Assembly: GCA_026399645.1 (NCBI GenBank) | Contig: JAPLQN010000037.1 | Coordinates: 1 to 56,250, forward strand | DNA: 56,250 nucleotides | Source: Candidatus Methylopumilus sp. | GTDB taxonomy: Bacteria; Pseudomonadota; Gammaproteobacteria; Burkholderiales; Methylophilaceae | Direction of reading: 5' to 3' | In this document: positions 1 through 56,250 of the stretch, in pieces | How the letters are laid out: each line of letters starts with the position of its first letter | Position numbering within the stretch: position 1 is the first letter of the stretch | The notes under the pieces: generated by a model | Told to the model about the DNA's origin: nothing | What the model saw: the letters and a program-made list of their open reading frames with translations, nothing else | Database searches by the model: none | Position numbers and translations under genes: made by a program

Positions 1-257
1 CCTTTTTCAATATATGGCTGGTTAATCAATAAATGATGATGACCTGAGCCTTCTACATATTCTCCAGCAGGGCTAATCAGCATGCCATTTAATTCAAAGA
101 TCACCTTAAAAGGGCTTGTTACTTTATCTCCATCTTTTAGATTAGCAAAATTCACTGAAGACTTGCTCAATGCGCCTCCATCTCTTGGGTAAGAGAAAAT
201 ATTTAAGGAAAAAAGAAGGGTTAATACGCCTACAAATAAAAGAGTTTCTATTTTCAT
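1..257 (-). CDS. DUF4399 exported protein, 3' end cut by window edge
   Basis: The reverse strand opens with ATG at 257 and stays open to the window edge (85 codons), so the C-terminus is missing. Residues 1-23 form a signal peptide (MKIETLLFVGVLTLLFSLNI, then FSYP). The mature part has NLKDGDKVTSPFKVIFELNG, then SPAGEYVEGSGHHHLLIN, which is the hallmark of the DUF4399 family, including its HHHLLI motif. Its role is unknown; the family is periplasmic or secreted. It lies 25 bp downstream of the broken alternative oxidase on the same strand. Confidence 0.8.
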   Translation of the reverse strand, partial: MKIETLLFVGVLTLLFSLNIFSYPRDGGALSKSSVNFANLKDGDKVTSPFKVIFELNGMLISPAGEYVEGSGHHHLLINQPYIEK

Positions 258-282
258 CAGTAATTGTCCTTATGAGATATTA

Positions 283-890
283 TTATTTAGTAAGATGGTT
301 TGAAAAAGAATGATTTACATCTCTGTGATTCATTTCATCTTTTCTAACAGCAAGAATCACATCGCTTAACCGTGCATCTTTTTTTAGATGCCAGTAATCA
401 ATAGCTATTTGAGGGGCTGGAATATTTTCATATTTACCTTCTCGAATTCCCTGCAAATATTCTGTATAGCTATAAACAGCCTCTTCTTCAAAATAGCCCA
501 CTAAACGATGGGCTGTTTTGGACGATATCAAATATAGCAAAAAGAATAAATTATAGAAATGCCTTGCGCTAAAATAATCAAAAGTCTCTCAAAGCTATTG
601 GGTTTGGCAATTTCAATGAAGGTCATTAAATGCATACGTCTATTCTCGGCCTCTTCTAGAAGTGTCTTTATCCATCCTTGATCATTTTCTATACGCCTTA
701 AAGACTTCAGGTGCTGTAATGTGCCACCCACCATCCCTGGCACACCGGCAACCGTCTCTAGAACTACTGCCCTATGTCCATAACGCCCTGCAAAAAAAGT
801 ATCGGCAAAGACGCGTAGAAATTTAGTACACACCAAAGCGAAGTAATCGGAGGGGCTTTCGGCTTCATGATGAATTATTCTTTTTATCAT
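283..890 (-). pseudogene. aox: Alternative oxidase (AOX), broken by a one-base frameshift
   Basis: Two overlapping reading frames together make one cyanide-resistant ubiquinol oxidase, a di-iron membrane enzyme that reduces O2 without pumping protons. The first frame (890 down to 528, 120 aa) holds [13 protein letters not shown] and [13 protein letters not shown]. The second (about 540 down to 283) holds [16 protein letters not shown] and [13 protein letters not shown]. All di-iron ligand motifs are therefore present but split. Adding one T to the TTT at 557-559 restores ...[15 protein letters not shown]..., the normal family sequence at this point, and gives about 202 aa, the usual bacterial length. 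Either a recent inactivation or a sequencing error in a short homopolymer. Its leader resembles that of the DoxX gene at 53428. Confidence 0.88.
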
Positions 891-903
891 ATTGTTTTTA
901 ACA

Positions 904-960
904 GGTTAATTTAACCTCTTGAGTTCAATCCAAAAAATTCAGATTCTTAATATTTTATAT
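904..960 (-). promoter_or_regulatory. AOX leader with GTTAA(A/T)TTAAC palindrome, shared with the DoxX gene
   Basis: Upstream of the AOX start (890) the plus strand reads GGTTAATTTAACC at 904-916, an inverted repeat around one central base. It is followed by GAGTTCAATCCAAA at 921-934 and a TATAAAATAT (minus strand) at about 949-958. The same order occurs upstream of the DoxX gene (53491-53550). TATAAAAT looks like a -10 box, which would put the palindrome between the transcription start and the ATG, where a repressor could act. The regulator is not identified. Confidence 0.55.
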
Positions 961-1131
961 TATTCCAATTTGAATTCTTATTGGCTTTTATTGTGAACTT
1001 TTTCCAATAATATTTGACAAAAAACCAATAAATTTATATAGCTATTTTTATGAAACCTCTTATTTTCTTACATCCAGTCTTAAGCTTGCACCTATCTGCT
1101 GCTAATGATGATAATAAGGTAATATTTCAAT

Positions 1132-1614
1132 ATGTTATCTATTAAAAACTTTAAGATATTTTATCTTTTAATTATTCTCTTCTTTTCTTTTGTAGCACAT
1201 GCTAAAGACTCACCAGAAAAACCATTAACTGGTAAATATACCGAAAAGTTCCACAATGGAAATTTAAAATATGAAGTTAATTATGTTGATGGTAAAAAAG
1301 AGGGTCTAGAAATTTTCTGGTATATCAGTGGTGGAAAATATATTCAGACAACTTATAAAAATGATAAAGAAGATGGTATTTGGAATCAGTGGTTCGAAAA
1401 TGGCCAATTAAAGCTAGAAGCGCATTACAAAAATGGAAAAGAAGATGGTTTATTTACACTTTTTTATGACACCGGTACCAAGCGTTCTGAATCTAATTTT
1501 GTAAATGGTGAAAAAGTTGGATACGAAACCTATTGGGAAAGAAATGGTGACGTCAAATCAAAGACATTGTACAAATCTAAGTCATTAGATAAAGATAATA
1601 AATCAGCTAATTAA
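1132..1614 (+). CDS. Exported MORN-repeat (YwqK-like) protein
   Basis: 160 aa. Residues 1-24 are a signal peptide ending in FSFVAHA, with cleavage before KDSPEK. The rest is a run of about five units of the MORN_2 type with the pattern YxNGKxxGxxxxWxxNG: for example YVDGKKEGLEIFWY, YKNDKEDGIWNQWFENGQ, YKNGKEDGLFTLFYDTG and FVNGEKVGYETYWERNG. Such repeats occur in the YwqK group, some of which are called antitoxins. No toxin partner is next to it, so I see no support for a toxin-antitoxin role. Likely a periplasmic or outer-membrane-associated protein of unknown function. Confidence 0.75.
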   Translation: MLSIKNFKIFYLLIILFFSFVAHAKDSPEKPLTGKYTEKFHNGNLKYEVNYVDGKKEGLEIFWYISGGKYIQTTYKNDKEDGIWNQWFENGQLKLEAHYKNGKEDGLFTLFYDTGTKRSESNFVNGEKVGYETYWERNGDVKSKTLYKSKSLDKDNKSAN

Positions 1615-1686
1615 ATAGGTTTTTCAAGAGTTAAATTTTTTGATATTTTTGCGTCACGCCCTTCGCTAACTCGGGAAAAATTTCTT

Positions 1687-3696
1687 TTAAAAGTCTCCTC
1701 GCAGTCCAACCATGATTGACCGTCCTCCCATTGGTGCTATATCTTTTAAGAAAGATGCATGCTCACGAATTTCTTCATCCAATAAATTATTAGCTCTTGT
1801 AAAGGCTTCTAAATTTAATTGCGTAGGTAACTTGTAAGTCGCCATCATACTGACGTTTGTATATGCGTCTGTAATAAGCTCTTTGCCTGTTTGATAATTA
1901 TAATTTGTCGCAACACGATCTTGTTTGAAAGCATGAAGTACATCTAGCCTTGCGCCAAAGCGATCTAATTCATACTTAAGACCTGCGCCTAATTTAAAGG
2001 GGGAAATACGAGGCACATAACCACCATTCGTTTTATCTTTAGCATCCACATAATCACCTCTCACGTTTAACTGTAAGTTATCAGTGAGCATGCTCTTACC
2101 TTCTAACTCAAGCCCTTTAAACTCAGCTTTGATGCCCAAAAATTGAGATATTTTGTAAGTTTCACCACCTACAGCTCTCTCTTCGCCTGTTGACTTTAAT
2201 CCAATATAATTTGAAAACTTCGTGTAATAGGCACCCAAAGTCAAACTATCTTGTCCAGATTTCCAACGTATCTGGCCATCCAATCCATTAGATTCTTCAA
2301 TCTTTAAATTAGTTTGTCCTCGCTCATATGACCCGGTTGCCGCATGAACGCCATTTGCATATAGCTCAAAGTAAGATGGCGCGCGTTCATTATGACTTAG
2401 GTTTCCAGCTAAAGACCATTGAGAATTTAAACTATAAAGTCCGCCAATCGCCCCATTATTTGTTTTGAAACTCTTGGTAGCGGCTGTAAAATTTTCACCG
2501 CCTTTAGAATCTACATCGTGCTCCCCATGCCTTAAACCAAAAGTTATTTTATGTTGATTGATGGGTAGTTCTTCATAGAGATAAACCGACTGACTATTGG
2601 TTTTAGATGAGGGAACAAAGGCCTCCGCACCTAACGCTTGAAATTTTCCGCTTTCAAATTGCAAGCCCACAACACCCTTCATACTTAGTAATGGTTGATG
2701 GCCTAACTCAAATGTGCCATCAATACCTTGGTTTTTAAATGTTGTATTAATTGAACCGTTCTCAAATTCTTTATGAATATAATCAGTATAAGCAGCTCGA
2801 AATTTGGCACGATCAAAGAGTGTGCCAAGATCTCTAATTTCAGAAGCGAAATCAAAACGATCATTATCCATATCAATAGAAACTGCTGATTCTAATGGGC
2901 TTCCGTATTGTGTTTGATGTTTGGCATAACTCATGCCAGCATAACCTCTATCAAAAATCATGGACGCCCCTATAGCGCCACCTTTAGTCTCTGATTGGCT
3001 ATTAATAAGTTTATTTGTGCCATGATCTATCGGGTAATTAGAAGTTCTTTTTCTATCTGAAACTGCATTACCTGGAATGCTTAAATTTTTTGCATCTCGG
3101 TTATAGGCATCAAAGTGCATCACTAAATTACCTTTACCCACATCCACCACTGCAGCATTACTTTGCTCTAAATTAGCTCCGCCATAACGTACTTCACCTC
3201 GACCTGTAATACCTTCAAATTTCTCTTTAGGAATTCGATGATCAATGGCATTTACTACGCCGCCTACTGCACCACCCCCGTAAAGAAGTGTGGCAGGTCC
3301 CCGAATGACATCAATTTGTTCAATAATTAAAGGGTCAATCGATACACCATGGTCAAAACTTAAGTTAGAAGCGTCTAAATTATTAACGCCATTTTGTAAG
3401 ATCTTAATGCGATCGCTATCCATCCCTCGAATCATAGGGCGGCCCACTGAAGGGCCAAAGGAGCTATTACTTACACCTGGAATACTATTTAATGTTTCAG
3501 CTAAAGTATTTTCTCGCCTTAATGACAGCTCTCGACCATTAAGAATAGAAATCGGTATCACCATTTGATCAGAGCCAACACCCAAAGGATTACCAGTCAC
3601 CGCTGTGGTGGGTATAGTTAAAGTTCCTTTATCCGCACCGATCGCTGGATAAGTAAATATAAAAAGTAGAGCAAATGTTATTTTTTTGAGTTTCAC
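1687..3696 (-). CDS. TonB-dependent outer-membrane receptor, ZnuD-like
   Basis: 669 aa with a signal peptide (residues 1-20, ending YPAIGA), a plug domain and a beta-barrel ending in the aromatic-terminal MVGLRGDF typical of outer-membrane proteins. The plug carries ETLNSIPGVSNSSFGPSVGR, PMIRGMDSDRIKILQNG, SLSFDHGVSIDPL-type text and VIRGPATLLYGGGAVGGVVN, which match the ZnuD/COG1629 zinc-receptor group (family knowledge) better than siderophore receptors. I do not see the long His-rich loop of neisserial ZnuD, so zinc as substrate is an inference. The small His/Cys-rich exported protein encoded 69 bp upstream supports a metal role. No convincing Zur box was seen. Confidence 0.8.
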   Translation of the reverse strand: MKLKKITFALLFIFTYPAIGADKGTLTIPTTAVTGNPLGVGSDQMVIPISILNGRELSLRRENTLAETLNSIPGVSNSSFGPSVGRPMIRGMDSDRIKILQNGVNNLDASNLSFDHGVSIDPLIIEQIDVIRGPATLLYGGGAVGGVVNAIDHRIPKEKFEGITGRGEVRYGGANLEQSNAAVVDVGKGNLVMHFDAYNRDAKNLSIPGNAVSDRKRTSNYPIDHGTNKLINSQSETKGGAIGASMIFDRGYAGMSYAKHQTQYGSPLESAVSIDMDNDRFDFASEIRDLGTLFDRAKFRAAYTDYIHKEFENGSINTTFKNQGIDGTFELGHQPLLSMKGVVGLQFESGKFQALGAEAFVPSSKTNSQSVYLYEELPINQHKITFGLRHGEHDVDSKGGENFTAATKSFKTNNGAIGGLYSLNSQWSLAGNLSHNERAPSYFELYANGVHAATGSYERGQTNLKIEESNGLDGQIRWKSGQDSLTLGAYYTKFSNYIGLKSTGEERAVGGETYKISQFLGIKAEFKGLELEGKSMLTDNLQLNVRGDYVDAKDKTNGGYVPRISPFKLGAGLKYELDRFGARLDVLHAFKQDRVATNYNYQTGKELITDAYTNVSMMATYKLPTQLNLEAFTRANNLLDEEIREHASFLKDIAPMGGRSIMVGLRGDF

Positions 3697-3765
3697 TTTG
3701 AAACCTCTTCAATAAAAAATTATTACTGCAAACCTCCTTAAAGGATTTAAGGAAGTAAATTAAAT

Positions 3766-4080
3766 TTAATTTAATACTGAAGTTTGAGGTGGGGCACGAG
3801 CAGCAAAGTGAATTGCTGTAAGAGATTCGTATGAATTAGATTGAACTACAAATACCGTGTAATGATTTAACTCTTCAAGAGTGAAAGTAAATTCACTATC
3901 ATTAATATGCTGAAGTTTTGCGAAACCAATACATTGACTACAAGAACTCAGGTCTGACTTATGAGATTGGGTCTTTTGGGTATGGTCCTGTATATGAGAA
4001 ATTTCATGCACAATCGCTGCTTGCTGACTAAAAGCAAACAAAAAGATTAGGCATAAAGTACTATAAAGGCTCTTAAACAT
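3766..4080 (-). CDS. Small exported His/Cys-rich protein next to the ZnuD-like receptor
   Basis: Start taken at the ATG at 4080 (MFKSLYSTLCLIFLFAFSQQ), which gives a clean signal peptide. A longer frame back to 4182 would add 34 residues without signal character and run into umuC. The product is 104 aa. After cleavage it has HEISHIQDHTQKTQSHKSD followed by SSCSQC, a His cluster and a CxxC that could bind metal. It resembles the small DUF2946-like proteins often found beside metal TonB receptors (family impression, not verified). It lies 69 bp upstream of the receptor on the same strand, probably one operon. Confidence 0.65.
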   Translation of the reverse strand: MFKSLYSTLCLIFLFAFSQQAAIVHEISHIQDHTQKTQSHKSDLSSCSQCIGFAKLQHINDSEFTFTLEELNHYTVFVVQSNSYESLTAIHFAARAPPQTSVLN

Positions 4081-4171
4081 AGAAATAGTGTAGCACATTC
4101 CTATTTCAACCCCACCAAAATCACCACTCCTGAAGCTGCTCGAACCCCCTATTTTCAAGTAAAATAAATTT

Positions 4172-5428
4172 ATGAAATCCATCGCCCTTATTGACGTTAA
4201 TAACTTCTACGTAAGCTGTGAAAGGGTATTTAATCCTAAGCTAGAAAATAAACCAGTGGTGGTATTAAGTAACAACGATGGTTGTGCTATCTCCCGTTCT
4301 AATGAAGCTAAAGAGCTTGGTATTAAAATGGGAACACCTTGGTTTAAATTTAAAGAGTTTGCCAAACAAGAGAATGTCACAGCTCTATCATCTAACTACA
4401 CACTCTATTTAGATATGAGTCATCGCGTAATGACATTGTTATCCAAATTTAGCCCTGACCAAGAAATTTATTCCGTGGATGAATCGTTCCTAGACCTAAC
4501 CTCATTCAAATCTAAAGATCTCATTAAGTATGGCCAACAAATTAAAACTAAAATTAAACAATGGACAGGATTGCCTGTTTCTATTGGCATAGGTTCAACT
4601 AAAACTTTATCAAAATTAGCTAATCACATTGCAAAAAAGAATCCATCATTTAAAGGTGTATGTAATTTAAATGTCATGGATGAAGACACGCTTGAAACAT
4701 GGATGAGTCATTTTCCCGTTTCTGATGTTTGGGGGGTTGGTAGATCATTAGCGCCTAAACTTAATCAGCTTGGCATCATATCTGTCCTAGATTTAAAACA
4801 TGCAGATCCAGACTATATACGTCAGCAATTTAGTATTGTTCTTGAAAAGACGGTGCGTGAACTCAATGGTGTGATGTGTATAGAATTAAAGGATGTAGAG
4901 GAGCCTAATAAAGAGATTATCGTATCCCGTTCTTTTGGTAGGCGAGTGAGAGACAAACAAGAGCTCATAGAAGCTGTGACTTCATATACCAGCCGTGCTG
5001 CTGAAAGAATGAGAAAACAAGAATCAGTCGCTACATCCTTATATATCTACATTAGAACAAGTCCACATGATGATAAGAAACAATATGCGAACGGAGTCAA
5101 TATTCCGTTATTTCAACCGAGTGATGACACCATAGTATTAACCAATGCGGCATTATTGGGATTAGATTATATTTATCGTGATGGTTTTGATTATCAAAAA
5201 GCTGGTATTACATTATGTAATTTAACTTCCAAGCATAAAATGCAAGGCCATTTATTCAGCGACACAATTTCAAATTCTCGTATGAGGGTGATGGATAGCA
5301 TCAATCAAAGATGGAAAGGTAAATTAAAGTTAGGCAGTGAAGGCATTACAAAAGAATGGGAAATGAAAGCTCAATTCAAATCAAGGAACTACACAACTAA
5401 CTGGAATCAGTTAATTATCACGCACTAA
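4172..5428 (+). CDS. umuC: Y-family DNA polymerase UmuC
   Basis: 418 aa, the usual length of UmuC, the catalytic subunit of translesion polymerase V. It opens with the palm motif [19 protein letters not shown] and has the active site [11 protein letters not shown] (about residues 102-112), then the helix-hairpin region [17 protein letters not shown] and a C-terminal little-finger and UmuC-specific tail. Normally UmuC needs UmuD' encoded just upstream; here the upstream DNA holds the ZnuD-associated gene on the other strand and no umuD is visible. No clear LexA box was seen in 4081-4171. umuD may be elsewhere. Confidence 0.92.
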
Positions 5429-5602
5429 ATCTAAAGCATCGGAATTTTTGATCATTAGAATCAAATCACACAATTAAAATAGTAATTTTAAAGTGGCAAT
5501 TGTAACAAGATCTTTACATAGAATATCCTCTTCGTACTCTATAAATAGAATATAGTCACTCTATATTAAAGTTTATAAAGGCTATCTAAGAACTAGACTA
5601 TT

Positions 5603-6304
5603 GTGAATACCAAGGCAAATATGTTGGAAAGATTTTCTATTGCCCTACGATCAGGTTTAGTGAATAACTTTAACCGTATCCCAACTGCACAAAAATTCTC
5701 TGATGAGTTCAATTTACGCTCAGTAAACCATATCACAAGGGAAACTGCAAGAAAATGGATTAATGGCTTAGTCATGCCGGAATCTGAAAGACTTCTTACG
5801 CTTATTCAATGGTTGAATCTAAATTCTGATTATGTGTATTTAAATTCAACAGAAGTTGATGTAGAAAATTATCCTGCGAGTAAAATACAGCGTTTAAGAC
5901 AAAGAGAAGCTTTTGCACGTAATGCTTTAAATTTTGCCTCCCCGCGCATAGCTATTATGGATAAACATGGCATCATTATTATGGTCAATGAGGCTTGGAG
6001 AGCAGCGGCTAATCGCAATCCACCTTTACATAAAACGACCACTCTCTGTGAGGGTGCCAATTATCTAGAGATATTAGATAAGGTCAAAGGCCCGGAAAAA
6101 AAGAATGCAAGGGAAACAGCTTCTGCCATTCGAGATCTAGTGACAAATCCTGGCAAAAAATTTGTGTTTAAATATCCTTGTCATAGCCCCTCTAAAAAAC
6201 ATTGGTTTTTGGCAGAGCTTTCCTCTTTTAATGAAGGGACAAACAACTGTCTCATCATTTCCCACCAAGAAATCTCTGAACTTCAATTCTTAGCAGACAT
6301 TTAG
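5603..6304 (+). CDS. HTH-PAS domain regulator
   Basis: 233 aa from a GTG at 5603. An ATG at 5621, seven codons in and preceded by AAGG at 5 nt spacing, is an equally good or better start. Residues about 7-75 look like a lambda-repressor-type HTH (RETARKWINGLVMPESERLL). Residues about 105-230 look like a PAS domain (ASPRIAIMDKHGIIIMVNEA ... FVFKYPCHSPSKKHWFLAEL). There is no kinase or other output, so this is probably a one-component sensor and DNA-binding protein. The ligand is unknown. It heads a group of three HTH genes (5603-6949). Confidence 0.7.
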   Translation: MNTKANMLERFSIALRSGLVNNFNRIPTAQKFSDEFNLRSVNHITRETARKWINGLVMPESERLLTLIQWLNLNSDYVYLNSTEVDVENYPASKIQRLRQREAFARNALNFASPRIAIMDKHGIIIMVNEAWRAAANRNPPLHKTTTLCEGANYLEILDKVKGPEKKNARETASAIRDLVTNPGKKFVFKYPCHSPSKKHWFLAELSSFNEGTNNCLIISHQEISELQFLADI

Positions 6305-6468
6305 TGCTTTAAAAGTGGCAGTTTGAAAATAAATTAAGCTCATAATTCAATTTTGATTGTAACTAATTAAGAGAGTTTAAGTACATTTGAATAAACTTTT
6401 GAAGTTTGCTTCATTTAGATTAGCTAAAAATTATCTCTTGTTAGCCAATAAAAAGACATTAACAAAAG

Positions 6469-6729
6469 ATGAATTCAAAAATGCCAACAAAGCTTATCTA
6501 CGATGGGAATATTTTAAGGCAAGAAAGAATCGCGCAAAATAAAAGTATTGGCGACATTGCATATACCCTCTGTTCTTCTAGCCATCAAATCAGTGATATT
6601 GAATTAAACAGCTCAACTTCTTATGGGTTTTTAAGACAGATTGTCATAAGACGCTATGCTGAATTATTAAGTATTGATTTAAATACTGTGATTACTCAAT
6701 TTGAGTCCGATCTTGATATCATTAATTAA
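6469..6729 (+). CDS. Small RodZ-like HTH protein
   Basis: 86 aa, essentially one helix-turn-helix domain: LRQERIAQNKSIGDIAYTLC, then SSHQISDIELN and LRQIVIRRYAELLSIDLNTV. The text resembles the N-terminal HTH of RodZ and related cytoskeletal anchors, but there is no membrane segment, so it is either a stand-alone regulator or a truncated relative. It overlaps the next HTH gene by at least 17 bp, which suggests translational coupling. Function unknown. Confidence 0.65.
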   Translation: MNSKMPTKLIYDGNILRQERIAQNKSIGDIAYTLCSSSHQISDIELNSSTSYGFLRQIVIRRYAELLSIDLNTVITQFESDLDIIN

Positions 6730-6949
6730 ATTAAATGCCGCTTTTGGAAAGTCCTTAAGGAAGAGAAGATTAGCAAAATTATTTTCTCAAGAAGCTTTAT
6801 CTATAGAATCAAATTTATCTCGAGCTTATCTGAGTGACTTAGAAACGGGTAAAAAAGATCCGAGCTTATTCACTGTATTTAAATTAGCAGGAGCTTTGAA
6901 AATAAAACCAAGTATTTTGATTGGTGAGGTTGAGACTCAATTTGAATGA
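6701..6949 (+). CDS. Small XRE-family HTH regulator
   Basis: Up to 82 aa. Both candidate starts are TTG (6701 or 6713) and lie inside the end of the preceding HTH gene. From about residue 14 it is a classic Cro/C1 HTH: FGKSLRKRRLAKLFSQEALS, then ESNLSRAYLSDLETGKKDPS and LFTVFKLAGALKIKPSILI. This kind of single-domain protein is common as a regulator or antitoxin-like repressor. No toxin gene is adjacent. It ends 50 bp before the convergent nhaD. Confidence 0.7.
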   Translation: MSPILISLIKLNAAFGKSLRKRRLAKLFSQEALSIESNLSRAYLSDLETGKKDPSLFTVFKLAGALKIKPSILIGEVETQFE

Positions 6950-6999
6950 GCGTCGAAGTTCTTGATATTCTTGAAAAATTAAAAAAGTGAAACCAATAT

Positions 7000-8283
7000 T
7001 TAATGAGTGAGATTATATTGAGTGATATAAACAGCTATCCCTGCAAAATAACCAATTAAAGCTAACCAACTAATCTTTTTAACATACCAAAAGAATGGTA
7101 TTTTTTCTAAACCCATTGCCGCAACGCCTGCAGCTGAACCAATAATAAGTATTGACCCACCTGTGCCTGCACAATACGCCATAAATTTCCATAAGAAACT
7201 ATCAGCTGGATATTTTGCTAAGTCATACATCCCCATTGAAGCTGCGACAAGGGGCACATTATCGACGATTGCACTTAGCAATCCTAAAAGCGTCACAATA
7301 TAATCTTGTCTACCAATCGCTTGATCTAAAAATGCGGAAAATGAGCGAAGTATATGGCTGTGTTCCAGAGTTGCAACTGCTAACAAGATACCAATAAAGA
7401 AAACAATGGATGTCATATCAATACGATGCAAAGCGTGAGCTAAAGTAAATTGCTGTTTATCAACATCTTCTTTCTTGTAATGTATTAAATCTCCAACCAG
7501 CCAAAGCAAGCCCAAGCCAAAAAGTATTCCCATAAAAGGTGGTAAATGAGTAAGTGTTTTAAAAACAGGTACTAGTACTAAAATACCAAGTCCTAAATAA
7601 AACATCGTATTTCGCTCAAAATTAGAAGTCAGCATTGAAGAGGCGTTATATGTTTTAGTTTGAGATGAGATAAGTTTGCCTCGCATGGCATGACTGACAA
7701 ACAATAAGGGTGCAATGAGATTAGCTAACGAAGCTAGGAATAAACCTTTAATAATAGCTAATGATGTTATCTGCCCGCCTATCCATAACATTGTTGTTGT
7801 AACATCACCGATAGGAGACCAAGCGCCGCCTGCATTAGCAGAAATGACTACAATCGCTGCAAATAGGAGCCGATCTTCTTGCTTTTGTAATAATTTCCTT
7901 GTGAGTGAAATCATCACAATCGTGGCAGTTAAATTATCTAGAACTGCACTTAAGAAAAAGGTTAGAAACCCAACTATCCACAATAAATGTGAAAGCTTTT
8001 TAGTTTTAATGCGAGATGTAATAACTTCAAAACCATTATGCGCATCTATGACTTCGACAATGGTCATCGCACCAATTAAGAAGAAAACAATTTCTGCAGT
8101 AGAGGCTATAGAGTCACTTAATTGATGGCCCACAAGAACATGATCACCTGTTGAAACTGCATAAATAGTCCATAACAATCCTGCGCCCAATAGGGCAGTG
8201 GCTGATTTATTAATTTTTATAGAATGTTCAAGCGTAATTGCGGCATATGTAATTACGAAAATAATAATGAGAGCACTAAGCAT
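7000..8283 (-). CDS. nhaD: NhaD-type Na+/H+ antiporter
   Basis: 427 aa inner-membrane protein with about 11-12 hydrophobic helices. The family signatures are visible: FLIGAMTIVEVIDAHNGF, SAVLDNLTATIVMISLTRKL, VVISANAGGAWSPIGDVTTT and LLSAIVDNVPLVAASMGMYD, typical of NhaD. It exchanges Na+ for H+ across the inner membrane, using the proton gradient to expel sodium. It follows blh by 65 bp on the same strand, so it may be read from the end of the rhodopsin/carotenoid operon; a separate promoter in the gap cannot be excluded. Confidence 0.9.
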   Translation of the reverse strand: MLSALIIIFVITYAAITLEHSIKINKSATALLGAGLLWTIYAVSTGDHVLVGHQLSDSIASTAEIVFFLIGAMTIVEVIDAHNGFEVITSRIKTKKLSHLLWIVGFLTFFLSAVLDNLTATIVMISLTRKLLQKQEDRLLFAAIVVISANAGGAWSPIGDVTTTMLWIGGQITSLAIIKGLFLASLANLIAPLLFVSHAMRGKLISSQTKTYNASSMLTSNFERNTMFYLGLGILVLVPVFKTLTHLPPFMGILFGLGLLWLVGDLIHYKKEDVDKQQFTLAHALHRIDMTSIVFFIGILLAVATLEHSHILRSFSAFLDQAIGRQDYIVTLLGLLSAIVDNVPLVAASMGMYDLAKYPADSFLWKFMAYCAGTGGSILIIGSAAGVAAMGLEKIPFFWYVKKISWLALIGYFAGIAVYITQYNLTH

Positions 8284-8348
8284 AGTAATTAAATGACAAG
8301 TTATTGTTTGTGATTCGATTGTAGCAGATTCACAAGAGGTCTAAAATT

Positions 8349-9230
8349 TTACCGCTTCCTAAAGTTACTTAATAGTAAACGATTGATTAACGGCAAAAAC
8401 ATATGGGAAATTGTAAGAGCCATTAAAACAGAAAAAATGATGGTTATATAGTTGATCTGCAAATTGTGAAAAAGAAAGAAATAAGAAAAAAAGGTAACTG
8501 GCAAAGTGAAAGCTATGAGAAACATTATGTCTCTTAAAGATTTAATTCCAATATTAATTAAAGCTCTAAGACCATGTAAAAAACAGAAATAGAAGGTAAA
8601 CCAATAAATTGGACTTAAAAGACTGGCGAGAACAACTGTAACTAATAACTCGAGGACAAGAAAAAATTTATCTTTTTTGGCAATATCCTTATTAGTATAA
8701 ATCAATAATAAAAAAATACCGATAAAGATAATTGTAATAAATTTAAGCACCTCAAATACTTTTAGGTTTAAATCTGCATTTATTAAACTATCGAAAATTA
8801 ATTTAACATCGTTTTCAAAAAAAATAACGGGAAGCAATGTCATAACAAAGCCCCAAGAAATTTTAATGCCTTGGGTAGCTCGACTTAAGTATGAAAGATC
8901 ACTGTGGCCAAAGTGGGCCATTGACATTAAAAGTAAAAGAACTAAGCCTATCATGGGACTTTGAAACCACAGAATCAGCCCTAAAAGCACAATTATTAAA
9001 TAAATTAAGAAAGCTAGGGCTTTCATCTTAAGCTTGGGAAAAGTTTTCCATATAACAATAGAGTCCGCTGCGCCATGAGAGACACCAAATGACATAATAA
9101 TTAGGAATACAATTGCTAGCGATGAGCTAACATCGGTAATATTGAAAACTGTATTTCGTTGAGTAACAAATATTAAAAAAATACTTAATACTAAATAAAA
9201 AAACTGGTGAATTCTGACCTTATTTAACAT
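8349..9230 (-). CDS. blh: Brp/Blh-family beta-carotene 15,15'-dioxygenase
   Basis: 293 aa, multi-pass membrane enzyme that cleaves beta-carotene into two retinal molecules. The conserved His motifs that bind iron are present: FGVSHGAADSIVIWK (about residue 49-63), MSMAHFGHSDLSY (about 102), FCFLHGLRALINIG (about 219) and LTISHMFLPLINRLL (near the end). Its start overlaps the end of crtY by 11 bp, so the two are translationally coupled. It supplies the chromophore for both rhodopsins upstream. Confidence 0.92.
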   Translation of the reverse strand: MLNKVRIHQFFYLVLSIFLIFVTQRNTVFNITDVSSSLAIVFLIIMSFGVSHGAADSIVIWKTFPKLKMKALAFLIYLIIVLLGLILWFQSPMIGLVLLLLMSMAHFGHSDLSYLSRATQGIKISWGFVMTLLPVIFFENDVKLIFDSLINADLNLKVFEVLKFITIIFIGIFLLLIYTNKDIAKKDKFFLVLELLVTVVLASLLSPIYWFTFYFCFLHGLRALINIGIKSLRDIMFLIAFTLPVTFFSYFFLFHNLQINYITIIFSVLMALTISHMFLPLINRLLLSNFRKR

Positions 9231-10347
9231 ATAAGTGTATCAAACCTCTTAGCATTACTAATTTTGGCAATTTCATAATAATTGCTAAATAATCAACTAT
9301 TCGTGATTGGTCAGATAAAAATCTTATAGCAGATGAAGTTGGGACTTCTGTAAAAAAAATCCTAAATATTTCAGGGGCATTTTGAGGGCTAGATCTTAAA
9401 ACGGAAAGAAAGATTTTATCTAGCCAATTTGTAAGATAATTTTCCTTGTGAGCAATCATTTCATATTTAAATTCTTTTTTTGTTTTAATTTGGTGAGCCC
9501 ATAAAGCGATTCGAGTAAAGGCGTATCCAGAAGCAGGTCTTGAGGCTCCAGCAAAGTTCCCAATTTTAAAATATTGATTTTTCATTCTTCTATCAATGTA
9601 TGGTGACATTGGAAGAACGGCTTTCTCAGTTCTTATTATTTCTTTGACACTAAACTTCATTAAAGTAAGTTTATGAATCTTTTCAACTTCTTTAAAATCT
9701 ATCTCGGAAGAAAAAAAAGTTGTTTCAATTAATGCTTTGGTTTTTGAGAATGGAAGAATGTAAGTAAAAATTACATTTTTTTTAGACTCGGCAAAATCCA
9801 TCAAAGTCACAACATTCTCATCAAATATCTTTTGATTCGATATGATCTCGGAGCCAACAAAAACTTGCTTCAATGATGGGTATTTATCATCAAATGTTTT
9901 ATTCGGTCTGCTATCGACTATATTTTTGAGTAATATTTTTTTACTCTTTAATTTGACTTCCCAACCATCTTGTTTTTTTTTAATATCTTCGACTGAATGC
10001 CCCAGCCTTACTTGAATACCCTTTTTTGTAAGGTTTTTGTATAGTTCACCAAGAATTGATTCTGAGCTATAACAAGCATATCTATACTCGCCCAGATCAA
10101 TCTTATAAGATTTACTTTTTACCTTAATTTCTATTTGTGACCATTCTTTTTTAGGTTTTACACTGAAACTTTTTTTGATATCAAACAATCCTGGTCCTGA
10201 CCAAAAGCTGTATGTTTTATCATTTTTTGTATTGATATCTTTTTCAAATAAGATGAAATTGTTAATTTTTTTACTAAGAAGAGAGTTGCCAAGAGTTAAT
10301 CCAGATAAACCAGCACCAATAATTCCAATATCAAATTTTTGTTTCAT
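9220..10347 (-). CDS. crtY: Lycopene beta-cyclase
   Basis: 375 aa flavoprotein of the CrtY type, which closes both ends of lycopene to give beta-carotene. The N-terminus has the dinucleotide-binding motif IGIIGAGLSGLTLGNSLLSK. Later come FSKTKALIETTFFSSEID and IGNFAGASRPASGYAFTRIA, conserved in lycopene cyclases. It begins 3 bp after the crtB stop and its end overlaps blh. Confidence 0.9.
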   Translation of the reverse strand: MKQKFDIGIIGAGLSGLTLGNSLLSKKINNFILFEKDINTKNDKTYSFWSGPGLFDIKKSFSVKPKKEWSQIEIKVKSKSYKIDLGEYRYACYSSESILGELYKNLTKKGIQVRLGHSVEDIKKKQDGWEVKLKSKKILLKNIVDSRPNKTFDDKYPSLKQVFVGSEIISNQKIFDENVVTLMDFAESKKNVIFTYILPFSKTKALIETTFFSSEIDFKEVEKIHKLTLMKFSVKEIIRTEKAVLPMSPYIDRRMKNQYFKIGNFAGASRPASGYAFTRIALWAHQIKTKKEFKYEMIAHKENYLTNWLDKIFLSVLRSSPQNAPEIFRIFFTEVPTSSAIRFLSDQSRIVDYLAIIMKLPKLVMLRGLIHLYVK

Positions 10348-10350
10348 ATA

Positions 10351-11241
10351 TTAAAAGTGGGCCCCTGGAAGGGTCGTTATAAATTTATGCAGTTTCTTAT
10401 TATGCGGTTTTAATTTAACTTTAAAAGTGATAAGGAATTTAGCAATAATCTTCAATGTTATCAGTAACTTACAAAAATTCGTTACATAGCACCTTTTTTC
10501 TTTATGCTGATATTTAGTATTAATTAATTGATATCCAATTTGTTGGTAGAGTGTAGAAGCTAATTTAACTGCAAGAGCTGCACCCCGGGGAAGGTTATCA
10601 ATCGCTTGACTAGCGCTAGCGAAATAAATATTAGCTAAATTAATCATTTTTTTTCGAGTTAAATCTATTTTTGCGGCATTTTTTTTTGTTGGATGAGCTA
10701 TTTCTTGGGGTAAGTGTTTACCAATGAGACTCTCAGGTAGATAAATCCTATTTCGCGCACTATCTTCATAAATATCTCGAGAAATATTTACTAATTGCAT
10801 TGCAATACCTAAATCGATTGCAAAATATCGCATTTTTTTATCTTTTACGCCAAAAATGTCACAAACCATCAATCCAACAGTACCTGCAACTTGGTAACAA
10901 TAAATAATTAAAGCCTTTTCTGATTTAAATGAGGTGAATTTAATATCAGATATCTGTCCATTCAAAAACATTTTTACAAGCTTTTGGTTCGGCCAATTTT
11001 CCTTTGGAATATTATTTAATACATTAATGACTGGATGTGGCCTACCTTTATTCCACGCATCAATAAATATGAGAAGCTTTTTTTTTGCGATATTTAAGTT
11101 TTTAGCTTCGTCAACCATGTCATCTATTTTTCGACAAAAGCTATAGATAGAATAAATCGCTTGCATTTTTGCGTTATCAAGAAAAAACGATGCCCAGTAA
11201 AAGGTTTTTCCATGCTTACGCATCAATAAATTATTCTCCAT
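10351..11241 (-). CDS. crtB: Phytoene synthase
   Basis: 296 aa. Condenses two geranylgeranyl diphosphates to phytoene. Both Asp-rich signatures are seen: YSFCRKIDDMVDEAKN (about residue 33-48) and MQLVNISRDIYEDSARNRIY (about 155-175), together with GLMVCDIFGV. The Asp-rich motifs bind Mg2+ and diphosphate (family knowledge). Its start is 1 bp from the crtI stop. Confidence 0.93.
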   Translation of the reverse strand: MENNLLMRKHGKTFYWASFFLDNAKMQAIYSIYSFCRKIDDMVDEAKNLNIAKKKLLIFIDAWNKGRPHPVINVLNNIPKENWPNQKLVKMFLNGQISDIKFTSFKSEKALIIYCYQVAGTVGLMVCDIFGVKDKKMRYFAIDLGIAMQLVNISRDIYEDSARNRIYLPESLIGKHLPQEIAHPTKKNAAKIDLTRKKMINLANIYFASASQAIDNLPRGAALAVKLASTLYQQIGYQLINTKYQHKEKRCYVTNFCKLLITLKIIAKFLITFKVKLKPHNKKLHKFITTLPGAHF

Positions 11242-11242
11242 A

Positions 11243-12712
11243 CTATGGAATCAATTTATCTATGACTTTGGCTGAATTGAGAACACCTGGAACACCTGCA
11301 CCTGGATGAGTCCCAGCGCCTACGTAAAAGAGGTTTTGATATAAATCATCTTTATTGTGCGTCCTAAACCAAGCTGATTGCCTAAATAACGGGGCTATAG
11401 AGAACCCTGAGCCAAAAGGTGTATTGTAATCTTGTAAAAAATCCTCAGGGGTCATAACAAAAGATTCGCAAATATTTTCACTAAGTTTTGGCATCATAGT
11501 TTTCTCTAGAGCCTTAATAACAGATTGTGTAAAGGACGACGCCTCATCTTTCCAACTAATATTTCCTTTCAAATTTGGCACTGGCACTAGCGCATAAAAA
11601 CTATCACAGCCCATAGGTGCAAAATCAGGATCAGTTGCTGTTGGCCTATGAAGATAAATAGAAAAATCCTCAGATAGCTTATAGCGGTCAAAGATATCGC
11701 TAAGCAGTTCTTTATAACGAGGCCCCATCCAAATAGTATGGTGAGCAATATCGTCATATTTGACTTTTGTTCCAAAGAAAAGAACAAATAAACCCATTGA
11801 GTGCTTTGCTGTTTTTTGTACAAATTTATTATGAAGCGAAATTTTCTTATGCCCTATTAAATTGCTGTTTGTATAAATAGGATCTGCATTTGTAATTAAA
11901 TAATCAGCTTTGGTAAATTTACCTTCCCCAGTTTCTATACCTACAACCATTTTGTCTGTAGTAATAATTTTCTTAATTTCACTATTGAGAAATATATTTA
12001 CACCCTTGCGCTCCATGAGCATCTTTAGCTGAGATATGATTTCTCCAGTCCCTCCTTTGGCAAAAAATACTCCCCATTTTTTTTCAAGCGCGTGAATAAG
12101 AGCATAAATTGAAGTGGTATTAAAAGGATTGCCCCCAACAAGCAATGGCTGAATTGAAAATGCTTGCCTTAAATTTGGATGACTTAAATAGCTTGATACA
12201 AATTGATAAACAGATTGATAGCCCTTTAACTTAATAATATCGGGGGTATATTTAATTAAACTACTTAATTTATGAAAAGGCTGGTCAGCAAGCTTGAGAT
12301 AGCCTAATTCAAATATTTTCTCAGCATGCTGAAGCATTTTAAGGTAGCCATTGACATCTTTAGGCTCAACAGCTTTTATTTGCTCTAATAGCTGATCTTG
12401 ATCTGGGCCATAATTAAAAAATGTCCCATCATGGAATCTAAACCGATACCAAGGATCTAGAGGAATAAATTTAATAAAATCATCAATGTCTTCATTAAAT
12501 ATTTCAAATAATTCCCTAAAAAGATAAGGCGCCGTGATTACTGTTGGGCCTGCGTCATAAACAAAGCCATTTCGATTAAACTGTCTCGCTCTTCCGCCAA
12601 TTTGATCCAATTTTTCATGCAAATCGACTTCATAGCCCTTCGCCCTCATACGCAAGGCTGCGGCTATGCCACCAAACCCACTTCCAATCACAATTATTTT
12701 TTTATTTTGCAT
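11243..12712 (-). CDS. crtI: Phytoene desaturase
   Basis: 489 aa, standard length for bacterial CrtI, which desaturates phytoene to lycopene. The FAD-binding N-terminus is IVIGSGFGGIAAALRMRAKG. The C-terminal CrtI signature is NLFYVGAGTHPGAGVPGVLN. Its ATG lies 11 bp inside the end of crtE, so it is coupled to crtE. There is no carotenoid ketolase or hydroxylase gene in the cluster, so the pathway as encoded here should stop at beta-carotene/retinal. Confidence 0.95.
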   Translation of the reverse strand: MQNKKIIVIGSGFGGIAAALRMRAKGYEVDLHEKLDQIGGRARQFNRNGFVYDAGPTVITAPYLFRELFEIFNEDIDDFIKFIPLDPWYRFRFHDGTFFNYGPDQDQLLEQIKAVEPKDVNGYLKMLQHAEKIFELGYLKLADQPFHKLSSLIKYTPDIIKLKGYQSVYQFVSSYLSHPNLRQAFSIQPLLVGGNPFNTTSIYALIHALEKKWGVFFAKGGTGEIISQLKMLMERKGVNIFLNSEIKKIITTDKMVVGIETGEGKFTKADYLITNADPIYTNSNLIGHKKISLHNKFVQKTAKHSMGLFVLFFGTKVKYDDIAHHTIWMGPRYKELLSDIFDRYKLSEDFSIYLHRPTATDPDFAPMGCDSFYALVPVPNLKGNISWKDEASSFTQSVIKALEKTMMPKLSENICESFVMTPEDFLQDYNTPFGSGFSIAPLFRQSAWFRTHNKDDLYQNLFYVGAGTHPGAGVPGVLNSAKVIDKLIP

Positions 12713-13646
12713 ATATAAATTGGCCAGCTTTTTTGTCTATTCCTTCACAAAGAGAAGAAATAATAGGCCTTATGACTACTGGCATAAGGTGTAAAGAATC
12801 TTTTATATTTTCTAATATCAATTGAATCCTATCGATTAAATCATCTTTAATATTTGAAGATATTAAAAATTGCTTAAACTCATCTTTATTTTTTTTAAGA
12901 AAGTTAATTTCTTTTTCAGAAGACTTTTCTTTAATTAAAACTACCAATGCATTCATTCTTTCAAATTTAATATCTGTGGGAATTTCATTGGCTTGATTTA
13001 ATAAAATATTTTCCAAGTCATTAACGATTTGATAAGCAAGTCCTATTTCGTCTGTCATTTTTCTTAAATTAAGATAATAAGGCTCGCCTAGCTCGGCACA
13101 TTTAAACATCCCCATCATAGGCAAACAAATAAGTGGCGATGTTTTTGCCATAGCAACATTCTTATAGTCTTCCCAACCTAGATTTAAGAAGTTTGTGCTG
13201 AGATCTCCTGATTGGCCAAAAACAATTTCCTTAACAGTACCTGAAAGTAAGCCTAACAAGATGTTTTGATGCCAACCTTGTTCAATTTCAGTAATTTTTT
13301 TAAAGGACTCTGCTATTAAATAGTCGCCAGTGCATATAGCAGCGGGTATACCAAAATTTTTCCATACACTTACCTTGCCTCTTCGAACTTCATCGCTATC
13401 ACAAATGTCATCATGGAGAAGTGAGGCACTATGAATTAACTCGCAAACAACTGCCCAAATAATTGCTGTATGTTTTGACAGTCCTAATGCTTCACCGGTA
13501 GAAAGCGCTAAGTGCGAGCGGATTAATTTTCCTTCTGATTCCCCGTGCCAATTTAGCCACAGAGATAAATTCTTTTCATTCACCTCAAAAGACTTGGCTA
13601 GATGTTTTTTAACGCTCTCTAGTGAATCGCTTTCATTTGAAATCAT
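12702..13646 (-). CDS. crtE: Polyprenyl (geranylgeranyl) diphosphate synthase, with atypical second Asp motif
   Basis: 314 aa trans-isoprenyl diphosphate synthase that should make GGPP for crtB. The first Asp-rich motif is intact (SLLHDDICDSDEVRRG, about residue 76-91). The second, usually DDxxD in the text FQIxDDxLD, reads AYQIVNDLENILL here, so two of the three aspartates are replaced by Asn. Some divergent members tolerate this, and its place in the crt operon argues that it is functional, but activity and chain length are inferred from context. It starts 58 bp after the xanthorhodopsin-like gene. Confidence 0.82.
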   Translation of the reverse strand: MISNESDSLESVKKHLAKSFEVNEKNLSLWLNWHGESEGKLIRSHLALSTGEALGLSKHTAIIWAVVCELIHSASLLHDDICDSDEVRRGKVSVWKNFGIPAAICTGDYLIAESFKKITEIEQGWHQNILLGLLSGTVKEIVFGQSGDLSTNFLNLGWEDYKNVAMAKTSPLICLPMMGMFKCAELGEPYYLNLRKMTDEIGLAYQIVNDLENILLNQANEIPTDIKFERMNALVVLIKEKSSEKEINFLKKNKDEFKQFLISSNIKDDLIDRIQLILENIKDSLHLMPVVIRPIISSLCEGIDKKAGQFIYAK

Positions 13647-13704
13647 AATGAGTCTTATTTAAAAGAATATATGTGGAAAAAATATCTGTTTGTCAAAGAC
13701 TTAA

Positions 13705-14430
13705 CTAAGCGCCAATTTCTGACTTTCTTTGCGCAATAATATAAATCAAAATACCAAAAACTGATTTAGCAACTATATCAACAAAAGTGAATCCAACCTG
13801 GATACTTACGAATGCCGACAGGCCAAATAAAGGCAGGATATAAACAAGCGGATAAAACGACCAGGACAGGATAATAAGTAATCTTGTTTTTTTGAATATT
13901 GGCTGAACAACTAAAGGTTGAGTCTTGATTGATGCACCCACTCCTTTAATCATTTCGTACAATATATAAGAAAATGGAATCATTGCTAAAACCCACCAAA
14001 TAACCTTAGCAAATCCAATTGTAAGGGTTTCCCCGGGATAACCGAGAATCACCATAATCGCGGCGGCTAATGTTAGCGCCAGCCCTTTTTTGTATGTCTC
14101 TGCATGAGGCAATCTTAAGACTAAAACAAATTCTAGAAGTAACAGGGGAACGGTTAAAAGCCAATCAACATATCGATATGCATTATTAAATTGCATGCCA
14201 CTTTGTATGACTAAACCATCTTTTAATACATAAGCACTATTGAAGCTCTCAAAGATTCTTAAGTAATGGTAGGTTGTAATTAAACAAACAAGCCCCGAAA
14301 GAGTTAATGCAGTTTTGTATGCGGGGGAAACTTGTGATCTTTGAAGGAGAAAAAATACGGTTGATGCTCCAAAAGCAGCGATTGCAAAAGAGATCGCGTT
14401 ATAAACTAAATTAAACTCGTCTATGCTCAT
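13705..14430 (-). CDS. Xanthorhodopsin-like light-driven proton pump
   Basis: 241 aa, seven membrane helices and no signal peptide. Helix C reads YRYVDWLLTVPLLLLEF: D89 (proton acceptor), T93 and E100 (donor), the DTE set of outward proton pumps, with Leu97 at the spectral-tuning site, which predicts green absorption. Retinal binds K222 in FVDIVAKSVFG. THYLRIFESF-like text (TTYHYLRIFESF) and FNNAYRYVDW are typical of the xanthorhodopsin/actinorhodopsin branch. At the position matching BR Trp138 and XR Gly156 I align W146, which would block the carotenoid-antenna window. The Shine-Dalgarno is weak. It heads the crtE-I-B-Y-blh operon. Confidence 0.9.
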   Translation of the reverse strand: MSIDEFNLVYNAISFAIAAFGASTVFFLLQRSQVSPAYKTALTLSGLVCLITTYHYLRIFESFNSAYVLKDGLVIQSGMQFNNAYRYVDWLLTVPLLLLEFVLVLRLPHAETYKKGLALTLAAAIMVILGYPGETLTIGFAKVIWWVLAMIPFSYILYEMIKGVGASIKTQPLVVQPIFKKTRLLIILSWSFYPLVYILPLFGLSAFVSIQVGFTFVDIVAKSVFGILIYIIAQRKSEIGA

Positions 14431-14500
14431 GGGATTAGTGTATCGATTTTATTGTCTTAAGCTATTGATATTATTAAATTAATAAGTGAAAATAAAAAAA

Positions 14501-14524
14501 ACTGTGCAGCCAAAGCTGCACAGT
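14501..14524 (-). terminator. Rho-independent terminator of the proteorhodopsin gene
   Basis: Perfect 10-bp stem ACTGTGCAGC / GCTGCACAGT with a four-base loop (CAAA). On the minus strand it is followed by a run of T (14493-14500). It sits 20 bp past the proteorhodopsin stop and 70 bp before the second rhodopsin gene, so the proteorhodopsin is mostly expressed as a single-gene transcript. Confidence 0.92.
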
Positions 14525-14544
14525 TTTTTAAAAAAATTACATAC

Positions 14545-15336
14545 TTATTTTGATTCTGATACTGCTACAGACCAAATAATTACACCGAAAGCAATTTTGT
14601 TTAAAACGTCAGCTAAGTTATAGATGATGTTTAATGATGCCATGCTGCTTGCAGGATCTGAACCAGTTAAATAACCAAAGTAATAACCTAATGGATAAAT
14701 TGCCCAACCAAATGTAACAATTAATCGCATTGTATTGAAAGCTTTTTGCACTGTTGCTGGAGCTTTGTTTGCATTGATCTTACCTGCTTCACCAGCGAAA
14801 ATTTCGTAGAGGATATAAGCCCATCCAAGCATACCAATAATGAATGATGTCATAACGTCTGCGTAACCAGCTTCACCAGCATACCCACCGCCAAGCATAA
14901 CTAAAGTACCAATTAAAAGTCTCCAAAAAACACCGTTGGAAACCTTAGTAATCGCTGAAAGAACTAAATAAAATTCAATCATTAATAAAGGCACTGTAAT
15001 TAACCAATCAATATATCTATACACTGTTGGTGTTGATCCTGTTGCAACCCACACGTCACGCATATAGAAATAGTGAACAGCTGCTACTAATGTAACTAAA
15101 CCAGACACAGTAAGAGAAGTTTTCCACTTACCAGCTACACGATCTCTTTCAAGGAAGAAAAAAGCAGTTGAAGCAACTAATGCCATCGAAATTAGCCAAA
15201 AAGAAATACCAACGAAATCATTTGCTTGGAGAACTTGAGCTCCATGACTCTCTGCAAAAGCTAATGTTGATAAGCCTAATAAAGACAATCCTAATAAGCA
15301 TTTATTTTTTACGGATTTAAAAAAATCTTGAAACAT
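14545..15336 (-). CDS. Proteorhodopsin, green-tuned proton pump
   Basis: 263 aa with a cleavable signal peptide (about residues 1-28, LSLLGLSTLAFA), then seven helices. Helix C is YRYIDWLITVPLLMIEFYL: D110, T114 and E121 form the proton-pump set, and Leu118 equals position 105 of proteorhodopsin, the green variant. His88 (VHYFYMRDVW) matches the counterion-pairing His75. Retinal Lys is K247 (LADVLNKIAFG). The BR Trp138 equivalent aligns to F165. A very strong Shine-Dalgarno (AGGAGG at 15342-15347, 5 nt from ATG) and its own terminator suggest high, independent expression. Confidence 0.96.
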   Translation of the reverse strand: MFQDFFKSVKNKCLLGLSLLGLSTLAFAESHGAQVLQANDFVGISFWLISMALVASTAFFFLERDRVAGKWKTSLTVSGLVTLVAAVHYFYMRDVWVATGSTPTVYRYIDWLITVPLLMIEFYLVLSAITKVSNGVFWRLLIGTLVMLGGGYAGEAGYADVMTSFIIGMLGWAYILYEIFAGEAGKINANKAPATVQKAFNTMRLIVTFGWAIYPLGYYFGYLTGSDPASSMASLNIIYNLADVLNKIAFGVIIWSVAVSESK

Positions 15337-15835
15337 AGGAACCTCCTAATGGTTGATAGAAAACAACTTCCAAGAACTAAAAAATAATTAACTAGTATTT
15401 AAGTAAATTATCTAATTAAGAGTTTAGCCTGTGATTTGTATTTTTCAAAATATTTTAATTTCATTCATGTTAATCATGACCCATAATTTAATAATGGGCA
15501 TAAATACATATGCTGTAATCTATTGATTATTATAAAAAATTAAGCAAGAATCCCATAAGTTACAAATTTATTTTGAAATAAATTTTTTCCATAGCTCGTC
15601 CCCCAATAAACCTTTATCTGAATTCTAAAAAAGTCGCTTGAGGCAGCCGGAAAACTTTTGACGTTAAGTTAAATGCTATCAATAGCTTACATAATTCGTA
15701 CATTTTATAAAAAATGAATTTTTGTGAGCGGTTTTAGTCAAGTAAATAAGCAATAAGCTGAAATATTGCTCGATTGGCTCCAAATTTTCCCCCGAATGGT
15801 TTGGAGCCTTTCTCTTTATATAGATTAAGAAAATT
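15337..15835. other. 499-bp region without a supported gene, upstream of proteorhodopsin
   Basis: No convincing reading frame on either strand. It holds the proteorhodopsin Shine-Dalgarno (15342-15347), presumably its promoter, an AAAACTTTTGACGTTA element at 15651-15664 found in several other gaps, and a hairpin at 15776-15808. The length leaves room for a small RNA on the plus strand ending at that hairpin, but I cannot name one. Confidence 0.5.
15776..15808 (+). terminator. Terminator-like hairpin before DUF393 gene
   Basis: Nine-base perfect stem GGCTCCAAA / TTTGGAGCC with a 15-base loop, followed on the plus strand by TTTCTCTTTATAT. It lies 27 bp upstream of the DUF393 gene, where no plus-strand gene ends. 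It could terminate an unannotated small RNA or act as an attenuator in the DUF393 leader. Confidence 0.55.
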
Positions 15836-16192
15836 ATGATAAAAATCCTTTACGATCAACATTGTAGCCTTTGTTCAAAAGAGATTAATTACTATAGATC
15901 AATCGCACCAAAAGGTATTTTCATGTGGTGCAATCTTCATGTGCACAATAAATTGCTACGCAAATACGGTATTACATATAACGATGCTTTATTAAGTCTT
16001 CACGCTATCGACGACAGAGAAAGGATTTATAAGGGTATAGATGCATTTTGTCTTATATGGAACAACTTAAGAGGATGGAGATTATTAAGTTTTATTATCA
16101 AAATGCCACTGATTTACTTTATCAGTAAAATTCTCTACTCATATTTCGCTCAATGGCGTTTTAATAAAATGAAATATTGCAAGGTGAATTAG
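15836..16192 (+). CDS. DUF393 (DCC-family) thiol protein
   Basis: 118 aa with the family's N-terminal ILYDQHCSLCSKEINYYRS, a YDxxCxxC thioredoxin-like motif (Cys10 and Cys13), and later DALLSLHAIDDRERIYKGID and AFCLIWNNLRGWRLL, both standard for DUF393. The family is predicted to be a small thiol-disulfide oxidoreductase, substrate unknown. The next gene starts with TTG directly after its TAG stop, so the two are coupled. Confidence 0.85.
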   Translation: MIKILYDQHCSLCSKEINYYRSIAPKGIFMWCNLHVHNKLLRKYGITYNDALLSLHAIDDRERIYKGIDAFCLIWNNLRGWRLLSFIIKMPLIYFISKILYSYFAQWRFNKMKYCKVN

Positions 16193-16879
16193 TTGTCTTT
16201 AATTATCGGCATCGATGGATGTAAGTCTGGTTGGTTTGCAGTTTGGCAAAATCAAGATGAAGCTATTGAAACTGCTATTTTTCAAAGCATGAATAATCTC
16301 AAGGATTTTTTTATTAAATCCAATCAGTTAATTATTGGCATAGACATACCTGTAATCTTATCTGAAGTGATGCCTCGAGAAGCTGATCAATTGGCTAGAA
16401 AGCTTCTAAGTAAAAAAGCCTCATCTATTTTTACAGCGCCTACGCCAGAAATGCTAGAGCAACCGAATTATGAAAAAGCATCTCTTGTATCAAAAAAACT
16501 GATTGGCAAATCAATGTCACTTCAATCTTGGTATTTGTTTCCTAAAATAAGAGATATCCAAACTGTACTTCATCATGAGGATATAAAAATATTCGAAATA
16601 CATCCGGAAGTAAGCTTTAGAGCTATGAACAATGAAAATGTAATCCTTGAGAGTAAAAAGACAGCTGAAGGCTTTAAAATAAGGAAATTTCTTCTTGATA
16701 AACATTTTTTAAACTTTAATTTTGATGCTATTAGAAATAAATATCAAAAAAAAGATGTGATGGATAATGATATTTTAGATGCCCTTGTTGTTCTATGGAG
16801 CACAAAAAGGATAGTCAATAATCAAGCTTCATATTTGCCAGAAAAACCAGAAAAACCAAATATGCAAATCGTTTATTAA
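16193..16879 (+). CDS. DUF429 protein
   Basis: 228 aa from a TTG start that abuts the DUF393 stop codon. IIGIDGCKSGWFAVWQ at the N-terminus, IIGIDIPVILSE (about residue 47) and IFEIHPEVSFRAMNN (about 122) are the conserved DUF429 blocks. DNDILDALVVLW near the end adds the late acidic motif. The family has an RNase H-like fold and no settled function. Its TAA overlaps the ATG of the next gene by one base (TAATG). Confidence 0.82.
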   Translation: MSLIIGIDGCKSGWFAVWQNQDEAIETAIFQSMNNLKDFFIKSNQLIIGIDIPVILSEVMPREADQLARKLLSKKASSIFTAPTPEMLEQPNYEKASLVSKKLIGKSMSLQSWYLFPKIRDIQTVLHHEDIKIFEIHPEVSFRAMNNENVILESKKTAEGFKIRKFLLDKHFLNFNFDAIRNKYQKKDVMDNDILDALVVLWSTKRIVNNQASYLPEKPEKPNMQIVY

Positions 16880-17205
16880 TGATTTACTTCATAAAAATTA
16901 TTATCGCGGTCTTGGTGATTGTACTTGTCACTGAATTAAGTAAGAAAGATACAAAGTTAGCTGCACTTTTACTAGCACTGCCAATTATTTCTTTTACTGC
17001 TTACACTATGATTTGGTTTGAAAGTAAGGATACCGATAAAATTGCTAAGTTAGCCAATGAAAATTTTATTTACGTATTGCCAGTCATGCCTATATTACCG
17101 TTATTTAGCTGGATGCTTAAAAATAGCTTCGGATTCTTCACTTCGCTTATTATGGTAACGATACTCATGATCGTACTTTTTTATTTGTTACAAAAAATAC
17201 TATGA
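16879..17205 (+). CDS. DUF3147-like small membrane protein
   Basis: 108 aa with about four hydrophobic helices. The motif DTKLAALLLALPIISFTAYT followed by WFES matches the DUF3147 family (integral membrane, function unknown). Start codon overlaps the stop of the DUF429 gene. The end is 13 bp from the convergent HNH gene. Confidence 0.7.
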   Translation: MIYFIKIIIAVLVIVLVTELSKKDTKLAALLLALPIISFTAYTMIWFESKDTDKIAKLANENFIYVLPVMPILPLFSWMLKNSFGFFTSLIMVTILMIVLFYLLQKIL

Positions 17206-17218
17206 AAGGCTCAATTTA

Positions 17219-17560
17219 CTACTTCTTAATGCGTGAACTTTTAGCCGCTCTCTCGTAAAAATCATCTGGTTTATTTTTCACCCAGGTAATAAATGTTTGC
17301 ATATCTGAATGATTTCTCAATGACTCTGCAGTATTCAATATTTTAGCGAGTTCATTTTCCTTAAATAACGCATGAATTTGTTTATGACAGATTCGGTGAA
17401 GATATTCAAAAGATTTTCCACCCTTAGATTTTGGTATTAAATGGTGTGCATCTTTTTGAGATTCTGGAATACCTCTACCACATATGGGACATATTATCGG
17501 ATCTAGAATGACCTCTGATAATATAGCTGGCAAGAGTTTTTTTCTAATTTTTCCGATCAT
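17219..17560 (-). CDS. HNH endonuclease-like protein
   Basis: 113 aa. A zinc-knuckle CPICGRGIP precedes DAHHLIPKSKGGKSFEYLHR and ICHKQIHALF: the HH, N/K and H positions of an HNH nuclease domain with its structural CxxC...C. It is the last gene of a tight minus-strand operon (small 36-aa ORF, DUF2805, DUF2256, HNH; gaps of a few bases). Such small HNH proteins may act on DNA or RNA; the target is unknown. Confidence 0.8.
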   Translation of the reverse strand: MIGKIRKKLLPAILSEVILDPIICPICGRGIPESQKDAHHLIPKSKGGKSFEYLHRICHKQIHALFKENELAKILNTAESLRNHSDMQTFITWVKNKPDDFYERAAKSSRIKK

Positions 17561-17562
17561 GC

Positions 17563-17697
17563 TTAATTTTTATGGCGCTTACAACGTTCTGAACAGTATT
17601 TCACATCATTCCAAACAAGCTGCCATTTCTTTCTCCAAGAAAAAGGCTTTTGACAAACAAGGCAAATTTTTGTTGGTAAGTTTTCTTTTTTTACCAT
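17563..17697 (-). CDS. DUF2256 zinc-ribbon-like mini-protein
   Basis: 44 aa, read directly from the reverse strand: the ATG at 17697 (an in-frame ATG at 17703 is also possible) leads to ENLPTKICLVCQKPFSWRKK and then WQLVWNDVKYCSERCKRHKN. The CxxC...C...C pattern with PFxWRKKW and YCSxRCK is diagnostic for DUF2256. It ends 2 bp before the HNH gene. DUF2256 genes often travel with photolyase-family genes and DUF2805 (family knowledge), as in this window. Confidence 0.88.
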   Translation of the reverse strand: MVKKENLPTKICLVCQKPFSWRKKWQLVWNDVKYCSERCKRHKN

Positions 17698-17709
17698 TCT
17701 CATAATAAT

Positions 17710-17979
17710 TTAACGGCTAATTTTATATTGAGTGACGCAATGATCTCTCTTAATATCAGGTGATCTAAGCTTTAAATGCTTGCTTGATTTTTCTTTAACG
17801 CGCTTTCTCCATAATCGATATGATGAAGGCTTAAGTTGCGCCTGCATAATCTTCATTAAAGACGGTTCATCTAATTGGTATGTCTTTAAAATGGCTTCAA
17901 AAGGTGTTCTATCTTCCCAAGCCATTTCAATAAGCCTGGACATATCCCCTTCACTTAATAAAATCTCTTTTTTTGACAT
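17710..17979 (-). CDS. DUF2805 / TIGR03643 family protein
   Basis: 89 aa. LIEMAWEDRTPFEAILKTYQ, LDEPSLMKIMQAQLKPSSYR and LWRKRVKEKSSKHLKLRS are the conserved blocks of this HTH-like family. Its function is unknown; it co-occurs with DUF2256 and cryptochrome/photolyase genes. It starts 5 bp after the stop of the 36-aa ORF and is followed within about 10 bp by DUF2256, so all four genes form one operon. Confidence 0.85.
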   Translation of the reverse strand: MSKKEILLSEGDMSRLIEMAWEDRTPFEAILKTYQLDEPSLMKIMQAQLKPSSYRLWRKRVKEKSSKHLKLRSPDIKRDHCVTQYKISR

Positions 17980-17984
17980 CAGGC

Positions 17985-18095
17985 TTATTTCAATAAGTAT
18001 TTAATAAAAGCAGCAATGCCTAATACATAAAATGCTGATCCAATCCCGCATCTAAAAGCCATATGCCAACTATATTTACATTTTTTCTTTGCCAT
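17985..18095 (-). CDS. 36-aa membrane mini-protein, copy 1
   Basis: Reads MAKKKCKYSWHMAFRCGIGS followed by AFYVLGIAAFIKYLLK and a stop. One hydrophobic helix (about residues 14-33) follows a basic, Cys-containing N-terminus (Cys6 and Cys16). A second copy at 37038-37148 is identical at 27 of the first 34 positions or more, including all of CKYxWHMAFxCGxGxAFYVLGIA. Both copies are the first gene of a redox or light-stress operon and share a 17-bp upstream motif, which supports the gene being real. Family and function not recognised. Confidence 0.78.
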   Translation of the reverse strand: MAKKKCKYSWHMAFRCGIGSAFYVLGIAAFIKYLLK

Positions 18096-18144
18096 TTTTT
18101 TGTCTTTCACGTTGATTAAGCGTCTAGATATGTTTCTTTCTTTT

Positions 18145-18161
18145 AAAGTTCAATACTGTTT
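18145..18161 (-). promoter_or_regulatory. 17-bp motif AAACAGTATTGAACTTT upstream of mini-protein copy 1
   Basis: On the minus strand the sequence AAACAGTATTGAACTTT ends 50 bp before the start codon at 18095. The identical 17-mer lies 55 bp before the start of the paralogous ORF at 37148, while the DNA around it has diverged. It is a candidate binding site or -35 region (the GAACTT part resembles ECF sigma -35 elements) for a co-regulated light or redox response. Confidence 0.5.
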
Positions 18162-18171
18162 GGTCTTTACT

Positions 18172-18272
18172 TACACATCCCTATTCCATCCTCCCAAAAC
18201 CCCTAGCTTTAAAACTCTGTCAGACTATCAAATACTATAAGATATCAACTTCTGGCGAATTAACCCAGCTTT
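18172..18272 (+). repeat. Divergent copy of the C-rich intergenic repeat
   Basis: Aligns by eye along its length with the repeats at 54541-54664 and 56112-56234: ACACATCCCTATTCCA, a CCxxCCCAAAACCCC block, CTCTGTC, AAATACTATAAGATATCA, then CTTCTGGCGAATTAACCCAGCT in place of the tRNA-like CTGGGGGATTAGCTCAGCT. It lies between the divergent mini-protein operon and msrP, so it may also carry the msrP promoter. Confidence 0.55.
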
Positions 18273-18299
18273 CTATATATAAAATAGTTAAAATTAGCT

Positions 18300-19247
18300 A
18301 TGACTAACATTAAAAAAATAACATCATCAGAAATTACACCTGAGCATATTTATAATGACCGCAGAAATTTTATAAAAAATTTAGGTTTAATCTTAAGCTC
18401 CTCTGCACTATCAACATTTGCAAACACAGGTTTTGGTGCTCTTAGTTCTCTTCCTTCATTTACGGAATCAAAGGACCATGGCAATGACAAGCTAACTTCT
18501 TTGAAGGATATTACAAGCTATAACAATTATTACGAATTTGGCACTTCAAAATCAGATCCGCATGACCACGCAGATTTATTAAAAATTGATCCATGGTCGA
18601 TTTCGATTGAAGGCTCTGTTGCTAAGTCATTAAAACTCGATGTCGATGATCTTGTAAAACTTATACCAATAGAAGAGCGAATCTATAGGCTTCGCTGTGT
18701 TGAAGGTTGGTCTATGGTTATTCCTTGGGTAGGCATTCCATTAAGCTCATTACTCAAAAAAGTATCTCCAACTGGAAACGCTAAATATGTTGAATTTGTA
18801 TCTCTAAAGCGACCAAGCGAAATGATTGGCCAAAAAGATGACATGCTAGATTGGCCATACACTGAAGGACTAAGATTAGATGAGGCAATGCATCCGCTCA
18901 CTATTTTAGCAGTTGGCTTATATGGAAAAGTTTTACCTAAGCAAAATGGGGCACCAATTAGATTAGTTGTACCTTGGAAATATGGTTTTAAAAGCATTAA
19001 AGCTATCACCAAAATCAGATTAGTAGAAAAAATGCCTGTTTCCACATGGATGAAAGCCAATTCCAAAGAGTATGGATTTTATGCCAATGTTAATCCCGAA
19101 GTAGATCATCCCCGATGGTCGCAAGCCACGGAGAGGAGAATTGGAGAAAGTCTTTTGGCGCCAAGAATTAAAACAGAAATGTTTAACGGATACCAAAAAG
19201 AAGTGGCTCACTTATACCAAGGTATGGATTTAAAAAGAAATTTCTAG
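18300..19247 (+). CDS. msrP: MsrP, periplasmic methionine-sulfoxide reductase catalytic subunit
   Basis: 315 aa molybdopterin enzyme (formerly YedY) that repairs oxidised methionine in periplasmic proteins. A twin-arginine signal [16 protein letters not shown] (about residues 19-34) directs Tat export. The Mo-ligand cysteine is C133 in [35 protein letters not shown] and [12 protein letters not shown] are further family blocks. msrQ follows after 6 bp. Length and order match the E. coli msrPQ operon. Confidence 0.95.
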
Positions 19248-19253
19248 ATCACT

Positions 19254-19841
19254 TTGAAATTTAACCAAACATATATAAAACGCTTAATTTTCATCTTAAG
19301 TCTATGGCCGCTTCTTTCAATTAGCATTTATATCTTTCAAGACAATTTAGGAGCTAATCCTATTGAATTTATTGAGCGTCATTTTGGGAAATGGACGCTC
19401 ATTTTTTTATGCTTAACATTAAGCATGACCCCTTTAAGAAGAATAACAAATATTAGTGAGTGGATTTTATATAGAAGAATGTTAGGGCTTTTTGTGTTTT
19501 TCTATGCCTCAATTCATCTGCTTTGTTATATAGGGCTTGATTATCATTTTGCATGGATTGATATCAAAAATGACATTATTAAACATCGTTATGTGTTGGT
19601 AGGTTTTTTAGCTTGGCTTTTATTATTCCCTTTAGCTATTACCTCTTCAGATAAGATGATTAGAAGACTTAAAGTGAATTGGAAAAGATTACATCGCCTT
19701 ATTTATGCCATAGCTATATTAGGCGTGCTTCATTTTGTGTGGCTTGTCAAAAAAGATTTAACTGAGCCACTTATTTACGCTGCAATAGTTTCAATATTAC
19801 TTATATTGAGATTGGATATTTTCAATCGTAAAAAAAATTAA
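19254..19841 (+). CDS. msrQ: MsrQ, haem-binding membrane subunit for MsrP
   Basis: 195 aa, six hydrophobic helices, TTG start 6 bp after msrP. Typical segments: GKWTLIFLCLTLSMTPLRRI, RRMLGLFVFFYASIHLLCYI, KHRYVLVGFLAWLLLFPLAI and WKRLHRLIYAIAILGVLHFVW; the His residues are the b-haem ligands of the YedZ/MsrQ family. It passes electrons from the quinone pool or flavin reductase to MsrP. Its last bases overlap the end of the convergent glnE. Confidence 0.93.
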   Translation: MKFNQTYIKRLIFILSLWPLLSISIYIFQDNLGANPIEFIERHFGKWTLIFLCLTLSMTPLRRITNISEWILYRRMLGLFVFFYASIHLLCYIGLDYHFAWIDIKNDIIKHRYVLVGFLAWLLLFPLAITSSDKMIRRLKVNWKRLHRLIYAIAILGVLHFVWLVKKDLTEPLIYAAIVSILLILRLDIFNRKKN

Positions 19842-22558
19842 TGATTGAGAATGCTTTTCCAAATAGATACAACCTCAGCAGGGTGATCAGCAACTTCAGA
19901 ATGCTTTATTTTTCCATCTAATTTAGCTTCAAGACCTAATTGATGTTGAAGCTTTCTATAGAGCCGATAGGCGCTGATAAGTTTTTTGGCTGTCAGAGTT
20001 TCCATTAAACCCATTTCACTAAAAAAATTAAGCAATCCAATATTGCCTATATTTTGAGTAAGTTTTTTATTTGTAGAACTAAAAGCCAATACAAAATATT
20101 GCACAATAAATTCAATATCAATAATTCCTCCACGATCTTGTTTTAAATCAAAATACTCATGATTGACTTTGTATTTTTCGAGCATTCTTTCACGCATATC
20201 TACTACGTCTCTCTGCAACTCCTTTAAATCTCTCTTAGATTCTAGAATATCTAATCTAACCTTTTCAAATTGATTGCCTATTTCTATATCGCCAGCACAA
20301 AAGCGTGCTCGTGAAATTGCTTGATGTTCCCATGTCCAAGCTCTCTTTGATTGATAATCTTTAAAAGCGTCAATGGAACTCACTAAAAGTCCACTCGCAC
20401 CGTCAGGTCGCAATGCAAGATCAATTTCATAGAGAACGCCTGAGGATGTGTAAGTGTTGAGGCAGCTATTTATGCGCTGTACAAATCTTGCATATCTTTC
20501 AGCCATACCATCTCGATTATCATCGTAGATAAAGACAATATCTAAATCCGAGGTGTAGCTCATTTCTTTACCCCCGAATTTACCATAAGCAATGACAGCA
20601 AATTTATATGGGTCATTTTGCTCAGGATACATATGGGCCCATACCAATAAAAGTGTCTCTTCTATAAGTAAGTCAGCAAGATCGGTTAAGTAATCAGAGA
20701 GATTTTCTACTGACACATCACCTATGACTTCTAATGCCGCCAACTTAAAAATGTTAGCGTGCTTAATATTGCGCATGATATTCATTTGCTGCTCAATATC
20801 ATCTTTAGCTTCCAATAAATCTTTATGAAGCTTTTCTTTTATTGCTACAAAATCAGGCTTTGTATAAAAATGATTAATATCAAGTAATTCATCAATCAAT
20901 ATCGGATGCTGAATAAGGTATTGTGTAAGCCATGGACCCGCTTTAGACAATTTAATAAGTATCTTTAATGCGCTTGGATTTTCAGTAAGCATAGCGAGAT
21001 AACTCGCACGCCTACATATACTCTCTAAAATTGAAATGATTCTGATGAACGTTGAATCTGAATTAGAATCAGAAACAGAAGAAACTTCATGGATAATTAA
21101 AGGCATTAGGAGGTCGAATCGTTGCCGACTCACTTCAGGCAAATGAAGATAACGTGAGCTATGCTTTAATCCGTCAATCACTTGATACGTCTCATCAGGC
21201 AGTTTAAAGCCTAAGCTCTCTAGATGCTTATGCGCATCTTCTAAGCTTAAAGCACTATTCCAAAGGGCTTTAGTTAAATTTAATTGAGGCGAATCTTCAT
21301 CTTTAATTGCTTCTTTAAAAACTTCATCAAAATAAAATTCTACATTTACTCTGTGAGTTTCAAGTTCTTGATAAAACATATTCCAATCTTGGTATTGCAT
21401 AGACTTAACTAACCTTAATTTTCCTTCATCTGATTTTGGTAACTCTTGTGTTTGCATGTCTTCCATATATTGGAGTCTGTGCTCTAAATTTCGTAAGAAC
21501 TCATAAGCCTTAGTTAATAAATTAACCGCGTCTTTAGATAATAAATTTTTAGTTTCCAAGACTGCTAATGTGGGTAAAAGCGATTTGAGCCTTAATGTCT
21601 TATCTTGGCCACCTCGGATCAATTGATACACTTGCGCGATAAACTCAATCTTGCGAATGCCACCTCGACCAACTTTAATATTTTCTTGAATGCCTTTTTT
21701 ATTTACATCATTTTGAATTTGAGTTTTTAAATCACGCATAGAATTTAATGCACCGTAATCTAAATATTTCCGGAAAACAAATGGCTCAATAATTTTATTA
21801 AGCTCTATCTGAGGTCCAACAATTACGCGACCTTTGACCCATGCATATCTTTCCCACTCTCGTCCGTATTTTTGATAGTAATCTTCTAGCATTTGATAAC
21901 TACATACAATCTGGCCCTCAGAACCAAAAGGTCTTAATTGCATATCTACACGAAATACAAATCCATCTTCTGTAATATCATTAAGGCTCGATATGATCTT
22001 TTTACAAAGATTAATAAAGAAGCTTTGATTGCTTATGGACACCTTGCTTTCAGTATCCCCATCTTCTGGATACACAAAGATCAGGTCAATATCAGACGAT
22101 ACATTAAGCTCTTCTCCCCCTAGCTTCCCCATGGCGACAATAATTAATTGCTGCTCTTGTCCGTTTAATCCTACCGGAGAACCATGCATATACTTAAGGG
22201 AATTGAAATGAAATTGATGTGCATTAAGTAGAGCAATTTCAGCGAGTGCAGTTACTGACTTAATGACCTCATCTAAATCAGCTAATTTATTCAGATCACG
22301 AAGAATAATATTTGCTATCACTAGCTGACGAAGTTTACGAAGAGATTTATTTAAGCTTATCTCATCAGAAATTTGGCGGTCATCTAACCATGATTCCATT
22401 TCTTGCCTACTAAATGGATGACTAATATGTTGAAGTGAGGATTGCTCGAGCCCTTTGTCTGCCTCAAATAGCCTTTTTATAAAAGGTGAGCAATGGTATG
22501 TATAAGTAAGATCCTTACTTAACAATTGATTCAATAGTGATTGATTAGATTTAGACAT
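19838..22558 (-). CDS. glnE: Glutamine synthetase adenylyltransferase/deadenylase
   Basis: 906 aa, close to the usual 900-950. Two nucleotidyltransferase halves are visible, each with a GSDxD-type metal site: ELNVSSDIDLIFVYPEDGDT (about residue 150) and KEMSYTSDLDIVFIYDDNRD (about residue 665). Each is followed by the GlnD-linker-like helical part with GRGGIRKIEFIAQ and DRGGIIDIEFIVQ. It adds or removes AMP on glutamine synthetase according to PII state, setting nitrogen assimilation. Stand-alone gene. Confidence 0.96.
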   Translation of the reverse strand: MSKSNQSLLNQLLSKDLTYTYHCSPFIKRLFEADKGLEQSSLQHISHPFSRQEMESWLDDRQISDEISLNKSLRKLRQLVIANIILRDLNKLADLDEVIKSVTALAEIALLNAHQFHFNSLKYMHGSPVGLNGQEQQLIIVAMGKLGGEELNVSSDIDLIFVYPEDGDTESKVSISNQSFFINLCKKIISSLNDITEDGFVFRVDMQLRPFGSEGQIVCSYQMLEDYYQKYGREWERYAWVKGRVIVGPQIELNKIIEPFVFRKYLDYGALNSMRDLKTQIQNDVNKKGIQENIKVGRGGIRKIEFIAQVYQLIRGGQDKTLRLKSLLPTLAVLETKNLLSKDAVNLLTKAYEFLRNLEHRLQYMEDMQTQELPKSDEGKLRLVKSMQYQDWNMFYQELETHRVNVEFYFDEVFKEAIKDEDSPQLNLTKALWNSALSLEDAHKHLESLGFKLPDETYQVIDGLKHSSRYLHLPEVSRQRFDLLMPLIIHEVSSVSDSNSDSTFIRIISILESICRRASYLAMLTENPSALKILIKLSKAGPWLTQYLIQHPILIDELLDINHFYTKPDFVAIKEKLHKDLLEAKDDIEQQMNIMRNIKHANIFKLAALEVIGDVSVENLSDYLTDLADLLIEETLLLVWAHMYPEQNDPYKFAVIAYGKFGGKEMSYTSDLDIVFIYDDNRDGMAERYARFVQRINSCLNTYTSSGVLYEIDLALRPDGASGLLVSSIDAFKDYQSKRAWTWEHQAISRARFCAGDIEIGNQFEKVRLDILESKRDLKELQRDVVDMRERMLEKYKVNHEYFDLKQDRGGIIDIEFIVQYFVLAFSSTNKKLTQNIGNIGLLNFFSEMGLMETLTAKKLISAYRLYRKLQHQLGLEAKLDGKIKHSEVADHPAEVVSIWKSILNH

Positions 22559-22702
22559 TAAGCATTTAGTTAATTCGTACCCTTCATAACTTAGAAATTA
22601 ACACAAAATTAAGCTTTTGCTTGCACACCCCTTTTACTCCCAGCTAAAATATTGTTTTGACAGTGCCTGCAAGTACCGAACTACTTAATATTAATTAAGC
22701 TT

Positions 22703-23092
22703 ATGCTCCGACAAACTATAATTTTTTCATCCTTTGTACTGACTTTAATAATCTCACTAACTTCTTACGCAGGTGGAGAGTCTACCTATAAATCGATTTG
22801 TATAGCTTGTCATGCTTCCGGCATGAATGGGGCTCCTAAATTTCAGAATAATCTCGCTTGGGCACCTATTATTAAGGAAGGCAAAGTTCATGTCATTGCT
22901 GAAGCCTATAACGGTGTAAGAAAAATGCCAGCAAAAGGCGGAAAGCCTGATTTAACTCTAGAGGATTTCTCAGAGGCTTTAATTTATATGGTTAACTCCT
23001 CTGGTGGCAATTGGAGCACACCAACTGAGCAAGAGTTTATTCAAATTAGAAGTAATATTACGAAGCTTAGCCGTAAAAGAAAGCCAGGCTAA
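22703..23092 (+). CDS. Cytochrome c5-type monohaem protein
   Basis: 129 aa with signal peptide (cleavage near SYAGG, residue 22-25). One haem site CIACH (C33, C36, H37) and a Met ligand in VRKMPAKGG, in the c5 arrangement ASGMNGAPKF...W..I..G. A soluble or membrane-associated periplasmic electron carrier, probably between a quinol oxidising complex and an oxidase. Monocistronic by spacing. Confidence 0.87.
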   Translation: MLRQTIIFSSFVLTLIISLTSYAGGESTYKSICIACHASGMNGAPKFQNNLAWAPIIKEGKVHVIAEAYNGVRKMPAKGGKPDLTLEDFSEALIYMVNSSGGNWSTPTEQEFIQIRSNITKLSRKRKPG

Positions 23093-23111
23093 GAGTCTTT
23101 GGAAATTTTGA

Positions 23112-23214
23112 CGTTTTGTAACACACCTCTATCACCGCCTCAATAAAAACCTGTAATTAGGGCTTACTTGTAACCCTGATAGATTTTACTATTGATAAGA
23201 AATACTTATCACAT
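23112..23214 (+). repeat. Possible divergent copy of the C-rich intergenic repeat
   Basis: TTTTGTAACACACCTCTATC at 23114-23133 matches TTTTGTAATACACGCCTATT at 54533-54552 at most positions, with a CCGCCTCAATAAAAACC block next, and AAATACTTATCAC at the far end. It has no tRNA-like tail. It lies between cytochrome c5 and the Cys-rich peptide gene. Confidence 0.4.
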
Positions 23215-23293
23215 ACTTAAAAACAATTCATTGGATTTATCTAAACAAGAGACATAGAATTTGCTCATACAAACTATTTGTGAGGCAATGAAA

Positions 23294-23449
23294 ATGAAAT
23301 CAAAAAAAGAAATTAAAACATCTGAAATTTTAGAGAAAAACGAAAATTTAAAAAATTCAAAAAATATAGATGAAAATAATTGTGTATGTAAACAAAATGA
23401 CAAAGACTGCTGGCATAGATATTCATCAGCAATGGGCGATTGCGTTTAA
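23294..23449 (+). CDS. Short Cys-rich peptide with CW.RY.SAM.DCV tail, copy 1
   Basis: Start taken at ATG 23294 because GAGG at 23282-23285 is 8 nt upstream; an ATG at 23288 and a TTG at 23261 are in frame. That gives 51 aa: a charged Lys/Glu/Asn-rich N-terminal part, then CVCKQNDKDCWHRYSSAMGD and a final CV. The paralogue at 48661-48837 keeps VCKQxDxxCWxRYxSAMxDCV while the N-terminal part is unrelated in detail. No signal peptide or membrane helix. This leader-plus-conserved-Cys-tail layout is compatible with a modified peptide precursor or a metal-binding peptide. Family not recognised. Confidence 0.75.
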   Translation: MKSKKEIKTSEILEKNENLKNSKNIDENNCVCKQNDKDCWHRYSSAMGDCV

Positions 23450-23633
23450 TTATTGTTGAGAAAACTGTGGACTTTAAGAATGAAGGCAATAACTCAATCG
23501 GCTTAAATTTAATGAAGTTCACACAGTCCAGCTATGGAGTTTTGGAATTCCAAAAAAATTAAAGAAATCACGGTGAACTAAAGTCGGAAAAACTGCACCA
23601 ATATAAATTAAAAGAAGCATAGTGAAACAAACC

Positions 23634-23651
23634 AGCTGGCAATTGCCAGCT
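23634..23651 (+). terminator. 18-bp perfect palindrome before ovoA, possible terminator
   Basis: AGCTGGCAATTGCCAGCT is a perfect palindrome followed by TTAATTTG. It lies 185 bp after the Cys-rich peptide gene and 70 bp before ovoA, near the point where base composition changes. It may end the peptide transcript or be an operator for the ovo operon. Confidence 0.5.
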
Positions 23652-23722
23652 TTAATTTGTAATAAAATAGCGCGTCAATTTAAGCCCATCAAAAAAACAA
23701 TGTTAACAAAGCCATAAACTTA

Positions 23723-25828
23723 ATGAGTACTTATTTAAATCGTAGCACACTCCTTAACACCGAAGAAGCAACGGCCTTGCGTGATCAAATTCGCCAGTAT
23801 TTTCATCAAACTGCAGATTTATATGAGAGCTTGTTTCAGACCCTAGTTAGTGATGAAGCTTATTATTTAAACCCAAGCAGATTAAGACATCCGCTGATTT
23901 TTTATTATGGCCATACTAATACTTTTTTTATTAATAAATTAATTTTAGCAGGCTTAATAACTGAGCGCGTCAATCCTCAATTTGAATCGATGTTTGCTGT
24001 GGGTGTAGATGAAATGGGCTGGGACGACATCAATGCGCAAAATTATAATTGGCCCACGCCTTTAGAAGTTAAAACTTACCGTGCTAGTGTGCGCCAAGTG
24101 GTTGATCAATTAATTTGTACATTGCCGCTTAACTTACCTGTGGATTGGGAGAATCAGTGGTGGCCTATTGTAATGGGTATAGAGCATGAGCGTATTCATT
24201 TAGAAACTAGCTCAGTATTAATCCGCCAACATGCTTTGCACCATGTACAAAAAAAAGACACTTGGCAGTCATGTCCAGTAATAGACACCCCAGCACCTGC
24301 AAACAGTTTGGTGGACATAGCAGCGAGATTCATTAAATTAAGTAAATCTCCTGAATATTACGGCTGGGATAATGAGTACGGTAATTTCGAAGATGAATGC
24401 CCAGCGTTTCAAGCAGCGAAATACTTAACTTCCAACGCGGAGTTTTTTGCTTTTGTCGAAGCCGGCGGATACAAAGACGACTCGTATTGGCAGGAAGAAG
24501 GATTAGCTTGGCGGCATTACGCTCAAGCAATGCATCCGACTTTCTGGGTAAAACAAGGTGATGTTTGGAAGCTTAGATTAATGACGGAAGAAGTTGCTAT
24601 GCCTTGGAGTTGGCCAGTCGAAGTCAATTACCACGAAGCAAAAGCTTTTTGCAATTGGCAGTCTACTAAGATGGGTAAGCAAGTGCGTATGCCATCAGAG
24701 CATGAGTGGTATAGCCTCTATGCCCATGCTGGCTTGTCAGATGAAAAGGTAAGAGGTAGTATGAATGCTAATCTATTTTTAGACCATTACGCTTCCTCTT
24801 GCCCAGTCAATACATATGCACACGGTGATTTGTATGATGTGGTTGGTAATGTTTGGCAATGGACAGAGACCCCTATTTTTCCGTTTGATGGGTTTAAGGT
24901 GCACCCCTTATATGATGATTTCTCCACACCTACATTCGATGGTCGTCATAACATCATTAAAGGTGGTTCGTGGATAGCCTCTGGCAACGAAGCCCTAAAA
25001 GATGCACGTTACGCGTTTCGCCGACATTTTTTTCAACACGCAGGATTCCGCTACATTGTGACTGATACGCCTCTACAAATTAATGCCTCGCATTACGAAA
25101 CTGATAAACAACTTTCAGAATATGCTGAGTTTCATTATGGTGATACCTACTTTGGTGTGCCAAATTTTCCTAAAGCGCTGAGTGATTTTGTATTACAACA
25201 CTTGCACACACGACCCGCCAAAAAAGCTTTGGATTTGGGATGCGCAACTGGCCGCGCTTCGTTTGAGTTAGCAAAGCATTTTGACCATGTCACTGGTATA
25301 GATTTTTCCGCACGATTTATTGGTTTAGCGTTAAAACTTGTCCAACAAGGCATACTGCGTTACACCATGGTGAACGAAGGTGATTTAGTGAGCTACCAGG
25401 AACGCAGTTTAACTGATCTTAAATTAACAGATGTAGCGCACAAAGTTGATTTTTGGCAAGGTGATGCCTGCAATCTTAAGCCACAATTTACTGGCTACGA
25501 TTTTATACTGGCTGCCAATTTAATTGATCGCCTTTACAACCCACGTGATTTTTTAAGCAATATTCACCATAGGTTAAATATAGGCGGCGTCTTAATGATC
25601 ACCTCACCCTACACTTGGCTAGAAGAACACACGCCTCGTGACCAGTGGATAGGAGGCCACAAGCAAGACGGCGAAAATGTCAGCACTATAGATGGCCTCA
25701 AAGCATTGCTTGGTGAGCACTTTAAGCTTATGCAATCGCCCATTGAAATTCCTTTTGTAATTCGTGAAACACGGCATAAATTCCAACACAGCTTGTCCGA
25801 AGTGACCTTGTGGGAACGCATGCGCTGA
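23723..25828 (+). CDS. ovoA: OvoA, 5-histidylcysteine sulfoxide synthase with methyltransferase domain
   Basis: 701 aa in three parts. An N-terminal DinB-like domain carries the non-haem iron motif in GIEHERIHLETSSVL (HxxxHxE, about residue 153). A central FGE-sulfatase-like domain has MPSEHEWYSLYAHAG, YDVVGNVWQWTET and IKGGSWIASG..RYAFRRHF. A C-terminal SAM methyltransferase has ALDLGCATGRASFELAKHFD. This fusion is the OvoA architecture: O2-dependent coupling of histidine and cysteine, then N-methylation of 5-thiohistidine to ovothiol A. The DNA is visibly richer in GC than the flanks. Its TGA overlaps the next ATG. Confidence 0.93.
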   Translation: MSTYLNRSTLLNTEEATALRDQIRQYFHQTADLYESLFQTLVSDEAYYLNPSRLRHPLIFYYGHTNTFFINKLILAGLITERVNPQFESMFAVGVDEMGWDDINAQNYNWPTPLEVKTYRASVRQVVDQLICTLPLNLPVDWENQWWPIVMGIEHERIHLETSSVLIRQHALHHVQKKDTWQSCPVIDTPAPANSLVDIAARFIKLSKSPEYYGWDNEYGNFEDECPAFQAAKYLTSNAEFFAFVEAGGYKDDSYWQEEGLAWRHYAQAMHPTFWVKQGDVWKLRLMTEEVAMPWSWPVEVNYHEAKAFCNWQSTKMGKQVRMPSEHEWYSLYAHAGLSDEKVRGSMNANLFLDHYASSCPVNTYAHGDLYDVVGNVWQWTETPIFPFDGFKVHPLYDDFSTPTFDGRHNIIKGGSWIASGNEALKDARYAFRRHFFQHAGFRYIVTDTPLQINASHYETDKQLSEYAEFHYGDTYFGVPNFPKALSDFVLQHLHTRPAKKALDLGCATGRASFELAKHFDHVTGIDFSARFIGLALKLVQQGILRYTMVNEGDLVSYQERSLTDLKLTDVAHKVDFWQGDACNLKPQFTGYDFILAANLIDRLYNPRDFLSNIHHRLNIGGVLMITSPYTWLEEHTPRDQWIGGHKQDGENVSTIDGLKALLGEHFKLMQSPIEIPFVIRETRHKFQHSLSEVTLWERMR

Positions 25829-27030
25829 TGCAACGTTTTGACAAAACCATCTCACGGGAGGCAAGTTCATCGCTAAAATATGATGGCAGGCTTGAAACAT
25901 TTGGCACGAATGATGTCTTGCCAATGTGGGTCGCAGACATGGACTTTGCAGTACCCGATGCTGTTACAGAAGCATTACAAAAAAGAGCCAACCATCCCAT
26001 ATACGGCTATTCAATTGCACCAGAAAGCCTCTATCAAGCTCTAATCGATTGGTTACTTCTAAAGCATCGGTGGCCAGTAAAACGCGAGTGGATAGTGCTG
26101 ACACCTGGCGTGGTGCCTTCCTTAAACTTGGTTGTGGCGGCATTGACGGCAGAAAATGCAGGTGTCATAGTTCAGCCCCCGGTGTATTTCCCTTTTCTAT
26201 CTGCAGTAGAGAGTCAGCATCGTCGTTTGATAGAAAACCCCTTGATTTTAGAAGAAGATGATTTGGGTAATTTGCATTATCAAATGGATCTTTTACAGCT
26301 AGATACCTGCGCTAAAGAAGCAAGCTTACTGATGTTTTGCTCGCCTCATAACCCAGTCGGACGGGTTTGGTTAAAAGAAGAGTTACTGGCCTTATTGGCT
26401 GTTGCAAAAAAGCACAGTTTAATTATTCTAGCCGATGAAATTCATGCAGACTTGGTGTTTACCGATGCGCAACATTACACACTAAGTCGCCTTGCTTTTG
26501 AGGCTTCTCCAACACCATCAAGCATTGATGAGCCTCACGCTATCATCACAGCCATTTCGCCCAGCAAAACCTTTAATATCCCAGGCTTGGGACTTTCTGC
26601 ATTAATCATACCCGATGCCATTTACCGTCACACCATTCAATCGCATCTTGCTAAGATGGCTGTTTCAGTGACTAACCCATTTAGTATGATTGCATTCGAA
26701 GCCGCCTACCGTGGTGGAGCTGACTGGTTACGTGAATTAATGGCTTACCTTCAAACGACACGTGATGAGGCTGTTGCATTTATTCGCGCGCATATACCAA
26801 AAATAAATGTGGTGTGCCCACAAGGTACATATCTACTTTGGTTAGATTGCAGAAAATTAAACTTAGGTGACAAGGCATTAGCTCTATTTTTTGTGCAAGA
26901 AGCGCAGTTAGGTTTATCCAATGGTGCAATGTTTGGACGCGGTGGCAACGGTTTTATGCGCTTGAACATAGGCACTCCCAGAGCAAATGTCATGAAAGCG
27001 CTTGATCGTTTGAAATCTGCTTTGTCGTGA
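25828..27030 (+). CDS. ovoB: PLP-dependent C-S lyase (PatB/MalY type), probable OvoB
   Basis: 400 aa from the ATG at 25828, which overlaps the ovoA stop as TGATG; a GTG at 25810 is a less likely start. Fold-type I aminotransferase features: DVLPMWVADMDFAVPDAVTE, GVVPSLNLVV, FCSPHNPVGRVW, ILADEIHADLVF and the PLP lysine in ISPSKTFNIPGLGLSAL. The PatB/MalY group contains cystathionine beta-lyases and also OvoB, which cleaves 5-histidylcysteine sulfoxide to 5-thiohistidine. Overlap with ovoA makes OvoB the best call; the specificity itself cannot be read from sequence. Confidence 0.87.
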   Translation: MQRFDKTISREASSSLKYDGRLETFGTNDVLPMWVADMDFAVPDAVTEALQKRANHPIYGYSIAPESLYQALIDWLLLKHRWPVKREWIVLTPGVVPSLNLVVAALTAENAGVIVQPPVYFPFLSAVESQHRRLIENPLILEEDDLGNLHYQMDLLQLDTCAKEASLLMFCSPHNPVGRVWLKEELLALLAVAKKHSLIILADEIHADLVFTDAQHYTLSRLAFEASPTPSSIDEPHAIITAISPSKTFNIPGLGLSALIIPDAIYRHTIQSHLAKMAVSVTNPFSMIAFEAAYRGGADWLRELMAYLQTTRDEAVAFIRAHIPKINVVCPQGTYLLWLDCRKLNLGDKALALFFVQEAQLGLSNGAMFGRGGNGFMRLNIGTPRANVMKALDRLKSALS

Positions 27031-27161
27031 TTTGATGCTTTTACTTTCTACTCTTAACGACAAGGGTTACACCACCCTTTTATCTCGAACCTACTTTATT
27101 AATACAAAGGCTTTTTTTAACTTCTTTATGAACCTCTACTTGCACACTCTAAGCCGCGCCT

Positions 27162-28985
27162 ATGCACTCCTCTAAAATAGAAAATAACGTTAAACAAAAA
27201 AAGCAGCGTCATCAAGACTGGAATGTCATTAAGAACTTATTGCCTTACATAAAGGCTTACAAAGCACGCATTATTTTTACGCTTATATGCTTAGTGTTAG
27301 CGAAGGTGGCTAACTTGGGCGTGCCTATTATGCTCAAGAATATAGTGGATGCGATGAGTATTACTTCAACGCCAAAAGCATTACTGGTGGTGCCCGTAAG
27401 CTTAATTGTGGCTTACGGTTTGTTGCGCCTTTCAGCCTCCCTATTTGCAGAGTTGCGAGAGTTAATTTTTTCTAAAGTCACTGAGCAAGCTGTAAGGCAA
27501 GTAGGTTTACAAGTGTTTAATCATCTCCATGCCTTATCTTTACGTTTTCACTTATCTCGTCAAACAGGTGGTATGACACGAGATATTGAACGTGGCACAC
27601 GCGGCATTCAATCGCTGATCTCATATTCTCTTTACAGTATTATTCCCACTTTAATCGAACTTGCTATGGTGTTAGGTTATCTTTTATTTGCTTATGATAT
27701 TAGGTTTGTATTGGTAACGTTTATTGCACTGATTTGTTATGTGGTGTTTACAGTAGTTGTTACAGAGTGGAGAACAAACTTTAGGCGGGAAATGAATAGC
27801 CTTGACTCACAGGCCAACCAAAGTGCTGTGGATACTTTAATTAATTTTGAAACAGTTAAGTATTTTGGTAATGAACAGTTTGAATCTGCGCGTTATGATG
27901 TCAGCCTAAAAAAATATGCACACGCTGTGATTAAGTCGCAAAAGTCATTAGCTTTTTTAAACTTTGGTCAGCAAATTATTATCGTTTTTGGGTTGGTATG
28001 TATTTTAGGTTTGGCGAGCCAAGGCGTTGCTAACAAAGAAATGACTATTGGTGATTTAGTATTAGTAAATGTGCTCATGATACAACTCTACATACCACTT
28101 AACTTTCTCGGTGTGCTCTACCGTGAAATGAAGCAATCGTTAACTGATATAGACCGCATGTTTAGTTTACTAAAAACGGATCAAGAAATTTCTGATCTAC
28201 CAAATGCAACAGCATTGCAAATAAAATCCCCAGAGATAGGACCGCATGTTTGTTTTAAAGACGTTAGTTTTTATTACGAACAAAACCGCAGCATATTAAA
28301 TCAAGTATCGTTTGAAATTTTACCAGGCCAAACAACTGCCGTTGTTGGTCACAGCGGTGCCGGAAAAAGTACCTTAGGTCGACTAATATTCCGTTTTTAT
28401 GACGTGCAATCGGGCGCCATTTATTTGGACGGCCAAGATATCAAAACGGTTAAACAAGCAGGACTTAGACAGGCTATAGGTATAGTGCCGCAAGATACGG
28501 TGCTGTTTAACGACACCATAGGATTTAATATTGCTTACGGTAAGCCGGGTGCGAGTCAATCTGACATAGAAGCAGCAGCTCAATCCGCCCAAATCCATGA
28601 TTTTATTTCTAGTCTACCAAATGGTTACAACACCAATGTAGGTGAGCGGGGTCTCAAGCTTTCTGGTGGCGAGAAGCAACGCGTAGCTATCGCAAGAACA
28701 CTGCTAAAAAATCCTTCCCTACTTATCTTTGATGAAGCGACCTCGGCGTTGGATTCTGAAACGGAACGCAGCATTCAAAAGGAATTAAACGAGTTAGCCA
28801 AAAATCGCACGACATTAATCATCGCGCATCGCCTTTCAACCATCACACATGCCCATCAGATTTTAGTCATGGAAGCAGGTAGTATTATTGAACGCGGCAC
28901 CCATGAATCACTTTTAAAGGAAGGTCAGCGCTATGCGGAAATGTGGCGTGTGCAACAAAGCCAGATCCACTCATTAGCCCTATGA
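27162..28985 (+). CDS. Atm1/HMT1-type ABC half-transporter
   Basis: 607 aa: six-helix membrane domain (about residues 35-330), then the ATPase with Walker A GHSGAGKSTLGR, the signature LSGGEKQRVAIARTLL, Walker B LLIFDEATSALD and the H-loop IIAHRLST. FETVKYFGNEQFE and VPIMLKNIVDAM are characteristic of the mitochondrial-Atm1/bacterial group that exports glutathione or other thiol derivatives (family knowledge). Its position 130 bp behind ovoAB in the GC-rich block suggests a link to thiol or metal export, which is inference. Confidence 0.88.
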   Translation: MHSSKIENNVKQKKQRHQDWNVIKNLLPYIKAYKARIIFTLICLVLAKVANLGVPIMLKNIVDAMSITSTPKALLVVPVSLIVAYGLLRLSASLFAELRELIFSKVTEQAVRQVGLQVFNHLHALSLRFHLSRQTGGMTRDIERGTRGIQSLISYSLYSIIPTLIELAMVLGYLLFAYDIRFVLVTFIALICYVVFTVVVTEWRTNFRREMNSLDSQANQSAVDTLINFETVKYFGNEQFESARYDVSLKKYAHAVIKSQKSLAFLNFGQQIIIVFGLVCILGLASQGVANKEMTIGDLVLVNVLMIQLYIPLNFLGVLYREMKQSLTDIDRMFSLLKTDQEISDLPNATALQIKSPEIGPHVCFKDVSFYYEQNRSILNQVSFEILPGQTTAVVGHSGAGKSTLGRLIFRFYDVQSGAIYLDGQDIKTVKQAGLRQAIGIVPQDTVLFNDTIGFNIAYGKPGASQSDIEAAAQSAQIHDFISSLPNGYNTNVGERGLKLSGGEKQRVAIARTLLKNPSLLIFDEATSALDSETERSIQKELNELAKNRTTLIIAHRLSTITHAHQILVMEAGSIIERGTHESLLKEGQRYAEMWRVQQSQIHSLAL

Positions 28986-29012
28986 TTAAGATTTTGTATT
29001 GAACAAGCTAGC

Positions 29013-29456
29013 TCAGGCGATGCGTTTTAATGAGAGTGCATTCACGCAATAACGAAGCTTGCTGGGCGCTGGGCCGTCTGGAAATATATGACCTAAGTGC
29101 GCATCGCAAGTGCTACAAGTGATTTCAACCCGAACACTACTTAAACTGCCATCGCTAAAATAAGCCACCGCATTGGGCTCTAGGGGTTGTGTAAAAGAAG
29201 GCCAGCCCGTGCCGGAATCAAACTTTTCTGTTGCATCAAACAGCATGGTGTCGCAGCAGGCGCAAGCATAAAAGCCTGGTTCAAAGTGAGCACACATGGG
29301 TGAACTGAATGGGCGTTCTGTACCTGCATGGCGCGTGACGTCATGGACATCGCTAGGCAATATATTGCGCCATTGATCGTCTGTTTTTTCTACGCGGTGA
29401 TTCGCGGGTGGATTACCATGAAGTACGCGATTTTCAATATCTTGCCAAGTCAGCAT
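29013..29456 (-). CDS. msrB: Methionine-R-sulfoxide reductase MsrB
   Basis: 147 aa. Zinc cysteines in YACACCDTMLF and EITCSTCDAHLGHIF, substrate residues in KFDSGTGWPSF, and catalytic Cys in LRYCVNALSL. Reduces the R form of free or protein-bound methionine sulfoxide in the cytoplasm. It is convergent with the ABC transporter (27 bp apart) and belongs to the GC-richer block. Confidence 0.95.
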   Translation of the reverse strand: MLTWQDIENRVLHGNPPANHRVEKTDDQWRNILPSDVHDVTRHAGTERPFSSPMCAHFEPGFYACACCDTMLFDATEKFDSGTGWPSFTQPLEPNAVAYFSDGSLSSVRVEITCSTCDAHLGHIFPDGPAPSKLRYCVNALSLKRIA

Positions 29457-29645
29457 AAAAATACCTTTAGGGTTATGAGTTAATAAATTGTACTAGTCAG
29501 ATGTGATTTAAAAAAATTAGTTCTCAATACGCTGCATCAAAATCTTGATTTTTTATTCGCATAACATTGAAACTTATACTGTAAAAAGTGTCACTAAGCA
29601 TTGGTTAATAAATAATACTTTTTCAATTAGGCTAAGGATGCCCTC

Positions 29646-30737
29646 ATGAATACTATGCCACTTAATAAAACTGACCGCATGCGTGGCGCGCTTTGGGGTA
29701 TGTTTGTAGGTGATGCACTGGCGATGCCAGTGCATTGGTACTACAGTATTGCCACCCTTTGGCAAGATTTTGGTCAGATAAAAGATTACCAAGCGCCTAA
29801 AGCGCATCATCCTAACTCGATTATGTCTCTCGCCAACACCAGCAAAGCAGGACGTGGAACGCAAGAAGGCGATATTGTTGGAAGCGTCATACTTAAAGGC
29901 AAAAAGCACCATTGGGGTCCAGCTAATCGTCATTACCATCAGGGAATGCAAGCAGGCGAAAATACACTTAATTTACTGTGTGCGAGAGTTTTGTTGCGCT
30001 CGCTTAATGCAACAGGCGATTATGATCCCGCTGATTTTTTACGTGAGTATGTTGGCTTTATGACAGAGCCTGACCGACATAACGATACTTACGCGGAATC
30101 TTACCATCGAGATTTTTTTGCGAACTATGCAAAAGGTGTTCCTCCTGAAAAGTGCGCTGGGGCCGAAGGTCATGATACGGCATCTATAGGCGGCTTGGTT
30201 AGCCTCCCTATGCTTATCATAGCAAGCTTAAGCGAGGGTAACTTAACAACTACTACCGCTAAAGCCTTAAACCATCAACGCCTAACTCACCGCTCATCCT
30301 CACTGGAAATTTACTCTAGTGAACTTAGCGCATTGTTATTTCATATTTTTCAAGAGACAAATCCAAATACAGAAGAACTCGCCTGCGCTGCAGCAAGTCG
30401 TCTTGGATTTCCTGCGGCGAAAGTAGTTGCTTCTGTGCGCAGTAAGCAAAGTTCTGATTGTGACGTCATTGGTGGCTTACTCAGTTCTGCTTGTTACATA
30501 GACCAGTCTTTCCCCTCCGTCCTTTACCTCGCCTCACGCTACTCTAATAATTTCGAAGCGGCACTGATCGCTAATACTAATGTTGGCGGCGACAACTGTC
30601 ACCGTGGTGCTGTCTTAGGCGCAATACTTGGGTCAAGTTTAGGATTTGAAGCCATTCCTAAGCGCTGGATTGATGGCTTAATAGCCCATGATGAACTGAA
30701 TAATGAAATAGAAACGTTTATCAGACGCTTTGAATAA
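29646..30737 (+). CDS. ADP-ribosylglycohydrolase-like protein
   Basis: 363 aa. DRMRGALWGMFVGDALAMPV at the N-terminus and SNNFEAALIANTNVGGDNCH with RGAVLGAILG near the C-terminus fit the DraG/ARH fold (COG1397). The usual metal-binding DTD text is replaced by NTNVGGDN here, so the dinuclear metal site may differ and the substrate is uncertain. HWYYSIATLWQDFGQIKDY and the many His residues are notable. Last gene of the GC-richer block. Confidence 0.72.
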   Translation: MNTMPLNKTDRMRGALWGMFVGDALAMPVHWYYSIATLWQDFGQIKDYQAPKAHHPNSIMSLANTSKAGRGTQEGDIVGSVILKGKKHHWGPANRHYHQGMQAGENTLNLLCARVLLRSLNATGDYDPADFLREYVGFMTEPDRHNDTYAESYHRDFFANYAKGVPPEKCAGAEGHDTASIGGLVSLPMLIIASLSEGNLTTTTAKALNHQRLTHRSSSLEIYSSELSALLFHIFQETNPNTEELACAAASRLGFPAAKVVASVRSKQSSDCDVIGGLLSSACYIDQSFPSVLYLASRYSNNFEAALIANTNVGGDNCHRGAVLGAILGSSLGFEAIPKRWIDGLIAHDELNNEIETFIRRFE

Positions 30738-30776
30738 TTTTCTAACTTGTATCAATTAAAGACAAAGTTTTTGATG

Positions 30777-31967
30777 TTAGATTAATTGATTTTTAGTTGC
30801 AGTAAAAGCATCTATGGCTTTATCTAAATCTTCAAATGTATGAGCAGCAGAAATTTGAGTTCTAATTCTAGCTTTTCCTTGCGGTACCACTGGGAAAAAA
30901 AATCCAATCGCAAAAATACCTTTTTCTAATAGTTTTTTACTCATTGATTGGGCAAGATTAGCATCGCCTAACATAATAGGAACAATAGGATGATCGCCAT
31001 CTTTTACATCAAAACCAGTTTTTTGCATTCCAGATCTAAAGTAATGAACATTTTTCTCTAATGTATCGCGAAGTGCAGTTGATTTTTCTAACATCTCAAA
31101 AACTTTTAATGAAGCAGTACAAATATTAGGTGCGAGTGTATTTGAAAATAAATAAGGTCGAGATCTTTGTCTTAACATATCGATAATTTCTTTACGGCCG
31201 GATGTAAAGCCACCAGTAGCGCCACCTAAAGCCTTGCCAAATGTACTTGTGATGATATCAACACGATCTATTACATTACAATATTCATGAATACCGCGGC
31301 CTGTTTTTCCCATGAATCCTGTTGCATGACAATCATCATGATGCACCATGGCATCAAATTCATCTGCAAGATCACAAATCTTATCTAATTGTGCAATCGT
31401 GCCATCCATAGAAAATACGCCATCGGTGGTAATTAGAATACGTCTCGCGTTATTTTTCTTAGCTTCTTCTAGTTTTGCACGTAAATCATTCATGTCATTA
31501 TTTTTATAACGATAACGTTGTGCTTTACATAAACGAATACCATCAATAATCGACGCATGATTCAGTTCGTCAGAGATAACAGCATCATCCGCTGTTAAGA
31601 TGGTTTCAAATAAACCGCCATTCGCATCGAAGCAAGCCGCATAGAGAATCGTATCCTCCATGCCTAAATACTCACTCACTTTTTCTTCTAGCGTTTTATG
31701 TAATGTTTGTGTTCCGCATATAAAGCGAACAGAGGCAAGACCAAAGCCCCATCGATCAAGGCCATCTTTTGCGGCTTGAATGACTTCGGGATTGTTAGCC
31801 AAACCCAAATAGTTATTCGCGCACATATTAATAACTTCTTGATTATCAGAAAGCTGAATCTTGCTCTTCTGATCGGAATTAATAATACGTTCAGTTTTCC
31901 AAAGTCCTGCTTTTTTAATTTCTTCTAAATCAGACGAAAAACTTTCTTTAGCTTTTTTAAAGCTCAT
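30777..31967 (-). CDS. kbl: 2-amino-3-ketobutyrate CoA ligase
   Basis: 396 aa, PLP enzyme of the alpha-oxoamine synthase group. [16 protein letters not shown], the PLP lysine in [14 protein letters not shown], and [17 protein letters not shown] are typical of Kbl. With tdh 16 bp upstream it converts threonine via 2-amino-3-ketobutyrate to glycine and acetyl-CoA. Confidence 0.95.
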
Positions 31968-31983
31968 TTAAAGATCCTTAATA

Positions 31984-33018
31984 TTAATTTTCCCAATTTA
32001 AGATAATTTTGCCAGACTTACCTGATCGCATAATGTCAAAACCTTCTTTAAATTCAGTATAAGGAAATCGATGTGTAATTATCTTTTCTAAAGGCAATCC
32101 ACTTTGAACCATCATCGTACCTTTGTACCAAGTCTCAAAAATTTCACGTCCATAGACTCCTTTAATTGTGAGACCTTTGAATACGACCATGTCCCAATCT
32201 ATACCAGAGCCTGCAGGCATGATTGCTAGCATAGCAATATGGCCACCATTAATCATGAGACTTAACATGTCACTAAAAGCTTTGGGGGAGCCTGACATTT
32301 CCAGTCCCACATCAAATCCTTCAAAAATACCAACGGACTTCATCATGTCACGGCTAATGGATTCTTTTTCAACATTAATTGCAATAACACGCGGAAGAAT
32401 TTTTTTAATAAAATCTAAACGATATTGATTTACATCCGTGATCACAATATTTCTTGCGCCAGCATGATCTGAAACCATAGCAGCCATCATCCCTATTGGA
32501 CCTGCTCCTGTAATCAGAACATCTTCACCCACCATATTAAAAGAGAGTGCCGTGTGGACTGCATTTCCATAAGGATCAAAAATAGCAAGTAAGTCAGTTG
32601 AAATTTCACGACTGGGTTTAAAAATATTCTTAGCGGGCACTGACAAGAGTTCTGCAAAACATCCTGTTCTATTTACACCTACGCCAATTGTGTTAGGACA
32701 TAAGTGTGTTCTGCCACCTAAACAGTTTCTGCAACGACCACATGTTATATGACCTTCTCCTGAGACGATATCGCCTACCTTTAAATCTGTTACATTAGAG
32801 CCGACATCTACAATTTCTCCTGCATACTCATGTCCCGTAATCATAGGAACAGGGATTGTTTTTTGGGCCCACTCATCCCAATTGTAGATATGAATGTCTG
32901 TGCCACAAATAGCCGTCTTTTTTATTTTAACTAATGCGTCGTTATTACCCATGTCAGGTTCTGGCATATCCTCAAGCCATAAACCCTCTTTAGCGTATTT
33001 TTTGACTAATGCTTTCAT
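31984..33018 (-). CDS. tdh: L-threonine 3-dehydrogenase
   Basis: 344 aa zinc medium-chain dehydrogenase. [17 protein letters not shown] and [15 protein letters not shown] hold the catalytic zinc ligands; [19 protein letters not shown] holds the structural four-Cys zinc site; [16 protein letters not shown] is the NAD-binding turn. Paired with kbl in the usual tdh-kbl operon, here in the order tdh then kbl. Confidence 0.96.
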
Positions 33019-33123
33019 TTGGTAGACCTCGCCATTCTTAAGACAATAAAGTAAGTCTTTTAATTATATTGAAAATTCATTTTTTTAATACCAACTTTTA
33101 GCATGAATATGCACTTTTTTCCC

Positions 33124-33220
33124 CTACGCCTCTATTTCGTCCCATACATAATATCTAGGCCTAGAGACTTTAAAGTAAATACAAATACTGCAAAATACCC
33201 TCTTTTTTGAGGGGTTTAGT
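33124..33220 (+). repeat. Possible divergent C-rich intergenic repeat
   Basis: CTACGCCTCTATTTCGTCCC followed about 40 bp later by ACAAATACTGCAAAATACCC aligns by eye with ACACGCCTATTCCAGCCCC...ACAAATACTGTAAAATATCA at 54541-54620. It ends in a small CCCTC/GAGGG hairpin rather than the tRNA-like part. It lies just upstream of tdh. Confidence 0.4.
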
Positions 33221-33244
33221 AAGAACACATCAACACCATAAACG

Positions 33245-33400
33245 TCAAAATTTTTGATGGTTATATTCAATAAAACCTACCAAAAGTAAAACTGTAAATA
33301 AGGCAATTAAAAAAATAAGAATAAATTTAATATTTTCTTTTGAGATTTTTAATGGAAGATAGTCAGAGATAAATTTCTGAATTGTTTTGAGTGATTTCAT
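33245..33400 (-). CDS. Possible 51-aa single-helix membrane protein
   Basis: An ATG at 33400 opens MKSLKTIQKFISDYLPLKIS, then KENIKFILIFLIALFTVLLL and VGFIEYNHQKF. One strong transmembrane helix (about residues 25-43) with a basic amphipathic N-terminus. There is no clear Shine-Dalgarno, so support is moderate. Family unknown. It sits in the 560-bp gap between tdh and the TSUP permease; apart from this, a repeat (33124-33220) and a terminator, I see nothing there. Confidence 0.5.
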   Translation of the reverse strand: MKSLKTIQKFISDYLPLKISKENIKFILIFLIALFTVLLLVGFIEYNHQKF

Positions 33401-33418
33401 TTGCAATAATTAGATAAA

Positions 33419-33444
33419 AAATAGCCCTATTAAAAGGGCTATTA
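33419..33444 (-). terminator. Rho-independent terminator downstream of TSUP permease
   Basis: Stem AATAGCCCT / AGGGCTATT around 33420-33443 with a short loop and AT-rich flanks (T-run on the minus strand at 33414-33419). Likely ends the TSUP transcript about 135 bp past its stop; it could also serve in the plus direction. Confidence 0.65.
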
Positions 33445-33578
33445 AATAATGTTACGAAAGTTATTTTAGGAAACTTATAATCAGGTTAGATTTTACAATA
33501 ACTTTTTACAAATATCTGTATGTCATTGATAGCGATAAAATTTTAGCGGTGATAAGAAATGAGACTACAAATTTTATA

Positions 33579-34544
33579 TTACCCAAAAATCTTATAAAGA
33601 TTAAAAATACTTATACCGGTAATTAACAAACCTACGGCTATTAAAAGTTTCTTTGTTGATAATCTACTTGTTAGATAAGCTGCAAATGGAGCGCTGAATA
33701 AACCTCCTATAATAAGCCCTGCTACAAATATCCAATGATCAATGCCTCCGAGAAGCATAAATGTGATTCCAGTGGCAAAAGAAACAAAAAATTCTGCTGT
33801 ATTAACTGATCCAATAGTATGTCGTGGGCTATTACCTTGGCCGATTAAAGTTGAAGTTACAACCGGACCCCACCCGCCTCCACCAATGGCATCTAAAAAT
33901 CCCCCTGAAAAAGCTAACTTTCGAACATGTTTAATTTTTTGATCATGATGCTTAATCGAAACAAATACTTTTCGAAGAATAAATAAACCCATAATCAAAA
34001 GATAAGCAGTGATGTAGGGCTTAATTAACTTGCCATCAATAGACGTAAGGATATAAGCACCAATAATGCCACCCAAAACACCTGGCATTACTAGTTTTTT
34101 AAATAGGTCCTTACGAACATTTCCAAATTTAATATGTGAAATACCTGAAAATCCTGTGGTGAATATCTCAGCAATATGAACAGCACCTGAAGCTGCTGCA
34201 GGTGAAGCACCAATACCTATTAAGAACGATGACGAAGTAATACCGTAGGCCATACCTAACGAGCCATCTACTAATTGAGCTAATAGCCCAACTAGCATAG
34301 CTTGATAAAACAAATCGGAGGTAATAACATTTGATACAAAAATAGTGATATTAGTTTTTTCTTCCGAAGACAAGCCAAGTAACCAAATGACTGCAGTAAT
34401 AGCAATTAAAGTTAATACGCTAAGAAAAATCTTACGATTAAACTTTAAAATATTTGCATCCAAATCAGCGGGTGGTAGGCCAAATTTAAGGTGCTCTTTG
34501 TCTTGCTTGGAAGTTGAGTATTCTGAGTTACGGTTGATACGCAT
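33579..34544 (-). CDS. TSUP-family (TauE/SafE) permease
   Basis: 321 aa, about eight to nine hydrophobic helices. LAQLVDGSLGMAYGITSSSF, AAASGAVHIAEIFTTGFSGI and the repeat-related SGGFLDAIGGGGWGPVVTST are hallmarks of TSUP proteins, which move sulfite, sulfonate or other organosulfur anions. The substrate cannot be told here. A long cytoplasmic N-terminus (about 35 residues) is unusual for short TSUP members but common in this subgroup. Confidence 0.87.
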   Translation of the reverse strand: MRINRNSEYSTSKQDKEHLKFGLPPADLDANILKFNRKIFLSVLTLIAITAVIWLLGLSSEEKTNITIFVSNVITSDLFYQAMLVGLLAQLVDGSLGMAYGITSSSFLIGIGASPAAASGAVHIAEIFTTGFSGISHIKFGNVRKDLFKKLVMPGVLGGIIGAYILTSIDGKLIKPYITAYLLIMGLFILRKVFVSIKHHDQKIKHVRKLAFSGGFLDAIGGGGWGPVVTSTLIGQGNSPRHTIGSVNTAEFFVSFATGITFMLLGGIDHWIFVAGLIIGGLFSAPFAAYLTSRLSTKKLLIAVGLLITGISIFNLYKIFG

Positions 34545-34810
34545 GGTAATCCTTTAAAAATTTTGTTAAAGGATATCGATCAATATAACTAAAAGAAAAT
34601 ATTATTTATGTATATGCTTATAATAAAAAAATTATTAATTAATAATGTCCTTTTCACTCGGCACTATTCCAAATCTTTTAAAAACTTAATGCCTTATGCT
34701 GCTCGAACCATATGTTTTCAATTAAAATATCTACTTCTGCGTAATAGCCTATCTGGAATCCAAGTGCTATTAAATCTTAAATGTGCCAATTCTATTATTA
34801 GAAGTTGAAA

Positions 34811-36340
34811 ATGAAAATTCTTAGACTGATTCTGGGTGACCAACTCAATCCTAAACATTCCTGGTTTAAAAATAAAGATGATGAAATCCTCTACGTTTTA
34901 ATGGAGGTAAAACAAGAAACAAATTACGTACTTCATCATGCACAAAAGATTTTAGCTATTTTTGCAGCAATGCGAGATTTTAAAAAAACGCTTGCCAAAG
35001 AAAATCATCAAGTCATTTATTTCAAAATAAATGAGAAGTCGAATCAACAATCTTTTAAGTTAAATTTAAATACTTTATTCACTCAATATAATATTCAAAA
35101 GTTTGAGTATCAAGAACCGGACGAATACAGGCTTGATCAGGATTTAACAGAATTTTGTACTGAAATCTCTATTCCATCTGAGCGGTTTTCATCAGAACAC
35201 TTTTATACCCATCGCTCCGAAGTAAACGAAATGTTTACAGATAAGAAGCAGTGGCTTATGGAGTCTTTTTATCGCTATATGAGAAAAAGGCACAATGTTT
35301 TGATGTCTGAAGATGGTAAACCTGTTGGATCAAAATGGAATTTTGATCATGAGAATAGAAAAGCTTGGAAGGGTGAACCAAAAGTTTTTGAAGATCATAG
35401 ACCGACTCATGATCATAGTGAATTATGGAATGAAATTACAGAAGCTAAAATTAAGAGTTTTGGAAATCACAATGCATCTAAATTTCGTTGGCCTTTAAAT
35501 AGAAAAGAAGCATTAAAGCATTTAGATTTTTTTATTCAAAATATTTTAATTTACTTCGGCGACTATCAGGATGCGATGCATAAAGATGAGACAAGGATGT
35601 TTCATTCCTTAATCTCTTTTGCATTGAATACTAAAATGCTATCTCCTAAAGAAGTTGTATCAGCTGTCGAAAAATCATACCTTGCGAATCAATTATCTAT
35701 CAATACTGCTGAAGGCTTTATCAGACAAATTATTGGCTGGAGAGAATACATTAGAGGATATTATTGGGCTCATATGCCAGCCTTTGGCGACCAAAATTAT
35801 TTTAGTCATCAATTGCCAGTACCTAATTGGTTTTGGAATGGCAAAACTAAAATGAATTGCCTTAAATATACAATCAACCAATCGCTAGATGAAGCTTATG
35901 CTCACCATATCCAAAGACTTATGATTGTTGGTAATTTTTCTCTACTTGTGGGTATTAATCCTAAAAGTCTTCATGAATGGTATTTGGGCATCTATATTGA
36001 TGCATTTGAGTGGGTTGAGATGCCAAACACACTTGGTATGAGTCAATTTGCTGATGGAGGCAAGCTAGCAAGTAAGCCTTATGTTTCAACAGCAAATTAT
36101 ATTAGTAAAATGAGTAACTATTGTGAGGGATGCCATTATTCAAAAAGTGAGAGGCTTGGTGACAAAGCATGTCCTTTCAACAGCTTATACTGGAATTTTT
36201 TTATTTCGAAGTCCGAACAATTAAGTAAAAACCCAAGATTAGCGATCGTCAATAAACAGATCAGGGATATGGATCCTAATCTAATTAAAGATATTCAATT
36301 ACAAGCAAAAAAAATAATCAAAAATATTGAGAGTATCTAA
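34811..36340 (+). CDS. FeS-type bacterial cryptochrome/photolyase (PhrB-like)
   Basis: 509 aa from the ATG at 34811 (a TTG at 34805 adds two residues). LRLILGDQLNPKHSWF opens the antenna domain of the FeS-BCP family, and QIIGWREYIRGYYW plus GNFSLLVGINPKSLHEWYLG belong to the FAD domain. With this start the four cysteines fall at 350, 438, 441 and 454 (MNCLKY, NYCEGCHYS, DKACPFNS), the same spacing as the 4Fe-4S cluster of Agrobacterium PhrB. Expected activity is (6-4) photoproduct repair and possibly blue-light sensing. A small membrane protein gene follows 17 bp downstream. Confidence 0.93.
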   Translation: MKILRLILGDQLNPKHSWFKNKDDEILYVLMEVKQETNYVLHHAQKILAIFAAMRDFKKTLAKENHQVIYFKINEKSNQQSFKLNLNTLFTQYNIQKFEYQEPDEYRLDQDLTEFCTEISIPSERFSSEHFYTHRSEVNEMFTDKKQWLMESFYRYMRKRHNVLMSEDGKPVGSKWNFDHENRKAWKGEPKVFEDHRPTHDHSELWNEITEAKIKSFGNHNASKFRWPLNRKEALKHLDFFIQNILIYFGDYQDAMHKDETRMFHSLISFALNTKMLSPKEVVSAVEKSYLANQLSINTAEGFIRQIIGWREYIRGYYWAHMPAFGDQNYFSHQLPVPNWFWNGKTKMNCLKYTINQSLDEAYAHHIQRLMIVGNFSLLVGINPKSLHEWYLGIYIDAFEWVEMPNTLGMSQFADGGKLASKPYVSTANYISKMSNYCEGCHYSKSERLGDKACPFNSLYWNFFISKSEQLSKNPRLAIVNKQIRDMDPNLIKDIQLQAKKIIKNIESI

Positions 36341-36357
36341 CAGTTAAAAGGAGATAT

Positions 36358-36507
36358 ATGACTAAAAAAACCAAACAAGAAGCACTACTAGAAAAAATTC
36401 ATCAAAAACTCTCAGACATTAATACGAATATGCTGAAAGTTTTTTGGATTGTGGCTATTTTTGCTTTTTTATACTTTGGTTTAATGCTTCATCTACTACT
36501 TAAATAG
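36358..36507 (+). CDS. 49-aa membrane mini-protein behind photolyase
   Basis: ATG at 36358 with a very strong Shine-Dalgarno (AAAAGGAGATAT before ATG). It encodes MTKKTKQEALLEKIHQKLSD, then INTNMLKVFWIVAIFAFLYF and GLMLHLLLK: a charged amphipathic start followed by one transmembrane helix (about residues 26-47). 17 bp behind the photolyase stop, so co-transcribed. Family unknown. Confidence 0.75.
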   Translation: MTKKTKQEALLEKIHQKLSDINTNMLKVFWIVAIFAFLYFGLMLHLLLK

Positions 36508-36531
36508 ATTGAGTTGATCGAGTATTAGCAA

Positions 36532-37035
36532 TTAGAAAGATAAATTAATATCTCTGATGAAATGACATGAGTAGCCATCTGGATATTTCTCTAAATATTT
36601 TTGATGATTATCTTCGGCAAGAAAAAATATATTAAATCTATTAACTTCCGTCGTAATTTTTTTTATTAAAACTCCTGATGTATCAATCTTTTTAATTAAT
36701 TCCTCGGCCAATAAAATTTGCTCGTCCGTTGTCGCAAAAATTGCTGATCGATATTGAGTTCCAATATCATTGCCTTGCTGGTTCAGTGTGGTTGGATTAT
36801 GCATTTTGAAATAAAATTTAAGTAAATCGGTAAAGCTTAAAACATCAGAATTAAAAATAACTTTTACTGTTTCAGCATGCCCTGTAGTCCCTGTTGTAAC
36901 CTCTCGATAACAGACATTTTTAACATGTCCGCCAGAGAAACCGACAGCCGTCTCAATGACACCTGGTATTTTGCTTAAGAGGTCTTCAAGGCCCCAATAG
37001 CATCCCCCTGCTAAATATACCGTCTCATTAGCCAT
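36532..37035 (-). CDS. msrA: Methionine-S-sulfoxide reductase MsrA
   Basis: 167 aa. LAGGCYWGLEDLL carries the catalytic Cys (GCYWG instead of the commoner GCFWG), VGFSGGHVKNVCYREVTTGT and GHAETVKVIF are standard blocks, and QGNDIGTQYRSAIF holds substrate residues. Repairs the S epimer of methionine sulfoxide. It starts 2 bp after the stop of the 36-aa ORF, so the pair is coupled. Confidence 0.95.
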   Translation of the reverse strand: MANETVYLAGGCYWGLEDLLSKIPGVIETAVGFSGGHVKNVCYREVTTGTTGHAETVKVIFNSDVLSFTDLLKFYFKMHNPTTLNQQGNDIGTQYRSAIFATTDEQILLAEELIKKIDTSGVLIKKITTEVNRFNIFFLAEDNHQKYLEKYPDGYSCHFIRDINLSF

Positions 37036-37037
37036 AT

Positions 37038-37148
37038 TTAATAAAACAAATATTTAATAAAAGTTGCAATACCTAAAACATAAAACGCTGTCCCAAGGCC
37101 GCATGTAAAAGCCATATGCCAATTATATTTACATTTCTTTTTAGCCAT
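37038..37148 (-). CDS. 36-aa membrane mini-protein, copy 2
   Basis: Reads MAKKKCKYNWHMAFTCGLGT, then AFYVLGIATFIKYLFY and stop, a close paralogue of the ORF at 17985-18095. Conserved Cys6 and Cys16 flank a WHMAF segment, followed by one membrane helix. Here it is the first gene before msrA (2-bp gap); copy 1 precedes DUF2805-DUF2256-HNH. Conservation at amino-acid level with many silent changes shows selection on the protein. No family recognised. Confidence 0.8.
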   Translation of the reverse strand: MAKKKCKYNWHMAFTCGLGTAFYVLGIATFIKYLFY

Positions 37149-37202
37149 TTTTCACCTACCTATTAATTGTATAATTTTTTATTGGATGCTTTTCATTCCT
37201 TC

Positions 37203-37219
37203 AAAGTTCAATACTGTTT
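37203..37219 (-). promoter_or_regulatory. 17-bp motif AAACAGTATTGAACTTT upstream of mini-protein copy 2 / msrA
   Basis: Identical 17-mer to that at 18145-18161, here 55 bp upstream of the ORF start at 37148. Surrounding bases differ between the two sites, so the motif itself appears to be kept. Confidence 0.5.
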
Positions 37220-37302
37220 AACGCTTGTAACAAGCCCCATCCTAAGCGAACAAAATACTCACCTTTAAACCTACTGGAAAATAGTTTACTTGCTATTTTA
37301 AA

Positions 37303-37320
37303 TGAGAATGATTATCATTA
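37303..37320 (+). promoter_or_regulatory. Fur box before TonB siderophore receptor
   Basis: TGAGAATGATTATCATTA matches the Fur consensus (GATAATGATAATCATTATC) at most positions and lies directly before the receptor start at 37325, where Fur-Fe2+ would block transcription or translation initiation. Predicts induction under iron limitation. Confidence 0.85.
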
Positions 37321-37324
37321 AGGT

Positions 37325-39469
37325 ATGGAAATATGCAATAAGTCAAAATATCTATTTAAAACAATTACTTATATCTTGCTAGGGTGTTTACTACCTAGTA
37401 TTTCGATTGCTGGTACGTCCGAAAAAAATAGTTTAGATGATAAGAAAATTGAATTGATTGAAATTGAAGTTATAGATAATGTGGCCAAGACATATCTTAA
37501 AAAAAGAATAAGCAGTGCAACAAAAACAGATACACGTATTCGAGATATACCTCAATCAATTTCAGTCATTACTGAAGAGCAAATAAAAGATCAGTCTCTT
37601 TTAGGTTTAACAGATGCAATTAAATACTCCACTGGTGTTATGGCAGGACAAGGAGAAGGCAATCGAGATAGTGTTTGGTTTCGAGGTAACCAAAGTACAT
37701 CAGACTTATTTGTAGATGGCGTAAGAGATGATGTTCAATATTACAGAGATCTCTACAATATCGATCGTGTTGAAGTATTGATGGGGCCTAATGGCATGAT
37801 TTTCGGTCGTGGCGGAGTTGGTGGAGTGATTAATCGCGTCACCAAAGAGGCTCATTGGGATAATAAGAATGAATTAAGAATGCAAGGTGGCACTTATGAC
37901 CATAAACGCTCATCCATAGATCTTAACAGCGGCATTAATGAAACACTTGCTGTAAGAATCAACGCTATGATTGAAGATTCAGGGAGCTTTAGGCAGGGAG
38001 TTGAAAGTGAAAAAAAGGCTATTAATCCTACTTTCACATTTAAACCATCAGACAAAACAAAAGTTGTTATAGGTATGGAATACTTTAACGATAAAAGAAC
38101 GAATGATAGAGGCATTCCTTCGGTTAGCAATGGGCTTCAGAGCTCCCCTTATTCAACAAACCGATCAACTTTTTTTGGAAACGCATCACAAAGTCCAACT
38201 GAAGCCATAGTTAAAAATGGCTATGCCATTATTGATCATACTTTTGATAATGGTCTTACCCTTAAAAACCACACGCGATTTTCTGACTATGATAAGTATT
38301 ACCAAAACGTATATGCCAATGGGCCGGTTATCGGAGGAAATTTAAAAATTGGTGCATATTACGACAACACCCAAAGACAAAATTTCTTCAATCAAACTGA
38401 CCTCACCTATAACTTTAAAATAGGATCAGTTTCACACAAAATTTTAGCGGGCTTAGAAATTGGATTTCAAGAAAATCAAAATTTTAGAAGAGCGTATCAG
38501 GACATTAATCACTCAGCTTCTAATCCTTACAATATAGTCACTTTGAATCCAAAGCCAGGAAATGATAGAAATTCTTCTACTGACATTTCTAATCAAGCCA
38601 TATATTTACAGGATCAAATATCTTTGAATGGGCAATATCAAATCATCGCAGGCATACGTTATGATCAATTTAAAACCAAGTTTAATGATATAAAAAATCC
38701 ATCCAATAGCGCTACAGTGAACGATCAATTTTTATCTCCAAGAGTTGGTTTAGTATATAAACCTATTGAGCCCGTCTCTATATATACAAACTATAGCTTA
38801 AGTTATCTTCCAAGAACTGGAGAACAATTAACTTCACTTACGCCCACTAATAAATCATTTGATCCAGAAAAATTTACAAACATTGAAGCTGGAATAAAAT
38901 ATGACTTGTTACAAAGCTTTTCAATTAGTTCTTCTATTTACCGCTTAGAGCGATCAAAGATGGCAATTACAGATCCTTCGCCTCCTTCTACAAATATCAT
39001 TCTTGTTGATGGTCAGGTTACAAAAGGTTTTGAATTGGGTGTTGCAGGTAAATTATTTGGTTCATATAGCATGTATGGTGGCTACACTTACCAAGATGCA
39101 GAAATAACAAAAAACCAAGGTACTGGTGATGCACAAATTACTTCAGGCACACCATTAGGTCATGTACCAAAACATATATTTTCTTTATGGAATAAATACG
39201 AATTGAATGAAACATGGAGCGCAGCTCTAGGTGTTGTCAGCCGAACTGACATGTTTGCTGCTACCCCAACAGCATCAACCGCAGTAAAACTTCCTGGATA
39301 CGCTCGATTAGATGCTGCTATATATGCAAATATTAATAAGCAAACTAAACTTCAATTGAATATAGAAAATTTACTTGATAAAACTTACTATCAATCGGCT
39401 CATAACAATAATAATATTATGTATGGTTACCCTCTTACCGCAAGAGCAACGCTAACGTATACATTTTAA
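37325..39469 (+). CDS. TonB-dependent siderophore receptor (Fiu/FhuE-like)
   Basis: 714 aa with signal peptide (ending LPSISIAG), plug (IPQSISVITEEQIKDQSLLG, WFRGNQSTSDLFVDGVRDDV, VEVLMGPNGMIFGRGGVGGV) and barrel ending in YPLTARATLTYTF with terminal Phe. This is the TonB-siderophore receptor subfamily. A Fur box abuts the start codon. The Shine-Dalgarno (AAGG) is unusually close to ATG. An exported HDAC-fold protein follows 37 bp downstream and is probably co-transcribed. The siderophore is not identifiable. Confidence 0.92.
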   Translation: MEICNKSKYLFKTITYILLGCLLPSISIAGTSEKNSLDDKKIELIEIEVIDNVAKTYLKKRISSATKTDTRIRDIPQSISVITEEQIKDQSLLGLTDAIKYSTGVMAGQGEGNRDSVWFRGNQSTSDLFVDGVRDDVQYYRDLYNIDRVEVLMGPNGMIFGRGGVGGVINRVTKEAHWDNKNELRMQGGTYDHKRSSIDLNSGINETLAVRINAMIEDSGSFRQGVESEKKAINPTFTFKPSDKTKVVIGMEYFNDKRTNDRGIPSVSNGLQSSPYSTNRSTFFGNASQSPTEAIVKNGYAIIDHTFDNGLTLKNHTRFSDYDKYYQNVYANGPVIGGNLKIGAYYDNTQRQNFFNQTDLTYNFKIGSVSHKILAGLEIGFQENQNFRRAYQDINHSASNPYNIVTLNPKPGNDRNSSTDISNQAIYLQDQISLNGQYQIIAGIRYDQFKTKFNDIKNPSNSATVNDQFLSPRVGLVYKPIEPVSIYTNYSLSYLPRTGEQLTSLTPTNKSFDPEKFTNIEAGIKYDLLQSFSISSSIYRLERSKMAITDPSPPSTNIILVDGQVTKGFELGVAGKLFGSYSMYGGYTYQDAEITKNQGTGDAQITSGTPLGHVPKHIFSLWNKYELNETWSAALGVVSRTDMFAATPTASTAVKLPGYARLDAAIYANINKQTKLQLNIENLLDKTYYQSAHNNNNIMYGYPLTARATLTYTF

Positions 39470-39506
39470 AAAAATTCAAGAACTACCTTTATTACAATTC
39501 ACTTCA

Positions 39507-40556
39507 ATGAGATATTTTTTTAAATGCTTGCTTCTTATATTGCTTTTTCAGCCGATGAATCTCATTGCTGAATCAGGTAGAAGTGCGCTAAAAATTGCAA
39601 TTCTTTATGATGAGCAATTTCTTCTTCATGATACTGGGCCTAATCATCCAGAAAACTCTGAGCGAATCTCAAGTACTATAAACTTTCTCAAAAATGATTC
39701 TAAATTAAAATCTAATTTAATTTGGCCAAGCTTTGGTTATGCCACTATAGATGTCATAAATCTTGTACATTCAAAAGAATATATTCATCTTGTTAAACAA
39801 GAATCTGAAAAATTTAATAAATCAACTGCAAAGCTAAGCACAGGCGACACTGTGATATCAAAATACTCATATCAAGTTGCCAGAAAATCTGTCGGGGCAG
39901 TAACTGAAGGGGTTGATCAAATCATGAAGGGTAAGGCTTCAAGCGGCTTTGTATTCTCAAGACCTCCCGACCACCATGCAACTAAAGATCAAGGTATGGG
40001 ATTCTGCATTTTTAATAATGTCGCAATTGCAGCAAAATATCTACAGATGAAATATGGTATCAACCGAATATTGATTGTTGATTTTGATGTTCATCACGGT
40101 AACGGAACGCAGGATATTTTTTATAGCGATAATACGGTTTTCTATTTCAGTATCCATCAACACCCTTTCTATCCTGGAACAGGCCGCCCTGATGAAAAAG
40201 GAAGTGGTGAAGGTTACGGGTATACATTGAATATAGATTTACCAAAGGGAGCTGGCGATAAAGAATTTATTCATGGTTTAGAAAGCCAATTAATTCCTGC
40301 TATGGAAAAATTTAAGCCAGAATTTATATTAGTGTCAGCAGGATTTGATGCGCATGAAAATGATTTGCTAGGGCAATTAGAATATTCAAATAATGGCTAC
40401 AAAAAAGCTACAGAAATTTTATCTACAATTGCACAAAAATATGCTTCTAATCGTATATTCTTTGTATTAGAAGGTGGTTATGAACCTACAAATCTTAGAG
40501 AAGCTTCGGTAAGCATTCTAAATACAATTATTTCTAAAAAAATAAAAGCTGATTAG
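39507..40556 (+). CDS. Exported histone-deacetylase-family amidohydrolase
   Basis: 349 aa. Residues 1-22 (MRYFFKCLLLILLFQPMNLI then AE) are a signal peptide, unusual for this fold. The rest is a complete class II HDAC/acetoin-utilisation-type domain: DTGPNHPENSERI, RPPDHHATKDQGMGFCIFNN, VDFDVHHGNGTQDIFY (zinc Asp/His), VSAGFDAHENDLLG (zinc Asp) and VLEGGYEP (catalytic Tyr). Such zinc enzymes remove acetyl or other acyl groups from amines. Being periplasmic and in the Fur-controlled receptor operon, a siderophore-related amide is a plausible substrate (inference). Confidence 0.85.
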   Translation: MRYFFKCLLLILLFQPMNLIAESGRSALKIAILYDEQFLLHDTGPNHPENSERISSTINFLKNDSKLKSNLIWPSFGYATIDVINLVHSKEYIHLVKQESEKFNKSTAKLSTGDTVISKYSYQVARKSVGAVTEGVDQIMKGKASSGFVFSRPPDHHATKDQGMGFCIFNNVAIAAKYLQMKYGINRILIVDFDVHHGNGTQDIFYSDNTVFYFSIHQHPFYPGTGRPDEKGSGEGYGYTLNIDLPKGAGDKEFIHGLESQLIPAMEKFKPEFILVSAGFDAHENDLLGQLEYSNNGYKKATEILSTIAQKYASNRIFFVLEGGYEPTNLREASVSILNTIISKKIKAD

Positions 40557-40600
40557 ACAATATGAGTGTCCAAAGTTATTTAACAAACCTAACACCGAGC

Positions 40601-40615
40601 GTCAAAAGTTTTGAC
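40601..40615. repeat. Inverted repeat GTCAAAAGTTTTGAC after the HDAC gene
   Basis: A perfect inverted repeat around one central base, 45 bp after the HDAC stop. Related AAAA(C/T)TTTTGACGTT strings occur in other gaps (about 15651, 23105, 33241, 41261, 42650). It may help terminate transcription or be part of a dispersed element. Confidence 0.4.
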
Positions 40616-40630
40616 AGTCAAAAAAACTAA

Positions 40631-40756
40631 TTATTTTTTCTTCTTTAATTTTTCTTTTAATTCCATGTTTTTAAATTCTTGCACTGTTAAAACAACACCA
40701 ACAATTGCAAGAAAAAAACAGAATAAACCTGTACTAAATAATATTGTATTATTCAT
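40631..40756 (-). CDS. 41-aa membrane mini-protein
   Basis: ATG at 40756 preceded by AAGGA at 6 nt, the Shine-Dalgarno lying inside the end of the upstream ORF. Sequence: MNNTILFSTGLFCFFLAIVG, VVLTVQEFKNMELKEKLKKK, K. One N-terminal membrane helix and a charged Lys/Glu-rich cytoplasmic tail. Third of three tiny membrane genes in a row. Family unknown. Confidence 0.7.
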   Translation of the reverse strand: MNNTILFSTGLFCFFLAIVGVVLTVQEFKNMELKEKLKKKK

Positions 40757-40758
40757 TT

Positions 40759-40929
40759 TTATTCCTTTCTGGAAATAACTTTAAAATAAATTGCAAAAGT
40801 TAAAATAGAAGGAATCCATGAAGAAGTAAATAAACCTTCCTCATGTTGGCCAGAAAACCACAAATAAGCTGTGGTAATAAAAGCCACCAAGACAGACAAT
40901 AAAATACATACATCAGACATTTTAAGCAT
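40759..40929 (-). CDS. 56-aa two-helix membrane mini-protein
   Basis: ATG at 40929 with Shine-Dalgarno AAGGA 6 nt upstream. MLKMSDVCILLSVLVAFITT and AYLWFSGQHEEGLFTSSWIP and SILTFAIYFKVISRKE: two hydrophobic helices joined by the polar turn FSGQHEEGLF. It ends 2 bp before the next ORF. Not recognised; the arrangement resembles small accessory subunits of membrane complexes but nothing nearby identifies a partner. Confidence 0.7.
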   Translation of the reverse strand: MLKMSDVCILLSVLVAFITTAYLWFSGQHEEGLFTSSWIPSILTFAIYFKVISRKE

Positions 40930-40958
40930 AATTTTTCCTTATCATTAATAAATTATTA

Positions 40959-41153
40959 CTATTTTTCATCCCAAAAAGCCCATGAAGCTAAAAGCAAGAA
41001 TAAAAGAGTTACAGAGGCGTGGGCTCTTAGATTTGTTTCGCCAGGTATATGGAATATCAGGGGAGCTAGTTCTAAAATCCCTAAAATTAACCATGCTAGT
41101 GAAATTAATGCTAATAAAAATGTAACACGAGCGATACTTTTTCTAAAACTCAT
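40959..41153 (-). CDS. 64-aa two-helix membrane protein
   Basis: MSFRKSIARVTFLLALISLA opens the first helix; after ELAPLIFHIPGETNLRAHAS a second helix VTLLFLLLASWAFW ends in DEK. First gene of the three-gene mini-protein operon (29 bp to the next). Function unknown. Confidence 0.65.
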   Translation of the reverse strand: MSFRKSIARVTFLLALISLAWLILGILELAPLIFHIPGETNLRAHASVTLLFLLLASWAFWDEK

Positions 41154-41288
41154 AAAGCCATTTTCTTATAATTTAAAAAAAGATAATCTTAGCATGTATT
41201 TTTTAACTAGCTATTGTCAAGCAAGAAATCATTAGTAATGACACTAGAACGGCGAGCAATGTCAAAAGTTTTATACTTAAATTACTTA

Positions 41289-42593
41289 TTATTTTGAAGA
41301 AATTCTCCAAACGCGATTGCCCACATCATCTGCAATAAGAAGATTTCCTTTTTTATCAATAGCTAAGCCCACTGGCCTTCCATAAGCTTCGTCCTCAATT
41401 ACAAAATCAGTGACGATATCTATGGGCAATCCTTGAGGTTCGTTATTCTTAAAGGCTATAAAAATAACTTTATAGCCACTTCGTGGCTTTCTATTCCATG
41501 AACCATGTTCACTGATAAAGACACCACTGTTATAAGGGGCTTTGAATTGTGAAGTGTTAGAAAAGGCCAAGCCTAAAGCTGCAACATGAGCCCCTAATGC
41601 ATAATCAGGTGAACGAGGCTTTAAGTTATCTGGCATAGGTTCTTTGACGCGAGGGTCTTTATGATCTTTGTAATACACATAAGGCCATCCAAAAAAATCG
41701 CCGTCATTAACGGAAGTTAAATAATCAGGTACTAAATCATTACCTAATTCATCTCTTTCATTAACCACTGTCCATAACTTACTCGAAGATGGTTGCCATG
41801 CAAGGCCATTTGGATTTCTAAGGCCTGACGCATAAATTCTTTTTTGTTTTGTTTTAAGATCAATTTCTAAAATCACAGCTCTATCTTTTTCTTGATCTAA
41901 TCCATGCTCTCCAATATTACTATTAGATCCAACTGTTACATAAATCTTTGTACCATCAAAAGATGCAACAATATTTCTGGTCCAATGTCCATTAATTTCG
42001 CCCTCTGGTAAATCTACAACTTTTTCTGGTGGATGTTTTTTAGTGTCAATTTTTAGAGCATCTAACTCATAATGAAAGCGCATAACTGCATTAGTATTAG
42101 CTACATATAAATCATTACCTATCAACGTCATACCAAAAGGTGAATGTAAATTAGTTAAAAAATCACTGGCTAATTCAGCAACTCCATCGTCATTTTCATC
42201 TCGAAGCAACGTAATTTTGTCTGGGCTATCATTACCTGCTCCAGCCCGTTTCATGATGTATCTAGCTATAAGATCTTTTAAGCCCTGTATTTTTTTAGGG
42301 GGTTGTTTGTTACTTTGCGCAACTAAAACGTCTCCGTTGGGTAAAACGTATAGCCAACGAGGATGCGACAGTTCTTTTGAATAAAGATTTACCATAAAGC
42401 TATCTTTGACTTTCGGTTTAATGCCTTCAGGCCATTGAGAAGCTTTTGCAATATTAACTGTAGGGATAATTGATGAGTTTGGCTCAGGTAATTGGGGATT
42501 TTTTCCTACATTTGAAATTGGTAAATCTGCAGAAGGTCTTGTTTGGCAAGCAAAGAGGATGCCCAATACAAAAATACTTATAATTTTTTTCAT
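41289..42593 (-). CDS. Sorbosone dehydrogenase-type PQQ-family lipoprotein
   Basis: 434 aa. The N-terminus MKKIISIFVLGILFACQTRP has a lipobox (LFAC), predicting a lipid anchor. The domain is a glucose/sorbosone dehydrogenase beta-propeller: SHPRWLYVLPNGDVLVAQSN, NLHSPFGMTLIGNDLYVANT, ASGLRNPNGLAWQPSSSKLW, GVFISEHGSWNRKPRSGYKV and GRPVGLAIDKKGNLLIADD. Members use PQQ to oxidise sugars in the periplasm; the real substrate is unknown. Confidence 0.87.
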   Translation of the reverse strand: MKKIISIFVLGILFACQTRPSADLPISNVGKNPQLPEPNSSIIPTVNIAKASQWPEGIKPKVKDSFMVNLYSKELSHPRWLYVLPNGDVLVAQSNKQPPKKIQGLKDLIARYIMKRAGAGNDSPDKITLLRDENDDGVAELASDFLTNLHSPFGMTLIGNDLYVANTNAVMRFHYELDALKIDTKKHPPEKVVDLPEGEINGHWTRNIVASFDGTKIYVTVGSNSNIGEHGLDQEKDRAVILEIDLKTKQKRIYASGLRNPNGLAWQPSSSKLWTVVNERDELGNDLVPDYLTSVNDGDFFGWPYVYYKDHKDPRVKEPMPDNLKPRSPDYALGAHVAALGLAFSNTSQFKAPYNSGVFISEHGSWNRKPRSGYKVIFIAFKNNEPQGLPIDIVTDFVIEDEAYGRPVGLAIDKKGNLLIADDVGNRVWRISSK

Positions 42594-42756
42594 ACTCTTA
42601 TTTTATATAATTGTTAAGATTTAAACGCACCTTTTTTATGGCCCCGCTACTTTTGACCTACTCAACCCCTCTATAAACTCTATAAATCTAGTAATATTAA
42701 TAATCTAAACACCGATGTATTTTTGTGTATTAATTCGCTAGAAAGCTAGGAAAGAA

Positions 42757-44037
42757 TTGAAGAATATTACTATTTACTGTTTTAGGAATGACTTACGCTT
42801 ATTCGATAATGCAGCCTTTCTAAAAGCCACCATTGAAAGTGATATTTTATTACCTTTATTCTGTCATCCGAATAATCAGCTAATACATAAAGACATTCAA
42901 AGAATTGGTATTCATAGGCAAACTTTTTTAAGACAAACATTAAATCAATTAAAAGACAATCTGAAATCTCTTAATTCAGATCTTCTTGAAGTAAATGGCA
43001 ATATTTATGAGGAAATAAAGAAAATATCAGAAAAAATAGGTGCAACTAAAATTATCTTGGAGAAAATTATAAGTCCTGAGGAGCTAGATCAAGAAAATTC
43101 AATAAGAAGTATAGGTATTCCTGTTGAAACTTTTTGGCAGTCTTCTATGATAGAGCCAACAGAACTTCCATTTGACCTGAAAAATATGCCAGATATTTTT
43201 ACAGACTTCAGAAAATTAATTGAAGCAAATAAAATTCTAACTAAAACACCAACCTTACTTCCAGATGAGCTTCCACCTCTTCCTGATATAAATATTGAGT
43301 TTGTTTTAAATGTTAATTTTCCTACAAGTATCAAACATGAATGTACTTCTTTTCCTTACCCTGAGAATCAATTCTATGGTGGGGAAAAAAATGCACTAGC
43401 TCATCTTGAAAATTATTTAATAAAAAAACTACCTCACACATATAAAGAAACACGTAATCAACTTTATGGAATAAATTTTTCAACAAAATTTTCACCCTGG
43501 TTATCTTTAGGCTCAATTTCAGCAAGATATATTGCGTTCAGAATAAAAGAATTTGAAAATCAGCATGGTGCAAACGAAAGCACATATTGGATATGGTTTG
43601 AGCTCTTATGGCGTGATTATTTTAGATTTATTCATTTTAAATTTGGAAAAAAGCTCTACTCTAAAAATGGTCTAAGTAATAATAACAATTTGATAAATCA
43701 TAATGATGAAAATTTTAATAAATGGGTACAAGGTGAAACAGGAAATGATTTAATAGATGCAGGCATGAAAGAATTAAGATTTACTGGATATCTTTCTAAC
43801 AGAATGAGGCAAATCGTAGCAAGTTACTTAATTTATGATCTTGGTTGTGACTGGAGAAAAGGAGCCTTATGGTTCGAATCTCAATTAATTGATTATGATG
43901 TATATAGCAATCAAGGAAATTGGCTATATATTGCTGGACTTGGAACAGACCCAAGAGGTGGAAGAAAATTTAACACAAAAAAGCAGAACCTCGAATACGA
44001 CCCCAATAATACCTATAAAAAAATGTGGCTCAACTGA
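42757..44037 (+). CDS. DASH-type cryptochrome/photolyase
   Basis: 426 aa from a TTG start with Shine-Dalgarno AGGAAAG. NITIYCFRNDLRLFDNAAFL opens the photolyase domain. YGINFSTKFSPWLSLGSISA, WIWFELLWRDYFRFIHFKFG and FTGYLSNRMRQIVASYLIYD, then CDWRKGALWFESQLIDYDVY and NQGNWLYIAGLGTDPRGGRK are CRY-DASH FAD-domain motifs. CRY-DASH proteins repair CPDs mainly in single-stranded DNA and may signal blue light. Second photolyase-family gene in the window. Confidence 0.93.
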   Translation: MKNITIYCFRNDLRLFDNAAFLKATIESDILLPLFCHPNNQLIHKDIQRIGIHRQTFLRQTLNQLKDNLKSLNSDLLEVNGNIYEEIKKISEKIGATKIILEKIISPEELDQENSIRSIGIPVETFWQSSMIEPTELPFDLKNMPDIFTDFRKLIEANKILTKTPTLLPDELPPLPDINIEFVLNVNFPTSIKHECTSFPYPENQFYGGEKNALAHLENYLIKKLPHTYKETRNQLYGINFSTKFSPWLSLGSISARYIAFRIKEFENQHGANESTYWIWFELLWRDYFRFIHFKFGKKLYSKNGLSNNNNLINHNDENFNKWVQGETGNDLIDAGMKELRFTGYLSNRMRQIVASYLIYDLGCDWRKGALWFESQLIDYDVYSNQGNWLYIAGLGTDPRGGRKFNTKKQNLEYDPNNTYKKMWLN

Positions 44038-44069
44038 TAATGCAGTTTTTTGGAAAATTACTTAAATTT

Positions 44070-44228
44070 TCATTTTTTTGGTACATCTTTTTTATCTAAT
44101 TCTTTCGTTTTTTTGATGTCTGAATTTGGTGGAACCATTTTTTCACCATCCCATCTTTGTCCGCACCAACAAATGCCTTGAGCATTTATTATACAAACAC
44201 CTCTTCCACAACAACGCTTATCTTCCAT
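44070..44228 (-). CDS. 52-aa cysteine-rich protein
   Basis: Reading from ATG at 44228: MEDKRCCGRGVCIINAQGIC, WCGQRWDGEKMVPPNSDIKK, TKELDKKDVPKK. Five cysteines in the first 22 residues (CC....C.......C.C) point to metal or cluster binding; the tail is Lys-rich and probably disordered. It sits 43 bp upstream-side of the DnaQ/GIY-YIG gene on the same strand and convergent with CRY-DASH. I recognise the pattern CxIxAxGxCWCGQxWDGEKM as likely conserved but cannot name a family. Confidence 0.7.
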   Translation of the reverse strand: MEDKRCCGRGVCIINAQGICWCGQRWDGEKMVPPNSDIKKTKELDKKDVPKK

Positions 44229-44271
44229 GATTAGTCACCTTATAAATTTATTTTTAATATAAAAAAACTAG

Positions 44272-45660
44272 TTAAAAGTTAATAACATTCGCATGACCAT
44301 TTGACAGATGTCTTGACAACAATTGATAGGTATCTAAATCGAATGCTAGTATTTGCTTTGATTCCTTAAAATCATACATATCAATTTCATTTTTAAGAGT
44401 ATCAAGATGCCGCCACTGATCAAATATATGTAATTCTATTTTTTCATTCTTTAAATTAAATTCTTTTATAGCTATTCTGCCTTTAAAAGGCCATGACTTC
44501 AATTTGAGAGAATGAAAGGCTTGTTTTGTCCGCAAGAAGTGAAGTTCTTTATCTTCTTGACCAACACAGACTCCTTTACAGCGTTTGATTTGTGATCGAA
44601 AACATGAGCCTTTTCCAACTTCAATTCCCAGCACTTTTAAACAAAGGGAGTATTCATCCGCAATTTTTAAAATAATATCTGTCGCTTGTTTTTTAGATCG
44701 AAATGTTCCAAATAGATTATTCATATTTTTAGGGATAATTTGATCTTCACTTACCAAAGATATCAACGGTAAAGTTTCAGGACTGTTCGATAAAAGCCAC
44801 GAGCATAGCTGTCTTTCTCTTCTAAGTTTGCGATTATGAATTGGCTGAAGCTCTTTAATCAATCTAGATTCAAGTAAAAGTGCACCAAATTCACCAGCGG
44901 TCTCTACCCACTCAATATGTTTGATTTGTTGACTAATCCTCATTTCTTTAGTCGAGCTGTGATCCGAACTAAAATGAGACATGATACGAGATCTCAAATT
45001 AATACTTTTACCAATATAAAGTGGTAAATTATTCTCCCCATAAAAGAGATAAACCCCGGAAGTTTCTGGCATATCATCAATTAAATGTCCATCAATTCCT
45101 GAAGGTAAAGTCTGCTTTTTACAAAGCTCAGCTACAGCCATTTCTAAATTCTCTAATCCATGCTCCTTTTTTGCAAGATCAATTAATTGCAACATCACTT
45201 CTACATCTCCCATAGCTCGATGCCGATTTGTACAATTGAATTTATGTCGTTCCATGATGGCACTTAAGCCATGGCTTTTATATTGCGGATAGAGTTTTCT
45301 TGATAACTTTACGGTACAAAGTACTTTTTGTTTTAGATCAATACCAATACGTTTAAACTCCGCTTTAAGAAACCCATGATCAAATCTTACGTTATGAGCA
45401 CATAGAACAGCGCCATCCAAATAGCCCAAAAGTTTTCCTGAGGCCTCTTCAAACGTTGGGGAATCCTGGACCATTTGATTTGTAATACCTGTTAAAGACT
45501 GAATGAAATCAGGAATATTTATTTTTGGATTAACTAGCGTTTGCCATCGATCTACTTCAATACCATTTTTGAAATGAATTAGTGCGATCTCCGTGATTCG
45601 ATCCCTAAGCGGTATCGCACCTGTTGTTTCAAGATCTAATAAAATATAGTTGGGTAACAT
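44272..45660 (-). CDS. DnaQ-type exonuclease fused to GIY-YIG (UvrC-like) nuclease
   Basis: 462 aa with two nuclease domains. Residues about 1-170: DEDDh 3'-5' exonuclease (ILLDLETTGAIPLRDRITEI, LCAHNVRFDHGFLKAEF, HRAMGDVEVMLQLI). Residues about 200-285: GIY-YIG domain as in UvrC/Cho (SGVYLFYGENNLPLYIGKSI, LLLESRLIKELQPIHNRKLR). The C-terminal part has CFRSQIKRCKGVCVGQED, the UvrC-type Cys motif. Probable role in nucleotide excision repair. Its stop is followed directly (coupled) after the renalase-like gene. Confidence 0.9.
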   Translation of the reverse strand: MLPNYILLDLETTGAIPLRDRITEIALIHFKNGIEVDRWQTLVNPKINIPDFIQSLTGITNQMVQDSPTFEEASGKLLGYLDGAVLCAHNVRFDHGFLKAEFKRIGIDLKQKVLCTVKLSRKLYPQYKSHGLSAIMERHKFNCTNRHRAMGDVEVMLQLIDLAKKEHGLENLEMAVAELCKKQTLPSGIDGHLIDDMPETSGVYLFYGENNLPLYIGKSINLRSRIMSHFSSDHSSTKEMRISQQIKHIEWVETAGEFGALLLESRLIKELQPIHNRKLRRERQLCSWLLSNSPETLPLISLVSEDQIIPKNMNNLFGTFRSKKQATDIILKIADEYSLCLKVLGIEVGKGSCFRSQIKRCKGVCVGQEDKELHFLRTKQAFHSLKLKSWPFKGRIAIKEFNLKNEKIELHIFDQWRHLDTLKNEIDMYDFKESKQILAFDLDTYQLLSRHLSNGHANVINF

Positions 45661-46659
45661 TTATACGGTCAAGTTTTTTAATGTATTTGCTAAGTTTAAA
45701 GAAGACATGAAAGCGCTTTCAATTCTTCCACTGATACACCAATCGCCACAAAAAGCCAATTTTAATGGGTAATCGATTATCTCTAGAGCTTTTTCCTGTC
45801 TGGAAGCATTGGCATACTTCCACCTCTTCAATTTAATAAAAGAAGCCTCATTTAAAGTTTTACCGCTGATTTCAGCTAGCTCATTAAGCATTTCATTGAT
45901 AATGATTGAGTCAGACTTACTTAAATTTTGATTAGCCCATTCGTTAGTACTCATTGCTATGATTGAAAGAGGCTTTCCTCTATTTGGTTTTGAGCTATTC
46001 ACTGAAACCCAGCTCAAAATTGAATCTGAAACGAATGCCGCATCCCAATCAAAAAAATTTTCAATTTCATAGCCTAACATTAAAGTAAAGCAAGGCTGCA
46101 TCTTCACGTCCTGCAAAATCATTTTTGGAGACAAATTTTTAGGTAAAAGATCATTTGCCTGTTCTGCTGGAACAGCAATTAACAACCAATCAAAAGGGCC
46201 AATTTCAGAATTAGCTGTTTCTAACAACCAATTGGCTTTAATTTTTTTAATCCCAGTAATCGTTTGATTGAAGCGAATGTCAATATTTTGAGCCAAATAT
46301 TGAGCGATTGAGTTCATTGATGGCGACCCTACATAGTGAGGAAAATCTTTGTCCCAAGTCCTCTCGCTTTGAATCTCACCAAACTTTAGCTCAACAAATC
46401 TTGCATTCCATTGTTCTACAGCATGATGCAACTCGAGCTCTTTAACAAATATCTGAAATGCTGGATTCTTAGCAGTAAAAAACTGAGCTCCGTGATCAAA
46501 AGAAAATCCTTGCTCATTAAGAGTGGAAAGTCTGCCACCTAGCTTATTAGATTTTTCAAACACAATAACATCAGCCAATTCACCCAATAGTCTTGCTAAA
46601 TTAAGTCCAGCAATTCCAGCGCCGATAATAGCTATTTTTGGCTTACTTTTTTTGATCAA
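45661..46659 (-). CDS. Renalase-like FAD-dependent oxidoreductase
   Basis: 332 aa. IAIIGAGIAGLNLARLLGEL is the FAD-binding fold, GGRLSTLNEQGFSFDHGAQF and FTAKNPAF are the amine-oxidase/renalase motif, and LAFCGDWCISGRIESAFMSS the C-terminal FAD contact. Bacterial members oxidise mis-formed dihydro-NAD(P) isomers or unknown substrates (family knowledge). It abuts the exonuclease gene (stop and start adjacent) and lies near CRY-DASH, as such genes often do. Confidence 0.85.
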   Translation of the reverse strand: MIKKSKPKIAIIGAGIAGLNLARLLGELADVIVFEKSNKLGGRLSTLNEQGFSFDHGAQFFTAKNPAFQIFVKELELHHAVEQWNARFVELKFGEIQSERTWDKDFPHYVGSPSMNSIAQYLAQNIDIRFNQTITGIKKIKANWLLETANSEIGPFDWLLIAVPAEQANDLLPKNLSPKMILQDVKMQPCFTLMLGYEIENFFDWDAAFVSDSILSWVSVNSSKPNRGKPLSIIAMSTNEWANQNLSKSDSIIINEMLNELAEISGKTLNEASFIKLKRWKYANASRQEKALEIIDYPLKLAFCGDWCISGRIESAFMSSLNLANTLKNLTV

Positions 46660-46711
46660 AATATATTGCTGGGTTTATTAAATTATTTTCGGTTTGATAG
46701 TTACTGAAAAG

Positions 46712-47449
46712 CTATTTTACTAAAGGTCTGATACTTGAAAAGCCGCCATCAATAGACCAAACTTGACCTGTAACTCTTTGGGCTTTTTCAGACAACAGCC
46801 AAGCCATTAAATCAGCAACTTCTTCAGGACTTCCAATACCTTTAATTGGGTACTGTTTCGCAGCTATTTCTCTCATTAGATCACTTGTTAAAAGATTTGC
46901 TGAAGCGGGAGTATCCAAAATTCCAGGGGAAACTGCATTAATACGAATATTTGAAGCAGCATATGAAGCAGCAGAGCTCCTTACAAGCGCCTCAAGCCCT
47001 CCCTTTGCAGCTGATATGACTTCATGATTGGAAATACCTATGCTAGCAGCTGCTGATGAAACAAAAACTGCTGACCCATGAATAGCTGATTTTTTTAAAT
47101 GATCTACAAAACCTGACAATGTGAATAATGCACTAAATAGGTTTGCTGACATGCAATCAAAGAAATCAGCTTCGGATGTTCTATGAAGTGATCCAAGTCT
47201 AATGTTGCCAACACAATGCGCTAAGCTATCTATGGTGATGTTTCTTTCTACAATTTCATCAAATATTTGTTTAACTCCCTGGAAACTCGAGCAGTCTGCA
47301 GTAATTTGAATGTGCTTATCTCCGTAAATCTCTTGAAGTTTTTCTGAATTTCTACTCACTAAAACTAGTTGCCTGTTATTTTTAGTTAAGTTTTCAGCCA
47401 AGGCTTGAGCTAAGCCACCAGTTGCACCTGTGATTAATACTTTTTTCAT
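46712..47449 (-). CDS. Short-chain dehydrogenase/reductase
   Basis: 245 aa classical SDR. VLITGATGGLAQALAENLTK gives the NAD(P) site, NRQLVLVSRN suggests NADP preference, SAVFVSSAAASIGISNHEVI with SAAKGGLEALVRSSA hold the catalytic Ser and an unusual Ser-Ala-Ala-Lys where Tyr-x-x-x-Lys is expected, and VTGQVWSIDGGFSSIRPLVK ends the chain. The missing tyrosine (HEVISAAKGG) makes catalysis doubtful or altered. 52 bp upstream of the renalase-like gene. Confidence 0.83.
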   Translation of the reverse strand: MKKVLITGATGGLAQALAENLTKNNRQLVLVSRNSEKLQEIYGDKHIQITADCSSFQGVKQIFDEIVERNITIDSLAHCVGNIRLGSLHRTSEADFFDCMSANLFSALFTLSGFVDHLKKSAIHGSAVFVSSAAASIGISNHEVISAAKGGLEALVRSSAASYAASNIRINAVSPGILDTPASANLLTSDLMREIAAKQYPIKGIGSPEEVADLMAWLLSEKAQRVTGQVWSIDGGFSSIRPLVK

Positions 47450-47503
47450 ATTTGCACCTTTTAAGCTCTTAAAAATATTGACTTGAGGTGAATCTAATTA
47501 AGA

Positions 47504-47899
47504 TTAACTATGAATCTGATAACCTAAAAATAATCCATAAGCTCCACCTAGCCATAATCCAGCTACAACTAAGAGAGAAATTAAATGTCCCCATCTCTTC
47601 TGGCTTGGATATTTACTGTGCGCATAGGAATCCCATGCACTAGCAACAATCCAAATAAGGCCAGAATCGCCAGCACCTTTGGTACTTAAGAATGATGCAT
47701 AGATCCAAAGTGCTGGAATGAACATAGCAAAGTTAATCAAAGCTGCGTTTTGATGCCTTAATGAATTAAGGATAGTAAACGTGGCATTGCTACTTAAATT
47801 TGAACTGATTGTTTGGCTAAGCAAAGTATTATTAACAAAAAGCCAAAAAACAGCTAAAAGAGTAATAGCAAATGGGTATATGCAGCTATTTAGAAACAT
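47504..47899 (-). CDS. Uncharacterised four-helix membrane protein behind azurin
   Basis: 131 aa with about three to four hydrophobic segments (residues 8-25, about 57-72, about 76-90, about 107-126). KRWGHLISLLVVAGLWLGGA is a typical last helix. It starts 8 bp after the azurin stop, so the two are probably one operon. No family recognised. Confidence 0.6.
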   Translation of the reverse strand: MFLNSCIYPFAITLLAVFWLFVNNTLLSQTISSNLSSNATFTILNSLRHQNAALINFAMFIPALWIYASFLSTKGAGDSGLIWIVASAWDSYAHSKYPSQKRWGHLISLLVVAGLWLGGAYGLFLGYQIHS

Positions 47900-47907
47900 A
47901 AAACTCC

Positions 47908-48348
47908 TTAATTAAATTTAACATTGCCTTTCATGACGGAAGAATGTCCTGGAAAACTACAAACAAAAACATACGGCTCATTGGTATTAAATACGGTTGA
48001 TTTAAATTTAACTGAGGTTGATTCACCACCACCAATAACATTAGTCGCAACAACTACGCGTACGTCTTTTGCTTTCACATAATTACTATTTAATCCTGCT
48101 GATAATCCATCTTTTAAAACAGCATCCATATCTGGTTTTTTTGTGATCACAACATTATGTCCCATCACAGCCTTGGGCAAAGTACCATTAACTTTGAAAT
48201 TAAGCGTGACTTCCTCACAAGATTTTTTAACTGTAATTTCCTTTGTGTTGTAAGCCATAGCTGCTGTTGCTTCAATATTAATATCGCATTCGCCTGCATA
48301 GACTGAGGTTGCAAATAACCCTAAAAGAATAACTGATATTTTTTTCAT
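47908..48348 (-). CDS. Azurin, periplasmic blue copper protein
   Basis: 146 aa with signal peptide (MKKISVILLGLFATSVYAGE). All four type 1 copper ligands are seen: His in AVMGHNVVITKK, and Cys, His and Met in YVFVCSFPGHSSVMKGNVKF; the structural disulfide cysteines are in AGECDINIEA and KKSCEEVTLN. Shuttles electrons in the periplasm, likely between a quinoprotein or cytochrome and an oxidase. Confidence 0.96.
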   Translation of the reverse strand: MKKISVILLGLFATSVYAGECDINIEATAAMAYNTKEITVKKSCEEVTLNFKVNGTLPKAVMGHNVVITKKPDMDAVLKDGLSAGLNSNYVKAKDVRVVVATNVIGGGESTSVKFKSTVFNTNEPYVFVCSFPGHSSVMKGNVKFN

Positions 48349-48660
48349 GATTTTTCCTTAATTATTATTGTAAAAACATCTTTATGACAAAAATTATTTA
48401 TTTTAGTTCTTGAGAGTTATACTTAAAAAAAGCTATCTATAGGTTTCATCACAATTAGTTCAATCATTATTACTGTCTATTATTTTTTTTATATACAGAT
48501 TTTTCTTCATGAATTTACTTAAAATTAAGATTAAGTGAATTATTCTAAGACTTAGCTAGTCACAAAAATAACTGCTTCAAAGAATAAAATGCTACCTACT
48601 TTTTAGTGGTCAGAAAAGATAAATATTAATAATTTTTTTAAAAGTCTAAAGGGGATAGTT
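48349..48660. other. 312-bp region without a recognised gene
   Basis: AT-rich divergent spacer between azurin (minus) and the Cys-rich peptide (plus). Apart from the Shine-Dalgarno AAGGGG at 48650-48655 for the peptide and presumably two promoters, I see no supported element. Confidence 0.5.
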
Positions 48661-48837
48661 ATGCTGACAAAATCAAGACAATTAGTTAAAGCATCACAGA
48701 AACTTAAAACTCATAAAGTCTCCAAAAATACTCAACTAAAAGTATTAAAAACGACAGATGGTGATGTTTTCGTTTGTAAACAGGGTGATACGGTATGTTG
48801 GCAAAGGTATACATCCGCAATGACGGATTGTGTGTAA
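48661..48837 (+). CDS. Short Cys-rich peptide with CW.RY.SAM.DCV tail, copy 2
   Basis: ATG at 48661 with a strong Shine-Dalgarno (AAGGGGAT). 58 aa: MLTKSRQLVKASQKLKTHKV, SKNTQLKVLKTTDGDVFVCK, QGDTVCWQRYTSAMTDCV. The Lys-rich N-terminal part has no signal sequence; the tail has Cys39, Cys46 and Cys57. The tail matches the copy at 23294-23449 in the pattern VCKQxDxxCWxRYxSAMxDCV, while the N-terminal parts differ. 90 bp upstream of a small exported protein. Family unknown. Confidence 0.8.
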   Translation: MLTKSRQLVKASQKLKTHKVSKNTQLKVLKTTDGDVFVCKQGDTVCWQRYTSAMTDCV

Positions 48838-48926
48838 GATTGCGAATAAATTAGTGGTATCCATGTACTTTTATTTATGTCTCATCTAAAACTCTAAGTT
48901 TTAATTTTAATCATCAAGGAAAATCA

Positions 48927-49268
48927 ATGAAAATTTTTGCTACAGTAGCTCTTACAGCATCCCTTGCTTTCTCTTTTATTTCATTCGCTGAAGCAGAGCA
49001 ATGGACTGTAATTAATGATACAGATGCAGTCAAGATTGAACGTTCAAATGTAACCAAGAAATCTGATATAGGTTTTACAGGGATATTTAGAAAAATGGAT
49101 AAGGCTAGTAAGGTGATGACACCTCTTGTGATTTCAGTAGATTGTGGAACAAAATTTTATGAATTAAAAGATATTCCTAAAGCAGGAGATGACGCTAGCG
49201 TTATTTCGAGTGGTATTGCAAATCCTGATCATAAGTTATTTGCTTATATCGAAAAGGGCTGTAAGTAA
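48927..49268 (+). CDS. Small exported protein of unknown function
   Basis: 113 aa, Shine-Dalgarno AAGGAAAA before ATG. Signal peptide MKIFATVALTASLAFSFISF then AEAEQW. The mature part (QWTVINDTDAVKIERSNVTK...VISVDCGTKFYELKD...YIEKGCK) has two Cys that may form a disulfide and looks like the small surface-adhesin-like (lipocalin-size) periplasmic group. No firm family. Confidence 0.6.
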   Translation: MKIFATVALTASLAFSFISFAEAEQWTVINDTDAVKIERSNVTKKSDIGFTGIFRKMDKASKVMTPLVISVDCGTKFYELKDIPKAGDDASVISSGIANPDHKLFAYIEKGCK

Positions 49269-49348
49269 TACCTAAGGCTTTGTAGATATTTATTCTTACA
49301 GGTAAGATATTAGGGAAAATACAAAGATTATTATTTATAGAGGATCAA

Positions 49349-50725
49349 ATGAACCAATTTTATAAAAAACTAAACGTATTAATAATACTTACCTGCTTCA
49401 TACATACCAATGTATTTGCATTAACTAAGAATGAATCAATTATTCCTCCGGAACTACAAAAAAAATTAGAAGAGGTATATGGAAAAATCAAATCTGATTA
49501 TGTAGATAATATTGATGATAAAAAATTAATGGAAGGAGCTATAAATGGCCTTGTAACTAATTTAGATCCTCACTCTTCTTATCTAGATATTGATGCTCAA
49601 AAAGATTTTACTGCTGCTACAAGTGGAGAATTTTCAGGTGTAGGTATAGATACCGGTATGGAAGATGGTTTAGTGAGAGTGGTTTCTCCTATTGAGGATT
49701 CTCCAGCTTACAAAGCAGGTCTTAAAACAGGTGATCTTGTATTTGAAATAGATGGCAAAAATGTTAAAGGAATGACCTTGAGTGAGGCTATCAATAAAAT
49801 TCGGGGTCCTAAAGGTACGACAGTTAAGCTTTCAGTACTTCGTAAAAAAACAGCCGCGCCTTTATTTTTCAGTATTGTTCGCGAAACGATAAAAAATCCA
49901 AGTATCAAATTTAAATTATCAAATCAAGACTATCCATATTTAAGAATTACGCAATTCCAAGAAAATACTGGGATTGATTTGGCAAAAAATTTGAAGCTTA
50001 TTTCTGAACAGAATAAAGAACCTTTAAAGGGATTGGTGATTGATTTAAGAAATAATCCAGGAGGTATGGTTTCTTCTGCGGTAGCAGTTGCAGCAGCTTT
50101 CCTAGAAAAGGACAAGCTAATTGTATATTCAGATGGTAAAACTAATAACGCAAAAATGAAATTATTTGCTAACCCATACAATTATGTTGAAGGTGGCGAA
50201 AAAAATGATTATCTAAAAGATATTTCAGAAGAATATAAAAAAATACCTATAGTTGTATTGGTTAATAACGGATCAGCTTCTGCTGCTGAAATTGTTGCAG
50301 GGGCCTTACAAGATCATAAGAGAGCTATAATTTTAGGTACCCAAACTTTTGGGAAAGGTACTATACAACAATTATTTCCTCTTAAAACAGGCTCAGCTAT
50401 CAAAATTACAATAGCAAAATATTACACCCCCAGCGGAAAATCAATACAAGCAAAAGGCATTTTGCCTAACTACATTGCTGAAGATCCATCAGATATATCA
50501 GATACACCAGTCGCTAAAACATTCGAATCGTCTTATAAGAATCATCTAGAAAATGAGAAAGAAAGCACTCTTCAGGAAACTGCTGCGAAAATTGTAAAGC
50601 TTTCCGAACAAAATAAAAAAATATTTTCAGATAAATCTTCATTTGAAACAGGGACAAAGGCTGATTATCAATATGTTCAAGCAATTCATCTTCTTCAAGG
50701 GAAAGCCTTAGATATTGAGAAGTAA
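49349..50725 (+). CDS. S41-family carboxyl-terminal processing protease (CtpA-like)
   Basis: 458 aa with signal peptide, then VYGKIKSDYVDNIDDKKLME and GLVTNLDPHSSYLD (N-terminal part), a PDZ domain (about residues 95-165: EFSGVGIDTGMEDGLVRVVS), and the tail-specific protease domain. Catalytic Ser in VLVNNGSASAAEIVAGALQD and Lys in GTQTFGKGTIQQLFPLKTG. Cuts periplasmic proteins at their C-termini. Ends about 200 bp before the convergent peroxiredoxin. Confidence 0.93.
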   Translation: MNQFYKKLNVLIILTCFIHTNVFALTKNESIIPPELQKKLEEVYGKIKSDYVDNIDDKKLMEGAINGLVTNLDPHSSYLDIDAQKDFTAATSGEFSGVGIDTGMEDGLVRVVSPIEDSPAYKAGLKTGDLVFEIDGKNVKGMTLSEAINKIRGPKGTTVKLSVLRKKTAAPLFFSIVRETIKNPSIKFKLSNQDYPYLRITQFQENTGIDLAKNLKLISEQNKEPLKGLVIDLRNNPGGMVSSAVAVAAAFLEKDKLIVYSDGKTNNAKMKLFANPYNYVEGGEKNDYLKDISEEYKKIPIVVLVNNGSASAAEIVAGALQDHKRAIILGTQTFGKGTIQQLFPLKTGSAIKITIAKYYTPSGKSIQAKGILPNYIAEDPSDISDTPVAKTFESSYKNHLENEKESTLQETAAKIVKLSEQNKKIFSDKSSFETGTKADYQYVQAIHLLQGKALDIEK

Positions 50726-50774
50726 TAATTCCGAAAGAACTAAACATTTCTTAGGGTTTTAGGCTGCCATAGTC

Positions 50775-50800
50775 AAAAATCCTCGGATTCCAGATGTTTT
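50775..50800. repeat. Palindromic element, copy 1, on the distal side of peroxiredoxin
   Basis: AAAAATCCTCGGATTCCAGA followed by TGTTTT is an imperfect inverted repeat centred on GGATTCC. The same element occurs at 51668-51696; together they bracket the peroxiredoxin gene. Confidence 0.45.
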
Positions 50801-50890
50801 AATTAAGTTGCCACTCATGTCTAACCAGAATGGTTTGGAGCAAAAGAATCAACTCCAGATCTTCTTCAATATGTAAGTCTCTTTAACTAA

Positions 50891-50918
50891 AAAAAGCCCA
50901 CAATATTGTGGGCTTTTT
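50891..50918. terminator. Bidirectional rho-independent terminator between ctpA and peroxiredoxin
   Basis: A fully palindromic AAAAAGCCCACAAT / ATTGTGGGCTTTTT, giving a strong stem with T-runs on both strands. Ends ctpA (plus) and the peroxiredoxin gene (minus). Confidence 0.92.
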
Positions 50919-50929
50919 GTTATTTGAAA

Positions 50930-51589
50930 TTACTTTGGCTGTTGCACTGTTCTTAAGTAAGGCTTAATCGTTTTAAATCCGCTTGGATATTTCTTTTGTG
51001 CTTCTTCATTGGAAACAGTTGGTGGAATTATCACGTCATCACCATTTTTCCAATTCACAGGTGTTGCAACCTGATGTTTAGCATTTAGTTGTATTGCGTC
51101 AAGTAACCTTAAGATTTCATCAAAGTTTCTTCCTGCGCTCATTGGGTAGATAAGAATAGCTTTTATCTTTTTATCTGGTCCAATAATAAACACTGATCTA
51201 ACAGTTGCATTATCTTGCGCTGTTCTTGAGCCTCCACTCGCATTAGGGTGAATCATATCGTAGAGTTTTGCTACCACTAAGTCATCATCACCAATTAATG
51301 GATAATTTACAGCATGACCTTGAGTTTCTGTGATATCACCAACCCATCTTTCGTGATCACTCACAGGGTCAATACTTAATCCAATAGCTTTAGTATGTCG
51401 CTTATCAAATTCTGGCTTTAATTTAGCAACATAACCTAATTCAGTGGTGCATACAGGAGTGAAATCTTTTGGGTGAGAAAAAAGAATAGCCCAGCCATTT
51501 CCAATCCATTCATGAAAATTGATGCTGCCTTCGGTAGTGTTTGCAGTAAAGTTTGGGGCTTCATCACCTATACGTATAGTCATAATCAA
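50930..51589 (-). CDS. 1-Cys peroxiredoxin (Prx6 type)
   Basis: 219 aa. The peroxidatic site is SHPKDFTPVCTTELGYVAK with Cys47; IGLSIDPVSDHERWVGDI, RSVFIIGPDKKIKAILIYPM and ATPVNWKNGDDVIIPPTV are Prx6 signatures. No resolving Cys is visible, as expected of the 1-Cys class. Reduces H2O2 and organic peroxides. An imperfect 29-bp palindrome lies 79 bp upstream of the start, a possible operator. Confidence 0.95.
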   Translation of the reverse strand: MIMTIRIGDEAPNFTANTTEGSINFHEWIGNGWAILFSHPKDFTPVCTTELGYVAKLKPEFDKRHTKAIGLSIDPVSDHERWVGDITETQGHAVNYPLIGDDDLVVAKLYDMIHPNASGGSRTAQDNATVRSVFIIGPDKKIKAILIYPMSAGRNFDEILRLLDAIQLNAKHQVATPVNWKNGDDVIIPPTVSNEEAQKKYPSGFKTIKPYLRTVQQPK

Positions 51590-51667
51590 GTTCCTTTAGT
51601 AGTTCCTAACATTGAATATTAGCACTATGCGCGTCAATATAATTCTAAGAAAAGTAGATAAGCTTAT

Positions 51668-51696
51668 ACAAAATCTCTGGATTCCGGATATTTTGT
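51668..51696. repeat. Palindromic element, copy 2, upstream of peroxiredoxin
   Basis: Starts ACAAAATCTCTGGA and continues TTCCGGATATTTTGT; the arms match at 12 of 14 positions. Located between the PPOX-like gene and the peroxiredoxin promoter. It could be an operator for the peroxiredoxin gene, a processing hairpin, or a small dispersed repeat, since copy 1 lies at 50775. Confidence 0.5.
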
Positions 51697-51709
51697 ACCT
51701 CACTCCTTT

Positions 51710-52270
51710 TTATGGAGTTATCCATTCAGAGGATGTTCCTATAAATTTCGCTCGGCGGTGACCTTTTTTTGAAAGCTCAAGCCAATCCACTTCTGATACA
51801 TGACCTTGCAAAACTGCAAAGAAGTTTGAATCATTGTCTTCCATTTTTTGGGATGAACTATCATTTAGTGCTGATCCTGGATTGGAGTGAGACATATAGT
51901 CACGAGCTGAGGCAGATTGTTTGACCCGTTCCCATAAATTTTCCACGTAAGGACCTGAGGTTAAGACTGTCATAGTTACTTTGATACGGAGTTGCCAATT
52001 TAAACGTTTACTCCAAAAAAGAAAAAGTGCATGCGGGTCTTTTATAAACTCACTGACTTTAGGACTGCGACTATCGGAGTATGCCTCTAGTTTTGCAGAA
52101 ATTCTATCCACACGTCTTAAAATTACAGTCCTGGCATTTACTTGATTATCCATTCCAATCGAGGCGAGGGTAAATGCATGCCATTCATGATGGCGATCAA
52201 CGCAAGCGCGGCCCAATTCTTTCCATAGGTGCTCGTGAATATCTTGGAGCGAGGTGATCTCTGTATGCAT
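51710..52270 (-). CDS. FMN-binding PNPOx-like protein
   Basis: 186 aa. DRHHEWHAFTLASIGMDNQV and NARTVILRRVDRISAKLEAY, then DSRSPKVSEFIKDPHALFLF and WSKRLNWQLRIKVTMTVLTS belong to the Alr4036/PPOX-type flavoprotein group related to pyridoxamine 5'-phosphate oxidase. It lacks the full PdxH C-terminal motif, so true PdxH activity is unlikely. Upstream of the peroxiredoxin on the same strand, 120 bp apart. Confidence 0.82.
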   Translation of the reverse strand: MHTEITSLQDIHEHLWKELGRACVDRHHEWHAFTLASIGMDNQVNARTVILRRVDRISAKLEAYSDSRSPKVSEFIKDPHALFLFWSKRLNWQLRIKVTMTVLTSGPYVENLWERVKQSASARDYMSHSNPGSALNDSSSQKMEDNDSNFFAVLQGHVSEVDWLELSKKGHRRAKFIGTSSEWITP

Positions 52271-52389
52271 CGTTTACCTTTTTGTCATGAGATTCTAAGT
52301 TGTAATTCAAGAATTAAGATGTCGATTCATTAATCTTGTTTTAAATTTATTATAACTTTCATTCAGCCAATTTTATTTAATTTGAACCA

Positions 52390-52863
52390 GTGAAAAAAAA
52401 GTTTTATGATAAGGAATATTCAAATAATAAGATTAATAGCATGGCAAGAAAGATAAATATTTTGATAGGCGTCATTGTAATTCTTTTGGCTGCTTATTTT
52501 AGGGTCAATTTTACTGAGGGAGATGATAGAGGTGAAGCGGGTCCCAGAACTTTCTTACAAGAAAAAGGTGACATGTGTACTGGGGTTGCAGAAAATGCAG
52601 TTGCGAATAGGGAAGTCATTGTGGAATTTCAAAAGTATGAAATTCTAAGCGATAAGATTCTTATTATGGAAAGATGTATGGGTGAAAATGGATTTGAGGT
52701 TCATTCTCAGTGGTCCAATCAGATGAAATCCGTGATACAAAAAAAAGCGACAACCGAAAAAATTTCAGAAGAAGAAGCGGAAGAAACCTTACGAAGAAAG
52801 GCCATGTTTGATTTCTTTAGCAAAGACCAAAAAGTGACATACTGGCAAGCTAAGAAAAAATAA
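52390..52863 (+). CDS. Uncharacterised membrane-anchored protein
   Basis: 157 aa from GTG 52390, or 140 aa from ATG 52441, which would place the helix ARKINILIGVIVILLAAYFR right at the N-terminus; neither start has a clear Shine-Dalgarno. After the anchor the protein is hydrophilic with two cysteines (DMCTGVAENA, MERCMGENGFE) and a charged helical tail (EKISEEEAEETLRRKAMFDF). Probably periplasmic and anchored. No family recognised. Confidence 0.55.
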   Translation: MKKKFYDKEYSNNKINSMARKINILIGVIVILLAAYFRVNFTEGDDRGEAGPRTFLQEKGDMCTGVAENAVANREVIVEFQKYEILSDKILIMERCMGENGFEVHSQWSNQMKSVIQKKATTEKISEEEAEETLRRKAMFDFFSKDQKVTYWQAKKK

Positions 52864-52915
52864 GTTTTTTTATAACTTTATATTATCAAAATATTCATTA
52901 TTAAATCACGCTCTA

Positions 52916-52957
52916 GGTAATTAGCTCAGCTGGCAGAGGAGCTGTCTCTATCAACAG
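52916..52957 (+). repeat. tRNA 5'-half-like sequence, divergent copy
   Basis: GGTAATTAGCTCAGCTGGCA followed by GAGGAGCTGTCTC and a CAGTTATAT end. The D-arm text TTAGCTCAGCTGG is tRNA-like, but no anticodon stem closure, T-arm or CCA follows. It aligns with 56194-56240, even in the trailing CAGTTAnAT. It sits at the left boundary of the DoxX/Cache/ABM cassette. Confidence 0.65.
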
Positions 52958-52963
52958 TTATAT

Positions 52964-53428
52964 TTAATTAGAATTTAGTTGAGTTGCACGCACAGCCCAG
53001 TTGCCACGCAGGGCAAAATATAACCCACCAACCCAAAGACTAAAATGAAGGTAGTCGGTGGTGATAAACCTCCAAAGGTTGTCTGGTTTTAGCACAGTCC
53101 AAATTATCCCAGTGATAACACAACACATCACAATACCGCTGAATCTAGTCAACATATCTCCCAATCCAGCCAACAAGGCATTTTCCCTTATTCGAGGCAG
53201 CGTAGTGAGGCCTCCTACTATCAACCCCACACCTGAGCCAATTTCACTAACAATCACCAATAACCATACCAAAGCCGGTAAACCCAGGGCCATGCCGTCT
53301 GCGGGATGATAAGGTAATTTACTTAGTCCTGATGTGATAAACAAAGTAGCTAAAGGTACTCTTAATAAAATTGAACTCCAATAAAAGTCAGGTAAAATCT
53401 TCCAATAATTTTTTAATAAACGACTCAT
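52964..53428 (-). CDS. DoxX-family membrane protein
   Basis: 154 aa, four hydrophobic helices. SSILLRVPLATLFITSGLSK then LPYHPADGM, LPALVWLLVIVSEIGSGVGL and GGLTTLPRIRENALLAGLGD fit DoxX/DoxD (PF07681). Family members act in thiosulfate:quinone oxidation or in redox-stress complexes; which applies here is unknown. Its leader matches that of the AOX gene, hinting at common control. Confidence 0.85.
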   Translation of the reverse strand: MSRLLKNYWKILPDFYWSSILLRVPLATLFITSGLSKLPYHPADGMALGLPALVWLLVIVSEIGSGVGLIVGGLTTLPRIRENALLAGLGDMLTRFSGIVMCCVITGIIWTVLKPDNLWRFITTDYLHFSLWVGGLYFALRGNWAVRATQLNSN

Positions 53429-53490
53429 AATGCTCTCCTTAATTCTTATATTCTACGGACAATGACTTTTTTTTAACATATTTTTTTGAG

Positions 53491-53550
53491 TTAATTTAAC
53501 CTAGCGAGTTCAATTCAAAGTCTCAGAATTCCTCATATTTTATAACACAA
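53491..53550 (-). promoter_or_regulatory. DoxX leader similar to the AOX leader
   Basis: TTAATTTAACCTAGCGAGTTCAATTCAAAG region (53491-53520) and ATATTTTATA at 53535-53544 repeat the order found at 904-960: GTTAATTTAAC palindrome (53490-53500), GAGTTCAAT(T/C)CAAA, then minus-strand TATAAAATAT. The palindrome lies about 60 bp before the DoxX start. Suggests a shared regulator for DoxX and AOX. Confidence 0.55.
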
Positions 53551-53566
53551 CATACCGAACATAAAA

Positions 53567-53592
53567 AAAAGCCACTGCTAAGAGTGACTTTT
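53567..53592 (-). terminator. Terminator of the Cache-domain gene
   Basis: Hairpin AAAAGCCACT / AGTGACTTTT around GCTAAG; the single mismatch becomes a G-U pair only in the minus-strand RNA, which shows its direction. It is nearly identical to the hairpin at 53958-53986. Confidence 0.8.
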
Positions 53593-53615
53593 ATGAATCA
53601 AATAAAGTATTAACT

Positions 53616-53930
53616 TTACTCAGCATCCTTAAAAACAGCTAAAGCGCCTATTAACTTCCCATTTTTATCAGTAAGCGGCGCTACCTTCGAATCAACTAGT
53701 TTCCCAAATAACTTTAACCTACCGTTATAAGATTTTTTCTTAAGCAACGCTTTATATCCTGGATAGTTCCGATCCATCTTAGTATTGATTGCAGGATTAC
53801 CATTTTCATCGATCAAGGTGGTATCAGTACGAATGAAATCTTTACCATCAAAAGAAAATATAGAACTACCTAATTCTGCAAAACTTAATGTTGAAAAACA
53901 AAACAAACAGATAAAGATAATTTTTTTCAT
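53616..53930 (-). CDS. Stand-alone exported Cache domain protein
   Basis: 104 aa: signal peptide MKKIIFICLFCFSTLSFAEL, then FIRTDTTLIDENGNPAINTK, MDRNYPGYKALLKKKSYNGR and LKLFGKLVDSKVAPLTDKNG with KLIGALAVF. This is the core of a Cache (Cache_3-Cache_2) ligand-binding domain as found in chemoreceptors and sensor kinases, but with no membrane or signalling part. It may be a free periplasmic ligand-binding protein that presents ligand to a receptor elsewhere. Confidence 0.75.
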   Translation of the reverse strand: MKKIIFICLFCFSTLSFAELGSSIFSFDGKDFIRTDTTLIDENGNPAINTKMDRNYPGYKALLKKKSYNGRLKLFGKLVDSKVAPLTDKNGKLIGALAVFKDAE

Positions 53931-53957
53931 AATACTTACCTCATTATATAGGATATA

Positions 53958-53986
53958 AAAAAGCCACTGCTATGAGTGGCTTTTTT
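53958..53986 (-). terminator. Terminator of the ABM-like gene
   Basis: AAAAGCCACT / AGTGGCTTTT with loop GCTATG and T-runs on both sides. Near-copy of the hairpin at 53567-53592, suggesting duplication of the terminator within this cassette. Confidence 0.85.
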
Positions 53987-54004
53987 CATTTAATTTAATT
54001 TACT

Positions 54005-54456
54005 TTACTTTCCACCCCATGTAAGCGAATTAAAAATTGTTGTAGATGATGCTTTTGTCACCTTACATTTTTTTAGCCACGCATCAAATTTAGGCCAATC
54101 TTTCCAGTCAGGTGTTCTAGCAAAGTGATCTTCAACACCAGCAGGTGATTCATAAACTTCAGACAAGATAAAAACTTTTTTACCAGTAGATTTAGATTTT
54201 AGGTCTGTTGGATTTGTGAGCTCATCCATTTCTAAACATCATAACTTAAGAGTGCTTTTGCTCCAGATCGGCTATGCGTAGACTTCATCCATGTTGCATG
54301 CGAAAGAAATAATTGTTTACCTTCCTGCGCTATATTTCCAGGAGCTACGATTGTGAAAGTCAGTTTAGTTTTACCCATAGTCTCTTGCTCACCAGCATAT
54401 AAGGCATTTGTTAGCCCAAAAAAAAGCAAAATAAATAATATTTTTTTATAAATCAT
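54005..54456 (-). pseudogene. Exported ABM-like (antibiotic biosynthesis monooxygenase fold) protein, frameshifted
   Basis: Two adjoining 74-codon frames form one protein. The first (54456 to 54232) has a signal peptide (FILLFFGLTNALYAGEQE) and TFTIVAPGNIAQEGKQLFLS, ending SYDV-stop. The second (54229 to 54005) continues ELTNPTDLKSKSTGKKVFIL, SEVYESPAGVEDHF and PKFDAWLKKCK. Intact relatives read SYxVxxxxELxNPxDPxSxPTGxxIF, so adding one T to the TTT at 54233-54236 region joins them as SYDVLEMDELTNP. Either a recent frameshift or a sequencing error. Possible quinol-monooxygenase-like dimer protein. Confidence 0.8.
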
Positions 54457-54540
54457 AATTTTTCCAGTTCTTTAAAGTTTTAAGAAGAATGCTTATTTAC
54501 ATTACACCTTTCTCTCCTACAAAAGAAGATATTTTGTAAT

Positions 54541-54664
54541 ACACGCCTATTCCAGCCCCCTGCCAAAATCCCATGCCTTGAACCTTCTGTCTTGCAGACA
54601 AATACTGTAAAATATCACTTTCTGGGGGATTAGCTCAGCTGGTCAAGCAGCGGACTCGCAGTAT
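54541..54664 (+). repeat. C-rich repeat with tRNA 5'-half, copy b
   Basis: ACACGCCTATTCCAGCCCCC at the left, CAAATACTGTAAAATATCAC in the middle (54599-54618), and GGGGGATTAGCTCAGCTGGT...GCAGCGGACTCGCAGTAT at 54624-54664. The last part is the 5' half of a tRNA (acceptor strand, D arm, start of anticodon arm) without a 3' half. Nearly the same 124 bp recur at 56112-56234, 1.57 kb away, as a direct repeat around the globin/OhrR pair. Confidence 0.8.
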
Positions 54665-54685
54665 AGCTTTTATAGGATAATAAAA

Positions 54686-54703
54686 AACCAGCCTAAGCTG
54701 GTT
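54686..54703 (-). terminator. Terminator of the globin gene
   Basis: AACCAGC / GCTGGTT stem with a four-base loop, followed on the minus strand by TTTTTTATTATCC. 33 bp past the globin stop. Confidence 0.85.
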
Positions 54704-54735
54704 CTTTAAAAAATCGTTACCGATTGTTCTCGAAA

Positions 54736-55302
54736 CTATTTAGTGCGATATTCGACACCGTCTTTTTTCAAGCGAGACGTAAATGGTTTTTCATCTTTGT
54801 TAGTAACTATTACTTTGCGATAGGTTTCTAAATCGTCCATCAACTGATCAATCTCATGATTACCAACGTTATAGCGATAAAAAGTAGCAAGGCAGAGTGT
54901 TTTTATAATATCGAATTCTCTATTGCTAATGTTTAGATGTGGATGACTATCTTTCATGGATTTACCACGACCAAATTCATCAGGAATGTAAACTTTTGGC
55001 CCACCTGTCTCTTGTATTACCCAATTAGTTAAAAAAACTTTAAAGCCAGCCATGCTTGACTTGTTGTCATGAATAGCTTTCAAAGATGGATTTGCATTCA
55101 ATCCTTCATTAATATAAATGTTGTCCACCAAATAGTCGACGGTTTGTGCAATGTTATAAGTACCACCTAAACGTTTATATAAACTATCTTCGGCTTTACT
55201 TGGTGTTGAAAAAAATACGAAAGTTAAACCTATGATCGCTATAAGTAAACGCCCATAAAACACTTTAGATAATTCCTGACTGCTGTATACATTACTAGAC
55301 AT
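54736..55302 (-). CDS. Exported or membrane-anchored truncated haemoglobin (group 1)
   Basis: 188 aa. An N-terminal hydrophobic stretch (LLIAIIGLTFVFFSTPSKAE, about residues 19-38) acts as signal or anchor. The globin part begins SLYKRLGGTYNIAQTVDYLV and has FKVFLTNWVIQETGGPKVY, SMKDSHPHLNISNREFDI (His likely proximal ligand) and DDLETYRKVIV. Truncated globins bind O2 and NO; an extracytoplasmic one could detoxify NO or peroxide in the periplasm. Divergent from the OhrR-type regulator 333 bp away. Confidence 0.82.
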   Translation of the reverse strand: MSSNVYSSQELSKVFYGRLLIAIIGLTFVFFSTPSKAEDSLYKRLGGTYNIAQTVDYLVDNIYINEGLNANPSLKAIHDNKSSMAGFKVFLTNWVIQETGGPKVYIPDEFGRGKSMKDSHPHLNISNREFDIIKTLCLATFYRYNVGNHEIDQLMDDLETYRKVIVTNKDEKPFTSRLKKDGVEYRTK

Positions 55303-55635
55303 GACACTCTCCTAAGTTAAGTTTAATTAATACTGCACCCTAATTATTAGCACACTAACTATTTGCTTACAATACTATTACAAGGGGTATTTTTGAAGAT
55401 TTCTGAATTAAATCACAGGCAGGCTTATGTCATCTAAAACATAAAGCTATTAAATATCATATAGTTATGACTTGTTTTTTTTGAGGTGCTTATATTTTAA
55501 GCATTCTATTCAATAAATTAAATTTATCAAAATTTACAATTTACTTGAAACTTTAACAATTGAGATAGCACTCTTAAAGTAGAATCCTTTTAAGTAAAGA
55601 TATCCATACCAATTAGCGAAAGTGAAAAAGAGTTT
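55303..55635. other. 333-bp divergent spacer, globin/ohrR
   Basis: No supported reading frame. It must hold both promoters. TTTACAATTTACTTG and TTAACAATTGAG at about 55536-55563 contain TACAATT/CAATTG half-sites like those bound by OhrR, but I do not see a full symmetric box. Confidence 0.45.
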
Positions 55636-56097
55636 ATGGCTCACTATAAAAATCTTGCATTAAAAAACCAACTTTGTTTTGCGCTCTACGCTGCCACCCA
55701 CACAATTGTTCGCACTTATACTTCAAAACTCACCACTGTAGGTCTTACCTATCCGCAATATTTAGTTTTATTAGTTTTGTGGGAAAAAGACGGGATTCAA
55801 GTTAAGCAATTGTCTGACGTTTTAAATTTAGATTCAGCGACCTTATCACCCATTCTAAAACGTCTTGAGAAATCAGGATTCATTACTCGCAGAAGAAATA
55901 AAGAAGATGAAAGAGTAGTAAATTTATTTTTAACTAAAGAGAGTATTGCTTTAGAAAAAGATGTAGCAGAGATTCAAAAGCAAGTTGCATGTCAAACTGG
56001 ATTACCAAGAATAGAATTTATAGAGTTAAGAGATAAATTAAATCATCTCGTGGAAACTATGGTTGAAAACGATGATGATGATGAAAAGGCAGCTTAA
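55636..56097 (+). CDS. MarR-family regulator, OhrR type
   Basis: 153 aa winged-helix protein. LKNQLCFALYAATHTIVRTY places a cysteine at residue 14, matching the peroxide-sensing Cys15 of OhrR. LTYPQYLVLLVLWEKDGIQV, LSDVLNLDSATLSPILKRLE and GFITRRRNKEDERVVNLFLT are the dimer, recognition helix and wing. Expected to sense organic hydroperoxides by Cys oxidation. No ohr gene is seen in the window; likely targets are the divergent globin and genes beyond the right edge. The tail is acidic (DDDDEKAA). Confidence 0.88.
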   Translation: MAHYKNLALKNQLCFALYAATHTIVRTYTSKLTTVGLTYPQYLVLLVLWEKDGIQVKQLSDVLNLDSATLSPILKRLEKSGFITRRRNKEDERVVNLFLTKESIALEKDVAEIQKQVACQTGLPRIEFIELRDKLNHLVETMVENDDDDEKAA

Positions 56098-56111
56098 TAG
56101 TTATCTTATAG

Positions 56112-56234
56112 CACACCCCTATTCCACTGCTGCCAAAATCCCCCCACCTACCCCCTCTACAACGCCCACAAATACTGTAAAATATCACTTTCTGGGGGAT
56201 TAGCTCAGCTGGTAGAGCAGCGGACTCGCAGTAT
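56112..56234 (+). repeat. C-rich repeat with tRNA 5'-half, copy c
   Basis: GCACACCCCTATTCCACTGC, then CAAATACTGTAAAATATCAC (56169-56188) and GGGGGATTAGCTCAGCTGGT...GCAGCGGACTCGCAGTAT at 56194-56234. Here the D arm reads GGTAGAGC as in a real tRNA (copy b has GGTCAAGC). After GCAGTAT it runs CAGTTAAATATC, so no tRNA 3' half follows before the window end. The left part is C-rich and G-poor, 14 bp after ohrR, and could also act as a Rho-utilisation site. Confidence 0.8.
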
Positions 56235-56250
56235 CAGTTAAATATCAAGA

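Follow-up and report, generated by a model that had tools for sequence, protein, structure and literature searches.

The window, that is, the whole 56,250-nucleotide stretch of Candidatus Methylopumilus sp. DNA analyzed here (contig C21, one of the 98 contigs of a 1.2-Mb genome), contains two short genes, copy 1 and copy 2, that belong to an unnamed family of small proteins with a conserved C-terminal tail (Table 1). The initial annotation read them as frames encoding peptides of 51 and 58 residues, and this is what was found: each frame is preceded by a Shine–Dalgarno sequence, and translation of the opposite strand encounters stops within both stretches. For copy 1 an alternative start, 6 nt upstream of the one used, is possible. 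The two copies matched each other with an E value of 7.9e-10 in a search of their own genome, where a different contig bears a divergent third copy (G000:C38:6939-7097). These features, combined with matches throughout the genus and purifying selection on the tail, indicate that both frames are real genes. Judged by eye, the peptides carry no export signal.

Elsewhere in the window, positions 7000–15336 hold two rhodopsin genes, carotenoid/retinal genes, and a citrate-transporter-family gene. The rhodopsin genes are accompanied by genes for phytoene synthase and beta-carotene dioxygenase, a combination that fits Ca. Methylopumilus as described in PMC6794327.

Table 1. Positions of the two peptide genes and of associated features in the window and in related loci
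Feature	Position	Strand	Remarks
Copy 1 (branch A), 51 aa	23294..23449	+	Ends ...CKQNDKDCWHRYSSAMGDCV-stop; alternative ATG at 23288
Copy 2 (branch B), 58 aa	48661..48837	+	Ends ...CKQGDTVCWQRYTSAMTDCV-stop
Shine–Dalgarno GAGG of copy 1	23282..23285	+	Read from sequence
Shine–Dalgarno AAAGGGG of copy 2	48648..48654	+	Read from sequence
Operator-like element ACTTATC-N24-ATTTATC upstream of copy 1	23204..23241	+	Single match in window at ≤1 mismatch
Possible sigma-70-like promoter TTGGAT-N18-TAGAAT	23231..23260	+	By eye only
Ovothiol-type genes and two further genes downstream of copy 1	23723..30737	.	Outside the family unit; variable presence in relatives
msrA	36532..37035
36-aa frame with hydrophobic stretch, just before msrA	37038..37148	-
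Short-chain dehydrogenase gene	46712..47449	-	Named by Pfam
Weak leader match directly before the short-chain dehydrogenase gene	47448..47505	-	26.2 bits; E 0.0014 in window, E 0.031 in genome
Leader before 102-aa gene	L208, L215-L220, L222, L223, about 1501-1560		R1 matches
Leader with compensatory changes	L125 6877-6937; also L083, L089, L176, L185, others

Membership and conservation of the family

A total of 74 members, 32–63 residues in size (roughly 30–65), were collected from small-genome Methylophilaceae and a few larger relatives, and their reading frames fall into eight branches, A–H. Branch A (12 members, two of them from genera g16 and g18, loci L079 and L080) is of the copy 1 type and branch B (10 members) of the copy 2 type. 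Branches C (6 members) and D (8 members) precede msrA in genera g1 and g2, respectively; branch E (6 members) is found at ahpC/ahpF in g2, and branch F (5 members) at several g2 sites. Branches G and H occupy the thiS site of g1 and g2 and, with thiS-site relatives in g7, g15, and g19, amount to 27 members. The member at L101, from a poor metagenome-assembled genome (MAG), has no ATG start.

Comparison of the branches bears out the initial view of an unrecognized family with a variable N terminus and a conserved C-terminal tail. Arg at position –10 (counted from the C terminus), Asp at –3, and the penultimate Cys at –2 are present in 74/74 members, a count that is partly by construction since the pattern R-x6-D-C-x was used in part of the collecting, although the profile searches did not demand it. 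The initial annotation had further taken three Cys residues, together with Trp, Tyr, and Met, to be fixed, which holds for the two window copies and fails for the family: Cys(–13) occurs in 47 of the 74 members, the first Cys (at –20 or –19) in 45, Trp(–12) in 22, and Met(–5) in 21. The earlier motif covers two branches only, and the other Cys, Trp, Tyr, and Met are dispensable. All three Cys are combined in 45/74 members, including every member of branches A, B, D, E, and F, but in 0/27 at the thiS site, where 26 members lack both upstream Cys positions; Cys(–13) itself is found in 46/47 members of branches A–F vs. 1/27 at the thiS site. There is no invariant His within the last 22 positions of the 74 members.

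The tail is under purifying selection. Pooled Nei–Gojobori dN/dS values for the last 20 codons are 0.063 in branch A (n = 12), 0.099 in B (n = 10), 0.101 in C (five of six members), and 0.008 in D (seven of eight), and the corresponding values for the rest of the gene, taken from same-length pairs only, are 0.70, 0.19, 0.37, and 0.26.

Distribution and database searches

Each of the 16 genomes searched in the window's genus contains one to five matches to the family profile. Among 187 Methylophilaceae genomes, copy 2 as query yielded matches in 23 at E ≤ 0.1, and 21-row and 26-row alignments in 35 and 43, respectively, at E ≤ 0.05, the weakest of these being chance matches. The wider profile searches for the tail used genome samples and, in larger genomes, scored part of the first-look candidates. 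At the level of the order, alignment A2 matched 16/399 genomes, nine of them outside Methylophilaceae (E 0.004–0.046), and in none of the ten places that were read does the tail close a short frame; alignment A5 matched 10/399, three of them outside Methylophilaceae and in frames of 438–925 residues. At the level of the class, alignment A3 matched the window's own genome alone among 369 genomes. No convincing member was found beyond Methylophilaceae in the 399 order and 369 class genomes sampled.

A partial-tail scan of a collection of named genomes returned 21 stretches, 20 of them with a peptide frame; 19 of these were translated for the residue counts, and L161, which has no ATG start, was left out. 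The matches carry the names Ca. Methylopumilus (including Ca. Methylopumilus universalis), KB13, LSUCC0665, LSUCC0717, and Methylophilaceae MAGs, and some MAGs with the peptide are filed under wider names. A stretch in a Neoflavobacterium MAG (L151), with no ATG and about 46 open codons inside what appears to be another gene, was taken as chance.

Twelve of the proteins gave no match above noise in Pfam and NCBIfam. The PDB held no relative (single match at E 1.3). A phage origin was considered and rejected, with four single weak matches (E 0.03–0.07) for 26 members compared with PHROGs. Listings of the literature, which are weak evidence of absence, contained nothing recognizable as this family or its leader RNA and no paper joining Methylopumilus and ovothiol.

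Gene neighborhoods

Among loci picked because they contain a peptide gene, the recurrent neighbors of the family are thiS-thiG, msrA, and ahpC/ahpF, so that some members adjoin enzymes that handle sulfur or peroxide. At 27 loci in five genera, the peptide gene lies upstream of and divergent from thiG, with thiS between them where it was called. Eighteen of these loci are in g1 and g2 (L105, L125-L140, L142); there the peptide gene is divergent from thiS-thiG and meets a dienelactone hydrolase gene stop to stop in 17/18, the sole exception being L142 from a poor MAG. In g7, g15, and g19, the peptide gene is again upstream of thiG on the other strand, and the convergent gene differs. ThiS, ThiG, and the hydrolase were named by Pfam in L125 and assigned elsewhere by clustering. 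Because of its spread, the thiS site is presumably the ancestral location. Among 20 further Methylophilaceae genomes, it holds a member in 6/6 of g2 and 3/14 of other genera, so that 11 of the 14 thiS sites read outside g1 and g2 are without one; G105 (g16) has a branch-A member and a thiS site (L173) without a member.

In branches C and D, the first ATG of msrA follows the peptide stop by 5–15 nt in 14/14 loci from two genera, the identity of msrA resting on Pfam PMSR matches for one locus per genus (L070 and L088). An msrA gene with no adjoining peptide is present in the window, L076, and L081. In the window, a 36-residue frame occupies the place before msrA that is held by a family member in relatives. 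Branch E members lie between ahpC and ahpF in L097, L101, L102, and L103, and L097 and L102 have a DoxX gene in this interval as well; in L099 and L100, the member comes directly after ahpF (Pfam names for L097). Branches A, B, and F have no fixed neighbor, several of the gene names having been assigned by eye only, and the next gene is on the opposite strand in L071, L072, L076, and L086. At three branch-B loci (L078, L082, L085), inspection by eye places the peptide after a pqqA-like frame and a terminator-like hairpin.

Copy 1 is followed by a block comprising an ovothiol-type synthase, an aminotransferase-fold lyase, an ABC exporter, and two further genes, a proximity that the initial annotation had allowed might be chance. 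The comparison of relatives supports this caution: ovothiol-type genes follow the peptide in only 3/12 branch-A loci (the window, L068, and L069), and in L071 and L072 a cytochrome c gene, the peptide, and an aminotransferase-class (kbl-like) gene adjoin with no ovothiol block between. Where present, the block sits between the peptide and the kbl-like gene. The ovothiol neighbor of copy 1 thus reflects insertion or deletion, and the link was set aside.

Upstream of copy 1 is an operator-like element, the pattern of which was chosen after inspection; by chance it is expected 0.08 times per window, with at least one occurrence in 7/100 shuffles. A scan that additionally demanded a middle motif found it nowhere else in the window or in the larger loci. 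Elements of the form ACTTATC-N24-AYTTATC (0–1 mismatch) precede 9/12 branch-A and 3/5 branch-F members, which belong to more than one genus and occupy different genomic sites; this suggests that the operator-bearing promoter and the peptide may move as one unit. An OxyR-like reading of this branch A/F operator would be conceivable but plays no part in the interpretation below.

A tandem-hairpin leader RNA

A different control region precedes other branches. In 38/74 upstream regions, no more than 80 nt from the start, there is a hairpin that has at least four stem pairs and a CA[ACT]AA pentaloop, a loop pattern settled on once the regions had been inspected. In 200 mononucleotide shuffles, such regions numbered 1.05 on average and never more than 6. 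The hairpin is present before 26/27 thiS-site members, 8/8 of branch D, and 4/6 of branch C (of the two exceptions, one is truncated at the edge of its contig) and before 0/33 of branches A, B, E, and F; neither window copy bears the tandem-hairpin leader. A second small hairpin with a like loop (CAMAA/CAUAA pentaloops) contains the ribosome-binding site.

In alignment A7, which holds 24 of the 38 leaders, 87.2% of cells pair vs. 65.4% in shuffles, with 59 two-sided changes vs. 18.3. Two-sided changes occur in 7/7 pairs of hairpin 1, and slid structures fall to 25–50%. Alignment A6, with 25 of the 26 thiS-site leaders (L185 left out), shows 85.7% vs. 77.4% pairing and 32 vs. 12.9 two-sided changes. 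The number of double-changed pairs and the number of pair types do not exceed those in shuffles (A7, 83 and 115 of 500; A6, 249 and 265). Hairpin 2 shows little covariation, its three inner pairs forming in 24/24 rows of A7 and its fourth in 7/24. Among seven single-sequence folds (z-scores –0.9 to –3.6), both hairpins appear in four (L125, L176, L083, L089), hairpin 1 with a different or weaker second hairpin in L185 and L219, and another fold in L138. Rfam searches at the gathering score found nothing in the window and tRNA only in 10 loci, and a permissive search over part of L185 returned three matches at the level of noise (E 1–3.4). The leader is, then, a covarying tandem hairpin that is common to thiS- and msrA-site members and absent from Rfam.

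The leader model R1 was run on the 16 genus genomes, with 150 candidates scored per genome. Beyond the peptides, it matched at least nine sites before a gene encoding a 102-residue protein with a hydrophobic N terminus (E 1.1e-5 to 0.0036), one example of which (L208) has no Pfam match. The weak match before the short-chain dehydrogenase gene of the window is tied to neither copy, and L224 has a match before the same gene type (E 0.003). Tandem-hairpin leaders are known from CsrA/RsmA-type and mini-ykkC-type systems. The family leader resembles both in having a pair of small hairpins ahead of the start codon, of which the second overlaps the ribosome-binding site, but differs from them in its CAMAA/CAUAA pentaloops and in having no Rfam match at the gathering score.

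Discussion

The present study suggests, tentatively, that these peptides are free-standing thiol or persulfide carriers or adaptors that would work like the C-terminal arm of DsrC/TusE without its fold, a reading that we regard as a serious possibility rather than as the expected answer. What points to it is the combination of one universal penultimate Cys, a dispensable second Cys, and recurrent neighbors with roles in sulfur or thiol handling; the chemistry of the Cys, its partner, and the function of the family are inferred. In DsrC, according to PMC3397948, Cys111, the penultimate residue, is strictly conserved and is the site at which persulfuration was found, and relatives that lack DsrAB almost always have another residue in place of Cys100. 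Like the arm of DsrC/TusE/DsvC (TIGR03342), the family C terminus has a conserved penultimate Cys (in all members, partly by construction), and, as in the DsrC/TusE proteins described in PMC3397948, a second Cys stands eleven residues earlier in one part of the family and is absent in another. The resulting C-x10-C-x-COOH layout is found in 46/47 members of branches A–F, including those at the msrA and ahpC/ahpF sites, and in 1/27 thiS-site members; branches A–F would thus correspond to the two-Cys form of the arm and the thiS branch to a one-Cys form. Unlike DsrC/TusE, the family lacks a globular domain, its body is predicted to be poorly ordered, and its tail is predicted to be helical. The 12 proteins compared with Pfam and NCBIfam showed no sequence or family similarity to DsrC/TusE above noise, and among the neighbors named by Pfam or by eye none was recognized as a dsr or tus gene. 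The likeness is therefore one of layout, not of sequence or fold, and extends to how the peptides may work, not to family membership.

Structure prediction is consistent with such an arm. An AlphaFold2 model of copy 2 built with 21 homologues has a helix at residues 44–55, with a mean pLDDT of 82 for residues 41–50, that stops just before D56-C57-V58. Residues 21–34 have pLDDT values below 50, and the overall mean of 59.9 denotes low confidence; with two sequences, AlphaFold produced no tail helix. The peptides would probably be cytoplasmic proteins in which a poorly ordered body leads into a short helix at the C terminus; this helix would end in D-C-x-COOH, with the penultimate Cys as the working residue. 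The conserved face of the predicted helix (R –10, the aromatic residue at –9, A/S at –6, and Cys –13 where present) may dock on a partner, and the Cys may carry a thiol, persulfide, or mixed disulfide that it delivers to thiol-dependent enzymes or takes from them, much as the flexible C-terminal arm of DsrC/TusE does, except that here the carrier would be a free peptide with no globular domain. Paralogs might then differ in output depending on where they sit (at msrA, ahpC/ahpF, or thiS-thiG) and on their control region. Counting against the carrier reading are the near absence of the two-Cys layout at the thiS site (1/27), the lack of a fixed neighbor in branches A, B, and F, and the msrA genes (window, L076, L081) and 11/14 thiS sites that have no peptide.

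The nearest rival to the carrier reading is that of redox-sensing regulatory small proteins, in which the helix would bind a regulator, a protease, or a ribosome component and oxidation of Cys(–2) would switch that binding with no carriage of sulfur. The short tail with one conserved face and a single universal Cys, the stress-gene neighbors in part of the family, and control regions that differ between branches would all suit such an adaptor, but one Cys alone cannot separate sensing from carriage; we consider this model unlikely, though deserving of attention.

Conservation that is concentrated in the final residues and keeps a constant distance from the stop codon, together with the msrA starts that follow so closely in all branch C and D loci, would also suit nascent-chain leader peptides whose last residues stall the ribosome and control the next gene. 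TnaC and SecM are arrest or leader peptides of this kind, and the family resembles them in its C-terminal conservation in register with the stop codon. In contrast to them, however, many members lack a gene that they could regulate in cis: at the g1/g2 thiS site, the next gene is convergent and its stop touches the peptide stop (17/18 loci), and in L071, L072, L076, and L086, it is on the other strand, so that no downstream gene could be regulated in cis at those loci. An arrest leader was thus rejected for the family as a whole, since the co-directional downstream gene of branches C and D is missing at the thiS site and at several branch-A loci, and the explanation is improbable.

The initial annotation had also offered a small metal- or haem-binding peptide, for which the three Cys of 45 members, among them every one in branches A, B, D, E, and F, could furnish a site. 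The thiS-site members (0/27 with three Cys, 26/27 without both upstream ones) and the absence of an invariant His in the last 22 positions argue against this; with one universal Cys there is no invariant ligand set, and a three-Cys site is distinctly improbable.

The modified peptide precursor that the initial annotation had put forward is not supported. The family does resemble RiPP precursors, such as pearlins, bufferins, and PqqA, in its short genes, Cys near the C terminus, and several copies. In RiPP precursors, however, the leader is normally the conserved part, whereas here the N terminus varies from branch to branch and the end is conserved. MNIO (PF05114) and YcaO (PF02624) were found in 0/16 genus genomes, nine of them at least 90% complete, vs. 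2/14 and 5/14 control genomes, respectively; SPASM (PF13186) gave 14 matches in 11/16 genus genomes, 10 of them in frames of 395–399 residues that are presumably PqqE. Moreover, no maturation gene or exporter was recognized among those peptide neighbors that were annotated by Pfam or by eye, save the ABC exporter of the ovothiol block near copy 1. A RiPP origin is accordingly very improbable.

Returning to the carrier reading, a fuller model, which we put forward as somewhat doubtful, is that the family is an arm-only carrier class whose tail has been kept in two-Cys and single-Cys forms and duplicated beside different thiol enzymes in streamlined, abundant lake and sea bacteria, part of it, with at least one unrelated gene, being under a CAMAA-hairpin leader that would be read by a trans-acting factor. 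The leader stands as a finding in its own right: such a covarying RNA element, placed ahead of unrelated genes, may point to a novel post-transcriptional regulon of aquatic methylotrophs. Genomes of 1.2–1.4 Mb hold few dispensable genes, yet every genus genome searched has between one and five family matches. If the penultimate Cys is indeed a carrier, these peptides would constitute a minimal thiol or sulfur relay.
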